DNA from: Gordius sp. MW1
Lineage: Eukaryota > Nematomorpha > Gordioida > Gordea > Gordiidae
Assembly (NCBI GenBank): GCA_964036665.1
Contig: OZ038527.1
Span: 18,560,221-18,624,220, forward strand
Direction: 5' to 3'
DNA length: 64,000 nt
This document shows positions 1 through 64,000 of this stretch, piece after piece. How positions within the stretch are numbered: the first letter of the stretch is position 1; the number at the start of each line of letters is the position of its first letter. The notes under the pieces were generated by a model. That model did not search any database. It had not been told where the DNA came from and saw only the letters and a program-made list of their open reading frames with translations. The translations under genes and the position numbers were made by a program.

Positions 1-11
1 ATATGTTTAAG

Positions 12-184
12 CATGGGCTTAGCCAGGGGTGCCCCCCCCCCTCTAAATGACAAAAAAAAAAATTCCAACACAAAAACCCGTGAGAATTAAAAAAAAAATA
101 TGTTTTGCCCCCCCCCCCCTAATTGAGCTTAAAACATTTTCGCCCGCCCCCCCCCCCCCAATCCAAAACCTGGCTACGCTTATG
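12..184. mobile_element. hAT-type MITE, CATGGGCGTAGCCAG family
   Basis: Terminal inverted repeats CATGGGCTTAGCCAGG and CCTGGCTACGCTTATG are flanked by the 8-bp duplication tgtttaag/tgtttaat (one mismatch). The interior has long C runs and the family phrase TGCCCCC...AATCCAAAA. Confidence 0.75.
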
Positions 185-383
185 TGTTTAATATAACGTA
201 ATATAAAAATGTTCATCGTGTAGCTTAAAATTGAGTCTATAAATGTAAATTATATATAAATAGTAATTAAAATAATTTGTCGCCTTTTATCAATGTAGTA
301 TTGCGCGCTAAATTAACAATAAAAGTAGTTCCTTTTTCGCACTTCATCAATATTACTTTATAAAATAAAAGCCCAAATTTTAC

Positions 384-705
384 CGGTGAAGGCTCTAAAA
401 TTTTCCGATTGAAAGTAGAGGTTGAGCGATAGTTTGATGCCCCAGCACTTTGGTTGTGTTTGGACTTCGTTATTTGGATGAATAATTCCGTTGGCTTTGT
501 TGTAGGGTTGGGTCTGGGTTGAGGCTTTGGTCTGGTGACAAAAATTTGTCGTCAGGAAAATGTTATTATAGCTCGGACCCCATTCGGGAGCTTGCGTACA
601 ATGTGGAATTTTGGAAAGACCGTTCAGCTTTCGCGATTTATTGTCGGGATAAAGATCACGATTCAACCCGTTAATGTTGATGTTTTGGGTTTGGCTGTGA
701 TCCAT
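384..705 (-). CDS. Unrecognised candidate 5' coding exon
   Basis: On the minus strand an open frame runs from an ATG at 705 to a possible donor (ACCG|gtaaaa) at 384/383. Its composition is unlike the surrounding repeats: balanced, Asn/Gln/Thr/Pro-rich, with Cys and Trp residues (for example HCTQAPEWGPSYNN). I do not recognise a family. It could be a first coding exon of a gene continuing to the left of the window, or a chance frame. No upstream promoter or downstream exon can be seen. Confidence 0.25.
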
Positions 706-2758
706 AGCTAGGGCAGGGATAGGACTACTATGTTAATCTATTTTGCTTGTTACCAAAAGGTTAGGCAAATTTTCCTGTCTAAATCGAGGTTTATAAAGGT
801 GTTAGCTTTGAACGGTGCGAGGCATTCAAATTACGGTTCGCGGATTTTGTTATTTTAGGTCAAATTTCTATTTTTTTTAATTTAAGAGTGGGAAGAATGA
901 AGATGAAGGATTAAACTTTTGAGTTAACGCATTTTGCAAAATACAATTAAGGTTGATGAAATGGCTAAATAGTAGCACGTCGGTTGCTAGATAACATCTC
1001 ACGGTATACAGACTTGGTTTGTTGAGTAGTAGTAGAGTTCTCACTTTTTTAATCTAGAAAAAGGATGGGGAAAGGGAGAGTAAAGGATGTGGCAAATAAG
1101 GCATTTTTCTCTATTTCTCTCCCCGTTTTACATAGTTGTTGTTTATAGTAATAATAACACTTTTAACTTTCCTGCGCGAACAACTGGTTTCAAATTAACT
1201 TCCCTCTTTTGAGTTGTTTTATTTGTTCACGAGGATAGGATTAACAAAACTTCTTCTCGATGACAATTTAAATTTCAATTAGGGGACACGTGTGTATGTA
1301 TGTGTATGTGGTGAGTTTGGTGTTATGGTGTTGTCGCGCATTATGAAACATGAGCCTTTGGGCTATCAGACATCGAAGTGACGAATATTATCTGTTATAC
1401 GAGTTGTTTTAAAAGGTAAACTTTTATTTTGCAAAAAACTGTGAATAGCGGGTCTTTTTAATTAGAAGAATGGTATGAAAAAAATAAAGTTAAAACATAA
1501 AAAACATATGCTTAAATTTTAAATCATGTAATTCTACTTCGCTAACTTTTTAGCGTTATTTTGTATAAATTTAAAATAAATCACAAAATTAATGGACGTT
1601 GGACAATATGAGGAAAAGGAGTGTATTGAATTACAACAGGGTAATCCATTATTCTCCATTGAAACGTGAAACCCATATGTTCTTAAAGGTCAGTCCCACC
1701 AACAAATACCCATATATTTTATTTGTATATACTTTTTATTTAAACTTAATATAAGCGTAGGAACTTATTTATCCAACTAAATTAAAATTTCTGAGTTTTA
1801 TAGAGCTAAAAAATTTGATAGGGGCACAATTAGATGTCACACTGTTATTTTCTCGTAAAACAAATTGATCCACGCATTCTGTTTCAAGATTAATTAACGA
1901 ATTTTAAAATTCAGAAACCTTCAAAGGTAAAATAGGCTTGGGATTGATAAAATAATCCAGCTTAATAATAACTTTGCTTGAAAAAATTATCCATATCCGG
2001 TGATTAATTTATATCAGACTTTTTATTATTTTTCAATTAAATTATAAGGCATTTTTTTCACGCATGGTTCTAGCTTCTTCATGGCATTGAAATTTACATT
2101 TTTCTTGACTTCGATATGTATAAAACTGCTTTCAGTCAAAAATTTAAGTCAGGTTATTTAAGAAGGGATGTCGTGTTTAAAATTTATATTTGGTAGTGTT
2201 GGGTTTAGGTTTCAATTTTATAATACTTGGTTTAAAATTATAAAATAATTTTTGAGTCGAATTTGGGTAGAACTTTTAAAATCACTTTGGGCCGGTCGAC
2301 TTCGTATTGGACTTTGCATTGCTCTAGGTAGGCATAATTTACAGAGGGAGGGAGGAGCGGATGCATTTATAAATCTTCATATTCTGCTTAAGTTAATTAT
2401 GGCAAAAATTTTAAAAAAATATTTTTTTGCTCAGCTCTATCTTGGCTCTAAGCCCATGGTTACAATATATTATTAGAAACAGACGTTCGTTCTAACGCTC
2501 CTTTTTAAAAATGCCGATCCAAAAGTTGAAATTAAATTTGACGATTAAAATTGTGATTATGTGATTTAGTAAAAATGAAGAAGAATGTTTAGAAGAAGGG
2601 CATCGTCTACCTACTCCTTCATAAAGGTTTATGCCATTTTTTATAATAGCCAGATCAGGAGGAAACTATAAGCATAAAAATGCTTGATTGCAAAAGGTCC
2701 TTGTATTTTTTTAACTCGCAATCTTCGGCAAGTTCATGGCATCATAATTCAAGTCAAT
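706..2758. other. AT-rich DNA without recognised features
   Basis: No gene, tRNA or clear repeat was recognised here. Open frames are short and of low complexity. Around 2250-2480 a weak fragment similar to the CATGGGCGTAGCCAG MITE interior may be present (AAATC...TTAATTATGGC...AAAATTTT). Confidence 0.4.
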
Positions 2759-2935
2759 CATGGGCGTAGCCAGGGGGGGGGGCAAGGAGGGGCGGCTGCC
2801 CCCTCTAAATCCAAAAAATTGTTGAAATTCATTAAAATCATGGCTAAAATTTCAAAAAATGTTCATTTTGCCCCTCCCTAAACATCCTTAACTCATTATT
2901 GCCCCCCTCTAATTCCAAAGCTGGCTACGACCATG
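2759..2935. mobile_element. hAT-type MITE, CATGGGCGTAGCCAG family
   Basis: The ends are CATGGGCGTAGCCAGG and CTGGCTACGACCATG. A perfect 8-bp target duplication, aagtcaat, sits at 2751-2758 and 2936-2943, which assigns the family to hAT-like transposition. Confidence 0.85.
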
Positions 2936-2960
2936 AAGTCAATGCATTAAAACCATTTTG

Positions 2961-3006
2961 AAAAAGGTAACTTACAAGTGATGCATCACTTGTAAGTTAC
3001 CTTTTT
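2961..3006. repeat. Perfect 46-bp palindrome
   Basis: Each strand reads identically from AAAAAGGTAACTTACAAG through the centre ATGCAT, with no spacer and no mismatch. It lies 25 bp after a MITE. As DNA or RNA it could extrude as a 23-bp-stem hairpin. Confidence 0.95.
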
Positions 3007-3274
3007 TTTCTCTTTTTTTTTTTTTATTGATAATGGTCGCTGGACGACCGAAATATCTAAACCCATTTCCACCCTCGCATTTTATCAATCCTAAACTACC
3101 ATTATTGGAAACTAACTTTATAAAATAATTTTTTTTATTTAATAACAAAGTTTGTTTTTGGCGTCCGCTTGATGGTATGGAAATTTGAAAAAACATGGTT
3201 AAGATTTAAAAAATTTTGTCCCTCGTAAAGAATATTTTTAAGAGATTTATTCACAGGAGCATTAGAGGTGTAGG

Positions 3275-3425
3275 TATGTTGACGACGTATTTGCAATTTA
3301 GAATTTAGAAGATGATTTAAATCATTTTTTACATTTATTAAATTCGTTTCCTTTCAATATTCAGTTCACATATGAACTAGAAAATCATAATTGTCTACCT
3401 TTTCACTAAAAATCAAGATTCTTTT
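3275..3425 (+). pseudogene. Penelope-type reverse transcriptase fragment (YVDD box)
   Basis: The frame starting at 3275 reads YVDDVFAI, a stop, then NLEDDLNHFLHLLNS and NIQFTYELENHNCLPF. YxDD followed by a segment of about 30 residues ending in (I/V)xFTxExExxxxLPFLD is the pattern of Penelope-like reverse transcriptase. The open frame breaks where the MITE family lies just downstream. Only the catalytic box and its C-terminal neighbour survive. Confidence 0.65.
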
Positions 3426-3454
3426 CATACTGAAGTTATCAAAACCAACAGAAT

Positions 3455-3609
3455 CATGGGCGTAGCCAGCATTGGGATTAGAGGGGGGCAATAATGACTT
3501 AGGGAGGGGCAAAATGATAATTTTTAGAAATTTTAGCCATAATTTTAATAAATTTGGATTTAGGGGGGCAGCCGCCCCTCCCTGCCCCCTCCCCTTATCT
3601 ACAATCATG
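3455..3609. mobile_element. hAT-type MITE inserted in the Penelope remnant
   Basis: It starts CATGGGCGTAGCCAGC and has the family interior (AGGGGGGCAATAATG...GGCAGCCGCCCC). The right end near CATG at 3606-3609 is decayed. The flanks (aacagaat/agcggaat) only partly match. Confidence 0.6.
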
Positions 3610-3878
3610 AGCGGAATCATGTTTCAATTATATTCCTTTTAACAGTTTTACACCTTATAATTTAAAAGTCAATACTTTACTTTGACTTTTAAATAGAGCA
3701 ATTAATTTATCATCCTCACCAGAGGCATTAAATAAGGAGATCATATATTTATTTGAGACGATATCTTTTCCACTTATTTTGTGATATTTTGCATCAGGGT
3801 TTTAATCCAGAAACAACCATTTTGATAAAGTTTTTACAACATTTCCACGCCATTAATCTATTCCATATACATAGTTTC

Positions 3879-4003
3879 CAGGGCGTGGCCAGGTTTTGGA
3901 TTAGGGGTGGGGGGCAAAACGTTTAAGTTTAATTAGGGAGGGGCAAAACATAAAAAAATTTTAATTTTGAAGGGTTTTTGCATTAAAAAAATTTTCGCTC
4001 ATG
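3879..4003. mobile_element. hAT-type MITE in the Penelope remnant
   Basis: A perfect 8-bp duplication atagtttc sits at 3871-3878 and 4004-4011. The left end CAGGGCGTGGCCAGG is good; the right end is reduced to CTCATG. The interior has a G-rich stretch and GGGCAAAACAT as in other copies. Confidence 0.75.
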
Positions 4004-4035
4004 ATAGTTTCATAAGAAACATATAACATATTTTA

Positions 4036-4440
4036 ATGATAATAAGTCAGAAACTCAACAGACCTTTATTAAATATTATGCAAAATAATTACCAAACTTC
4101 TCCTAAGACAAACAATCTTATATATAAAATAACTTGTAAATGCAATAATTTTAATATTGGGGAAACAAAAAGAAATTTTAGAACACGGCTCAAGAAACAT
4201 CTAGCGCCATTATATCGCCCGAACACAAATGCAACATCCATTTCCAATCATTTAATACAACAAAACAAAATCACTCTAACAATTTAAAAAAAACAATTTT
4301 TCTTAATGCTGAAACTTATTTCGAAAGAAAAACTCTAGAAGTCTTCTTTATTAGAAATTGAAACCCAACGCTTAATAAAGATATGGGGAAAGAGAACCTC
4401 TATTCATTTTTACAACATAATATTACCCTCCCTATACCTA
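4036..4440 (+). pseudogene. Penelope-type GIY-YIG endonuclease fragment
   Basis: The frame 4036-4287 contains NLIYKITCKCNNFNIGETKR followed by NFRTRLKKH. This matches the GIY-YIG core of Penelope-like endonucleases: Y-K-I-x-C, C, Y/N-I-G-E-T, then the Arg of RLKxH. A frameshift after 4287 is followed by ETYFERKTLEVFFIRN and NPTLNKDMG, the usual C-terminal end (E-A-x-x-I...PxLNxDxG). The first Tyr of GIY-YIG aligns with YKI, and the second Tyr position is Asn here. Confidence 0.7.
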
Positions 4441-4589
4441 TAGAACGTCCTATTAAAATGTATTATCTTATTTTTATTAATCAATTCATTTTGTTTTAAT
4501 CTAATGATGGCCTTGAATAGGACGAAATATTATTACATAATTATTATTTAACGCCCTCTAATGCTCCTGTGAATAAATCTCTTAAAAAT

Positions 4590-5039
4590 GATTATGATGA
4601 CACAGGTGGATAAAAAATATGTAAACCATTTGGCAAAATTTAAAGCTTTCTGTCGAAAACTTCCAACATAACCAATATAGATATAGATAAATATAAAGGA
4701 TTAAATAGTCGTTTTGTCAAAAACTTACTAGCCATATATAGGCCTTCAAAATTAACAAGGTGGCCAGTTTTTAACTATATATCAAGTATATTAACTCAAT
4801 ATATATTAAAATAGGTGTAAGGCTAAATTTTATTAAAAACATAATTTTTATACCTTTTATTGCTCCTGCATTTTTTATTTAATAAATATATTTTGCCTAA
4901 AAAATTTTAAAATTTAATAAATTGTAATTTTTATTTCATACTTTTATAAATTAATAATTATAAATATTTTGGCGTTTATTGATTTTTTCTGTTATATACT
5001 TGCATCTAATTTTTTATTAAACTTTTACAATTAGGTTTA
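4590..5039. other. AT-rich DNA without recognised features
   Basis: Nothing was recognised between the Penelope remnant and the LINE copy. The sequence is over 75 percent A+T by eye. Confidence 0.4.
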
Positions 5040-8010
5040 ATACAATTTATTCAGAATAATATTGGTAACACTACTACAACTATCCCAAGGCCGTGTGTAA
5101 ATGTGGAGGGTTAGCGTAAGGTCGGAAATTATCAAAGAAAACTTCACAACAAAAAAATAGGGTGTCATCCACAAAATCAGCAGTGCATATCCGGTCCGGC
5201 TATGGAAAGTACAAGGGTTACCGCCTGACTCATAACAGAGGCGGTTAAGGAAATTAGTTGTGGATAGAATGCGAATAACAGGGTTATGTGTGGGCGGGCA
5301 CATTGACTGGAAAGGGATTGAGGTCGCATAATTGCTAAAAGGAACAAACACACCCCCCGCTTACAAGTGACTATGTGAAAGCTCGGGAGTTAACGGGATC
5401 GAGATCGTTCTAAGCGAATCGTCCAAGGACAAGGTAGTGGAAGTCAGGCGTTGTTCAGACAGATTAAATGTGGTGCAGATCAAGGAGGCCTTTTAACCGT
5501 TGTGTATGTTCACCAAATTGGTTGTATGGAATCAGAGTAGAGATATTCTTTGATTCACTTGAAAATAAGTTCAAGGAATAGGACAGGACGAAAAGCTAAT
5601 GATTAACGCGGACTTCAATGCCCACGTAGGGTGAGACCGCCGTATGTACAAACCCAATCATGAGGCTATAGTAATGGTCTGATTGACAATGAAGGAACTC
5701 TTCCGAGTATCCCAACCATATGAAATAATTATCGATACTACCTATTTTCAAAATCGCGAAAATCACATTGTGACTTATGGAATTGGGAAGCATTTTAGTC
5801 TTATTGTCTATTTTCTTATACGGAGAAAGGATTTATGGAGGGTCAAAGATTGCAAAGTAATCCCGGCAGAAGAATATCGTCCACCAGTTACGGATGCTGA
5901 AAAAAAATATTTTTGAAAGAAAAAAAGGTATATGAACGGAATTTGATACGAAAGACTAAAGGATAGGTCGACAGGCGATAAATGCTATCAGAAGGCCTCC
6001 AAACTTGTGCGTGCTAGGAGGTTGGAAAGAGACTTAGACGACTTAATATATGACAAAATACTTGATAAATACACATAGGAACTGAAACACCCACTCTTCC
6101 TATTAGTCTTATAAAAACGGCTGGGTTTTGTCTTCGACCATTGGTTTAGGCAACTAAAATAAACAAACCAAATTTTTGACCAACAAACCCATTGGTCTCT
6201 TTATGTGACTAAGAAATATAGACCAAAAAACCTTTGTCCTGCTTATGTTTAGTTCACTATAACCAATGGTCACTACAAAACCCAGCCGTTTTTATAACAC
6301 CACTTCCTACGCTGAAAGTCTTAATAGTAACAGAGGTCCCTTTTTACCTGTTTCGGTCTAACTTTCCATGTTCTATTTGATAACGCAAACAAAAAATTTA
6401 CTCGGTCATTTAAGTATGATTCACGCTATAGCAAGCATTGGCGGCTTAGGGTTTTTGGGGGACCCTAACTGCCGAAAGGGAAACGGCGATTCGGGTTCTA
6501 GGACTGACCAAAGGAGGCAAAGCTATGAAGAGGGAACTATGGTGGTGGGATCAATCGGTTAGGGATTTTATCTAAAGAAAGAAAATTTTAATTAGGCGGT
6601 GACATAAAGCAGAAAAATCGGAGGAGTATCAAGAAAATAGGAAGTCAAAGAGAGCCGCGAAGACGGCCGTGGCTAAAGCGAAGAAGCGTATATTGAGATG
6701 GCAAACAAACTGCAACATAAACGGGAGACAGGCTATGTAAAATTGTCCTAGATAAGGGAGATAGAAGAAAGGTCACGGTATCGAAGGTCAAACCTTATTC
6801 AAGCCAAAAGAGGTGATGAAAAGGTTGAAAGGATATTTAAAGGATCTTATGAATATTACAAATGACCAATATTCCCTTCTCAATATTGAGCCAAACATAA
6901 GTATTGTTGAACTCTTCCATGAGGAAAAAGTTAGGACACGGCAAAAAGGAAAAGCTAATGACCCAGATTGAATACCTATGGAAGCATTGCTCGGATGCCG
7001 TGAAGAAGGAGTCACGCTTATGACGAACTTCTTTAACAAAAAATTGGTGGAAGAGCGAATTTCTAATCAATGGCAAGCACGATTTTACCCTTATTTAAGG
7101 GCAAAGTAGACCCGCAGGACTTTGGCTATTACAGGGGTATCATGCTAACTTGCTGCTGCTTGAAGCTTATGAAAAGTATCTTGATAAAAAGGCTGAAAAA
7201 CGGTGTGGAAACATCGACTAACCAATCCATATTTGTGGCCGGGAAATTAACTAGCGACCCAATCTTCGCATTAAGACAAGTGGCGGATAAATATGGTGAT
7301 AAGAGAAGAGACTACATATGGTCTTTATCGACTTGGATAAAGCTTATGACACGGTCCCTCGCGATTTAATATGGTGGTGCTTGATAAAACAAGCGCCTAT
7401 ATACGGCTTATGAAAAATATTTGCAGCCTCAAAATCGTGCGTTAAGACGAAAGTTGGAGGCTCCAAACCTTTTTTAATTGATATTATAATACATCAAGAA
7501 TCAGCTATAAGTCCCTTTTATTTATTATAATTATGGACTTAATAACGAGAGACATTCAAAAACCATTGTCATGGTGGATACTATGCCGATGATATAATAC
7601 TATGTGAAGAGAGAAAGAAGAAAGTGTTCGAAGAAGCAGAAAATTGGTCAAAGCGCTTAGCTGGATATGGTTTATCAATGATTATGCGGTGGAGCTTGGG
7701 TATACCATCGACCTAAATGACGAATGAATTTCTCATGACAAAAATGCGTATTCAACCTATGGTGGATATGATTAATAAAAATCGTCTAAGGAGGTATGGG
7801 CAAATACTAAAAAGGTAGACAAATAATGTACATCGAAAAGTATTGGACATGGATGTGCCGCGGAAGAGAGGAATAGAACGACCTCGTGTTACGTGAGAGT
7901 TATGTACTGAGAAGATAAATCAGAACATTGCAATTACCCAGTTGGAAGAAAATTATCAAAACAAACCCTACGACTGTGGAACCTAATACACGATAAAGAA
8001 GACTATTCAT
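5040..8010 (+). mobile_element. RTE-like LINE, decayed copy 1
   Basis: Homologous along its length to the minus-strand copy at 8795-11870, including matching 3' ends (CTGTGGAACC...GATAAAGAAGA). The AP-endonuclease part is recognisable at 5500-5640 (LMINADFNAHVG) and 5683-5916 (TTYFQNRENHIVTYGIGKHF). Reverse transcriptase motifs appear at 6820-7070 (NIEPNISIVELFHEEKVRT), 7250-7400 (FIDLDKAYDTVPRDLIWWCL) and YADDIILC at 7582. Many stops and frameshifts make it inactive. A palindromic MITE (6109-6296) interrupts it. The clade name RTE is inferred from remembered motif style. Confidence 0.8.
6109..6296. mobile_element. MITE inserted in LINE copy 1
   Basis: Inverted ends TTATAAAAACGGCTGGGTTT and AAACCCAGCCGTTTTTATAA enclose about 188 bp, with CCATTGG/CCAATGG inside the arms. 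The matching LINE copies lack it. The family is not identified and no clear target duplication was seen. Confidence 0.75.
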
Positions 8011-8794
8011 AATAACATTGTTAATTTTTATACGTTTAATTTCACTTCCTTTTAGCTCACACTTTAAGTTTTTATATTTTTGTATTAGGTTCCTTACAAG
8101 GCAAAGTTTCAAATAATTTTTTTAAGTTTGCTACTTTATTCCTATGTTTATTGTGATTTTATTTTTGAATTTTTTTAAACATTTTATAAAAAAATTTGCA
8201 CTTTTTTATTTGATTTTAACTACTATCTAACACACATTTAAGCTTTCCATTACCATTTTATTCACTTTTTAATATTTTACTTTATATTATATTTTTAAGA
8301 ATTAAATGTCTTGGGATCAGAAATAAATATTTATCTAACAACGACTCGTCGGGTGCTACCTTGATTACTTTATAGCTGAGTTGGGTTGATATAAAATTTT
8401 TAAAAAAGTTTGCATAATTGAGAGTTTTTGTTGGGTATCAAAACTTTGCTAATTTTAGAATATTTTCAGATGATCAAACAATTTTTTTTTGATAGTTACA
8501 CAACAAGTTTAGCTAATAAGAGCAAATGTTATATACATAAAATTAATCTTTTATATAAATTTGGTTAGAGATTGCCTTATTAAATATTAAATAGGTTTTT
8601 AATAGAGGGGAAAGGCAATTTCTAAAAGTTAAACTTTAAGGTTAAAATAGAAAATGAATGTTTTTAAATAATAATAAAAAACTCATTTGTTATTAAATTC
8701 GATATGTGAGCTTGATCTAGTTACCAAAGCGAACTTTAACTGTACAGGCTCCTTTTTGGGCAGTTGCACTAAAAAATTAAAAAATGAACCCTCT
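8011..8794. other. AT-rich spacer between converging LINE copies
   Basis: It separates the 3' ends of two oppositely oriented LINE copies. No gene or repeat was recognised. Confidence 0.4.
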
Positions 8795-9714
8795 TCTTCT
8801 TTATCAGTTATTTGGTCCCACAATCGTAGGGTTTGTTTTGAGTTTCTTCCATCTTAAGAGTGCCATATCTTAACTAATCTCTTTTGTTTTCATTACTTTA
8901 TCGCCTTGCCCTTTCCACGTGACACGGAATCGTCCTCTTCCTCGGTACATCCATGTTCAGTACTTTTCGATTTACGTCATTTGTGTCCCTTCTGAGTATA
9001 TGCCCATACCACCTTAGCCGATTTTCGTTAATCATGTCCGCCATAGATAGAATACCCATTTTTGTGATGAGCAGGTTATTCGTCATAGGGTCGAGCTTAG
9101 TATACCCCAAGCTCCACCGTATCATTTTCATCTCTGTGGCTTGTAATAGCTTTCATTCCGTGGTGTTTAATGCCCATGTTTCACTTCCATAGAGTAAAAC
9201 CGATCTTACGATAAATTTGTAAGCTTTGCTCTTCAACCATATTGGCATTTTCTTGTCGCACATAACACCAAATATACTTCGCCATTTAAGCCATCATTTT
9301 TGGATCCGGGCATTGACTTCCATTGTGCAACCTTCCTCTTGATGTAGCATCGAGCCGAGGAATGTAAACCTGTCTACTTTTGGGTACTTTAGATGGTCAC
9401 CCAGCGATGGTGTGCTTGTACCGTTCATTTCCATGTATACCGTTTTTCGATCGTTGACCTTTAAACCATATCCAGCTAAGCGCTTTGATCACTTTTCGGC
9501 TTCTTTGAATACTTTCTCTCTTGTTTCCTCGCATAGTACTATATCACCGGCATATAGCATACACCATGGCGATGGCTTTTGAATGTCCCTCGTTATCGTG
9601 TCTATAATTATATTTAATAAAAAGGCACTTGATGTAATCCAATTTTAACCCGAAAAGATTTCGAGTCTCCAACTGTCATCTTAACGCAAGAGTTTGAGGG
9701 TTAATAAATATTTT

Positions 9715-10336
9715 TCATAAGCCGTATATATGCGTCATGTTTGTTTTCTTAGGCACCACCCTATTAAATCGCGGGGGGACCGTGTCATAAGCTTTTTCCA
9801 AGTCGATAAAGACCATATGTAGGTCTTTCCTCTTTTCACCATACTTATCCATCATTTGTATTAGTGCGAAGATAGGGTCGATTGTGGATTTGCCGGCCAC
9901 AAATTCGAATTGTTTAGCCGATATTCCCACCTCGTTTTTCAGCCTTGTTACTAAGATCCTTTCTATAAGCTTCAAGGAGTCGCAAGTTAGCTTGATACCT
10001 CTGTAATTGCCACAGTCTTGAGGGTCTCTTTTGCCTTTAATTGAGGGTATAATCGTGCTTGCTCTCCAGATTAGGAATTCGCTCTTCTACCAATATCTTG
10101 TTAAAAAGGTTCATCATGGTGGTGACTCCTTCTTCACGACATCCGAGCAATGCTTCCATAGGTATCCCATCTGGGCCATTTGCTTTTCCTTTTTGCATCT
10201 TGTTCATTTGTGTCCTTACTTCATCCTCCTGAAAGAGTTCGACCATACCTATATTTGGCTCAATTTTGGGAAGGGAATCCTTGTCATTTGCAATATTCAT
10301 AAGGTTGTTAAAATATCCTTTCCACCTTTCCATCAC
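9715..10336 (-). pseudogene. Reverse transcriptase segment of LINE copy 2
   Basis: Two frames (10336-10037 and 9975-9715) cover fingers and palm: KGKANGPDGIPMEALLG, NKILVEERIP, MKLIERILVTRLKNEV, FEFVAGKSTIDPIFAL and VFIDLEKAYDTVP. The first catalytic Asp is within FIDLEKAYD. The frame shifts just downstream of VPPRF, before the box that carries YAGD. Confidence 0.8.
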
Positions 10337-10999
10337 TTCCTTTGGCTTGAATAAGTTTGCCTCTTCTCGTTTTTGACTATTTTAAAAACTCCCATCGCGA
10401 CTTTTCTTCTCCCTCATCTTGGCCAATTTGTACATAAGCCTATCGCCCCCTTTATGATCCAGTTTGTTTGCTATCTTGGTGTAGGCGGCATTCTTCGCTA
10501 TTGCAACGGCCTTTTTGCCGCCCTCTTTGCGTCCCTATACTCTTGATAGTCCTCCGACATTTTTAATTTAGGTCACCGTCTATATAGATTTTTCTTTCTT
10601 TCGATGAAATCCCTAACCGATTGATCCCACCACCATAGTTCCCTATTCGTAGCTTTGCCTCCTTTGGTCTGTCCTAGAACACGAATCGCCGTTTCCTTTA
10701 TGTCCTTAGATAGCGTCTCCCAATCGTCGTCTACGTCCCTTTGCAACTTACTTGCACCCAAGAGTGAGGAGGCTTTTTGCTTGTCGACGTATCCTTTAGC
10801 CTTTCGTATCGAATTCGAGGTTCATAGACCTTTCTTCTTTCGGGAAATACTCTTGTGTCAAGATCCATAACAAGGGAACGATGTTGCCTGGCGATTTCTA
10901 CTCCCGGTATTACTTTGCAATCCTTGATACTCCATAATTCCTTTTGCCGTATAAGCAAATAGTCAATTTGACTAAAATGCTTCCCACTTCTATAGGTCA

Positions 11000-11600
11000 C
11001 AATATGATCTTCGCGTTTTTGAAAATAGGTGTTAACGATCGCCATGTCATATGCTTGGGAACTTGAAGAAGTTTTTTTCACTTCTTTGTTCTTCAGACCA
11101 TGCCCATAGCCTCCATGATTGCGTTCATACGGTGACGATCTTTCCCTACGTGAGCGTTGAAATCGGCCCCTATAATTAGCCTTTCTTCCTGTGGGATTTC
11201 TTGTATTTCTTTTTCCAATGAATCGAAGAATATGTCTTTCTCTGATTGCATACACCCGATTTGGAGAGCATACGCGCACATAACGTTTAGGAGGCCCCCT
11301 TGATTCGCAATCTTCACCCACATTAGCCTGTCAGAACAACGCTTGACTCCCACCTTTCGTTCAAGGAACGATTCGCTTAGAACGATACCGACCTCGCTTC
11401 TACGATTTGGTGACCCACTGTAGATTCTCCTAATTCCCGATCTTTCGTTCCGTTCCACCTCGTCTCTTGTAGGCAGGCGATGTGTACCTTTCTTTTTTTA
11501 GCATTTGTGCGACTTCGATGCTCTTCCTCGTCAACATCTTCACATTCCAGTACCTTATTCGCATTCTTTCCACAACTAATTTTCTTAACCGCCTTCGTTG
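11000..11600 (-). pseudogene. AP-endonuclease segment of LINE copy 2
   Basis: Recognisable endonuclease motifs are the ACLQETRWNG catalytic-Glu region and IGADFNAHVG with its conserved Asp and Asn. Between them is a GGLLNVMCAYALQIGC strand. The pieces lie in different frames (11868-11377, 11458-11093, 11321-10731), so the endonuclease cannot be made as one chain. Confidence 0.8.
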
Positions 11601-11870
11601 TGAGTTGGGCAGTAACCCTAGTGTATTTTTCATATTGCACGGGCGGGGTATGCAGTGCGCGTCGTTTGTGGAGGACGTCCAGCTCTGCTGTAAAATCTTG
11701 TTTGAAATTATCATGATTTTGGAGCTGGTTTTTATAGCCGGTTTCCGACCTAACGCCAACCCTCCACTTTTCCCACACGGATTTGGGATCGTCGTAGGTA
11801 GTGTTTAAAAAATGAACCTTAAAGCTATATAAATTAGTTTTAAGACTCTCTTGCAAAACTTTATACACCT

Positions 11871-12563
11871 CAAATTTTCGCTTCTTAAATTTAAAAATAA
11901 TGGCTCCAATGGTACCTTAAAACAATAAAATTTAAATTAATAACAAAGCGTGTCTTTAAGTTTCTTATGAAGTTTTATATTGTAACCAGCTACTTTTGTT
12001 CCGCACTATTTTCCAAAGTAGAATTAACATCTGAAAATAAATATAATTAAATTTATATATTTAAATCTTTAATCAGCTAATTATTTTAGGGTAGCAGAAA
12101 CTCAAATACGTTTTTACATAGTCATTTTATAAAAATATATTAGAATTTACTTGAGATATCTCTCTATGTTATTTTAATTTACATTATAAATGCTTAAATT
12201 AACTCTAATTAAACTATGGGTTTTATATTGAAGGATAGATAACAGTCTCTTAGTTTAGGAAATATCTGAATATCAAAATAGGATATAATACTCATATACA
12301 TTTTTTACTCCATGATATAGATCATATTCATCATGCTATTGTTGAATAGGCGTACTTAGTAAAGCACTCGTTCAAGAATATATTACTAAAATTTTAATTT
12401 GCAAATGTTAAATTAAATTAAATAATAACATAGTCTAAGAAGTATAAGTGACTAGCCTCTAATTCAGGCTTTTAGCAAAAATAAATGAATTCTGTTAGTA
12501 AATGAGTTTAAAAATTACTATGTGTTGCAAAATTTCCAAATTAATAACTAACCTACATTGATA
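11871..12563. other. AT-rich DNA without recognised features
   Basis: Nothing was recognised; there are no open frames of note. Confidence 0.4.
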
Positions 12564-12599
12564 TTAATTGCTATGCAATTTATGGGCTCGTTTTTTGGT

Positions 12600-12640
12600 T
12601 GTCCGTCCGTCCGTCCGTCCGTCCATTGTCCGTCCATCCC
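12600..12640. repeat. (GTCC)n microsatellite
   Basis: Several near-perfect GTCC units follow the conserved left end of the element. Shorter GTCCGTTGTCC versions occupy the same position at about 57697 and 57778. Confidence 0.9.
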
Positions 12641-12934
12641 TATCTATTTGCATTGGGTATATTAGGTTATCGACTTTTTAAATTAATGCATGAGAAAGAG
12701 GTACCCCACCCCTCATCTCTATCTCCCTCGCTGTGTTATTTTTTAAATTAAGAGGTGCCCCACCCCTCATCTCTATCTTCCTCGCTTTCGGGCGGGGTCG
12801 GGTTTTGATTGCTAGGTTAAATTAATGCATAAGTATATCTATTCGCTTTTGAATTGGGTAACATTGATATTAATTGCTATAATTACCCTATGCCCTCCAC
12901 TACAAGGGTTTGGGTTAAAATCTCAGAGTTTTTT

Positions 12935-14110
12935 TAGACTCTTATGATTGTTCTTGTTACTACCATTGATAATAAGACTTTATGGCCGTCTGCTGGCTGC
13001 TGACCAATGAAAAAAATGACCATTGGCCAAAATGTGAATCTAAGTTTTTTTTTTCTTTTTTTTTGACTATTATGATTGTTCCTGTTACTACCATTGCTAA
13101 TACGACTTTTCGGCCGTCCACTGGCTGCTGACCAAAGAAAAAATGACCATTGGCCAAAATGTGAATCCAAGTTTATTTTTTCGTTTTTTTTGACTATTAT
13201 GATTGTTCCTGTTACTACCATTGCTATTATGACTTTTTGGCCGTCTGCTGGCTGCTGACCAATGAAAAAAATGACCATTGGCCAAAATGTGAATCCAAGT
13301 TTATTTTTTCGTTTTTTTTTGATTATTATGATTGTTCCTGTTACTACCATTTCTATTATGACTTTTTGGCCGTCCGCTGGCTGCTGACCGATGGAAAAAA
13401 TGACCATTGGCCAAAATGTGATTCCAAGTGTTTTTTTCGTTTTAGTTTTGACTATTACGATTGTTCTTGTTACTATCATTGATAATAAGACTTTTTGGCC
13501 GTCCGCTGGCTGCTGACCAATGAAAAAAATGACCATTGGCCAAAATGTGAATCCGAGTTTATTTTTTCGTTTATTTTTGACTATTATGATTATTCCTGTT
13601 ACTACCATTGCTATTATGACTTTTTGGCCGTCCGCTGGCTCCTGACCGATGGAAAAAATGACCATTGGCCAAAATGTGAATCGAAATTATTATTTTCGTT
13701 TTTTTTTTACTATTATGATTGTTCCTGTTCCTACCATTGCTATTATGACTTTTTGGCCGTCCGCTGGCTGCTGACCAATGGAATAAAATGACTTGACCAA
13801 AATGTGATTCGAAAATTTTTTTTTTCGTTTTTTTTGACTATTATGAATTTATATCCACTTTTACCGTGTCTTGGCTGCTGACCAATGGAATAAAATGACC
13901 ATTGGCCAAAATGTGATTCGAAAATTTTTTTTTTTCGTTTGTTTTTACTCTTATGAATTTATATCCATTTTTACCGTGTGCTGGCTGCTGACCGATGGAA
14001 AAAAATGACCATTGGCCAAAGTGAGCATCAAATTTTTTTTTCCGTTTTTTTGGCTATCATTGACTTATAGAGTATCTGTTGGTACTGACCAATGGAGAAA
14101 AAATGACCAT
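12935..14110 (+). repeat. Minisatellite array, about 126-bp units
   Basis: About ten units run in order: type A (TTTTTGGCCGTCCGCTGGCT), type B (TATCCACTTTTACCGTGT) and type C (TATAGAGTATCTGTTGGTAC). Each has CTGCTGACCAATG, an A-run, then ATGACCATTGGCCAAAATGTG and a T-run. Within each unit CCAATGG/CCATTGG can form a hairpin. Long open frames here, on both strands, are artefacts of the repeat. Confidence 0.9.
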
Positions 14111-14889
14111 TCGCCAAATTTTTGATTTTTTTATTAAAAATTGTTCAAATTCAACAAAAATTTCTCCCAACAATTCTGCAAATTCTTAACATTGTGATGT
14201 TTTATAATATAATGTTTGTTAGACCCATAATCACTAAAGGCCGTAAAAACTAATGTAATACGCAACTAGATGCAAACACTAAATCTAACCCTAACCCTTG
14301 CCTATATTACATTTTGCCTATATTACATTTTGCCTATAAATGGAAAATTTGTATAAATAATTAATTAATCATTAGGCATTTAATACCCCTTTATAGGCAT
14401 TCTCGCCCGTTCCCACCTTTCTCGCCCATAAATTGCATAGCAAATATGATACATTTATACGAAGTAAAGATAAGTCGTCCCCTCCCCTTCTCCCCTCCCC
14501 CTTCCCACGAGGGCCGAAGGCCCGAGTTTTATTATAGCCCAATCGATTTAAAGTATTTTTACAGTTTGTCATTCTTATTTTATTATTGGCATATTAAAAT
14601 ATTCGTAACAAGTCTTATTCAATCATAAAAGACCCAACTTAAATTTTATGAGAGCTATGTCTGCAATCTATTTAATATAAAGGGTTTCAACTAGTTATTA
14701 CAGGTTATGATATAAAGTCGATTTTATTTAAGTGTTAATCATTTTATTAGTAGTTTTATCTGTATAATTTATAAAAGCCTGCAAATTAACTCTTTTTAAA
14801 CCCAACCCGATACAAAATAAATTAATGCCAATCACTAATGGTATTAATAAGTGCTTAACATCTTTCTTTTTACTGAATACAAAGTCGTT

Positions 14890-17290
14890 CTTTTGCTCTT
14901 TTCCTAAGCACCTCCATGTCCAACAATTTCATTTATATCATTCTCGTCATAGTATATGTCCCATCTCAGGCGATTTTCGTTTATCTCTCTGCCAATGTAC
15001 CTATTTGTACTGAGGAAGCCATTTGTCATATGGTCGAGCTTTGTATACCTCAAGCTCCAGCCTAAGATTCTCATCTTCGTGGCTTTTAATAACCGTAGCG
15101 TTTAATGCCCATGATTAACTTTCGTGGAGATCATTGGTCTTATGATGGACATATAAGCATTGCTCTTCAACCTTATTACTATCTTCTTGTCGCACATTAC
15201 ACCGGATATAAGTCATCTTTTCGGATCCGTTTGCGCTCCCTCTTCATTTAGTAATTAAAGTAGGTATTGAACATGCTTAGGTTTGGATACTTGTAATCAT
15301 ATCCAGGGAAGAAGTCCAGTGATGTTCATCTTTCAATATTTCGCATTTCGATTGTTGACTTTTAGCATATTTAATCAACCGTTTTAATTACTTTTTGGCT
15401 TCGAAAACCTTCTCACCTCGCACTGTAATACATTTTTGGTCTATAAGGCATACACTAAGGAGATGACTTTTATATGTCTCTCGTTTTTTGTCCTTAGTTA
15501 TATTGGATAAATAGAGGTAAGGAGCTAATCGTTGATTTACTTTTTAAACCGAAAATATTCAGGATTCTTAACTTTAACTCAAAAAAATTAGGCTTCATAA
15601 ATAATTTATCATAGGTGTTTATATGCACAGGGATATCTCTTCTCAAGCACCACCATCTCAAATCGCGAGGAGTTTTTTCCTAGTCGATAAAGAGCATTTG
15701 TAAATTTGATCTCTTTTTCCCATTTCCATTATTTGTCTTAGTGCGAAGGTTCGATTGTGGATTAGCTGATTTGTCTACCTTGTTCTTCAGCCTTATTACT
15801 AAATATCCATAAGTTTTAAAGAATAATATGTTAGTCGATATCTTAGTAATTGCCACACATAAGAGTAAAATTGTGCTTCCTCCTCATTGATTGCGAATTC
15901 ACTCTTTTGCTAAGTTCTTCATCCTCCCCCATCGTACTCATGCCTCCATATGAAATCCATCTGGGCCTTAGCTTTTCCTTTTTATATCTTTTTCATTTGC
16001 ATTTTAAAAAGTTCGATTATAATTATAACAGGCCAACAGGCTCTTTATAGCGGGAAGGGGATCTTTGTCATTCATATTATAAGTAAGTTAATTGAGATAG
16101 GAGGTTTGGACATCCGCGACTTTTATTCTTCCTTATTTAGCCATACTGTACATAAGTCTATAGCCCCCTGTATGCTCCAGTTTGTATGCGACGGTGAACG
16201 CAGCATTATTCATAACGGTGCCTATTTATTTTCCTAATAACCCTCCAACTTAGATTCATGTCACCATCTATATAGAATTAATTGTTTTTTTAACCGATTG
16301 ATTTCACCACTATTTTTTTGGTCTATCCTCCTTTATGTCCGCAGATAGCGTCTCCCAATCGTCGTTTATGCTCATTTAAACTTGTGACTCTCAGAAGTGT
16401 GGCGGGTTTCTCGGGGTATTTATTGCTTGTCGACCTAATTTTAGCATTTCTTGTCTAATTATGGGTTAAACCTTTTTTTGAAACTCTTCTTACGTAATCC
16501 ATAACGAGTAACGATTTTGCCCGGCATCCTGTCCCGTAATACTTAGCAATCCTTAATCCTCAAATCTTTTCGCCGCTTAAGCAAATAATCAATTTGACTG
16601 AGATGCCTTCTACTTCTATAAGTCACGACATGATCTTCGCACTTTCGAAACATAGGTATTGACTAAACCTGTTGTTGAGATATTTGTGAAAATTTCTTCT
16701 CTTACTTGTACTTTAGGTCATGCCGCCTATGATTTCGTTCATGCCCGTCATGATTTTGTAACGAGGGCGCTGCGACATGCCTTAATAATTAGCTTCTCTT
16801 TTTGTCGTATGCCTTGGATTCTTTGCTAAAGAATTAAAGGAAATGTCTATTTCAGTTTTCATGCACCCAGTTTGCGGAGCATACGTAAATATAATGGTTA
16901 GGAAACAGCCCTCATGGTCCAAAATTTGCACACACATCAACGACTCTAAGCATCGTGACCACCTTGTCCAACCTATTAGCTTACCATACAAACCCCGTAT
17001 CTATAATTTGGCACCCACTATAAAATAGCTTATATTCCTCTAGACCTTTGGCTACATTCCACCTCGTCTCTTGTAGGAAGGCGATGTGTATCATTCCTCT
17101 GTGCAGCATTTGTGAGACCTCGATTATCTTTCCCATAATAATGCCAACATTCAAGCATGCTCTTCGCATTCTATTCACAACTATATTATTTTCAGCCTTC
17201 TTGTGAGTCAGTGGTAACCCTAGTGTTTTCTTCGCATTGCATGGACGGAAATTGGCTCTAAGAGGATGTAATGGAACCATTCAGAATGGG
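14890..17290 (-). mobile_element. RTE-like LINE, copy 3 (most decayed)
   Basis: It is homologous to copy 2 and in the same orientation. Endonuclease remnants lie at 17280-16981 (ACLNVGIIMGKIIEVSQML, HIAFLQETRWNVAKG) and 16991-16782. The linker is near 16560-16640 and reverse transcriptase pieces at 16100-15600. The catalytic box is lost (near 15445 it reads YAL plus a stop). The 3' part at 15060-14890 aligns to the C-terminal region of copy 2. Confidence 0.75.
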
Positions 17291-17946
17291 CGACTTTCTT
17301 ATTTCGGTCAAAAAGAGTGTTGGAACTATCGAGTGTGTGCTGATAATCGCGTTACATTAAATAAAAGGGTGATGAGATTAAACATCTGTTGCCTGTGTTT
17401 GAGATGTTAATAGCTAATTTAAAGGTAGTAAATAATTCAAAGTAAGTTTGATTAACGCCTATTTGCTTAGATTATGCACTGCGGGACATTAACTTAGAAA
17501 CTTTATAAGTCCCAATTTTTGCGTCATAAAAGGAAAGGAGACGAAGTTAAAATCGGTTAAGAGTTATAATAAAATTTACCTATTAAAAATATTTTGATTA
17601 ATTATACTCTCTTGGTAAAATATATTTACCTAATTTATGCAAAACATTTGATAAAAATCGGTTTTCGGAATTTATCGTTTATAATAAACAGTATTGTAGT
17701 GTATTCGTGTATTCGCACGGTCCACCGAATTTATAAAGGCCTCTATGGTAACAATACACTTTTAAACAAACTATTAAATTAGTGTTATTAGATACAATAC
17801 ATTATTTGTTTAAATATATTTTGTTAACCAATATCACAACCATAACAAAGAAGTTAATTTATGAAGGCTGATTTCCAATTCACCTGTGCATTTGAAATTC
17901 TTATTGAAAAAACATAAAAATGAGCAATGCTCATACGCATTGGGTA
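17291..17946. other. AT-rich DNA without recognised features
   Basis: Nothing was recognised between LINE copy 3 and the hAT-type element. Confidence 0.4.
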
Positions 17947-17954
17947 GATCAGAC

Positions 17955-19842
17955 TAGAGACCTGCAACGGGCCTGTTTAGGTCAGTCGGCCGCCCGTAAT
18001 AAAAATTTAAAAGCCCGGCCTGGCCATGGCTGTCAAAATATTTAACTATAAGCCCGGGCCCGGCCCGCTAATTTTATACAAAGCCCGAGCCCGGCCCGGG
18101 CCCGTATTTATTTTTATTTTTTTTGTTTTTTTTTTTTGGTAAACGAAACGCATTAATTTAGGTAATAATCAGTCGGGCACAAAAACAATAATGGAATTTA
18201 AGCTCGGGCGATGTCGAAAATAGTAAAGCCAATCAGCGGTCATTAGCTAGTGTATTTGCGAAAGCAAAATAAAAGTCTTTTACTGAAGCATAAGTCCACA
18301 GCCATTAAAAACCATATAAGTTTCCACGGCAATTATATTAAAAAGTTACAAGTTAGACAGGACGGACGGCCGGACAATCAATAGCGAGCCCATAAATTGC
18401 AGAGCAATTAATATTCTTACATAATATATTAAAATAATTCATTCAATATTGCTAGAGGGTATAAATGAAGAGGCAAGGATGGGCAGCTGCCCCCACCCCC
18501 TCCAAATCCAAAAGTTCTTGATCCAAAAAATCTTTTTTGCCCTACCTATGCCCCCCTCTAAGGTGGCTACGCCTATAAGATTGTATAAATATCTTTAACG
18601 TTTATAATGCGGGTTGAGATATTGATGAATTAATGAACTAAGATGGAATTTAACCATTCTTGTTAATTTTATATACATAAATAATTATATATTAGAACTT
18701 TATAAAAACACTTTCTTTTATACTAAATCTAATCGATTTTGTAACGGGCTTTTAACGGGTTTTGAGTAGGGGAGACCGGGGCTTGTCGTAGCCCGGGGCT
18801 ACTATTATTTTTGTAATTATTTTTTAAAATAATAATGATATACATTAAAATTTAAACCTATGTGTGTTTTTCCATGAGGTATAAGTAATTAAATTTTTGT
18901 TTAGAAAAAATAAAATTTAAAATTTTTATAGAGGAAAAACGATTTTTCGGGGCTGTTATTAGCCTTGACAAAATTTTGTATTTTGCGCATAAAATTTTTT
19001 TGCCTGCATATTTTGGACTAATTTAAGTTTTATCGTATAAAGGAATATTTACTCTATAAATATTGCCTAATTTTAAATTTTTTATTAGCAATATAATATG
19101 ATAAATTATTATTTGTATAAAAAAATTAGGGGCGGGGCTAGTCGGTGAGGGGCTAGTAGTAGCCATTTTTCATTGCGTAGACAAATATCAAGATTTAAAA
19201 AACAATAGTTTTGTTTAATAATAATTTATGTTAGTGTAATTTGGAATATTAATAAACTATTTAAAGATTTTTTCCATTGCAGAATTTGTCTTTTATGGGT
19301 ACCTAAATCAGATTGTCTTCATGACCCTTTTTTATTTGTATTATGTAAAATATAACCATATTCATTTGCTTTCTCTATGTTTTTTTTGTAATAAAACAAT
19401 CCTTTTATTGATTTGAGTTAGCATACACCAATAGAAAGTGAAATCGTAAGGGATAATCTATCCCACGAAAGGGGCTATAACTTGCCCCGGACATTTTTTA
19501 AATTTTTTAGGATTTTTGTTTTTTTTAAATTTAATATGTGAGAAAACTATTGATTTTTTCAATCCGAATTTTTTTCCTGTTGTAAAAATAGACCTTAAAA
19601 TTACGTTCCAACAAAAAAATTGAAAAAATAAACATTAGTTTTTTTTAAAAGTGGTTTAATTTTTTATGGCTATTAGGCCCCGGTCTCCCCTATATTTAGG
19701 CCCTGCCCGAGCCCGTTATGTTATATTACGGCCCCTCCAGGCCCGACCCGTTGTTTTATTTTTAAGCAGAAGCCCGTCCAAGCGCCCGTGGGCCGGGCTT
19801 TTAGGTCCGTCCTCGGGCCGGGCCGGGCCGTGCAGGTCTCTA
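17955..19842. mobile_element. hAT-type non-autonomous element with nested insertions
   Basis: Terminal inverted repeats TAGAGACCTGCA...TGCAGGTCTCTA are flanked by the perfect 8-bp duplication gatcagac (17947-17954, 19843-19850). Subterminal GGGCCCGGCC-type tracts occur at both ends. Nested inside are an end fragment of the hairpin/minisatellite family (about 18355-18412), a decayed MITE (about 18465-18576) and a TA-flanked element (18769-19690). No transposase remains. Confidence 0.88.
18769..19690. mobile_element. TA-flanked non-autonomous element nested in the hAT element
   Basis: Inverted ends GGGGAGACCGGGGC and GCCCCGGTCTCCCC are flanked on both sides by TA. Subterminal repeats of GGGGCTAGT...GTAGCC occur inside. 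The TA flank suggests Tc1/mariner-type insertion (inference). A related one-ended piece is found at 50277-50480. Confidence 0.7.
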
Positions 19843-19912
19843 GATCAGACACATCAGGGGCTGAACTTTAACATAAAAAGGTATTATTAAATGTTATTAC
19901 AACTTGATATCT

Positions 19913-20078
19913 ATGGGCGTAGCCAAGGGGGGGGGACTGGGAGGGGCGGCTGCCCCCTTTAAATCCAAAAATTTGTTCAAAATTATTAAAAATAGGGCTA
20001 AAATTTCAAAAATTGATCATTTTGCCCCTCCCTAAATTATTATTGCCCCCTCTTATTCCAATGCTTGCTAAGCCCATG
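19913..20078. mobile_element. hAT-type MITE, CATGGGCGTAGCCAG family
   Basis: The ends are ATGGGCGTAGCCAAGG and CTTGCTAAGCCCATG. The flanks tgatatct/ttatatct differ by one base. Confidence 0.75.
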
Positions 20079-20769
20079 TTATATCTATATATAAATGTTA
20101 AAAAATGACGCATAATTTTTATTTAGATTATACATTATTGCATATTTTGAATATAATTTGTGAATGTGCAATTGCCATGTTTTTTGAGCTACCATTCTAA
20201 ATCTTCAACATAGATTCTGCGAATCTGGGTTAAATTTGTATGAATTTATAACTTGCCTTGCTAAACAAATAGTTAAAAATATTGAAATTTACTAATAGTA
20301 GTAATTTTTTGTTTTAATCGGGCAAATAAAAGGGTATTTGCAAACACCCCTTAAAGCACAATTGTCCTCTTTCAGATCTAGAAACATGACTGGCCCTTAA
20401 TGTTTGCCCGATCTGAAACCAAGCTTTCGGGAAGATTTTAAGGTGGGTCAAAATTTTTTAAACTCTTCACAGGTGATTAATTAATTTTATTATTAAACAT
20501 TTTTTGTTTTTAAATTCGACAATTCAATTAACACTGGATGTTGAATTTGTTACATGCAAGTTTCAAACTAATATGAACGTTTCCTCACGCGAAAAAAGCA
20601 CAAGTTTTTGGTCATTTAGAGCTATTATAAATATTGAAAAATTTTGGTTCTTTAAAATTTAGTGTGAAGCAATAATTTTATCATTAATTTCTTAATTTGG
20701 ATGTTGCAAACTTACACAAAAAATAAATGCACTCTTATAGATAAAAAAATATAATTAATCCAGTAATAG

Positions 20770-21623
20770 TAGAGCTGTTAAATTAACTAGTTCCAAGGAA
20801 CTAGTTCCGAACTAGTTCCCTTTTTTTAAAAAAAAGGAACTAATAAGTTCCTTTTTAAAATGAGGAACTGGAACTGGAACTAGTTCCTATTTTCTCAATT
20901 TATTGCAAAAGGAACTATTTACAAGTTCCTTTTAAGTTCCTTTTGCCAATTTAAATATACATTAAATTTTTTAAATTAATTTATAATTTAAATATTATTT
21001 AGTATTTTATTCACGGTAGTGTTTGTTAAATAAATTTTTCGACTTATGGTAATTTATATAAAGTTCATTTCCTTTAATTGGTTTTTAATTTTTATCATAT
21101 TCCTAGTCCTAAATCTCAACAGGCTGGACCTAGTTTATCAGAAATGGATTTTTTTGAATTCAAAAATGATGAAAAGAATGAATCAATTGAACGTTTTTTG
21201 CTTTCTAATAACCGGAATTTAAGTCTCTTAGACAGTTTTCCCCATTAAAAAAACTATTTATTAAATATAATACGCCATGACCATTAAGTGCCCCTGTGGA
21301 AAGATTATTTAGCTTGGGCAAAATTTTATTTAGAGACAAGCGAACATGTCTTTTAGATGACAACTTTGAAAATAATATTTTGTTAAAATCAAATAAACAT
21401 TTATTTCCTGATGATTTTTATAAATTGTAATATATATATTGGTTTTACGAATTAATAAAAGATGTTTGTACATTTAAAAAAAAAATAAAAAGGAACTTCA
21501 AAGGAACTGAACTGGAACTGTTCCTTTTAAAATGAGGAAGTAGGAACTGGAACTTGTTCCATTTTAGGCAAAGGAACTGGAACTTGACAAGTTCCTTTTT
21601 AAAAGGAACTTTTAACAGCTCTA
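20770..21623 (+). mobile_element. hAT element remnant with transposase C-terminus
   Basis: Terminal inverted repeats TAGAGCTGTTAAA...TTTAACAGCTCTA are flanked by the perfect 8-bp duplication agtaatag (20762-20769, 21624-21631). Subterminal regions are packed with GGAACTAGTTCC and AAGGAACT motifs in both directions. The interior (21100-21430) encodes the end of a hAT transposase. The length of 854 bp means most of the transposase is deleted. Confidence 0.9.
21100..21430 (+). pseudogene. hAT transposase C-terminal (dimerisation) fragment
   Basis: After AGPSLSEMDFFEFKND and a frameshift, the frame reads LSAPVERLFSLGKILFRDKR, then TCLLDDNFENNILLKSNKHL. This is the hATC signature (S-A-P-x-E-R-x-F-S, K-R...L...N-F-E...L-L-K-x-N). 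Only this domain remains and it is broken. Confidence 0.8.
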
Positions 21624-21631
21624 AGTAATAG

Positions 21632-24600
21632 TAACTATCATTTCTTCCTCAAACTTATCACTAACATTCACGGCAATTAATTGTTATTATTCTCGCACTC
21701 ATAGTTGCAGTGGAAGTGGAGAATAAAATGTGGATCAATAACATGATAATCATCACGCCTCCTCAACCGCATTCCAATCAATAATAACAGTAATAATGAT
21801 AATTTTGTGGTAAATTTATCAATATTTGTTAAACAACCCAAGTCCCCACCCCTCAATCGATTACGTCACATGGTAAAGGGAAACGAATGCCCCCTCTATA
21901 TAACTTAATGATAAATAGGCATATTAAACATATTATTTATTTAATAGAGTGGGGAGGGGAAAGCACAAGTAACTTAAAGAATGAATTTTAAAAGGGGCGA
22001 TATGAAGATTTTCCGATATAAAATCTCGAAGAAGTCACAAAGCGTGGCAACAAAAGGAAAGTAGTGGAGCTGGAGAGGAATAGTGAGGAGTATCGTAAGT
22101 ATATCATGTGTAGAGAAAAATAAACTTTTTTGCTGCCATAATATTTTGCATGTGTGCGGAAGTGTTTCTTTCAATAGCATTCACTAGCAATGGATCCTGA
22201 CTGGAGGCTAACCTTAATATATCTATCTATATTTGCTATTTATTAGAGTTAACGCGCTTTAAAATTACTTCTCGAGAAGTGAAATATACTATATTAGTAG
22301 ATGGGGGTAAGGGAGAAAGAAGGAAGAATGGTTAGGCTAAGAATCAATAATAAAAGATCCACCACCACAACACAAATCTCTCTATTCCCTTGTGCAAGCT
22401 GAGGAATATATATATGTAATATTGCTAGTTGTGAGGGTGGGGAAGCATTGATTAGGGTGGGGGGGGGGGGTAATAGGGGCATAGACCGGGGTAATAAGCA
22501 CCGGAGTTATATTTACATAAGCTTTCGCATCAAAACGGTTCAGGATCATACATATTATATACACATACATACATACGTAAGAAAGATCATAAAATCAAAG
22601 GAAAAAATACCTTCCCCTCTCATGATTATGCCTTCGTTGCATATTACTTTGTAAAGTAAATCGATTCCTTTGGCAATAATATATCGATGATATTGGTTCG
22701 ATTAAATAATTGGGTCTATTATTAATTTGTACCAAAATCAATCAATCCACATTTTCGACACCCACCCAATATTTTGCTTTTTCGAGCGTGTTTGTTTAAG
22801 TGATTTGCATTTCCCGGTTACCCACATCCTCTTTTTAGGCAAATATTATATCATTTATTCGAGACCACTTGAAATTACATAGGTTAGAGTGCTTGCGTTG
22901 AAACATTTTGTCATAATTATTATTTATGTTATTATTATTAATTTAAAATTATGAGCGCAATGTACTGTTAATACATATTTCTAAAAATATTTTGTGAGGT
23001 ATTTTTAATTTTATAATAACGTATTGAATTGACTATTTACTCCACAATTTATCTTTTGAAACAATTTTTGCCACGTGAAATTGATAGAAATTTAATAGTA
23101 ATTTATCCCCTAATTTTAATTTATATGTTGCGAGATTACCCCTAAAACTTAGAGTCTAGAGCTAGACTATTCTTAGGACCATTTTTAATAAAAAAATTAA
23201 ACAATTTTGATCAAAAGTGTTTGTTTAAATATCAAATTTTTGTCTCCGTTTTCTAAATTATTACCGAACATTTTACACTTTTATGCCACCTTAACAAATA
23301 AAGTTTGCTTCATGCTTTTATAAATTTTTAAAATTCTATTTTTTAGATTTATCTACATTTTTAACCCTTTCTCATTTTTATATAATTTTCCCTAAACATC
23401 TTTTTTCTTATTTTTACGCTTTTACTAATTCTTATAGAGTTATGCGAATGCAAAACTTTAAAATAAGCTAATTCTTATACCATATTTTTGCTTTCAATCT
23501 CCGCTTTTCAGTTAATCGCAGATTTTAAACTTCGCAAGTTACTCTAGTGGTAAGTCCATAATTTATTAGTGCTTTGCAAAATACCTCTGTTTGAAATGTT
23601 TAGGTTATTTACTCCAAAACCCCTTAAAACGATTAGAAGAACCTGAGCCTAAACTTAATTTCTGCTCGTCTAAATCTGATTTATATGCAGATAATTTTAC
23701 AATAAAAAATTCCAAAACTTACAGACGTATGCTTTTACTTTTTCTACCAAAAAGCTTAAAAGTTATTTTATTTGTTATAATAAATTCAGAAATTAAATTA
23801 GGCAACAAATGTTTTACGTTTGTGTCTAGTTTAAGGGAATTTTAAACTTTAAACTTGTACTTAAAATAATATTTAAATATTAATATTAGCTGATATCCTC
23901 TAACTTTTCGAAACTATAATGAAAAATTTATTAATTTCAATAGCAACATTTTAATATAATATTTCGCTCGCACCCGTCAAATATAAGCTTCCTAAAATGG
24001 GAGAGCTCCGTGTGTGCAAATATTAGTTGTATATTTATTTTATTCTAATCATGCTTTTAATTATTTATTTAGAAGATTTTACCTATCAAATTTAAAGAAA
24101 ACACGTTATTTTCACTGGCAAAATTTCAGAAATCAATCGAATTGGGATGTGATTAAAATTTAATATAAATAATTTGGTTGGATTAGTTATGTAACAGATG
24201 TTTGTTAAATACGATAGCCGTCCTTGACTCACAAAAATTTCCCCTTAATAAAATCTAATCTATTCACATGTGTCTCGAACTCTTTTATCTTCATTCCACC
24301 ACGACTCTCGTAATTTTAGGTCTCACTACCTTCCTTAACTTATATTTAAAGGACTCGAGGCTATTTTACTCTTAGCGATAATTGAAACGTGTGCTTTTGA
24401 AAGGTTACAAAATTTGGCTATGCTTAAACCTCAAAAGTTGATACACCAGCATTAACACTTAAAAATAAATAAATATCGAATAATGTAAATTTCTTGTGCT
24501 ACTAAAAGTGTTTAAAACACTTTTAAAATCAATAAATTAGTAAAAAAAAAATTTTAGCCCACGTCTGAAAAAGGTCCAAATTATTTTAGACTAAGGGTAT

Positions 24601-25562
24601 TGTAAATTTGACACAAAATTTAATTTATAAAAATTAAGGCCGTGGTGTGTATAATATGTTTTAAATAAAATTTAAACGTGAATTTTATACTAGAATTATT
24701 GAAATTAAATGATGTATAAATTTATGATATTTTTGGTCTATAAAAAAATTTAAAATGAATTCTTAATAATTTCTAAACTTACTCCTAGGCCTAACAAAGT
24801 TCAATTTTCAACATTCATTTAAATTATTATTTAATATATAAACCAAACCTTACCTGATTAACCTGAAACCATTGTCTAAAATTGCTCTTTAATCCTTACA
24901 CATTTTGCACTATCCGATCTATGTATAACTTTCGAAATAACTCTACGAAACAATAACTCAATTTTTACTTATCTAATAAATCTATTTTACATTTAGTGTT
25001 ATATAAATCCAAAATAGCCCCACGCAAATTTAATCTTTACTAGGGATTTGAATCACTTTGCACAATCCTAATCTACTAATCACATCATAAAATAGCCATA
25101 TAAATTATATACTTATGACTCCTTGGGGTCATATTGACCCCGTTGTCGCCCTGCTATGGATTAATTTTTGTCATTATGCAACAAACGCGATTCCACACAA
25201 TCGAATTGGGGGCGATTGAATAATTTATTAATGACCTTGTATTAAAATTTGGGACAAACCAGCGGGAAGGGGGATCATGAGAGGGGTGAGGTTAGGGGGC
25301 ATTGTCTTGGGTTGAGTTAAATTGACTTACGATTTAGGTCGTGGCGGATTTTGCAGATTAATAAAGGTAAATGAAAACCCCGTTCGCCCCATTGTCACTC
25401 TTAAATGGGGACAAAATTAATGTCGCTAATATGTAGGTGATACGCTTTAATTAATTTTTAATCAACACCCAATATTGTGCAACATGCTTTGTGATCTATT
25501 AGTTGTATTTCCTAGATTAAATTAAATCCCGTTTGCTCAAACGGCCTTGCTGAGTTACTACC
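21632..25562. other. AT-rich DNA without recognised features
   Basis: It contains a short G10-type run near 22458, a (TACA)n-like patch near 22560, and many AT-rich low-complexity stretches. No gene or transposon ends were recognised. Confidence 0.4.
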
Positions 25563-25565
25563 TTA

Positions 25566-25835
25566 GGGCTTGTATTAATATCGAATTTTGCTGCGCAGCA
25601 AAAATCGTCGTACGGGTTATTATATAGCCGTGTCTTAACTTCGAATTCACAGCAGATGTAATTTTCAGACGGCTAACATAACAGCGATTAAAGAGTTGAA
25701 ATAAACAAAAAAACGTTTTTAACTATCAAAAAATAAAATATTGATAATTACAACCGAGTTTGACACATGAAATTAAATTGGATATAAAGATATATTCGCG
25801 CCATTTGAATCTGAATCCGATATTAAGACAAGCCC
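25566..25835. mobile_element. PIF/Harbinger-like MITE
   Basis: Inverted ends GGGCTTGTATTAATATCG and CGATATTAAGACAAGCCC are flanked by TTA on both sides (25563-25565, 25836-25838). A 3-bp TTA/TAA duplication is the hallmark of PIF/Harbinger insertion. A related copy is at 43602-43873. Confidence 0.75.
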
Positions 25836-26642
25836 TTATGCCCATGTTTTTTTACCATATTTTCAATTTACTTCCGTGCCCATTTTCCTCAAACCCGCAT
25901 AACAGATCGATGGAGTGCTACAATATGTAATTTGTCAATTAAGTTGATATTATCGGCCAGAGGGGGGGGGGAAGGACTTGCTCCAGAAATCAATCATTTA
26001 TCTATAAATAATTGTAGCTTTCAATGTACTAAATAAATTTTCAAATTTTTGGGGTCTATATGTTTCATTAATATTAACCACGTATGAAAAATAGGTGTTT
26101 TATAGACTTTTTATTAAGTTATTTTTAATATTTCAGAAATATGATTGTCGGTCAAAAATGTTCGATGAGATTTAGCTCGGGGGCAACTAAAAGGTCAGCC
26201 AGTGAGCCATGAGCAAATTAAGAAAGAAATTCGCTCTCAAAATCCTGCCAATTTATATAACTCTAATGTGTAAGCATTTTGTTTGCCGAGAAAAGTAAAA
26301 ATAAATTTAAATTTTAAGGTGTAATTAAATTATTCATAAAGTGGCGGTACCCTAGAACAGTGGTTCTTAACCTTTTTATACACGCGACCCCCCAAATATT
26401 TTATAATTTGTTTGCGGCCCCCCATTTTTTTCATAATAATTTATATTTGTTATATTATCTATAATATATTGATTTTCTATTATTTTTTCATTTTATTATA
26501 TAATAAACATAAAACACAACTTTATCATTTCATTATCTATTTAAAATTTAAATAGATAATGAAATAATAAAAACATAAAAACTTCATAATTAAACATAAA
26601 AACAATGTTTAAAATAAAAAATATATGCATTCAAAAATATAT

Positions 26643-26903
26643 TTAATGAGATTTCTGCTGCTGAACATCTTCAGCCAATTTGTTAATTCTTGGTTCAATT
26701 GATTGTAATGCTATCCTCATGCAGGAATCTAGTCGCAATCGATTGCGTTTTTTAGTTTTTATATCCACCATAGTTGAGAAGCCTTTTTCACACAAATAAG
26801 TACTAGCGAAAGGCAGCAAATTTTGAATTGCTGCTGAAAATAATGGAGGATATTCTGCACGAATTTGTATCCAAAATTGCGGCAAACTTTTAGTTTTAAA
26901 CAA
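26643..26903 (-). pseudogene. hAT (ZBED/FAM200-like) transposase C-terminal fragment, copy 1
   Basis: Its 86 residues include FWIQIRAEYPPLFSAAIQNL, then LPFASTYLCEKGFSTM, IKTKKRNRL and a final IEPRINKLAED. This is the C-terminal dimerisation region of hAT transposases of the ZBED5/FAM200 type. No zinc-finger or catalytic part is present, so this is a remnant carried by a non-autonomous element. Confidence 0.85.
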
Positions 26904-27348
26904 AGATTTTAAATTACAATCATTTATTAATTCTAATAATAATCTTAAGACAACGAGTTCGAATCCCCTGGTGAGTATTTTTTCTAAAGCTTTTCTGAAT
27001 ATTTTTATTTTATTCTAAAAAAATTTGGCGACCCCTCGGCAAACTTCTCGCGACCCCCTAGGGCAGTGGTTCTTAACCTTTTTATACACGCGACCCCCCA
27101 AATATTTTATAATTTGTTTGCGGCCCCCCATTTTTTTCATAATAATTTATATTTGTTATATTATCTATAATATATTGATTTTCTATTATTTTTTCATTTT
27201 ATTATATAATAAACATAAAACACAACTTTATCATTTCATTATCTATTTAAAATTTAAATAGATAATGAAATAATAAAAACATAAAAACTTCATAATTAAA
27301 CATAAAAACGATGTTTAAAATAAAAAATATATGCATTCAAAAATATAT

Positions 27349-27609
27349 TTAATGAGATTTCTGCTGCTGAACATCTTCAGCCAATTTGTTAATTCTTGGT
27401 TCAATTGATTGTAATGCTATCCTCATGCAGGAATCTAGTCGCAATCGATTGCGTTTTTTAGTTTTTATATCCACCATAGTTGAGAAGCCTTTTTCACACA
27501 AATAAGTACTAGCGAAAGGCAGCAAATTTTGAATTGCTGCTGAAAATAATGGAGGATATTCTGCACGAATTTGTATCCAAAATTGCGGCAAACTTTTAGT
27601 TTTAAACAA
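27349..27609 (-). pseudogene. hAT (ZBED/FAM200-like) transposase C-terminal fragment, copy 2
   Basis: The predicted protein is identical to that of copy 1, 706 bp upstream. It lies in the second unit of the internal tandem duplication. Confidence 0.85.
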
Positions 27610-27806
27610 AGATTTTAAATTACAATCATTTATTAATTCTAATAATAATCTTAAGACAACGAGTTCGAATCCCCTGGTGAGTATTTTTTCTAAAGCTTTT
27701 CTGAATATTTTTATTTTATTCTAAAAAAATTTGGCGACCCCTCGGCAAACTTCTCGCGACCCCCTAGGGGGTCGCGACCCCCAGGTTAAGAATCACTGCC
27801 CTAGAA

Positions 27807-29798
27807 TGTTAACCATGCATTAATAGTGAATGTTAATTAAGACATCAAGTAGGTCGTGGTATAGTATAGTGTCCTCGTAATAGGAATGTTTGCGTATGTC
27901 GTCGACTGATTTAATGAAGATAAATGATTAATATTTTGTATCTAGGTAAGCTGGAGTGATTTTATTTACCCTTCTTCCTTGTATTTTCCTGGTTGTTTGC
28001 AATAAACTGGCACTTAATTAAAATGATAAATCCTCATAAAAAATTAGAAAAAGCTAATAATTAATGTATTTTAGTCCAAATAACAACTTATTTTTTTCAG
28101 AAATTTGAATGTTTATAATGTGTGAGGATCCGAGTGTCTACAATATAACATGGAACTAGGTCAGTTAACTCCCCAAATTTAAAGTCCTAAAATTTTAAAA
28201 CACATTCGAATTATTAGAATTTGCAGGATTTTAAGAGCCTTTATTTTATCAAGGCTCGTTGGCAGACCTATTGGTTGCCCCGAGCTAAATCGAGATTTAT
28301 ATCTCTGAATATTAAATAATAACTCAGTAAAAAGTCTATAAAACACCTATGTCTCATGCCATTTATAAAATCTCTTAGCATTTAAGAAACATTTGAGCTT
28401 TTACAAGTTAATGATCATATTTTATATCCTTTTATTAATTTTAAAGGATATATGAGTGATTAATACTTGTTGCAAAATCTAGCATGTGGAACCATTTTAA
28501 AAATGCTTGGAAAACGTATTTTCCGTTTAAAGAAATTAATTAGCGAAGAAAAGTATTTAAACTTATTTTGACTTATCTCAGCAATTAAAAGAATGAAAAT
28601 TATTAATTTATATCGGTTTTAATTTTTTCACTTAAATTTTTTCCCCCAACAACATTATTTTTTATACATTATTCTTACTTCTATTAAGGCAGCCACTTTA
28701 TTTATAACACTTATAGTTTTATATTAAATTAATAAAATTAAAAATCTATAATTTCGTATGCCCAAAAATTATTGATAATTATTTGGAATATAACAATAGA
28801 CTTAATCCTAAAAAATTTTTCGCCTAGAATTAATCAATTTTTAGAAGCTCAGATTTAAAAATGTATTAAATCTTTTTTTAATTTTATGTATTTCGTTTTG
28901 GGAAGTATCAAATGTAATTAAATCGATATCCCTGACACACTTAAGCAATAATAGCATTTACGATAAAATGTTAACAAAACTCTCAAATACATGAGAATTA
29001 TATCGAGACATTTATTACTGAGATAAATTACTAGTTTTAAAAAGTGTTGTAAAAATGAAGTATAACATGCTAACGTTATTTTGTTAGAATCAAGGATATC
29101 TTAATACTCATGACTGTCATGATTTTTCTACCTGATTTTGATTTACTAATTAAATATAAAAAATGGTTTTAAGTTTGCTAATTAGGGGATCATATACTGA
29201 ATTTCATTATATTTTATTACATTATACAGTCGAAACTTCTTAATCGCAAATCGGATTATCGGGAAAATCTTTTAATCGCAAAGTTAACCGCCAATTTGTT
29301 TTTTTAAACGATAATATTAACAAAAACATCGTTTATTGACAAATCGCTTAATAGTACAATATCGGTTATTCACAAACATTTTTGAGTCCTTAAATCAACC
29401 AGATAATTATATAAAATATCATTTTATTGCGAAGCGTAAGAAATGAATATTTAATATAATGTACATATTGGACTAAGACTAGATACATTTGAAAAGTATG
29501 ATGCTAAATCAGGTTTATTATTTCTTTGTATGAACTTATTCAAGTTTTTGTTAATTTTTAAAGTAGATTACTAGTGATAGTGCTTGGCAAGGATGGGCAT
29601 ATTAGTTGAAGTGATTAAGCAGCCTGAACGGATTATGCTGATTTGTGAAATTATTACCATATGGGATTGGTATCGTAAAATTGATACTAGTTCAATGATC
29701 GGTTTAAACTTAAATTCATTCTCTACTGTAACCTATATAATTAAAATTAGCTTTAACATATTTGGTATAGCTGAGTATGCATTACCTTTGCACACAGA
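27807..29798. other. AT-rich DNA; possible pogo/Tigger-like end near 29227
   Basis: Beginning at about 29227, ACAGTCGAAACTTCTTAATC and several AATCG-type motifs resemble a pogo/Tigger terminal region. The opposite end and a transposase were not found. The rest contains nothing I recognise apart from the right arm of the fold-back repeat. Confidence 0.3.
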
Positions 29799-29941
29799 CA
29801 TGGGCGTAGCCAGGGGGGCGGCTGCCCGCCCCCCTAAATGGTGATTTTTTTTTAATTTTTATGTTTTGCCCCCCCCCCCTAATTAAATTTTTGAACGTTT
29901 CGCCCCCCCCCCTCCTAATCCAAAAACTGGCTACGCCCATG
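29799..29941. mobile_element. hAT-type MITE, CATGGGCGTAGCCAG family
   Basis: The ends are CATGGGCGTAGCCAGG and CTGGCTACGCCCATG. The 8-bp flanks cacacaga/cagacaga differ at one base. There are long C runs inside. Confidence 0.85.
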
Positions 29942-29949
29942 CAGACAGA

Positions 29950-31402
29950 CCATTAATCGAACAAATTCATTAATAAATTTTAATATTCGTAAATTTACGG
30001 CTAAATAATTTTGACCATTCTAAAAATTATTAACTAAAAGTGGATGAAGTGACTAAAAATGCACCAGGGAAGGCTAAATTACTTGGCGACAAAAACAGTC
30101 TAAATCATATATTGGTTTTTTATGGTTTGGACCTTGAAAAATTGATTACGAGAAACAAAAATTATGAAACTATTGGGAAAAGTCTCATTTTGCTTTGGGC
30201 TTTTCATTCATGGTATCGATAAGGTCGGATATATACCATGGATATATATTAGACAGGAAAACTTGATTCCTTTACGCGATTGTTTCAAAAGGGGTGTCTA
30301 CAAAATTAGGCTATAATTAAATATTGCAAGAAATTTTTGAAACCATTTTATTTACACACACGGTTACCTTTAAAATTTTTAATTTATATTTTTGCAGATT
30401 TTAAGAAATCGTTTAATAGCTTCGACTTTTAAATTACATAACATTATTGGCAATAATCACTTTATTTTCTTGACATCAAATATTATTTACATTCATTATA
30501 AATTTCAAGGGTAGGTTAATAAAAGGTATGTTTCGCCTTCAAGGTTAAAAGCGAAACAAGCCTATGTTTTATGTCATTTACAATTAAACAACCAAGTTTT
30601 TGATATGCAAAATAAAAATTACATTGTGATTTTCAGATTTTTTGGAGGTGCTATAGTTAGCAGGTTGAAACTGTGCATTTTAATTATTTTTTACGTGGCA
30701 GATCCGTTTATAAGGGGTAGTTAATATTTCCTAGGCATCATCAATCAATCAATCAATCACATTTTTTTGTCGAAAAAAGATGTACTAATTTATCTAACAA
30801 ACAGTAATCATCGCTTCGTGTTAGATATGCTACATATAGTTAAATCATCTCGAGCCACATCAATCTACCTATAATATATCGACCAATATATATGATCAAT
30901 CAATATTCACACCCATATAGCCCAAAAATGCGCAATTAATTTGAGAGGGCGGATGCGCCTTAGGTACAACTACGTGAGGCCTTAGGTAAAACAGGGTTAG
31001 GTAATGTTAAGGGGGCTGTGACTTGGCTTAAGGCGCAGCTATATAAACATTTTGAAGGGAGGGGACTGAAGGGGAGGAGTGTGTTAAGGTAAAAAGTATT
31101 GAAAACAATTCCGCCCACCATCTCATTCGAAAGGTAATTTTAAGGTTGTACTTAGTTACCAATAAATATTTTGATGATAGTAATAAATTATGAAATCGAC
31201 AAATTTGAACTAATATATATTTGATATTGATAGGGGGGGGGGGGGGAAGCAAGGGTATGGGTACCACTGTGGTTTTGTATTAATAACGCGGCGCGCCTCT
31301 GTTTTTTTAATATTGCATAGCTAACTAATAATAACTATCATAATATCCTGTGTGTGAAAATATATGGGAGGAGGTGAAAGATAGATTCGCGTTATAAAAA
31401 AA
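29950..31402. other. AT-rich DNA without recognised features
   Basis: An ATCA microsatellite lies at about 30741-30760 and a G14-type run near 31231. No gene was recognised; the 60-codon frame at 30040 has no family resemblance I know. Confidence 0.4.
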
Positions 31403-31405
31403 AAA

Positions 31406-31590
31406 TACGCCCTTCGGGCGTAACTGGGGGCTTCGCCCCCAGACCCCCTTGGGGGCTTCGCCCCCAAACCCCCTGCTGGGGGCTCCGCCCCCAGTCCCCC
31501 GGTGGGGGCTCTGCCCCCAAACCCCCGTTGGGGGCTACGCCCCCAAACCCCCATCTCCTGGGGGCTCCGCCCCCAGACCCCCGGAGAAGG
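31406..31590. repeat. Array of GC-rich hairpins (unit A)
   Basis: It opens with the hairpin ACGCCCTTCGGGCGT, followed by six GGGGGCTNCGCCCCC-type hairpins about 25-30 bp apart, separated by CAGACCCCC-like spacers. It is sharply GC-rich in AT-rich surroundings. Open frames on both strands (Gly/Pro/Arg repeats) result from the repeat and are not called as genes. Confidence 0.9.
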
Positions 31591-31639
31591 GGGAGAAGGG
31601 AAGAGGGGACGACTCATCTATTCTACGTATAAATATAGC

Positions 31640-31680
31640 TTATTTGCTATGCAATTTATGGGCGAGAAAGGTGAGAGGGG
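31640..31680 (+). repeat. End motif of the hairpin/minisatellite family (unit A)
   Basis: TTTGCTATGCAATTTATGGG is followed by CGAGAAAGG. The same phrase occurs at 14420-14450 (reverse), 54235-54265 and 61325-61350 (reverse). An identical copy lies in unit B at 34980-35020. Confidence 0.8.
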
Positions 31681-32019
31681 GCTAGAATCCCTATAGGGGG
31701 TAGGATAATTACTAGGGTTTCCCCCTTGGCTAAGACAGCCAACTATGTAATATATTTTTAACCTTATAAAAGTATATATATTTTTTTACTGGGTTAATAT
31801 ATTTCATTTAATTAGATTGTGATTTCATAGAAAACCTAAAAAGAAAGTTAAAAAGAAAAAATATATACCCTAATGCATAAATAATTATAAATAAATGAGT
31901 TTAAATATTTTATTTTTACTTTTAAATGTTTTGCCCCCCCCCCCAATCCAAAACCTGGCTTCGCCCATGTATAGAGATAATAAGCCTAATATCTATCGAC
32001 CTTGAAGGTACAAATAAAC

Positions 32020-32115
32020 ATCGGCGTAGCCAGTGGGTGGCAAAGAGGGGCAGTTGCCCCCTTTAAATCCATAATTAATTTGAAATTTATTAAAACTTTG
32101 GCTAAAATTTTTAGG
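32020..32115. mobile_element. Truncated CATGGGCGTAGCCAG-family MITE (unit A)
   Basis: Begins CATCGGCGTAGCCAGTGGG and continues with the family interior CAGTTGCCCCCTTTAAATCC. A separate opposite end, CCTGGCTTCGCCCATG, lies just upstream at 31954-31969. Both are repeated in unit B near 35293-35455. Confidence 0.65.
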
Positions 32116-33084
32116 AGAGAGCGTTGTGCTAAATAACAATTTTATTTGCATGACGTAAGCAGGATTAGAATTATAAGGGACTCTACTGTTTCTCCCCTTT
32201 CCCCTCCCCTCTCTCCCCTTTATAATAAATTAACCGATAATGTGATGTGATGCACAGATGCGCGACGCCGTCAAGTGAATTTAAAAACTTACTTTTGTTC
32301 ACTGTCATAGGCGTATCGAGGAAATATGATCAGAAAAAAGCTAATAAAAAATTTAGACCCTAAAATGTACTTGATGTCTTATGAGGTGTATGCCGCATAT
32401 CAAATTTGAAAATAAAATTTAAATATATGAAAATGGGTTAGATATTCAAAAATATGACTTTTAAATATAAGATGTAATAATAATTAGATTAATTAATAAG
32501 ATATCTAAAAATAAAATAGTATAGATATTCAAAAATGGTATAAAAAATGGGATATTTAAAAATGATCTATTAGCTTTTTTTTGAGCCCCGAAGCCTATTA
32601 CAACATCTCGTTGTTGTATAATGCCTTTTTGAATTAGGTTTAGCTGAAATAGATGAACGATTAACTAAGAAAGATATAACAAATAGCTTATATTATAACC
32701 TTGATCCTGCCTGATCTCTATGTTACCCTTCTTCTCCTACTGAATTAGTACTAACATTTTCTAAATTAAATTCTAGAATCTCGAGTGATTTATAATAATT
32801 TGTAAATTACCCTGGCTACTACTTTTCTACTACTTTTCTCCATTGAAAAGTTATTTTTTTAGGGAAGTAGTTATAAATGGAAGAATATTGTTGGAATTTC
32901 ATATTAAAATAAGGGAAATGGGATTAGAGCTATTTATCTAAAATTTAAATTTCGAGTAAAATTTATAAATTTTGAACATATAAAAATAGAAAAAGCAACG
33001 AAAAACGTAATAAAATCAATTAAAAATTTAGAAACCCAGACAATATAATTAATAAAACTTAATAACAAACATAAAAAGTTACCT

Positions 33085-34600
33085 AAGGTCATTTTTTCCA
33101 TTGGTCAGCAGCCAGCACACGGTAAAAGTGGATATAAATTCATAATAGTCAAAAAAACGAAAAAATAATTTTCGAATCACATTTTGGTCAATGGTCATTT
33201 TTTCATTGGTCAGCAGCCAGGACTCGGTAAAAGTGGATATAAATTTATAATAGTCAAATCAAAAACGAAAAAATAAATTTCGAATCACATCTTGGCCAAT
33301 GGGCATTTTTTTTAATTGGTCAGTACCAACAGATGGTCTATAAATCAATGTTAGCGAAGAAAAGGAGAAAAAAAAATTTCGATTCACATTTTGGCCAATG
33401 GTCATTTTTTTACAGTGGTCAGTAGCCAGCGGACGGCCAAAAAGTCATATTATCAATGATAGTAACAGGAACAATCATAAAAGTCAAAAAAAACGAAAAA
33501 AAATTTTCGATTCACATTTTGGCCAAATGGTCATTTTTTTCATTGGTCACTACCAACAGATACTCTATAAGTCAATGTTAGCCAAAAAAACGAGGAAAAA
33601 AATTTTACTTCATACTTTGGCCAATGGTCATTTTTTTCCAATGGTCAGTAGCCAGCGGACGGCCAAAAAGTCATATTATCAATGGTAGTAACAGGAACAA
33701 TCATAAGAGTCAAAAAAACGAGGAAAAAAATTTTACTTCATACTTTGGCCAATGGTCATTTTTTTCCAGTGGTCAGTAGCCAGAGGACGGCCAAAAAGGC
33801 AGATTATCAATGGTAGTAACATGAACAATCATAATAGGCGGAAAAAGCGAAAAAATAAACTTGGATTCACATTTTGGCCAAATGGTCATTTTTTTCCATT
33901 GGTCAGCAGCCAGCGGACGGCCAAAAAGTCTTATTAACAATGGTAGTAACAGGAACAAACATAATAGTCAAAAAAAAACCCGGGATTCGAACCCAAAAAC
34001 TGGTTAAATTAACAAAAATTAAAAGTAAACAAAAAAGACATTCGGTGCAAGACATCCACGCTTTTTTCATTGGTCAGCAGCCAACGGACGGCCAAAAAGA
34101 AATATTATCAATGGTAGTAACAGGAACAATCATAAGCGGCAAAAAAAACGCAAAAAAAAATTTCGTTTAACATTTTGGCCAAATGGTCATTTTTTTACAG
34201 TGGTCAGTAGCCAGCGGACGGCCAAAAAGTCATATTATCAATGGTAGTAACAGTTACAATAATAATATTCAAAAAAAACCCCGAGATTCGAACCCAAAAA
34301 CTGGTTAAATTAACAAAAATTAAAAGTGCGTATCCACGTTCGGTTCGGTGCGTGACATCCACGATTCCATTGGTCAGCAATTAACGGACGGCCAAAAAGT
34401 CTTATTATCAATGGTAGGAACAAGAACAATCATAAGAGGCAAAAAAACGGAAAAATAAACTTGGATTCACATTTTGGCCAAATGGTCATTTTTTTCCAGT
34501 GGTCAGCACCCAACGGACGGCCAAAAAGTCTTATTATCAATGGTAGTAACAGGAACAATCATAATAGTCAAAAAAAACCCGGGATTCGAACCCAAAAACT
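33085..34600 (-). repeat. Minisatellite array, reverse orientation (unit A)
   Basis: Type B, B and C units come first on the plus strand, followed by interspersed A and C units. This is the reverse of the 12935-14110 array. Later units are interrupted by copies of a phrase with CCGGGATTCGAACCC, AAAACTGGTTAAATTAAC and GGTGCGTGACATCCACG. The same array is in unit B at about 36424-37940. Confidence 0.88.
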
Positions 34601-34745
34601 GGTTAAATTAACAAAAATTAAAAGTAAACAAAACGGTGCGTGACATCCACGTTCGGTGCGTGACATCCACGTTCGGTGCGCACGCCGAATAGCGTGACAA
34701 AACAAATTGGAAAGTGAGCCCATAAATTGCATAGCAATTAATAAA

Positions 34746-34930
34746 TACGCCCTTCGGGCGTAACTGGGGGCTTCGCCCCCAGACCCCCTTGGGGGCTTCG
34801 CCCCCAAACCCCCTGCTGGGGGCTCCGCCCCCAGTCCCCCGGTGGGGGCTCTGCCCCCAAACCCCCGTTGGGGGCTACGCCCCCAAACCCCCATCTCCTG
34901 GGGGCTCCGCCCCCAGACCCCCGGAGAAGG
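34746..34930. repeat. Array of GC-rich hairpins (unit B)
   Basis: Identical to the array at 31406-31590, in the second unit of the tandem duplication. Confidence 0.9.
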
Positions 34931-36423
34931 GGGAGAAGGGAAGAGGGGACGACTCATCTATTCTACGTATAAATATAGCTTATTTGCTATGCAATTTATG
35001 GGCGAGAAAGGTGAGAGGGGGCTAGAATCCCTATAGGGGGTAGGATAATTACTAGGGTTTCCCCCTTGGCTAAGACAGCCAACTATGTAATATATTTTTA
35101 ACCTTATAAAAGTATATATATTTTTTTACTGGGTTAATATATTTCATTTAATTAGATTGTGATTTCATAGAAAACCTAAAAAGAAAGTTAAAAAGAAAAA
35201 ATATATACCCTAATGCATAAATAATTATAAATAAATGAGTTTAAATATTTTATTTTTACTTTTAAATGTTTTGCCCCCCCCCCAATCCAAAACCTGGCTT
35301 CGCCCATGTATAGAGATAATAAGCCTAATATCTATCGACCTTGAAGGTACAAATAAACATCGGCGTAGCCAGTGGGTGGCAAAGAGGGGCAGTTGCCCCC
35401 TTTAAATCCATAATTAATTTGAAATTTATTAAAACTTTGGCTAAAATTTTTAGGAGAGAGCGTTGTGCTAAATAACAATTTTATTTGCATGACGTAAGCA
35501 GGATTAGAATTATAAGGGACTCTACTGTTTCTCCCCTTTCCCCTCCCCTCTCTCCCCTTTATAATAAATTAACCGATAATGTGATGTGATGCACAGATGC
35601 GCGACGCCGTCAAGTGAATTTAAAAACTTACTTTTGTTCACTGTCATAGGCGTATCGAGGAAATATGATCAGAAAAAAGCTAATAAAAAATTTAGACCCT
35701 AAAATGTACTTGATGTCTTATGAGGTGTATGCCGCATATCAAATTTGAAAATAAAATTTAAATATATGAAAATGGGTTAGATATTCAAAAATATGACTTT
35801 TAAATATAAGATGTAATAATAATTAGATTAATTAATAAGATATCTAAAAATAAAATAGTATAGATATTCAAAAATGGTATAAAAAATGGGATATTTAAAA
35901 ATGATCTATTAGCTTTTTTTTGAGCCCCGAAGCCTATTACAACATCTCGTTGTTGTATAATGCCTTTTTGAATTAGGTTTAGCTGAAATAGATGAACGAT
36001 TAACTAAGAAAGATATAACAAATAGCTTATATTATAACCTTGATCCTGCCTGATCTCTATGTTACCCTTCTTCTCCTACTGAATTAGTACTAACATTTTC
36101 TAAATTAAATTCTAGAATCTCGAGTGATTTATAATAATTTGTAAATTACCCTGGCTACTACTTTTCTACTACTTTTCTCCATTGAAAAGTTATTTTTTTA
36201 GGGAAGTAGTTATAAATGGAAGAATATTGTTGGAATTTCATATTAAAATAAGGGAAATGGGATTAGAGCTATTTATCTAAAATTTAAATTTCGAGTAAAA
36301 TTTATAAATTTTGAACATATAAAAATAGAAAAAGCAACGAAAAACGTAATAAAATCAATTAAAAATTTAGAAACCCAGACAATATAATTAATAAAACTTA
36401 ATAACAAACATAAAAAGTTACCT

Positions 36424-37940
36424 AAGGTCATTTTTTCCATTGGTCAGCAGCCAGCACACGGTAAAAGTGGATATAAATTCATAATAGTCAAAAAAACGAA
36501 AAAATAATTTTCGAATCACATTTTGGTCAATGGTCATTTTTTCATTGGTCAGCAGCCAGGACTCGGTAAAAGTGGATATAAATTTATAATAGTCAAATCA
36601 AAAACGAAAAAATAAATTTCGAATCACATCTTGGCCAATGGGCATTTTTTTTAATTGGTCAGTACCAACAGATGGTCTATAAATCAATGTTAGCGAAGAA
36701 AAGGAGAAAAAAAAATTTCGATTCACATTTTGGCCAATGGTCATTTTTTTACAGTGGTCAGTAGCCAGCGGACGGCCAAAAAGTCATATTATCAATGATA
36801 GTAACAGGAACAATCATAAAAGTCAAAAAAAACGAAAAAAAATTTTCGATTCACATTTTGGCCAAATGGTCATTTTTTTCATTGGTCACTACCAACAGAT
36901 ACTCTATAAGTCAATGTTAGCCAAAAAAACGAGGAAAAAAATTTTACTTCATACTTTGGCCAATGGTCATTTTTTTCCAATGGTCAGTAGCCAGCGGACG
37001 GCCAAAAAGTCATATTATCAATGGTAGTAACAGGAACAATCATAAGAGTCAAAAAAACGAGGAAAAAAATTTTACTTCATACTTTGGCCAATGGTCATTT
37101 TTTTCCAGTGGTCAGTAGCCAGAGGACGGCCAAAAAGGCAGATTATCAATGGTAGTAACATGAACAATCATAATAGGCGGAAAAAGCGAAAAAATAAACT
37201 TGGATTCACATTTTGGCCAAATGGTCATTTTTTTCCATTGGTCAGCAGCCAGCGGACGGCCAAAAAGTCTTATTAACAATGGTAGTAACAGGAACAAACA
37301 TAATAGTCAAAAAAAAACCCGGGATTCGAACCCAAAAACTGGTTAAATTAACAAAAATTAAAAGTAAACAAAAAAGACATTCGGTGCAAGACATCCACGT
37401 TTTTTTCATTGGTCAGCAGCCAACGGACGGCCAAAAAGAAATATTATCAATGGTAGTAACAGGAACAATCATAAGCGGCAAAAAAAACGCAAAAAAAAAT
37501 TTCGTTTAACATTTTGGCCAAATGGTCATTTTTTTACAGTGGTCAGTAGCCAGCGGACGGCCAAAAAGTCATATTATCAATGGTAGTAACAGTTACAATA
37601 ATAATATTCAAAAAAAACCCCGAGATTCGAACCCAAAAACTGGTTAAATTAACAAAAATTAAAAGTGCGTATCCACGTTCGGTTCGGTGCGTGACATCCA
37701 CGATTCCATTGGTCAGCAATTAACGGACGGCCAAAAAGTCTTATTATCAATGGTAGGAACAAGAACAATCATAAGAGGCAAAAAAACGGAAAAATAAACT
37801 TGGATTCACATTTTGGCCAAATGGTCATTTTTTTCCAGTGGTCAGCACCCAACGGACGGCCAAAAAGTCTTATTATCAATGGTAGTAACAGGAACAATCA
37901 TAATAGTCAAAAAAAACCCGGGATTCGAACCCAAAAACTG
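36424..37940 (-). repeat. Minisatellite array, reverse orientation (unit B)
   Basis: This is the duplicate of the array at 33085-34600. Confidence 0.88.
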
Positions 37941-38079
37941 GTTAAATTAACAAAAATTAAAAGTAAACAAAACGGTGCGTGACATCCACGTTCGGTGCGT
38001 GACATCCACGTTCGGTGCGCACGCCGAATAGCGTGACAAAACAAATTGGAAAGTGAGCCCATAAATTGCATAGCAATTA

Positions 38080-38373
38080 AAAGATTAGAAATTCAGCACA
38101 CTTGCGAATCCTTTTCCCTCTCTATCCGAAAAATCAATCATTTTCCTTCGCTCCCTCCGTTTTCTTATCATTTTCGCAGGCGCTAGCTGCTTCGAGTTTT
38201 TTCTCTTAACTAATCTAAGCGCGTTTGCCCTTCGCATACAGTATAATTTCCCTTGCATGCCCATTTTTACGGAATTCTAAAATATTACAGAACTAATCAT
38301 TATTTTTTAACTGCAATTTCAAAATTCAGATAGCGGATCATCTCGACTAAGGAATTAGCCCTAATTTTTAAAA
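38080..38373 (+). promoter_or_regulatory. Putative 5' UTR and proximal promoter region of the FN3 gene
   Basis: Only about 290 bp separate the end of the 3.34-kb tandem repeat from the first in-frame ATG. This stretch is pyrimidine-rich (38107-38175) and not visibly repetitive. I see no convincing TATA box or initiator. A possible 3' splice site (ttttcgcag, ending at 38179) could mean an additional non-coding 5' exon upstream. Promoter activity is an inference from position alone. Confidence 0.3.
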
Positions 38374-38566
38374 ATGCAAAAAATCTATAGCGAGGAACGA
38401 CTCCCTATTCCCTCAAGCATGGCCAAACAACGGTTGGATCGACAAAATTCATCGGACTGCAAAATGAAGACCAAGCCACAAGGGCTAAATCTAAAACCAA
38501 AATTCGACTTCAAACAGTTATTATTTGCCCTAATCTTTTCCTATTCCCTATTCACCCATACGACTG
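38374..38566 (+). CDS. Nrg-like: Exon 1: N-terminus and signal peptide
   Basis: This exon encodes residues 1-64 and ends in phase 1 at the donor gtaagc. A basic stretch precedes the hydrophobic run LLFALIFSYSLF at residues 49-60. Three in-frame Met codons exist, at 38374, 38419 and 38464. The last gives a signal peptide of ordinary length (about 36 residues), so it may be the true start. The codon split across the intron completes Val65, giving HTTVQC|QQPKPED, a good signal cleavage context (inference). Confidence 0.7.
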
Positions 38567-41500
38567 GTAAGCATTATTAATTTTCAATATTTTTGTTTTT
38601 TATGAAATTTATATTAGCCTTTAATTTATTTATTTTAAACATTAAAGATAAATTTACAACATGAATGTTTAAAGTGGCACTGCTGCAGTTTGTGATTTTT
38701 TCATATTAATTTCCTTATTTATACAATTAGATAATTCTATTTTTATACTATAAGCTAAAATAGTTTTTTTTTAAATTTATATATAAGATATTTTTAATTT
38801 TTTCCATTTATCATATAAAATGCATGTATGAGCCTCTATTTGTACCCCCGATAAAATTACAAATAATCCAAATTCTTTAGAATTGATTGATATATTTTGT
38901 TAGGCTCACCTAACTAATGTTTTGTGCTTGGCATAGCAACAGCTGCTAAACAAATTGTTTTTTACTCTCCTGATAATATTACGTGTGAAAGTTCAAAATT
39001 CGTTAACCTCCATTTAAATTAGGGTAAACATAAAAAAAAGCTGTCATACATTTTATAAAAATGTATTAATTGTTATTATATATGCCATAAGTTAGTTCAA
39101 AATAAATGATAGCTTCTCCTTTTTCATGAGTCAAATTTAACACCTGAATTTCATATACCTAGTTAGGGGTTGAACAAGGGCTGTTTCTTTAAATCCTTAC
39201 AAATTTTATTATTACAATTAGGGACAACTAAGTTTCACTACTCCTTACGACCGTAGCCAGTTTTGGAATTAGAGGGGGGCAATAATGATTTAGGGATGTT
39301 TAGGAAAGGGCAAAATGAACATTTTTTGAAATTTTAGCCATAATTTGTGGCGAATTATCTACACCCTTTTGATGGGCTATATAGTGAAAGTGTTTAATTG
39401 TTAGGCTTGTAAAAATGTCAAAAAATGTTTTTAAATAAATTTGGTTCTGAACATAAAAATTGGTAAGGTGGGTTAACAAAAGTACTTGGATTAAACGTGC
39501 TAAGAAAAATTGAGACTTTAAATATCATTTATTATTTATGCTTTTAGTTTAAGAAATGAATGTTTTGATAAATATTAATTATGACATAAGTCACACGATA
39601 ATATAGCTAGGTACTTGTCTCTAATTTAAAATTTCACTTAGGACATATAAACTAGAGTTAAAACTTATAATTCGCGATCTCAATCGCATAATCGCGTTTT
39701 CCTCACAATTTACTCGTCATTTTAATATCTCATGTAAACATCACGTATAATTTTAAATGCTAACTACTCTACTTCAATTCTAATTTGATCCAACCCATAA
39801 ATTAGGTTAGGTTAGATATTTTTGTGATTCTAAGTCTTTCTAACCTTCAACACCATACCATCCATCCTAGCCCTAATTATGTGTTAACAGTTTCACACAA
39901 CCTTCGATTCGAACCTTTGGGGCACCCATATGGTCTATCTTAATTGGCCTATTAACCGCACGGTAACTAAGCCTCGTTTGGATTTGAAGGCTTTAACAAA
40001 AACTTCATCCATAGTCTTGAACATTGCCGGGAATTGAATGATTGGCAATAAAATGACATATTGACTCGTCGATTAAATCAAAATTAATAATCTATTTGAG
40101 CCTTGGAAAATTGATATTAAATTTGTAAGAGATGTCAAGGGAAGTGTTTTAGCAAAGGGGAAAAATTCAAATACGAAGTAAACATTTGTTGAAATTCTAT
40201 CCCTTTTAATTTTACTTATTCTTACCGCGATATGACACGCGGCAGATCCGCAATCTCGGAGATGTATATCACAGTCACGATTAGATTACTTAATCAATGG
40301 CTTCAATTTGTTGGAGTTAAGATCTCTTTTGCAGATATATTTTAAAAGTTGATTTTGATTTTTAAGAATATTGCAATTATTTAATTTTATTTATAATAAA
40401 AACCAAACCAACCAAAGTTGTTAACATGATTATGCAAGAGTACATTTCGCTCTTTGCATAAAAGGTATACCAAAATAAAATAGGTATTATTATAAGCATC
40501 ATGGGCGTAGCCAGCTTTCAGATTAAGGGGGGCGAGCAAAAAATATTCGCCGAGAATAAGTGAGAGAGCAAAAAAAAAAAAAAGGTCGCCAATTTTAATT
40601 AGGGGGGAGCGAAACACTTCCAATTTTTACAAAAATTACATTAAAAAAAAAGAAAAATTCTCATTTAGGGCCTACGCCCATGATAAGAAGCATGTTTTTA
40701 AACAGAATGAAAATTTTATAAATCATTAGTTCTAGTTTTTAGTGTAGTAAAGCAACAAGCAGCTATTGATAGGAATATATTATTATGTTTAGCTGCAGAA
40801 TTAACAACTTAACTTAACATAACATTTCCACCTACTCTCAGTCGTGTTACTTCATTTTTATAAATAACCCTCTAGTAACATCTGAAATCACAGAGGCCTA
40901 AATTCTTTGATTTAAAATGGACCCCACCCCCTTTAAATTATTTCTGCACTTCTTTTTGAATGGCATAGCCAATTTTTATAAAGATTTACAACGCTCTATA
41001 ATAAAAGCATAAATGGTTTTTAAATAATACATTTAAACAAATTAATTAAATGATATACACGAATAAAAAATATAAAAAATATAAAAACGCGCTATAACTA
41101 AACGGATGGCATTGATCCGTGTATGGAAATCGTGTTGGATTTAACGATTTCCATTGTGATCTTTTGCCTGCTTTATTTTCTTGATTAACTGAGCGCGTTG
41201 CCCATGGGTAGAGATCCGCACGGGATACGCTAGAGGGTTTTAAGTCGGGCTAATATTATGATCGGGCCTTGGTCTCGAGTCAGACCTAATGGGCCAGCTT
41301 GACCCAAAGCAACATAACCATTTTAAAAAGGATTTTTTAATTAACTCAACTCATTTAAAAGGAATAAACATTTCCAGGGTACATTAATTTCTTTTTTCAA
41401 AATCCCCCTCCCTGTCTTTAATTATTTTTTGCTTAATAAAATATTTTTTAACTTCTTATAACTTTTAAAGTATTTTTTTAAACCTTTCAAATTTTAAACA

Positions 41501-44500
41501 TGTGTTTATAAAGGTTTTAAGATTGGTGGTATAAATTTTGATATGAATCTAATCAACATTACAAAATTTATTAACGATTTTTTGGACCCCCATTTTTATT
41601 TTGGTTATTTAGAGCTTCCCCTCATTTTACCTCTTCACATCATATACCTTAAAATAAATCAAAATAAACGTGATTTTTTATTAAAAGAATGTTTAAAATG
41701 TATTAAAAACACAAATTGTAAAAGATATCATCAAACGAATACGTGAGAGCATTCGTGGGGTACACAGGACCCCTCTGGCCAAAAAGATGCTATATTTTAA
41801 AAAGTAATGGGCCAAAAGTTATAAAATTTTTCTCAAACTTAGTTCTTGGTAAAATATTAGGCTACTGAAAGGGCCAGATCAATTCGCTTTTAAACGCGTT
41901 TTATATTTAAGTTTATAACTATCGTAGGGTCCGTGGTATCCCACTACTGCTCTCGAGGGTTAAATGAATATAAAGTAGTTGGAAATTAATAAAATAATAT
42001 TTTTTAATCAATAAATTGCATAGCAGATTTATAAATTTTTCCGTTATATAAAAATTGTAATTTATAAGTTAGATTATTAAGTTCAAATAATTTACTTGAT
42101 TAAAATATAGCAAGATAAACTGTATTCTTCGTTTATTATCATACTTATCTTTGTTATAAATTGCCCCCTAAAATCTAATTTATATATATTTATATGTAAA
42201 AAATAACTTCAAATGTGAAATTTGACTAAGAGTTATCAAAAATTAAAAAAATTCCGGGCATGGCTTGGAAGAATTAAAAGTTATAAAGCTCGTAGCGAGG
42301 CGGTCCTGCAAGTAACACTCGAGAACTATTATTTCTCACTTGATCTAATTGAATTTGTCACCGAAATTTAAAAATCTAGATATAAAAGGATTTTTGAAAA
42401 AAATTGATATTAACATTTAAATAATGGTTTTGCAAAACAATAACCTTCTAAGGACGTTGCTTTATGTCCATCCAAAAATTACAAAATAATGTTATAAGCG
42501 TGGGGTCAATCCCATCTTTTACGGGAGGAAAGTCGAAGGCAAAGTTAGGCCCTAAGAAGACTAACGATGCCATCTAGTATTTTTCCAAATTAACATTTAT
42601 AATGCTAAGAAAACCTCCATTTTTTTGTCGCCTGGCGGTAACGCTAAATTACGACTTTTATTTTCGATAAAAGGCTTAAGGGTTTTATGTGCGAGTATAT
42701 GCCTAGATCGCTTGAAGTTAACAGTTTAATTATTTGACGTATACTTACTTCCTGTTTTGCTTTAAGCTTTTCGCCTAAGTTGTGTTAAGTAAATAAAGAG
42801 TGTTGTTGGTTAATAGGACACGATATTTTATTTTAAATAATTTTTTTCACTTAAATTTTACCCTGCGTGTAGCTATAGGGATGCTGGGTGGACATATAAT
42901 GGATAAAACATTAAATGAAATAACTTTGATTTAAAACTTTCAAGATTATCCTTATATTCCCTCTTTTTTCAATATAATTTAAAATCCATGACACCAACGC
43001 CCTAAGGAACATGTAAATTACCAAAAAAAATTAACATACCTAAATTTCAAACTATGCCCTGAGGTTTATTTTTTAAAGCTATTGATTCGGACACTCCATA
43101 CTATTTAATGTGTAGTGTATAAAAAACGAGGAGTTTATAGAGATTAAAGTCTTTTAATGTACTCTTAAAATTATTTATCTTTTACCTTAACTGTAATCTA
43201 AATCCCCTCAATCAATCGTTATTTTAGTTCAATGCCAACAACCAAAACCCGAAGATATGACTCCGGAACCACCAATAGTGTCAGAACCACCGCGCGAAGT
43301 TAAATTAGCTGAATGTAGTGGGCGAAGTGCAACAGTAACGTGGCAAGAACCAGGACAAACACAAGTCTTGAAATACGTTGTCCTGGGACATAGAATAGGA
43401 GCCGTCAAAGAAGATTTGGAAAAATTAGGTAATGATCAAAAATTAATTGGAATTCTATTTGTTTTAAATTTAATACCAATAAACGCGGTTATACGATGAA
43501 AATTGCTAGAATTTAGTGTTTTAGATGAAGTGATCACTAAAAAAATTTGCTAACAAAACATTTTTGGTTAATTTTATACTTTATCGCTTTATTAACTTTT
43601 AGGGCCCGTCTTAATATATGATTCAACTTCATGGCGCCAAATTTTTGTTTGTCTAAATTTGCTATATACATGTCCTGGTATCAACAATTTTAGTTTAGTT
43701 ACCATATGAATATGCATTAAATAAGCGTAATTAAAGGATAAATATTTGTTTTATGAGCAAAACCACAAAAATAGAACAAAAATGACGTGACGCTCGTATT
43801 AAGACACGGCTATATTTTAACATGCATTCGCTTTTTGAATCTAGATTCAAAATCGCGTATTAAGACGCACCCTTAGATGTGCTAAGGCGGGAAAGGTAAA
43901 TCCGACCCCCTTATTAAGTAATTTAGCAAAATCGTCAGTCATTTTAACAAATCATTAATGAACTTTATGCCCTTCCCTTGACTTAAAATCCTGGCTACGA
44001 TTATTTTTAGCCAAAACAATATAATTATATTACCTCAACGGGTTAGCATTCTTTATAATGTTTAAAGTTGAAAAATAAGCAAAGTTTTTTTAAAATTTTT
44101 AAGAATTAAACCTTTGTTGTTGCGTTAAAGCTAATTTAATACACTCAATTAAAGTAACTTATACATATCCTTTTGCCTTTATCATGTAACACCACCCCAC
44201 CGAAGGCGGCCAATTTCATGCCCTACATGGTGTTGACAAAGAACGGTCCTAAAATATATATTTATAAACCGAAACCTATCTTTAATGATGTAATTATCGA
44301 TTACTCGCCTTAAATTAATATAGGACACCTAATGATCAATAATACTTAAGCGTGCCCGTATTAGCAGCACTATCAAAGTTCTTTTGTTAATGACCCAATA
44401 GTCTCATTTTGTCGTAATCCATAATTAATATTACAAATAGGTTTGATGAAAAAATCTAATCTCTTCTTTTAGCCCAAATGTTCAAGGCTGATGTGATTAT

Positions 44501-47500
44501 TATCAATATGGATCCACTCGACCTGTCTTTCATTTCTATATACAATAACTTTCAAAATATCTTGCGTTTTTATTATTTTTTGATGGGTCATGCTCATGAT
44601 AGATTGTTTTTGGGCTGTGCCTAAATATATTATGCAGAATTGTTATCTAACTTCAAAATAAAAGCCAACTTACGTGGATAATGATGGACAAAATATAATT
44701 TATTAACTTTTATTAAAGTTGAACTGGTCACCTTTAATTTAACAACCTTGAAACTAAGTTCAGAAGTAAGTTTAGAACACATGGGTTAGTGGACTTAATA
44801 ATTACCTTTGGGTTTAGAGGAAATCGAATAAAGCTCATAATAAATCCTTAACTTCAAATTTTTTTAAATTTTTTCGTTTACCTATGCTACTTTTAAAAAT
44901 TGTTAATACCACAAAAATAAAGCTTGAAATTCTCTAATGTCTCCTTTGATACAGGTGAAGTACCGTTCCCTGGTAATTCTTACAGGACCGACCTAAGACC
45001 TGGGAGCAATTACACCTTCAAAGTTGCTACAGTTAATAATGACGAATTTTTCAGCGAGCCCAGCAACGAAACCGAAGTTTGTAATACGCCAGCCGATGTC
45101 CCAGATCACCACCCCTTAAACGTTGTCGGCAAAGGGACCGAGGCTAATAACATGAAAATTAGCTGGGAGGTAAACAAAAATTACATTTTACATTACACCG
45201 AATGACTATTTATAACGGCTATCCTTATGGATGTAGCCAATTATGGGCGCAGCCAGCATCGGAATTAGAGGGGGGCAATAATGATTTAGGGAGGGGCAAA
45301 ATGATCATTTTTTGAAATTTTAGCCATATTTTAATAAATCCGCCTCCCTGCCCCCCCCCCCGGCTACGCCCATTTGGCTAATGGAAAAATAGGTGGACCA
45401 AAATTTAAAAATGAGCGAAAGACAAAATGTTAATTGCGTGTTTTTCTAGCCAAGTAGCATAAAGCAATATCCTTTCCGATTTTAATGCTTCTTCCTGCCC
45501 TGAAACATTTTCAATAGTGCCCTATTATAAGAAGGAAAGGGGGGTCGAATTAAAATGTAGGACACATAGAACATAATCAAAATATTTATTGGTCTAGAAT
45601 TTTATTTATATCAAGTTTTTGCACTTATTGGACTTTGACAAAAATTAAATTCTATGAATTTCAAAGCCTAGATTAAAACGGTAACAGAGTATTTCATGCG
45701 GGGCGAGTCAAGCATAGAATACTTAATTTCAATTAACTTTTACTGATAAATTATAAGCTTTAAAATCAAGGGCGTAGTTAGGGGGAGGCAGGGAGGGGCG
45801 ACTGCCCTCCCCCTCCTAAATCCAAAAAATTGTTGAAATTTATTAAAAGTATAGCTAAAATTTTAAAAAATAATCATTTTGCCCATCCCTAAATTATTAT
45901 TGCCCTCCTCTAATTTCAATGCTGGCTGCGCCCATGTTTACAATCAAACTGTTCTTAATTTCGTAAATCTAGGATTTATCTGTGACAAAATTATATATAT
46001 TTAATGGCTTGACAGGAGCGAAATATATAAAGCGGGCCCCTTTAAAAGATTAAACCTCTAGCATCGTTTTTCATCTAAAATTTGCCATAAAATGTTATAA
46101 TCATGTTTTTGCGAATAATTCTCACCTATTTATTTATTACTCCAGGCAATGAAACCTGAAGAACATAACGGCCCTGGTTTTTATTATCAAGTCGAATATA
46201 AGCCCCGAGATCAGCCACAATGGGTGTCCGAAGACATTACCAATGCATCAGCAACGTCATTCACCGTTAAAGGTTTAATTAAAAATATTAAAAAATTTAT
46301 CAAATTTTCAAAAAATATTTATAAATCATATAACTTTAGTAAAAATATTACTCTTTGAAGATGTTCCTTTTAAATAAATGCCAAAAGATGCCTATAAATG
46401 TAAAAACACAGTTGCCGTTTTAACAGTTAATTTTGATCTTATGATTCCCCATAAGTAAGAGGTCAAACATTAGATAAAGGCGGCTCTTTGTATAAAATTT
46501 ATTTTTTATAATCTTCTTAACCAAAAAAATCGTTTTCCATATTAGATGGTTACTACAGGAAATAACACATGCGCCACAATGCTAATATTAAATAAATTAA
46601 TAAACTTTTAACTCAAATCTTATAAGATAGTTATTTAGACTTAACTCCAATTCACGTCACATGGGGGGCGGGAGTAGTTTAGTTAGAAATTAAGAGAAGG
46701 CTGAATAATAACTTCAAAATTTTGAATCTTATTAAAATTGATTTGAGATTTTTATTAATATGCTTGCAAACATTTGAAGTATCTTAAATAAATTAATTAT
46801 AAGAGTCAATTTAATTTTAAGTGCAATCAGGTTTTTGATAAAGGCCGATTTGTAATAATTGCTATATTTGTAATCTAATAAATTTTTTATAAATAGATAA
46901 TTTTAAGAATTTTAAGTCAACTTTATAAAGAGTGAGGATCAAGTTAAGCAATAATATATAATGGCAGTTAATTATTTCAGAGTCATACTTAAAAATTTAA
47001 TAAATGAAAAGTTTTAAGAATTATTTTGTAAAAACGCAGGCAATAAACGAGTTAACTTTGTAATTTTAAATAGTTACATAGCCATTTTTCTGACATGTTA
47101 ATCAACCACGCGGCAGCTCAGGTTCATTTACAGTTTTGCCGTCCATGCTGAGTAAATAAAACTTGAAGTTTATTGCATTGGTGTGATTTTATATAATTGA
47201 TTTTTTACCGAATGACCTCATTCGCCTACCGATCATAATGAAATTTAAATCATTTATAACGATAAATGTTACGCAAAAAAAGGTTGTTTTAGCATTACTA
47301 CTTTTACTAAGTCTCAGGGAATAACAAACGCGAAAGTTGATTAGGTAAGTTAAAATTCCGAAAGGAAAACCCTGGTCTGGTAAAACGCTTAGTGGTAAGG
47401 GGCCATAGACTCGCTGTATATTAGCTTGGCAAACTAAATTTATGAATGTAGAGTTAGGTAAGGGTTTATTGAACCGCTTAATCGATCTTTAAGTTTAAAT

Positions 47501-50500
47501 CCCCAAATTTAGGGTAAGTATTTTTCATAGGTTTTGTAAAAATTAATAACATAACAAATTCATTATTGATTCTAGAAATGTATCTTATTATTTTCTACGC
47601 GGTTTTAAATAAATCTTATTAGAAAGGAGCTAATAAATTATATGTGCCGTATTGTAACGAGTTACTAAAAAAATGGCATTAGAATTAATTTGAATGGGTA
47701 ATTTAAAGTCTTATTTGTAAAACTCTGCCATGCATTTTTTCACATTTTTGATGATAACATACAGTTAAGGTTTACCTAATTTTATTTTAGTTTTGCTGTT
47801 GCTTTTTAAAATAAAATACTCGGTTTCTGAAGAGAGAGATCGGGAATTTTGGTCATTTCTGGTTAAATTTTTTCAAATAATAATTAGTTAAGTCGGGTTC
47901 GGTTAGAAAGTAAAAAAATTTAGGTCGGGTTTGGGTTGAAAAGAATCGACTTTGGAAGATCTAATTTAAACATTAAAATAATTTTCGAACCACAAAGCCT
48001 AATTTGTCCGAATAAACTAACAATTTGAATAAACTATAGATTACTTCTGAAATACCAATATTTTACATATTAGGGTTTTTAGTTTCGTAAAGTATGGTGG
48101 GACATAAAAATCTATCGTTGCATATGCAAGGTTTATAATATCAGATCTTTATATGGTGAGCTCTCCTTCAATTAGTTTGAAAGATCTCTTTTACGGACAA
48201 AAATAAATCTTTTTTTTCAAAGTTTAATATATGTTCATACTCAAATTATAACCGAAACTTCAATTTATTTTAGATTTGGCACCCTACACACCATACGATA
48301 TACGAGTCAAAGCTATGAACAGTTTAGGGGCTGGAAGAGGCCCTGCCTTAATAGTGGCCGGATATTCGGGGGAAGACAGTACACCAAATTTATATACTTT
48401 ATTAAAATTTTGAAAAGTATATAATTTTCTAAGCGAGGCTTTTAATCATTGTTTCCGTTTTTTTTAGTACCAACGGCAAAACCGACTAATCTAAGGTTGG
48501 AACAGGTTATCGATGGCAACAGAGCTACTATTGCTTGGGATCCTGTCCCGCTCGAAGGCATGAAAGGCCCATTAGTTGGCTACAAGGTCTCTTTAGCAAT
48601 ATTAACACAAAAAATTGCAAAGTTTGAGGCATTTATTTTTTCTAATCTTAGTGATCTTGACCCCTGAATAATTTATAATTTAATTTAAAATACAAGAATA
48701 TGATTGAAATATAATTAGAGATTGTCAAAAAAGTTCTTTGTCAAACTGAATGTTAAAATTTATAATTATAAGTGCCTTTAAGGACCAGCACTAAATTTTA
48801 AATTCAAGTTTTTTATGCCCCATTTATCGGGATGTAAATTTTGATGTAAGGTTCGAATATATAACGACGTCGATGGTTTGGAAAACGTTACAGAAATCAA
48901 AGTTCCCATGAATATACCCCGTGCGACCATAGATAAATTGCGCCCAATGTCAGAAAATAGAGTAACTATTGCCGCTTCCAATAACAAGTTTGATGGACCC
49001 GCAAGCGATGAATTACTCATATCTACACCAGAAGCTGGTTAAATTTTAATAAATTTTTTGTCCTTCCATGGTTATTTATCTATCGAAATCGATTATTTTA
49101 AATTTTATATTACAAATGACCGCTACTTAAATTGACTTTTAGTTCCCGGCAAGCCTACGCAATTACAAGGCATACCTCTGGGTATTAATACGGCCAGGGT
49201 TGTGTGGAAAGCACCAAAAAATCCGAATGGAAAAATTCTTGGTTACCGAATAATGCAATTTCCAAGTACACATCTCATGTTTTTATTTCCCGTTTGATAA
49301 AAAGTTTTCATTTATCATATTTTATCCAATTTTAATTTTTAAATCTAAGTCGACGAAAGTAACAATCCATTGGCCCCCGAGCGCGAAGCAGAAGCCATAC
49401 GCGACCCTAACCAAAATGAAGCCTTCATGATTAGTAAGCCAAAATTTATACATTTTAATATAATTTATCGTCTTTATTATTTTTGACATTAATACTATGT
49501 AATGACGAGTATTTCGTATTTATTCAACATTTCCAATCAGTAAATATTGATCAATGATTGGCAGATTATTTATATCATTCACTAATACATAGTATGATTT
49601 TAAAATGTTAGATTTAACACCTGGAACACGATATAACGTCTCTGTGCGGGCTGCAACGGCTGCAGGTTATGGAGACCCCGCCAGTGTTGTCATGGCAACA
49701 ACCCGCGAGGGCGGTAATATTTCAATATTCTAATATGTTCTTTACAAATTAAAGAAAAATTTATTCAATAATATAGCACACTACCTAAGTAGATTGGGTG
49801 TAGGCTTCTAAAACATTTTATAAAACAGTAATAAATGTATAAAGTTATTAAACGAAATTAATGGATAATTTATGTCATATTTTTAAAACGTTTTTATTAT
49901 TTATATTTAGTCCCGGATAAGCCCGAATTCGAGGTTCACGTCATGGATGGGGGATTCAATGTTTCTCAAAAGGCAACAGCCAACCCCGGAGCATTCTTTT
50001 ACGTCATTTACAAAAAAGAAGGTATGAAATCTTAATTCCATTAAATTGTTCTTATTATAACAGTATTCTTATCAAAATGCTATTTTGACGCTTTAAAATG
50101 TTTTAAAAATTCCTTATTGGCTTAAAAATTTGCACATCCTCTATAAATGAACGCTGACAGAGCAAATATTGAATTGTGAAATTATAAATATGAAAATTTT
50201 AGTATATTCTGCGATAAACTTTAAATTATTTTGGTTTAAACCACGTTTCATTATTAGTTGCCATTTAAACATGATATAGGGGAGACCCTCGGGCTAGAAT
50301 AACCATAAATTGTTAAATGTGCGATTAAAAAAACTAAATATTGTTTTTTTTGTTGGAATGTCTTTTTAAGGTCATTTTTTACATTGACAAAATTTGAGGA
50401 AAAATCCATTAGTTTTTTATTAATTATTGTTAAAAAAACAAGAATCTTAAAAATTTCCCACCATTTTGGCAATCATATATGTCAATTTATTATTGTAAAT

Positions 50501-52353
50501 TGGTATAATATAATTTATTAAAATATAGGCGGAGAATGGGTTGCTACTACCATGGTTCCTGCTTTGAACTGGAAACTGATCAAGAATGTCAGCGAAAACA
50601 CGAATTACGAAATTAAAGTGATCGCCGTCAATGAAAATGATTCCGCTACAAGTGATTCACAAACCGTCATGCTACCCCTTGAAAGTAAAAAAAATGAAAA
50701 TGAATTATTAATTCCTACGAAATTTGTGGATTAGCAATTTATAACAATTGCACTAACCAAATAACGACTTACATCGAGTTTTATATGTTTCTGTAATAAC
50801 CAAAGTTAAAAAGGGATTAGATTTTATTATTATTCATTATCATTAAATGGGATTTTCAATCTTACCTTAAATCTCCGTTTAGTATTCATTTATCCTTTAT
50901 TTAAATATACGATGCCCAAGAATCGGCGAATAAGATAATAGTCGAAAGAATCTTAATTTTTATAAGAACAAAGAGAAAGATGTATATCAAGCGCGGATTG
51001 ACATCATATATTAATATGAACAAAAGAATCCCATAAAGAAAAGAAACGCGTTTGTATTACTACGCGTAAATAATGATGGGAATACTCGCTGTGTATCATG
51101 TGATGTATTCCTACACGTAAATAAATCGCGTAGAGAACGATGGGGAGAGAGGGACTAACACGCACGTAAATAAATCTATATCAAAATTAGTACACAGATG
51201 TTACACGGGGTTTGTGTGTGTGTGTGAGTTCACAGAATAAATGCCCCGTACGCTCCTTCAATCATAATTGCCTTGCCAGCGCAGCTGGTCTTACTATGCG
51301 TAATTAATCGTGGAGATGAGGGTGGGGTAAGGAAATACTCGTGTAGTAAGCAACTACAACAGTTTCTAAATTATTATTAATAAGGTAAATTCAGAATGAA
51401 ACTTTAACCTGGTATAACAAATAAAATATGGTGTGAATTTAATTGATCCATTTATCTGTCTTAATCTTATTGATTGCTTATTAATTGATTATTTACAGGG
51501 GCTCCAAATAGACCCACTGACGTAGTGTTGGAAAGGTGCGATCCTAAAGAAACTAGAATATCTTGGGATATAAAACCTATAGAACATGCACCCACGACAC
51601 ACTTTGTCATCGAACATGAGGACAATCGCAACGGAGAATGGAAGGTTTTAGAAGGTTTGTCATTCATTTTTAATAACAAATCTCAAGGCTTATTTAAAAC
51701 TTTCAGATAATGTTTTGTCTAGAAGTTTATTTGAACTATTAACAACCCATCAAGCCATGGGCGTAACCAGGGGGAGGCACGGAGGGGCGACTGTCCCCTT
51801 TAAATCCAAAAATTCTTCGAATTTTATTATAATTATGGCCAAAATTTCAAAAAATTATAATTTTGCCCCTCCCTAAATCATTATTGCCCCCTCTAATTTC
51901 AATGCTTACTACGCCCATGCATCAAGCGTAACTCACTTTTTTTTAAATACATAATAAGTGTTAATATTTTTGATGGTATATTGCGGACCAAATTCCATTA
52001 AACTCGACATAGAAATACTTATAAATATTATTAATGCACATTTTGTGTAATGTGCAATAACAGATAAAGTGCCTGGCGACAAAGACGAGTTCACAATAAC
52101 CGATTTGGCTGAGGGTGTACACAAATTCAGAGTCATAGCAGGCAATAGGAATGGCGCTAGTGGAGCGAGTGATGCTACGGAGGAGTGTGAGATAATTAAA
52201 CATCCCCAGGAAGGGGACGAGGGTGAACATGAAGGACACGGTGGAGATGAGGCTAAAGTCGCTGGAAAATCGAGTGCTATTCAATTGAACGCTAGATTTA
52301 GTCAATTGTGTTTGGTATTATGCATTTTGACCGCCGTCATTTTCGTTCGTTAA
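38374..52353 (+). CDS. Nrg-like: FN3-only, probably GPI-anchored neuroglian/L1CAM-like cell-surface protein (14 coding exons)
   Basis: The coding exons are 38374-38566, 43228-43428, 44955-45169, 46146-46272, 48274-48378, 48468-48586, 48851-49037, 49143-49265, 49350-49433, 49612-49713, 49911-50021, 50529-50684, 51499-51654 and 52064-52353. Every junction is GT/AG, the phases match, and the total of 2169 bp gives 722 residues. Residues 49-60 are a hydrophobic signal core, with likely cleavage near residue 67. Six FN3 domains follow at about 84-179, 180-280, 281-382, 383-485, 486-574 and 575-670. FN1 to FN4 read like Drosophila neuroglian FN3 repeats: SGED ends FN2, FN3 has N(N/G)KFDGPAS, and FN4 has PNGKxxGY. 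At least eight N-glycosylation sequons point to an extracellular protein. Residues 671-692 are an acidic Gly/His linker, and residues 707-722 form a hydrophobic end without a cytoplasmic tail, as in GPI signals. The expected role is adhesion at neural or epithelial membranes (inference). Ig domains, a transmembrane helix and the FIGQY ankyrin motif of neuroglian are absent. Confidence 0.85.
39246..39355. mobile_element. Truncated CATGGGCGTAGCCAG-family MITE in intron 1
   Basis: Contains CGACCGTAGCCAGTTTTGG and AGAGGGGGGCAATAATG, then the AAATTTTAGCCATAATTT interior. The opposite end is missing. Confidence 0.6.
40500..40682. mobile_element. CATGGGCGTAGCCAG-family MITE in intron 1
   Basis: CATGGGCGTAGCCAGC opens the element and CCTACGCCCATG closes it. 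The flank ataagcat on the left and ataagaagcat on the right are an imperfect duplication. Confidence 0.7.
43228..43428 (+). CDS. Nrg-like: Exon 2: mature N-terminus and first half of FN3 domain 1
   Basis: Residues 65-131. The exon opens in phase 1 after attttag and closes in phase 1 at gtaatg. It holds a Pro/Glu-rich mature N-terminus, then the A to C strands of FN3-1 with the core Trp103. Cys94 is the first of a Cys pair also seen in neuroglian FN3-1. The preceding 4.66-kb intron shows no Ig-domain exon. Confidence 0.85.
43602..43873. mobile_element. PIF/Harbinger-like MITE in intron 2
   Basis: Ends GGGCCCGTCTTAATA and TATTAAGACGCACCC are flanked by TTA (43599-43601, 43874-43876). Subterminal GATTCAA...GGCGCC resembles the copy at 25566-25835 read from its other end. 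Confidence 0.72.
44955..45169 (+). CDS. Nrg-like: Exon 3: second half of FN3-1 and start of FN3-2
   Basis: Residues 132-203, from acceptor gatacag to donor gtaaac, ending in phase 0. It contains the FN3 tyrosine-corner motif LRPGSNY (145-151), the sequons NYT and NET, and Cys174, the partner of Cys94. The linker ADVPDHHPLNVVGKGTE matches the FN1/FN2 linker of neuroglian (DVPxxxPxNVVGxGTE). FN3-1 and FN3-2 share this exon, whereas the later domain borders coincide with introns. Confidence 0.88.
45243..45373. mobile_element. CATGGGCGTAGCCAG-family MITE in intron 3
   Basis: ATGGGCGCAGCCAGCATCGG to CCGGCTACGCCCAT, with a GGGGGGCAATAATG interior and long C run. No clear target duplication was seen. 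Confidence 0.7.
45779..45936. mobile_element. CATGGGCGTAGCCAG-family MITE in intron 3
   Basis: AGGGCGTAGTTAGGGGGAGG to GCTGGCTGCGCCCATG. The flanks (taaaatca / ttacaatca) are similar but shifted, suggesting a decayed duplication. Confidence 0.65.
46146..46272 (+). CDS. Nrg-like: Exon 4: middle of FN3 domain 2
   Basis: Residues 204-245, from phase 0 acceptor ttactccag to phase 1 donor gtttaa. It carries HNGPGFYYQVEYK, which corresponds to the C strand of neuroglian FN3-2 (HNAPNFHYYVSWK), and the sequon NAS. The gtttaa donor is weak by consensus, but the reading frame joins perfectly to exon 5. Confidence 0.85.
46273..48273 (+). other. Intron 4 (2.0 kb)
   Basis: AT-rich with no recognised element. 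A stretch with GCTTAGTGGTAAGG (47389) and TTTAAATCCCC (47493) faintly recalls tRNA-derived boxes, but the spacing is too long for a tRNA. Confidence 0.4.
48274..48378 (+). CDS. Nrg-like: Exon 5: end of FN3 domain 2
   Basis: Residues 246-280. It begins after ttattttag and ends at gtacac in phase 1. The tyrosine corner is LAPYTPY, followed by IRVKAMNSLGAGRG. The domain closes with VAGYSGED, the same VxGYSGED that ends FN3-2 of neuroglian. A 2.0-kb intron precedes it and an 89-bp intron follows. Confidence 0.88.
48468..48586 (+). CDS. Nrg-like: Exon 6: first half of FN3 domain 3
   Basis: Residues 281-320, phase 1 to phase 0. It contains KPTNLRLEQV and the core Trp304 in IAWDPVPLEGMKGPLVGYK. This matches the neuroglian FN3-3 pattern (APTNFTMRQI ... 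WTPVSEESVRGHFKGYK). The donor is gtctct. Confidence 0.88.
48851..49037 (+). CDS. Nrg-like: Exon 7: second half of FN3 domain 3
   Basis: Residues 321-382. The acceptor is gatgtaag and the donor gttaaa, phase 1. It carries VRIYNDVDG, the sequon NVT, then NNKFDGPASDELLISTPE, equivalent to the NGRFNGPPSAVIDFDTPE end of neuroglian FN3-3. The usual tyrosine-corner Tyr is Arg here (LRPMSENR). Confidence 0.87.
49143..49265 (+). CDS. Nrg-like: Exon 8: first half of FN3 domain 4
   Basis: Residues 383-423, phase 1 to phase 1. It begins VPGKPTQLQGIPLGINTARVV, has the core Trp404, and then KNPNGKILGYRI. This parallels neuroglian FN3-4 (VPSPVQGLDAYPLGSS ... WKKPLYPNGKLTGYKI). The donor is gtacac. Confidence 0.87.
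49350..49433 (+). CDS. Nrg-like: Exon 9: central part of FN3 domain 4
   Basis: Residues 424-451, phase 1 to phase 1 (acceptor atctaag, donor gtaagc). It is charged, with APEREAEAIRDPNQNEAFMI. It sits where neuroglian has ERREYDPHITDPRVTRMKM. This 84-bp exon is too short for a standalone ORF call and is recognised from the frame-consistent joins on both sides. Confidence 0.82.
49612..49713 (+). CDS. Nrg-like: Exon 10: end of FN3 domain 4
   Basis: Residues 452-485, phase 1 to phase 1. It contains the tyrosine corner LTPGTRY, the sequon NVS and the end ATTREG. The following domain starts with the next exon, so the FN3-4/FN3-5 border coincides with a phase 1 intron. Confidence 0.85.
49911..50021 (+). 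CDS. Nrg-like: Exon 11: first half of degenerate FN3 domain 5
   Basis: Residues 486-522, phase 1 to phase 1 (acceptor tatatttag, donor gtatga). It starts VPDKPEFEV like a normal FN3 A strand. The B strand lacks the hallmark Trp and reads FNVSQKATANPGAFFYVIYKK. The PGxxFYVxYKK part still matches the C strand of neuroglian FN3-5 (HPGTHFFTMHR). The domain is therefore shortened around the B strand. Confidence 0.82.
50277..50480. mobile_element. One-ended piece of the GGGGAGACC element in intron 11
   Basis: Starts TAGGGGAGACC and CTCGGGCTAG, then reads like the reverse of the 19500-19690 end of the nested element (GTTGGAATGT, AAAAACTAA blocks). No second end was seen. Confidence 0.5.
50529..50684 (+). 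CDS. Nrg-like: Exon 12: second half of FN3 domain 5
   Basis: Residues 523-574, phase 1 to phase 1 (acceptor aaatatag, donor gtaaaa). It carries GEWVATTM, a NVSENTNYEIKVIAVNENDS stretch with sequons NVS and NDS, and a TSDSQTV strand. This fits the E to G strands of an FN3 domain, comparable to neuroglian YEFRVVSVDG ... ESATQEI. Confidence 0.83.
51499..51654 (+). CDS. Nrg-like: Exon 13: first half of FN3 domain 6
   Basis: Residues 575-626, phase 1 to phase 1 (acceptor atttacag, donor gtttgt). It contains APNRPTDVVLERC, the core Trp597 in RISWD, and HAPTTHFVIEHED. The latter resembles neuroglian FN3-1 (RAPILHFTIQFN) more than FN3-5. Cys588 pairs by position with Cys668 in the next exon. Confidence 0.85.
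51756..51919. mobile_element. CATGGGCGTAGCCAG-family MITE in intron 13
   Basis: CATGGGCGTAACCAGG to CTTACTACGCCCATG, with a perfect 8-bp duplication catcaagc (51748-51755, 51920-51927). It occupies 40 percent of the 409-bp intron. Confidence 0.88.
52064..52353 (+). CDS. Nrg-like: Exon 14: end of FN3 domain 6, acidic linker, GPI-type C-terminus and stop
   Basis: Residues 627-722. It finishes FN3-6 (TITDLAEGVHKFRVIAGNRN, then Cys668). Next is a Glu/Gly/His linker, KHPQEGDEGEHEGHGGDE. A small-residue site (GKSSA, 695-698) lies about ten residues before the hydrophobic tail LCLVLCILTAVIF, which ends in Arg and a TAA stop at 52351-52353. Small omega-site residues, a short spacer and a terminal hydrophobic run are the hallmarks of a GPI-attachment signal. 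A C-terminal transmembrane anchor with a one-residue cytoplasmic end is the alternative. Confidence 0.85.
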
Positions 52354-54137
52354 CCGAACGATCAATTCGCCTCAACGGCAATTAGTTCAATTGAGTCAGG
52401 ATACATCTTCTAACTATACAATTTATCAACAACTATAAACGGAAACTTTGTTACGCAATCATTTTTTCTTATCGAATAATCCATCTTAATAACCTCTAAA
52501 TTGCAGTTGCCTCATACTTTGGATTAACGTCGCAGTTTATAATTACGACATGATTATGACCTTTAAAATGCATCTAAACAATCAATTAATTTCCTCCCCA
52601 ATTCCAACTTTATATGCAATATGTGCCTTAGCGCGATATAAACGTTTTTTTCAAGACTTCAGATATTTTCCTTATTTTGTTAATAGTTGGTAAGGAAATT
52701 GTGTTCGTGTGTTATTTTACTATTTGACTTTGTAAATTTATCAATTATACATATCATTGTCATTATTTTTTATGAAATACCCATTTCAATCGTGCGCATT
52801 TTTACTCGATTATAGAGTGTTGAATTATAAATTTCGTTAAAATTAAAATCCTACCCCTCCCATCCCCTAATTTCGTTTTACCATGTAACCTCCTATCTTT
52901 AAAATAATATAATTTATATTAACTTTACATACGACCAGTGTACGATGTGTAAAGAAATGACACTTTATTACTTGGAAAAACTATTTGATCGTATATAGTT
53001 ATTACATTTTATTTAGAAGATCTAATTTATTTTGGAAACTTTTATGAAATCATTTGAGTAGGCTCGGCTGGCAGGCGGTCGCGGATGAGCTAAATTTTAA
53101 TAGATCGGGCTCAGGCGAGCAGGAAAATTTAAAAAGGGGCTCGGACAAGCTCACAATTTTTTTAACATTAATTATAAATCCGCCATTAATATAAAATTGA
53201 TGGCTCTTAATCATTTTGTTAGTTTTTTGAGTAAAGGCACAATAGATGGTCAGAGATTCTTAAATCATAATCGCCATGCAAAATTGATGGTGAAAAATTA
53301 AATATCTTATTCCTGATTCTATGCATTACATATATTGGGGTCTGTTAGCAATAAACTTTTAAGACTTGTGAGCTCTTGTTAGATAAAAAAAATTCCGCAT
53401 ATACCTACATTCATTTAATAAATTAGAACCGGAGAAAACTAAAAAAGAGAGTCTTTTAAAAATTGAGATATTCAACAAATTAAACTTTTGAAATTACGAT
53501 TTAAAAAATTCAAAATAATGTTTGTAACGGATTAAGACGCTCCATTTTTCATTTTAAAATATTCTTTATGTAAAACTATTATGTTTGTACCAATTTTTTT
53601 TAATTATTTAAAAACATGTAAGGCCTACATTGCCTGTTGATGTTATAATCCAGTGGCGGTTTTAAGAAAAATGCGAGATTTTTATTTCTAAATCTTATTA
53701 CCAACAAATAAACTTATAATAAGTTAAAAAATTTATTTGGGGAGGGGCACAGGGTTTGGGGCTAGAATCTTGCCTCTGGTGGGGGCGGAGAAACTTTAAC
53801 TAACGGTTACCCTAACCACTATCTTTTGAATAACACATGGTGCTAATTTAAAAACATTTTTAAAAAAAGCTGGTTTATAGTCTTGACGCCCAGAATGGCA
53901 AAATTACCTAATTTACGTTTTCTATGGAGGGTTGGACTAATTAATTCAATATCCAGTTTTAGTAACTCCGGTGAACTAATATTATTAAAAAATGGTACTT
54001 TAACTGACAACTGTCTAGTAGTAGTACGCCTTAAGTTTTAAATAATTATAAATAATAATTCTCATTTCAAGGTAAATTGATCGATTTTGACACAACCAAC
54101 TTTATTTTTTAAGTTTATTTGTTAAAAATTCGTTGAC
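52354..54137 (+). other. 3' flank of the FN3 gene and unannotated AT-rich DNA
   Basis: The first AATAAA after the stop codon is at 53350-53355, which would give a 3' UTR of about 1 kb (inference). Non-canonical signals nearer the stop are possible. No transmembrane-plus-cytoplasmic exon (for example one with FIGQY) is visible here, so an alternative transmembrane isoform is not supported. A GC-richer G/C-alternating stretch at about 53060-53160 looks like a repeat fragment of unknown type. Confidence 0.4.
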
Positions 54138-54140
54138 AGT

Positions 54141-55806
54141 ATAACTCGGGCCTTCGGCCCTCGTGAAGGGGGAGGGGGGAAAGGAAGAGGGGAAGGGAAG
54201 GGCGAACTCTTCTATACTCTGTATAAAAGTAGCATATTTGCTATGCAATATAGGGGCGAGAAAGGTGGGAAGGGGCGAATGCCTATAGGGGGGTATTAAA
54301 TGCAAAATGATTAGTTAATTATTTATACAAATATTTTGCACTCTCCGGGATTCGAACCCACATTAATAGAGGCATAGGCTTTTGTAGGGGCACAGGGAAC
54401 CATATAAGTAGAGGTATAGGCCCTGGTAGGGGAGGGCATAGGGTAATTATCGATATTAACCAATTCAAAAGCGAAAATTAAAATTTCGATCACAATTGGC
54501 TAATGGTCATTTTTTCATTGCTAAGTAGCAATTATCAGAATTTAAAAATTAGGTTTTTAATTTTATCATAAATCACCAATTAATGTAGTTTGAAAAAAAA
54601 TATATACCTACAAAAACACAGGTATTGTAAGGACATGTCAAAATATTTACAGGTGCTAAATTAAAACTTTTTCAACCACATTTTGGCCAAAGGTCATTTT
54701 TTTGCATTGGTCAGCAGACAGCGGACAGTCTATAAATATATAAGAGTCAAAAAAACGAAAAAAAACTTCGTTTCACAGTTTGGCCAATGGTCATTTTTTC
54801 ATTGGTCAGCAGCCAGGATACGGTAAAAGTGGATATAAATTCATAAGAGTCAAAAAAAACGAAAAAAAATTTTCGATTCACATTTTGGCCAATGGTCATT
54901 TTTTTTCATTGGTCAGCAGCCAGGACACGGTAAAAGTGGATATAAATTCATAAGAGTCAAAAAAAACGAAAAAAAAAATTTCGATTTACATTTTGGCTAG
55001 TGGTCATTTTTTCCATTGGTCAGCAGCCAACGGACGGCCAAAAAGCCATATTATCAATGGTATTAACAAGAAAAATCATAATAGTAAAAAAAAAACGAAA
55101 AAAATAATTGCGATTCACATTTTGGCCAATGGTCATTTCATTGGTCAGCAGCCAACGGACGGCAAAAAAGTCTTATTATCAATGGTATTAACAAGAACAA
55201 TATATTAATTTAAACAAAAAAAATAAAAAAAAATTTGGCCTCTCCGGGATTCTAACCCACGTCAGGAGAGGCATAGGCTTTTGTAGGGGGGGGGGCACAG
55301 GGACTTATATCAGTAGAGGCATAGGCTCTGCTAGGGGAGGGCATAGGGTAATTGTCAATGTTAGCCAGAAAAAACGAAAAAAATAATTTCGATTCACAAT
55401 TTGGCCAATAGTCATTTTTTCCATCGGTCAGCAGCCAGCGGACGGCCAAAAAGTCATAATAGCAATGGTAGTAACAGGAACAATCATAATAGTCAAAAAA
55501 AACGAAAAAAAAAGTTGGATTCACATTTTGGCCAATGGTCATTTTTTTCATTGGTCAGCACCCAACGGACGGCTAAAAGTCTTATTATCAATGGTAGTAA
55601 CAAGAACAATCATAAGAGTCAAAAAAAACCCGGGATTCGAACCCAAAAACTAGTCAAATTAATAATATCAATTAATAATAAAAGTAAACAGCGTCATTCG
55701 GTGCAAGACATTTCGGTGCAAGACAAGACATTCGGTGCAAGACACCGAAGAGCGCGACAAGACATCGGAAAATGGAAAGTGAGCCTATAAATTGCATAGC
55801 AATTAA
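54141..55806 (-). mobile_element. Hairpin/minisatellite element, copy 2 (reverse)
   Basis: Read on the minus strand it begins TTAATTGCTATGCAATTTAT at about 55806, has a minisatellite (about 55640-54480), and ends in the hairpin CGAGGGCCGAAGGCCCGAG at about 54144-54162. It lacks the (GTCC)n tract. Near the end are two copies of a block with CCGGGATTCGAACCC-like text (54347, 55242) and GCATAGGGTAATT. Confidence 0.6.
54480..55640 (-). repeat. Minisatellite array in element copy 2
   Basis: Units carry TTGGCCAATGGTCATTTTTT and CATTGGTCAGCAGCCA. Type B units (GGTAAAAGTGGATATAAATT) lie at 54830-54960 and type A units (GGACGGCCAAAAAG) at 55030-55600. Confidence 0.85.
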
Positions 55807-56008
55807 TACATGAAATATAAAGACAAAATGCGTCAAAATAATAAACTATTCTGATATAGCATTGAGGATCTTCCAAAATTGGCCAAGAATCCGTGAACGA
55901 TTTATAGTTGTACTTGGCTATCTATCTATAAGAATACCAAGTCTTTGTTTCAGTAAAAAGGAGACCGAATGTTTAGACGGAAGAGAACGTCTTCCTACCT
56001 CTTAAAAG

Positions 56009-57050
56009 CTAAGGCCTGTTTGCCAAAGGTGCCTGAACATGGACCAATGGAATAAAAATATTTGAGGATAATAGGGCTTTGTATTTATTTGTTTTTCGCC
56101 CCTCTGCAACAACTAAAGAATCATTGTTGTAGTTAGAGGGGGCAAATAGGTCAATACATGTGAAGTCCCATTTAGAAAACCGTTTCTCCATGGGACTAAA
56201 GAAGATCCATCAGGACGCGTCCCTCCAAGGAGGGCTCCGATGGCTCCAAGATGGATGGGATCTTTGCCCTCTTAAGAACACTTTGAATTAAGACGTTGGC
56301 CTTATTGTGTCTAACATATTTAAATTGTTTGCCAGGTAGTGTAAGGGATGCCTGGCTTGTTGGTCTACGAGTATGCTGCAATTTCTGCAAATAAATGGCT
56401 TCGAAAATTTCACGCCTAGCCTGAGAGCTATGGAGTTTGAAAGTTCCGAGTCCTCCAGCATCATCCCGGTGAGACCGCTTGGGTAGACCTCTAGCCATTC
56501 GTGCTGAGCCATCAAACAAACGACCTTAAAATAGAACACTGACTTGCATCGCTACTCAAAGTTAGATAATCAACGGAGCGCAACACAAGTCCGGTAGCCC
56601 AATCTCTTTGTCGTGAGGTTTGTGGCAAAGGTGTTCCGGAATCGGTATTGTTTTCCTATATAGCTAATGCAATGGGTAAAAGCGGATCTTTTTTAACCGG
56701 ATACAACTAAAAATGGTATCTTGTATGGATTTGTAAGATGAAATAAAGGAAACTAGAGATAATGAGGCAGGTGAGCGAATCCCTAAAAGACCCGATTTGG
56801 TTGGTAGGGAAGCGTGTAACCAGCTATGAGTATGAATTTTATAAAAATAGATTTGATATTTTATCCAAAGAGGTTTAAAATTTCCCAATGTAAAAAAGCA
56901 CTTGAAGAGCGAAAACATTGCTGAATTTTTGAAATATTAATATAGTTTTTCATAATATAAAAAGCGTGGTGTGAAGGCAGACACTTTAAGAGATCTAATT
57001 TATAGTTTAAAATAGAGAGATTTTTCTCCAAATAAGTTGCCTCCACCACC
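56009..57050 (-). pseudogene. Decayed retroelement C-terminal region
   Basis: Minus-strand frames in order: 56918-56664 (SGLLGIRSPASLSLVSFISS), 56539-56288 (ALRLGVKFSKPFICRNC, then VDQQARHPL), 56519-56196 (NVLIQSVLKRAKIPSILEP) and 56191-56009 (KWDFTCIDLFAPSN). This series (GLGIR...LASF; RLG...CxC...RH; AL..A..P..LEP; WD.T..DT.APS) is a C-terminal block I recall in many invertebrate retroelement polyproteins. The precise clade is not certain. Frameshifts show it is dead. Confidence 0.6.
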
Positions 57051-57160
57051 TATAAGCGATCCGAGATGGCACATAGCGTCTTTCTTCATTTCTAAAAAAG
57101 GGGTACTTGGCAGGACAGAATTAAAATTAGTTTGAAAATAATAAAAATTATATGTGGAGC

Positions 57161-57440
57161 CAGGCGCGTAGCCAAGGGGGCAGAAAGCGGGAATTTTCTA
57201 CCCCCTTGCTTGACCAAAATTTGAAATTTTTTTTCGTCCATGTCCTTTTTTAAGGTATAGAATCGATAGTAAATGCTCTGATTAATGAAGAGAAGAGATT
57301 TTTCCAAAGCTGGTTATATAGCGCCTTTAAGTTTCGCATATATTGTACGCGAAGTTTACTTTTGTTACATTATAAATAAAAGTGTCTAAATTTTTTTTGA
57401 ATTTTTCTTCCCCCTTGAGAAAATCCTGGCTACGCGCCTG
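57161..57440. mobile_element. hAT-type MITE, CAGGCGCGTAGCCA subfamily
   Basis: Ends CAGGCGCGTAGCCAAGG and CCTGGCTACGCGCCTG are flanked by the perfect 8-bp duplication tgtggagc (57153-57160, 57441-57448). It is distinct in sequence from the CATGGGCG family but shares the GCGTAGCCA core. A right end of the same subfamily is at 61925-61951. Confidence 0.9.
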
Positions 57441-57954
57441 TGTGGAGCTGGTAATAAATTTCACATCATGGTTCAATTAGACGCCAACACGACCAAGTCC
57501 GCGGATTGCCTAAAAGTTCGGCCCCTTGAGTCGGACATAAATGGGCTTTTTGTTAAAATAATTAGGGGCCGGTGGAGGGGTTTTAAGTAACCAAGTGAGC
57601 TCGGGCCAGGCCTGAGTATGAGTAATGACCGGCTCCGGCTAGGAAATCATTTCAATAATGTTTTTAATTGCTATGCAATTTATGGGCTCGTTTTTGGTTG
57701 TCCGTTGTCCGTCTACCCTCCCTATCTATTTGCATTGGGTATTAATTGCTATGCAATTTATGGGCTCGTTTTTTGGTGTCCGTTGTCCGTTGTCCGTCTA
57801 CCCTCCCTATCTATTTGCATTGGGTATATTAGGTTATCGCTTTTTTAAATTAATGCATGAGAAAGAGGTGCCCCACCCCTCATCTCTATCTCATGCATAA
57901 GAGGTGCCCCACCCCTCATCTCTATCTCCCTCGGTGTGTTATATATAAGATTTG

Positions 57955-58210
57955 TTAAATTATCTATTATATAATAAACATAAATAAAAGTTGTTTACTT
58001 TTAATTGCTATGCAATTTAACTAGTTATATAATAAACATAAATAAAAGTTGTTTACTTTTGATTGCTATGCAATTTAACTAGTTTTTGTTATATAATAAA
58101 CATAGATAAAAGTTGTTTACTTTTTAATTGCTATGCAATTTATTAATGCTATATAATAAACATAAATAAAAGTTGTTTACTTTTAATTGCTATGCAATTT
58201 AACTAGTTTT
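57955..58210 (+). repeat. Tandem repeats of about 60-65 bp with the TTGCTATGCAATTT end motif
   Basis: Four units of ATATAATAAACATAAATAAA, AGTTGTTTAC and TTTAATTGCTATGCAATTTA occur, most closing with ACTAGTT. A fifth unit at 58439-58500 sits inside the neighbouring minisatellite, within a roughly 290-bp direct duplication (58206 versus 58497). Confidence 0.85.
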
Positions 58211-58229
58211 GGGGTTAGAATCCCGGAGT

Positions 58230-59190
58230 TTTTTTTTGACTCTTATGATTGTTCTTGTTACTATCATTGATAATAAGAATTTTTGGCCGTCCGCTGGCTG
58301 CTGACCAATGAAAAAAATGACCATTGGCCAAAATGTGAATCGAAATTATTTTTTTCGTTTTTTTTGATTATTATGATTGTTCCTGTTTCTACCATTGCTA
58401 TTATGACTTTTTGGCCGTCCGCTGGCTGCTGACCAATGTTATATAATAAACATAAATAAAAGTTGTTTACTTTTTAATTGCTATGCAATTTAACTAGTTT
58501 TGGGGTTAGAATCCCTGAGTTTTTTTAACTCTTATGATTGTTCTTGTTACTATCATTGATAATAAGAATTTTTGGCCGTCCGCTGGCTGCTGACCAATGA
58601 AAAAAATGACCATTGGCCAAAATGTGAATCGAAATTATTTTTTTCGTTTTTTTTTGACTATTATGATTGTTCCTGTTACTACCATTGCTATTATGACTTT
58701 TTGGCCGTCCGCTGGCTCCTGACCGATGGAAAAAATGACCATTGGCCAAAATGTGAATCGAAATTATTTTTTTCGTTTTTTTTTGACTATTATGATTGTT
58801 CCTGTTACTACCATTGCTATTATGACTTTTTGGCCGTCCGCTAGCTGCTGACCAATGGAATAAAATGACCATTGGCCAAAATGTGATTCGAAAACTTTTT
58901 TTTCGTTTTTTTTTGACTATTATGAATTTATATCCACTTTTACCGTGTCCTGGCTGCTGACCAATGGAAAAAAATGACCATTGGCCAAAATGTGATTCGA
59001 AAATTTTTTTTTCGTTTTTTTTACTCTTATGAATTTATATCCACTTTTACCGCGTGCTGGCTGCTGACCAACGGAAAAAAATGACCATTGACCAAAGTGA
59101 GCATCAAATATTTTTTTTTCCGTTTTTTTTGGCTATCATTGACTTATAGAGTATCTGTTGGTACTGACCAATAAAGAAAAAGTGACCATT
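58230..59190 (+). repeat. Minisatellite array in element copy 3
   Basis: Type A units (GGCCGTCCGCTGGCTGCTG) at 58280-58850, then type B (CACTTTTACCGTGTCCTGGC) at 58930-59070, and a type C unit (GAGTATCTGTTGGTACTG) near 59150. This repeats the unit order of the array at 12935-14110. Confidence 0.88.
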
Positions 59191-59335
59191 GGCCAAATTT
59201 TTGATTTTTTTAATTAAAAATTGTTCAAATTCAACAAAAAATTTCTCCCAACAATTCTGCAAATTCTTAACATTGTGTTGTTTTATAATATAATGTTTGT
59301 TAGACCCATAATCACTAAAGGCCATAAAAACTAAT

Positions 59336-61099
59336 GTCTATATTTCAATGCAATTTAATAAAGAAAAATTCAAATCTGTTTCACAAATTTAAATTGAAAT
59401 TTTTACATCAAAGGTCTTCGAAACAAATTAATCCCAATTCCATAAAACGTATATTAAAGAAACCTTTCACCATTTTTTAATACATTGTATTGTGACTACA
59501 ATTCTTGCGGCATTTTGATTATTTTTTTTAGAATGAAGCCATAATTTAAATCGTAATAAAGAAATCAAGTTATTAATTTATAATTTTATAAAACATGCCC
59601 TACATTTTTAAAATCTAAGAAAAAATATTTATAGTATCTAAAAAACTAAGATTTCCAAAAACGTTAATGGTATTATTGATCCAAATTCCACCGCTGAGTT
59701 GGTATTATTAGGGGGCGGGAGTGGAGGAGATGGAGAAAGGGAGAGAGATCATCCCTCAACCCCGCCTCACCGCTCGACAACCCAATAATAGCTTATGTTG
59801 GCGTGACCTTGATAATTTATAAAAAAAACAACTAATCATACCCTCCACTCCCTCTCTCTCCCTTACCTCGATTAAAATTTTTGGTCGATCGCTATTTTAG
59901 CTTTGCTTCAAATTAAGATTCCAACCTTCGTTCTGCAATATTCACGTAAGTAATTAAAATACTAGTTTATAATTACTATTTCAATCATTTTAACATATAT
60001 TCGGCGAAGCCATATCAAGCCCTTGCACCTTATAATTATAACAAAGTTTAATGGATTTTTTAAATTAATGATAGTTTTAAGTTTTTGATTAAATCTTGAT
60101 TGAAAAGAGTTTTTGGCGGTGCCTTGCTAATGTGAAGATAGCCCCAAGAAGATTTTTAGTAAGAATCTTAATAAAGAGCAAACCAAGAGAGATGTGACAA
60201 TAACGGATCAAACGTCATCATCCATAAAGATCAGTCTTTGGGGTATGATTAATGTTAGCGTTAGATTAGATTCCTTAAGTTCCTAAAATTAAGCAGGGTA
60301 ATCAAGAATCCAAGGCGTTTAAATGTACTAAGCTAGTTAATTAATTGTTCTATAAATAGCGTAATTATTAAGTTAGATTGCAATTATAAATTAATACTAG
60401 ATTTATACTCAACTACCTTAGTTTATTTTACAATATATAAAGTTGTAACAAATAAATATTCTCGATACCGTAAAACATAACCAATTTCTTAAATAAATAT
60501 AACTCGCGCTTTTAGAAACATTCCCATGTTGTGTGCTTTTTTGCTAATTTTGATATGTATAGATAAATTTACCGATTAGTACCTCAGAGCCTCATTGGTT
60601 GAATATAAGATACTAAACTAAAAAGACTGCATAAAATTTGAGAGGACTCTTATTATTTATCAAAGATCTTAAATATGATAGATAAACAAATAAACATACC
60701 AACATTGTCGATATGCAAGGCGACGTGCAAAGCATTGTTAAAATTAATTTAAAATACTTAAATCTAAAATTTGCCTCTAATTTAATAAGCACGTTATAGT
60801 TATAAATTAAAAAAATAACGCACCTCGAAAATAAAACGTAGAAAAATGAATGAGTTATGTTTGTTTAAGACTCTGTCCAAATTTGTGGTTCTAAATAGGT
60901 GTTCTTTTTCAGCAATGCTTAAGATTAATAGCTTTTGCTCACTTTCACTTATCAAGAATATCGTTTTATATTTAATTTTCTTATAATTTCCTCGTCTTTA
61001 GGGTATTTTCGCTTTTCTCATATTAACAACCTTTGACACCCATTAGTTAAAAAAACCTAAGTATGACCTTTTCCCCTAAAAAAGAATTAGTAATAAATA
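59336..61099. other. AT-rich DNA without recognised features
   Basis: A pyrimidine/purine-rich GGGAGTGGAGG...CCTCCACTCCC pair (59710 versus 59840) forms a loose inverted repeat. No gene was recognised. Confidence 0.4.
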
Positions 61100-61450
61100 A
61101 TTCATTTGGTTAACATCGATAATTACTGTATGCTCTCCCCTACAAAGGCCTATACCTCTACTTAAATGGTTCCCCGTGCCGCTACAAAGGCTGGCTCTAC
61201 TAATGTGAGTTCGAATCCCGGAGAGGGCAATTTTTGTTAATTAAATCGAAAATTTGTATTAATAATTAACTAATTATTTTACATTTAATACCCCCCGCCT
61301 ATAGGCATTCTCACCCCTTCCCACCTTTCTCGCCCATAAATTGCATAGCAAATATGATACATTTATACGGAGTGTAGATGAGTTCCCCCTTCTCTTCCCT
61401 CCTCCCCTTCCCCCTTCCCACGAGGGCCGAAGGCCCGAGTTTTATTTATG
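61100..61450 (+). mobile_element. Right-end fragment of the hairpin/minisatellite family
   Basis: It matches 14340-14535 and the reverse of 54141-54480: GTATGCTCTCCCCTACAAAG, GAGTTCGAATCCCGGAGAGG at 61206, TTTCTCGCCCATAAATTGC, and the terminal hairpin GAGGGCCGAAGGCCC followed by GAGTTTTATTT. The minisatellite part is missing. Confidence 0.65.
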
Positions 61451-61924
61451 TATCTCAATCGATAAAGAATGGTGCTTTTAAATATTTTATTCAGATTTTA
61501 TGATTTATTTACTTTTTAAATTAATGATTTAATCAATATTAATTTTTCAATAGTGAATCTTGGAAGTTTTTATTTTTTTGAAATGGGTAAAACTAAAAAA
61601 ATCAATGTAACTTTTTAAAAGTTTTCCCAATTTATTTTTGGCATAAATTGTTTTTTACCGGGTTACAACTGCTACTAATAAAATATAACGGCGGCTCTGT
61701 TGTTGGTCTCGACCTATTTGAGACGGAGAGTAAGCCTTAAAGGCCCATCGCAGGTCTTTTGTTTAAACAATGGCCTTGGTTTGCATATTTAGAAAAAAGG
61801 AGATTTTTACAGATATTGCGTCCTTGCAGGAAAGATGTCATAGCGAAACTAAGTCTTAATTTAAATAATGTAACTGTTAAAGCTTATTCTAAAAAAAAAT
61901 TTTGCCAGCTTCCTCCCCCCCCCC

Positions 61925-61951
61925 CTTAAGAAAATCCTGGCTACGCGCCTG
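61925..61951. mobile_element. Solo right end of the CAGGCGCGTAGCCA MITE
   Basis: CTTAAGAAAATCCTGGCTAC followed by GCGCCTG matches the end of the element at 57161-57440. The left end was not found upstream. Confidence 0.6.
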
Positions 61952-62000
61952 AAGCCAAATGACTAAAAATTTTCCAAGTAGACATTAATTGGAATCTGAT

Positions 62001-62220
62001 GCAAAATGTAATATCGGCAAAATGTAATAAGTAAATACATATTATCAAATAAATCACTAAATCTAACCCTAACCCTTGCCTATATTACATGAAATTTACA
62101 AAATAAACGATAATAATATTGGAAAACTTACCAAACGCGGAGGGTTCAATCACACTTTTAACTGCGCATGCGCATAGGTAATTCTTGCCTGTATTACATT
62201 TTGCCTATATTACATTTTGC
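62001..62220. mobile_element. Small MITE with GCAAAATGTAATAT ends
   Basis: Left GCAAAATGTAATATCGGCAA and right TTGCCTATATTACATTTTGC are inverted copies. The same repeat text (TTGCCTATATTACATTTTGC) occurs at 14305-14340 inside hairpin-element copy 1, with the shared flank CTAACCCTAACCC. No clear target duplication was seen. Confidence 0.55.
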
Positions 62221-62612
62221 ACAGAAGTGATTAATTATAATAACAAAAAATATATAATTAATAATTAAATTTTTATCACCAATAAATATAAATTCAGAAC
62301 CTGCTAAAAACCAATAATGTTCTTACAAAAAATATCGTTAAAGATTGATGATTTTGTGGCCTCACTCAGATCTTATTGATGTCCATTTTTTATATATAAA
62401 TAATTAGTGTTATTCTTGAAAATAATATTAGTATACATTTTATTGCTTCAATGTATACCCACATAAAATAGTATAGTCAGAAAAATAGCCAAAAATTGTA
62501 TTTTAGCCACTCCAATCGCTAAAAATAAAAAAAATGTGGTAAATGTAGATTTTAAGGTCTCAATAAAATGCAAAAATTACAAAAAATAATTACAAAAGTT
62601 TAAAGACCTCAT

Positions 62613-62743
62613 CACGGGTGTAGCCAGGGAGGGGCGGCTGCCCTCCCTCTAAATCTATCAATTCCTTAAAAATTTTATATTTATGGTTTAAATTTCAAAA
62701 AATTGACATCCCCCCTCAAGTTCCCATTTTGGCTACGCCCATG
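62613..62743. mobile_element. hAT-type MITE, CATGGGCGTAGCCAG family
   Basis: CACGGGTGTAGCCAGG to TGGCTACGCCCATG, with a perfect 8-bp duplication gacctcat (62605-62612, 62744-62751). Confidence 0.88.
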
Positions 62744-62751
62744 GACCTCAT

Positions 62752-64000
62752 AATTTTAGATTAAGCAAGTTAAAATATTGTGTCATATTGACCCTTGCAA
62801 GCGATTGGAGTAAGTCCAACTAATAATAATTAAACAAGTTGTAAAGATTTTCTGATCTTTAAAACAAGGTTGCCAATTTTCATTTAATCTATAGGTGGGG
62901 TTGGATGAGAAAAAATAAAAAAATTTAGAGATACTTGTGGAGTTTCCTGCTGCAAGAAAAGCCACAGCTAAGCTCTCTTTAGAATAATATGATCTAAATA
63001 CTACAACAGCTTTAAATTAAATCAAAAATGTTATAATTTAATTTTTTTATATCTCATATAAAGAATAGAATAGGTTTAGTTAACTACTGTTTGCAGGGGC
63101 GAACGCAGGATTCTATTTGGGGAGGGGGGGGGGGTTCAAAATTTTTCATCAAATATCAAAAAATTTATAGGCAAATATTTTTATGCAATTTGATTATAGA
63201 GCTATATACGTAATGTAGCATCCATGTGAGTTTGTCCAGCCAAATTTAGATTTTAAATTCTATTGAGAGATGATGAGAACATAAAAAGCTAATTTGGTAA
63301 TTTGTGAAGCCTCAGTTTGTAATTGTCCTTTATTTGTTTCTATCGTATCCGGAGATACGAAGATGAAGATATCTTCCCCCCCCCCCCCCATCTCATCTTA
63401 TTAAAAAGTTAAGAGTTCAACACGCGGTACAACTCTTTTGATCTTACACGTTGTACACTCATAGCGTAGACCATTATTCTTTTACATTTAATTCCTAGTA
63501 CGCGTATGTTATCCCCCCCCCCCCCCGACGCGCTTATAAGTTTGTGTTATTTATTTCTGGCACACAATATAATTTTTCTACGTGATAAAATAAAAGAAAG
63601 AAAAATGTAGCCAGAAACCATTTAATAGTATTATCGCGGATTTAGTTTAACGCGGAATATTTAGTTTAACGCGGAATGTTAAAATTAAATAAATTAAGAT
63701 TAATACTCGGACGTTGTCGTGAAAGAAAATTTGAGTTAGAGATTGCTAAATAAGTCCTTTTTTAGACTTATAAGTTTCATAATAAAAAAAACTATCTCGA
63801 TAATAAATAGGCACTTTTAAAACTAACATGAAATTCCTCTATTCTTTTTAAGTTGTTTTTCCTTTTCAACTTGACAGCATTTAAAGCATGTGATTGTAGA
63901 TTAAAATTTAAGGTTCTAAATTTGTTATTAATAACACCTGCTTAGGCGAATTTAGAGTCCTGTTTATGAATTTATCTTGGAATTTAATTGCTAATAAATG
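62752..64000. other. AT-rich DNA with long C/G homopolymers
   Basis: A G-run lies near 63121-63134 (possibly a decayed MITE end, GGGGCGAACGCAGG), and C-runs lie near 63377-63389 and 63512-63526. No gene was recognised to the end of the window. Confidence 0.4.

Follow-up and report, generated by a model that had tools for sequence, protein, structure and literature searches.

A predicted 14-exon gene of the horsehair worm Gordius sp. MW1 is, in our judgement, probably a neuroglian (L1 family) paralogue, old and strongly diverged, that has been reduced to a GPI-type rod of FN3 domains and is likely to serve as a heterophilic ligand or co-receptor; its anchor and its function are both predictions. 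A first-pass annotation of the same DNA had proposed a neuroglian-like gene cut down to its FN3 domains, and had suggested that the product modulates full-length neuroglian or is an adhesion receptor of its own lineage. The structural half of that reading stands (neuroglian-like, Ig-less and FN3-only, the start resembling a signal peptide and the end a GPI signal), while the functional half is conjecture. The stretch of DNA analysed, hereafter the window, comprises 64,000 nucleotides (C1:18560221-18624220, C1 being the contig that carries it) of an assembly of 211.8 Mb in 12 contigs.

Gene model and predicted ends

The gene occupies positions 38374-52353 of the window on the forward strand, and its exons, rebuilt here from the sequence, reproduce the splice-consistent model first proposed: 13 introns, GT-AG throughout, with fitting phases and no internal stop, giving a coding sequence of 2169 nt including the stop and a product of 722 aa (Table 1). 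At four donors (those following exons 4, 6, 7 and 13) the intron starts with something other than GTA or GTG, so individual junctions of the model may be off. GC content is 0.453 in the coding sequence and 0.289 in the introns, with exon 1 by itself at 0.409. Pfam fn3 matches the product at 189.7 bits (E 9e-57), five stretches passing independently, and nine N-glycosylation motifs lie beyond the signal peptide.

Table 1. Exons and C-terminal signal of the predicted gene, with the basis for each. Positions are those of the window; a slash marks an intron.
Feature	Position	Strand	Basis
Exon 1: longest start; probable signal peptide from Met at 38464 (MKTK...QLLFALIFSYSLFTHTT)	38374..38566	+	hydrophobic core, chance scan, GC 0.409
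Exon 2: linker and FN1 first half; phase-1 start as at the Ig6/FN1 boundary of C4 neuroglian	43228..43428	+	domain comparison, intron match; FN HMM alone weak (E 1)
Exon 3: FN1 second half and FN2 start	44955..45169	+	tblastn FN1 E 1e-4; domain comparison; FN HMM
Exon 4: FN2 middle	46146..46272	+	tblastn E 0.003; intron SWE/AMKP = SWT/PMPQ, phase 0
Exon 5: FN2 end (...GYSGED)	48274..48378	+	tblastn FN2 E 1.3e-7
Exon 6: third FN3 domain, first half	48468..48586	+	tblastn E 0.009; intron comparison
Exon 7: third FN3 domain, second half	48851..49037	+	tblastn E 1.8e-5; GYK/ phase 0 intron common with C4
Exon 8: FN4 first half	49143..49265	+	tblastn E 1.1e-4; intron comparison
Exon 9: FN4 middle	49350..49433	+	frame and splice sites; FN HMM misses exon 9 alone
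Exon 10: FN4 end	49612..49713	+	FN HMM E 0.2
Exon 11: FN5 first half; B-strand Trp lost (by eye)	49911..50021	+	tblastn E 0.15; FN5 best match neuroglian FN5 E 3.6e-10; intron comparison; FN HMM alone weak, E 9.7
Exon 12: FN5 second half	50529..50684	+	FN HMM E 6e-4
Exon 13: FN6 (extra domain) first half	51499..51654	+	tblastn with FN1 E 0.006; FN HMM E 2e-4; domain comparison
Exon 14: FN6 remainder, acidic/His-Gly linker, C-terminus, stop	52064..52353	+	FN HMM misses exon 14 alone
GPI-type signal: GKSSA (small omega region), spacer, hydrophobic FSQLCLVLCILTAVIFV, one Arg, stop	52264..52350	+	prediction by rule

A cleavable signal peptide and a GPI signal, as expected of a GPI-anchored surface protein, are both predicted. 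Exon 1, in which the first-pass annotation had placed a signal peptide, has when read from its Met a basic start, a hydrophobic core and a phase-1 donor, and lies 4.66 kb from exon 2. Signal-peptide-like first exons ending in phase 1 occur twice in the 43 kb upstream (once within 10 kb) against once in 64 kb on the opposite strand, a chance scan that puts the candidate modestly above background and makes the predicted signal peptide plausible. At the other end, GKSSA and a spacer are followed by 17 hydrophobic residues, a single Arg and the stop, this hydrophobic stretch being the sole TM-like segment of the product. A simple rule for GPI-like ends was passed by two of 303 ORFs (at least 60 aa, 114 kb), the exon-14 ORF probably among them, although the rule was devised after inspection of this very C-terminus; the anchor is a predicted one.

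A separate full-length neuroglian

A genome search with the product returned its own exons and, next, three matches at C4:5613231-5610049 (-), with 29-40% identity and E from 2e-9 to 7e-6. The ORFs at that locus and upstream of it encode six Ig domains, FN1-FN5, a TM helix with a basic flank and an SFIGQYGRR tail, so the genome holds the separate full-length neuroglian that the first-pass annotation had proposed to look for. This gene spans about C4:5618331-5608772, a reading that runs from the six Ig domains to the tail. With Drosophila neuroglian the FN1-FN2 pair of the C4 gene scores 175.9 bits and that of the window gene 97.1 bits, and judged by sequence the C4 gene is the clear counterpart of the fly gene. 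Past its 3' end an open frame of ~515 aa, hAT-transposase-like by eye, lies at C4:5605282-5603735 (-).

Descent of the FN3 domains

We compared 17 FN3 domains (six from the window gene, five from C4 neuroglian, two each from Drosophila neuroglian, contactin-4 and the worm's own contactin-like gene, and none of titin type). Each of FN1-FN5 of the window gene has its namesake as best C4 match, in order (E 2e-10, 5e-24, 2e-14, 1e-12 and 4e-10), at 27-40% identity to the worm's own neuroglian. The domain-by-domain match proposed at first was thus right in its order and too short in its extent, reaching FN5 rather than FN4 and being followed by a sixth FN3 domain. FN2 scores 79.7 bits with Drosophila neuroglian FN2 and 77.8 with C4 FN2 (43% and 40% identity), while FN1 is 28% identical to the worm's own neuroglian and 25% to that of Drosophila. 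The best matches of FN6 within the set are C4 FN1 (40.4) and Drosophila FN1 (40.0); its PDB list is headed by titin with neuroglian second, and outside the window the genome search next matches it to C1:661811 (E 0.006), a titin/twitchin-like locus, so that its origin is unsettled, FN1-like though it is. A Cys pair in FN1 (residues 94/174), present also in the FN1 of C4 and Drosophila neuroglian, and a like pair in FN6 (588/668) would be expected to form disulphides.

In a tree of the single domains, FN1, FN3, FN4 and FN5 cluster with the domains of the same number (supports 90/78, 98/95, 87/75 and 86/83), FN2 falls just outside the C4-Drosophila pair, and FN6 is placed in an open cluster that also contains FN1 and FN5; two of 14 inner branches are firm, and FN1 and FN5 stand on long branches that carry a long-branch warning. 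A tree of FN1-FN3 with neuroglians, L1 and contactins places the window gene on the neuroglian/L1 side: in seven rows, some of them partial, and with midpoint rooting, it groups with C4 and Drosophila neuroglian (84/89, the order within the group unresolved), human L1 comes next, and contactins stand apart (86/85). Searched as a whole against PDB, the product ranks contactin-5 first (99.5 bits), then L1 (97.8) and neuroglian (94.8), and FN1-FN2 alone gives Drosophila neuroglian 97.1 bits against 87.7 for contactin-4.

Intron positions point the same way. Six introns of C4 neuroglian FN1-FN5 are common to the window gene, identical in place and phase, two in phase 0 (SWT/PMPQ = SWE/AMKP; GYK/) and four in phase 1 (GED/V = GED/I; TPEG/T = TPEA/V; GYRIFYSK/V = GYRIMQFP/I; YRIK/G = YKKE/G), and no further intron was seen in this stretch of C4. 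The C4 splice sites were placed by GT/AG and likeness, without cDNA and with the window gene in view, and the fifth shared site (GYRIFYSK/V) is the least sure, since the 45-nt stretch there could also be read through in frame. Another four introns of FN1-FN5 are present in the window gene and absent from the worm's own neuroglian (in FN1, in FN2, late in FN4 and between FN4 and FN5), and the FN6 intron occupies the position of the FN1 intron (a split codon, then E/K-V-P). The presence of introns argues against a retrocopy. Taken as sequence evidence, the positions and phases of these introns, the likeness and order of FN1-FN5 and the position in trees with small row sets and long branches are what descent from an L1/neuroglian gene predicts.

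The missing Ig head, transmembrane helix and tail

Genome-wide fn3 and I-set searches missed the gene's own FN3 exons, so their silence on the window proves little, and a dedicated HMM scan was therefore run. The area searched was the window with 30 kb upstream and 20 kb downstream (114 kb, with no N in the sequence). Across it, tblastn with the C4 domains recovers FN1-FN5 in register (best E 1e-4, 1e-7, 2e-5, 1e-4 and 0.15) and nothing below E 0.35 for Ig, 1.0 for TM or 0.64 for the tail, the TM search being one for likeness to the neuroglian TM exon, with TM exons unlike it falling outside its reach. An Ig HMM of 12 domains likewise found no Ig exon in the 114 kb (best E 4.6). As a control, an HMM of six non-neuroglian Ig domains was run on the C4 gene: of its ten Ig exons it detects seven with E no higher than 0.04, and nine once the limit is raised to 2.2, two of them seen only at E 0.6 and 2.2 and with two false rows at that level. 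Of the 13 FN exons in the window, an FN HMM made from C4 recovers eight with E no higher than 0.004; with the limit at 9.7 the yield rises to 11, accompanied by seven false rows. Given these detection rates a lone, very divergent Ig exon could escape, six Ig domains hardly.

No second neuroglian-type Ig head was found elsewhere in the genome among the best candidates scored: of 41 matches ten are C4 neuroglian, and the other 31 (E 1.4e-7 or weaker) either align with the contactin-like gene at C4:21.06 Mb or are scattered over other loci. The absence of six Ig domains, TM and ankyrin-binding tail, claimed in the first-pass annotation, is thus upheld across the 114 kb, and neither upstream Ig exons nor a downstream neuroglian-like TM/FIGQY exon, either of which would have made this a part of an ordinary neuroglian gene, appeared in that DNA. 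With three architectural features of L1 proteins (Ig, TM and FIGQY tail) lacking from the DNA searched, the gene should not be called L1CAM.

Genomic surroundings and other observations

The window is rich in repeats. A 3.34-kb tandem pair (31400-34741 / 34740-38080, 99.9% identity) stops ~290 bp before exon 1 and reflects either a duplication that happened very recently or an error of assembly, and a 714-bp tandem duplicate (26350-27063 / 27056-27769, 99.6%) contains a hAT dimerisation fragment in two copies. A reverse-transcriptase fragment (PF00078, 9718-10086, minus strand), LINE-like by eye, has an inverted copy nearby that is 79% alike (9462-10699 vs 6475-7674). A dispersed, partly tandem repeat family occurs at 12.9-14.1, 33.1-38.0, 54.7-55.2 and 58.2-59.3 kb, with ~76-95% identity between stretches.

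Elsewhere in the assembly, an array of closely alike Ig domains at ~537 bp spacing (C7:14846018-14866657) is by eye a titin-like or UNC-89-like locus, and the arthropod cuticle family PF00379 has no match in the genome, in a search that gave no match in any control genome either and so says little. COX1 has 24 genome matches, including the mitochondrial contig C12 (14,798 bases), where it reads through with the invertebrate mitochondrial code, and nuclear copies or pieces on C8, C5, C1, C3 and C4, one of which (on C8) scores 408.2 bits against 410.5 for the mitochondrial gene. C12 carries 28 pairs of inverted repeats (minimum length 25 nt, maximum spacing 400 nt; 12 pairs within the first 10 kb, 16 beyond; 21 perfect, some overlapping), none of them within the COX1 match; perfect inverted repeats of such scale within mitochondrial genes are described for Nematomorpha (PMC6649704). 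ARAGORN with bacterial settings reported no tRNA on C12.

Alternative explanations

A competing reading makes the window gene the horsehair-worm counterpart of nematode LAD-2 with its head lost, which we consider possible though short of an even chance; as an account of origin it is compatible with a reduced neuroglian paralogue, and the probabilities of the two overlap. Brugia LAD-2 is described with a signal peptide, 6 Ig and 5 FN domains, a TM and a tail of ~28 residues (PMC9239158), the four FN1-FN5 intron sites absent from the worm's own neuroglian would fit an old copy, and the role of clear counterpart to Drosophila neuroglian is already filled by the C4 gene. The six Ig domains, TM and short tail of LAD-2 are, however, not what the window gene displays, and its place among the neuroglians is left open by an FN1-FN3 tree whose rows do not include LAD-2. 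That we are dealing with an ordinary L1 gene whose Ig exons upstream and TM/tail exons downstream were missed, or with a short isoform of one, seems unlikely. Exon 2 does begin at the phase-1 site that follows Ig6 in C4, the 5' exon is a predicted one, and the Ig control overlooked one exon in ten and caught two more only at weak E; against this stand an Ig HMM and tblastn that were both negative over 114 kb of sequence free of N, and a genome search that returned no second neuroglian-type head.

Decay, whether as a pseudogene or under relaxed constraint, is improbable: the long branches of FN1 and FN5, the lost Trp of FN5, the repeat-rich surroundings and a 3.3-kb tandem duplication that ends just short of exon 1 would suit it, but 722 codons stay open over 14 exons at an identity to the worm's own neuroglian that implies long divergence with the frame intact, and cysteines and glycosylation motifs are kept. 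Contactins have six Ig and four FN3 domains. A contactin identity, despite the lead of contactin-5 for the whole product, is disfavoured by the tree and by the best matches of FN1-FN2, and we rate descent from a contactin or some other GPI-anchored FN3 protein, rather than from L1, as highly improbable: the GPI-type end speaks for it, whereas five domains match neuroglian FN1-FN5, contactins stand apart in the tree, FN1-FN2 has Drosophila neuroglian as its best PDB match, and a separate contactin-like gene exists at C4:21.06 Mb (by eye). Gene transfer from host to hairworm has been reported, and FN2 is slightly more similar to Drosophila than to the worm's own neuroglian; yet the gene has thirteen introns, six of them at sites of the worm's own neuroglian, to which its FN1 is in turn slightly closer, and acquisition from an arthropod host is the least probable reading of all.

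Proposed mechanism and closest known systems

The reading that we favour, a neuroglian paralogue reduced to an FN3 rod, would start from an ancestral L1-type copy that lost the exons for six Ig domains and for the TM/ankyrin-binding tail; we infer loss, rather than that these were never joined to it. The signal-peptide exon would then splice at phase 1 directly onto FN1, five neuroglian-type FN3 domains would be kept in order, a sixth added, and a GPI-type signal would end the chain. The Ig head of L1 proteins makes homophilic contact, as stated for neurofascin and in a model of LAD-2 (PMC9239158), and the neuroglian/L1 tail binds ankyrin (PMC2346466). With head and tail both gone, the usual homophilic contact would not be possible and ankyrin would not be gripped, so that adhesion of the homophilic/ankyrin type is not expected.

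What such a rod may do is suggested by related proteins. In the nematode, the last two FN3 domains of SAX-7 are likely enough for LECT-2 binding, by co-precipitation (PMC5079751); this cleaved C-terminal fragment is, like the product described here, an FN3-only piece of an L1 ectodomain, but it arises by cleavage and not from a separate gene. In Drosophila, axon stalling is rescued in part by the artificial NrgGPI, an L1 ectodomain that carries a GPI anchor and no tail (PMC2346466), although this protein is man-made and retains the Ig head; in the wing, what neuroglian or its GPI version does depends on EGFR dose (PMC11592701). As FN3 parts can bind alone and a GPI-linked neuroglian partly works, a GPI-held FN3 rod, presumably transcribed, anchored at the surface and bound to a partner there, would most likely be a heterophilic ligand or co-receptor, or alternatively would modulate neuroglian in cis, by competition for the partners of its FN3 half. 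LECT-2 as the exact partner is unsupported: its domain type (PF01551) has no match in the genome at E 0.001, a threshold at which split exons can escape.

Among whole proteins, neuroglian/L1CAM (the C4 gene; Drosophila Nrg, 1cfb; human L1, 8afo) shares with the window gene the order of FN1-FN5, the FN1 Cys pair, the six C4 intron sites and the tree position, and differs in the Ig1-Ig6, TM and FIGQY that went undetected here and in lacking the extra FN3 and GPI-type end. LAD-2 (Bma-LAD-2), as described in PMC9239158, is likewise a second, non-canonical L1-type gene, in a sister phylum and with no long cytoplasmic tail, but retains six Ig domains and a TM helix. Contactins have membrane-near FN3 domains and a GPI anchor, the latter described for contactin-3 to -6 (PMC9239158) and predicted in the window gene; they differ in domain make-up, and their sequences group apart.

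It is tempting to speculate that horsehair worms, or nematodes and horsehair worms together, made of a second L1 gene an independent FN3 rod with a lipid anchor. Such a rod would be encoded in the genome where other animals obtain L1 stalk fragments by proteolysis, and would act as a ligand or decoy for the FN3 partners of neuroglian, although we hold this fuller account to be rather unlikely. In the open-licence literature we found neither an earlier Ig-less, FN3-only L1 gene nor adhesion genes of horsehair worms. Homophilic Ig contact and ankyrin binding are regarded as the core of L1 function. A gene without both, keeping five FN3 domains and one extra over a long divergence, would be a natural split between the function of the stalk and that of the head, and would point to a heterophilic role for FN3 domains that might extend to full-length L1 proteins. 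It also adds to the little-studied genomes of horsehair worms a gene to set alongside nematode SAX-7 and LAD-2.
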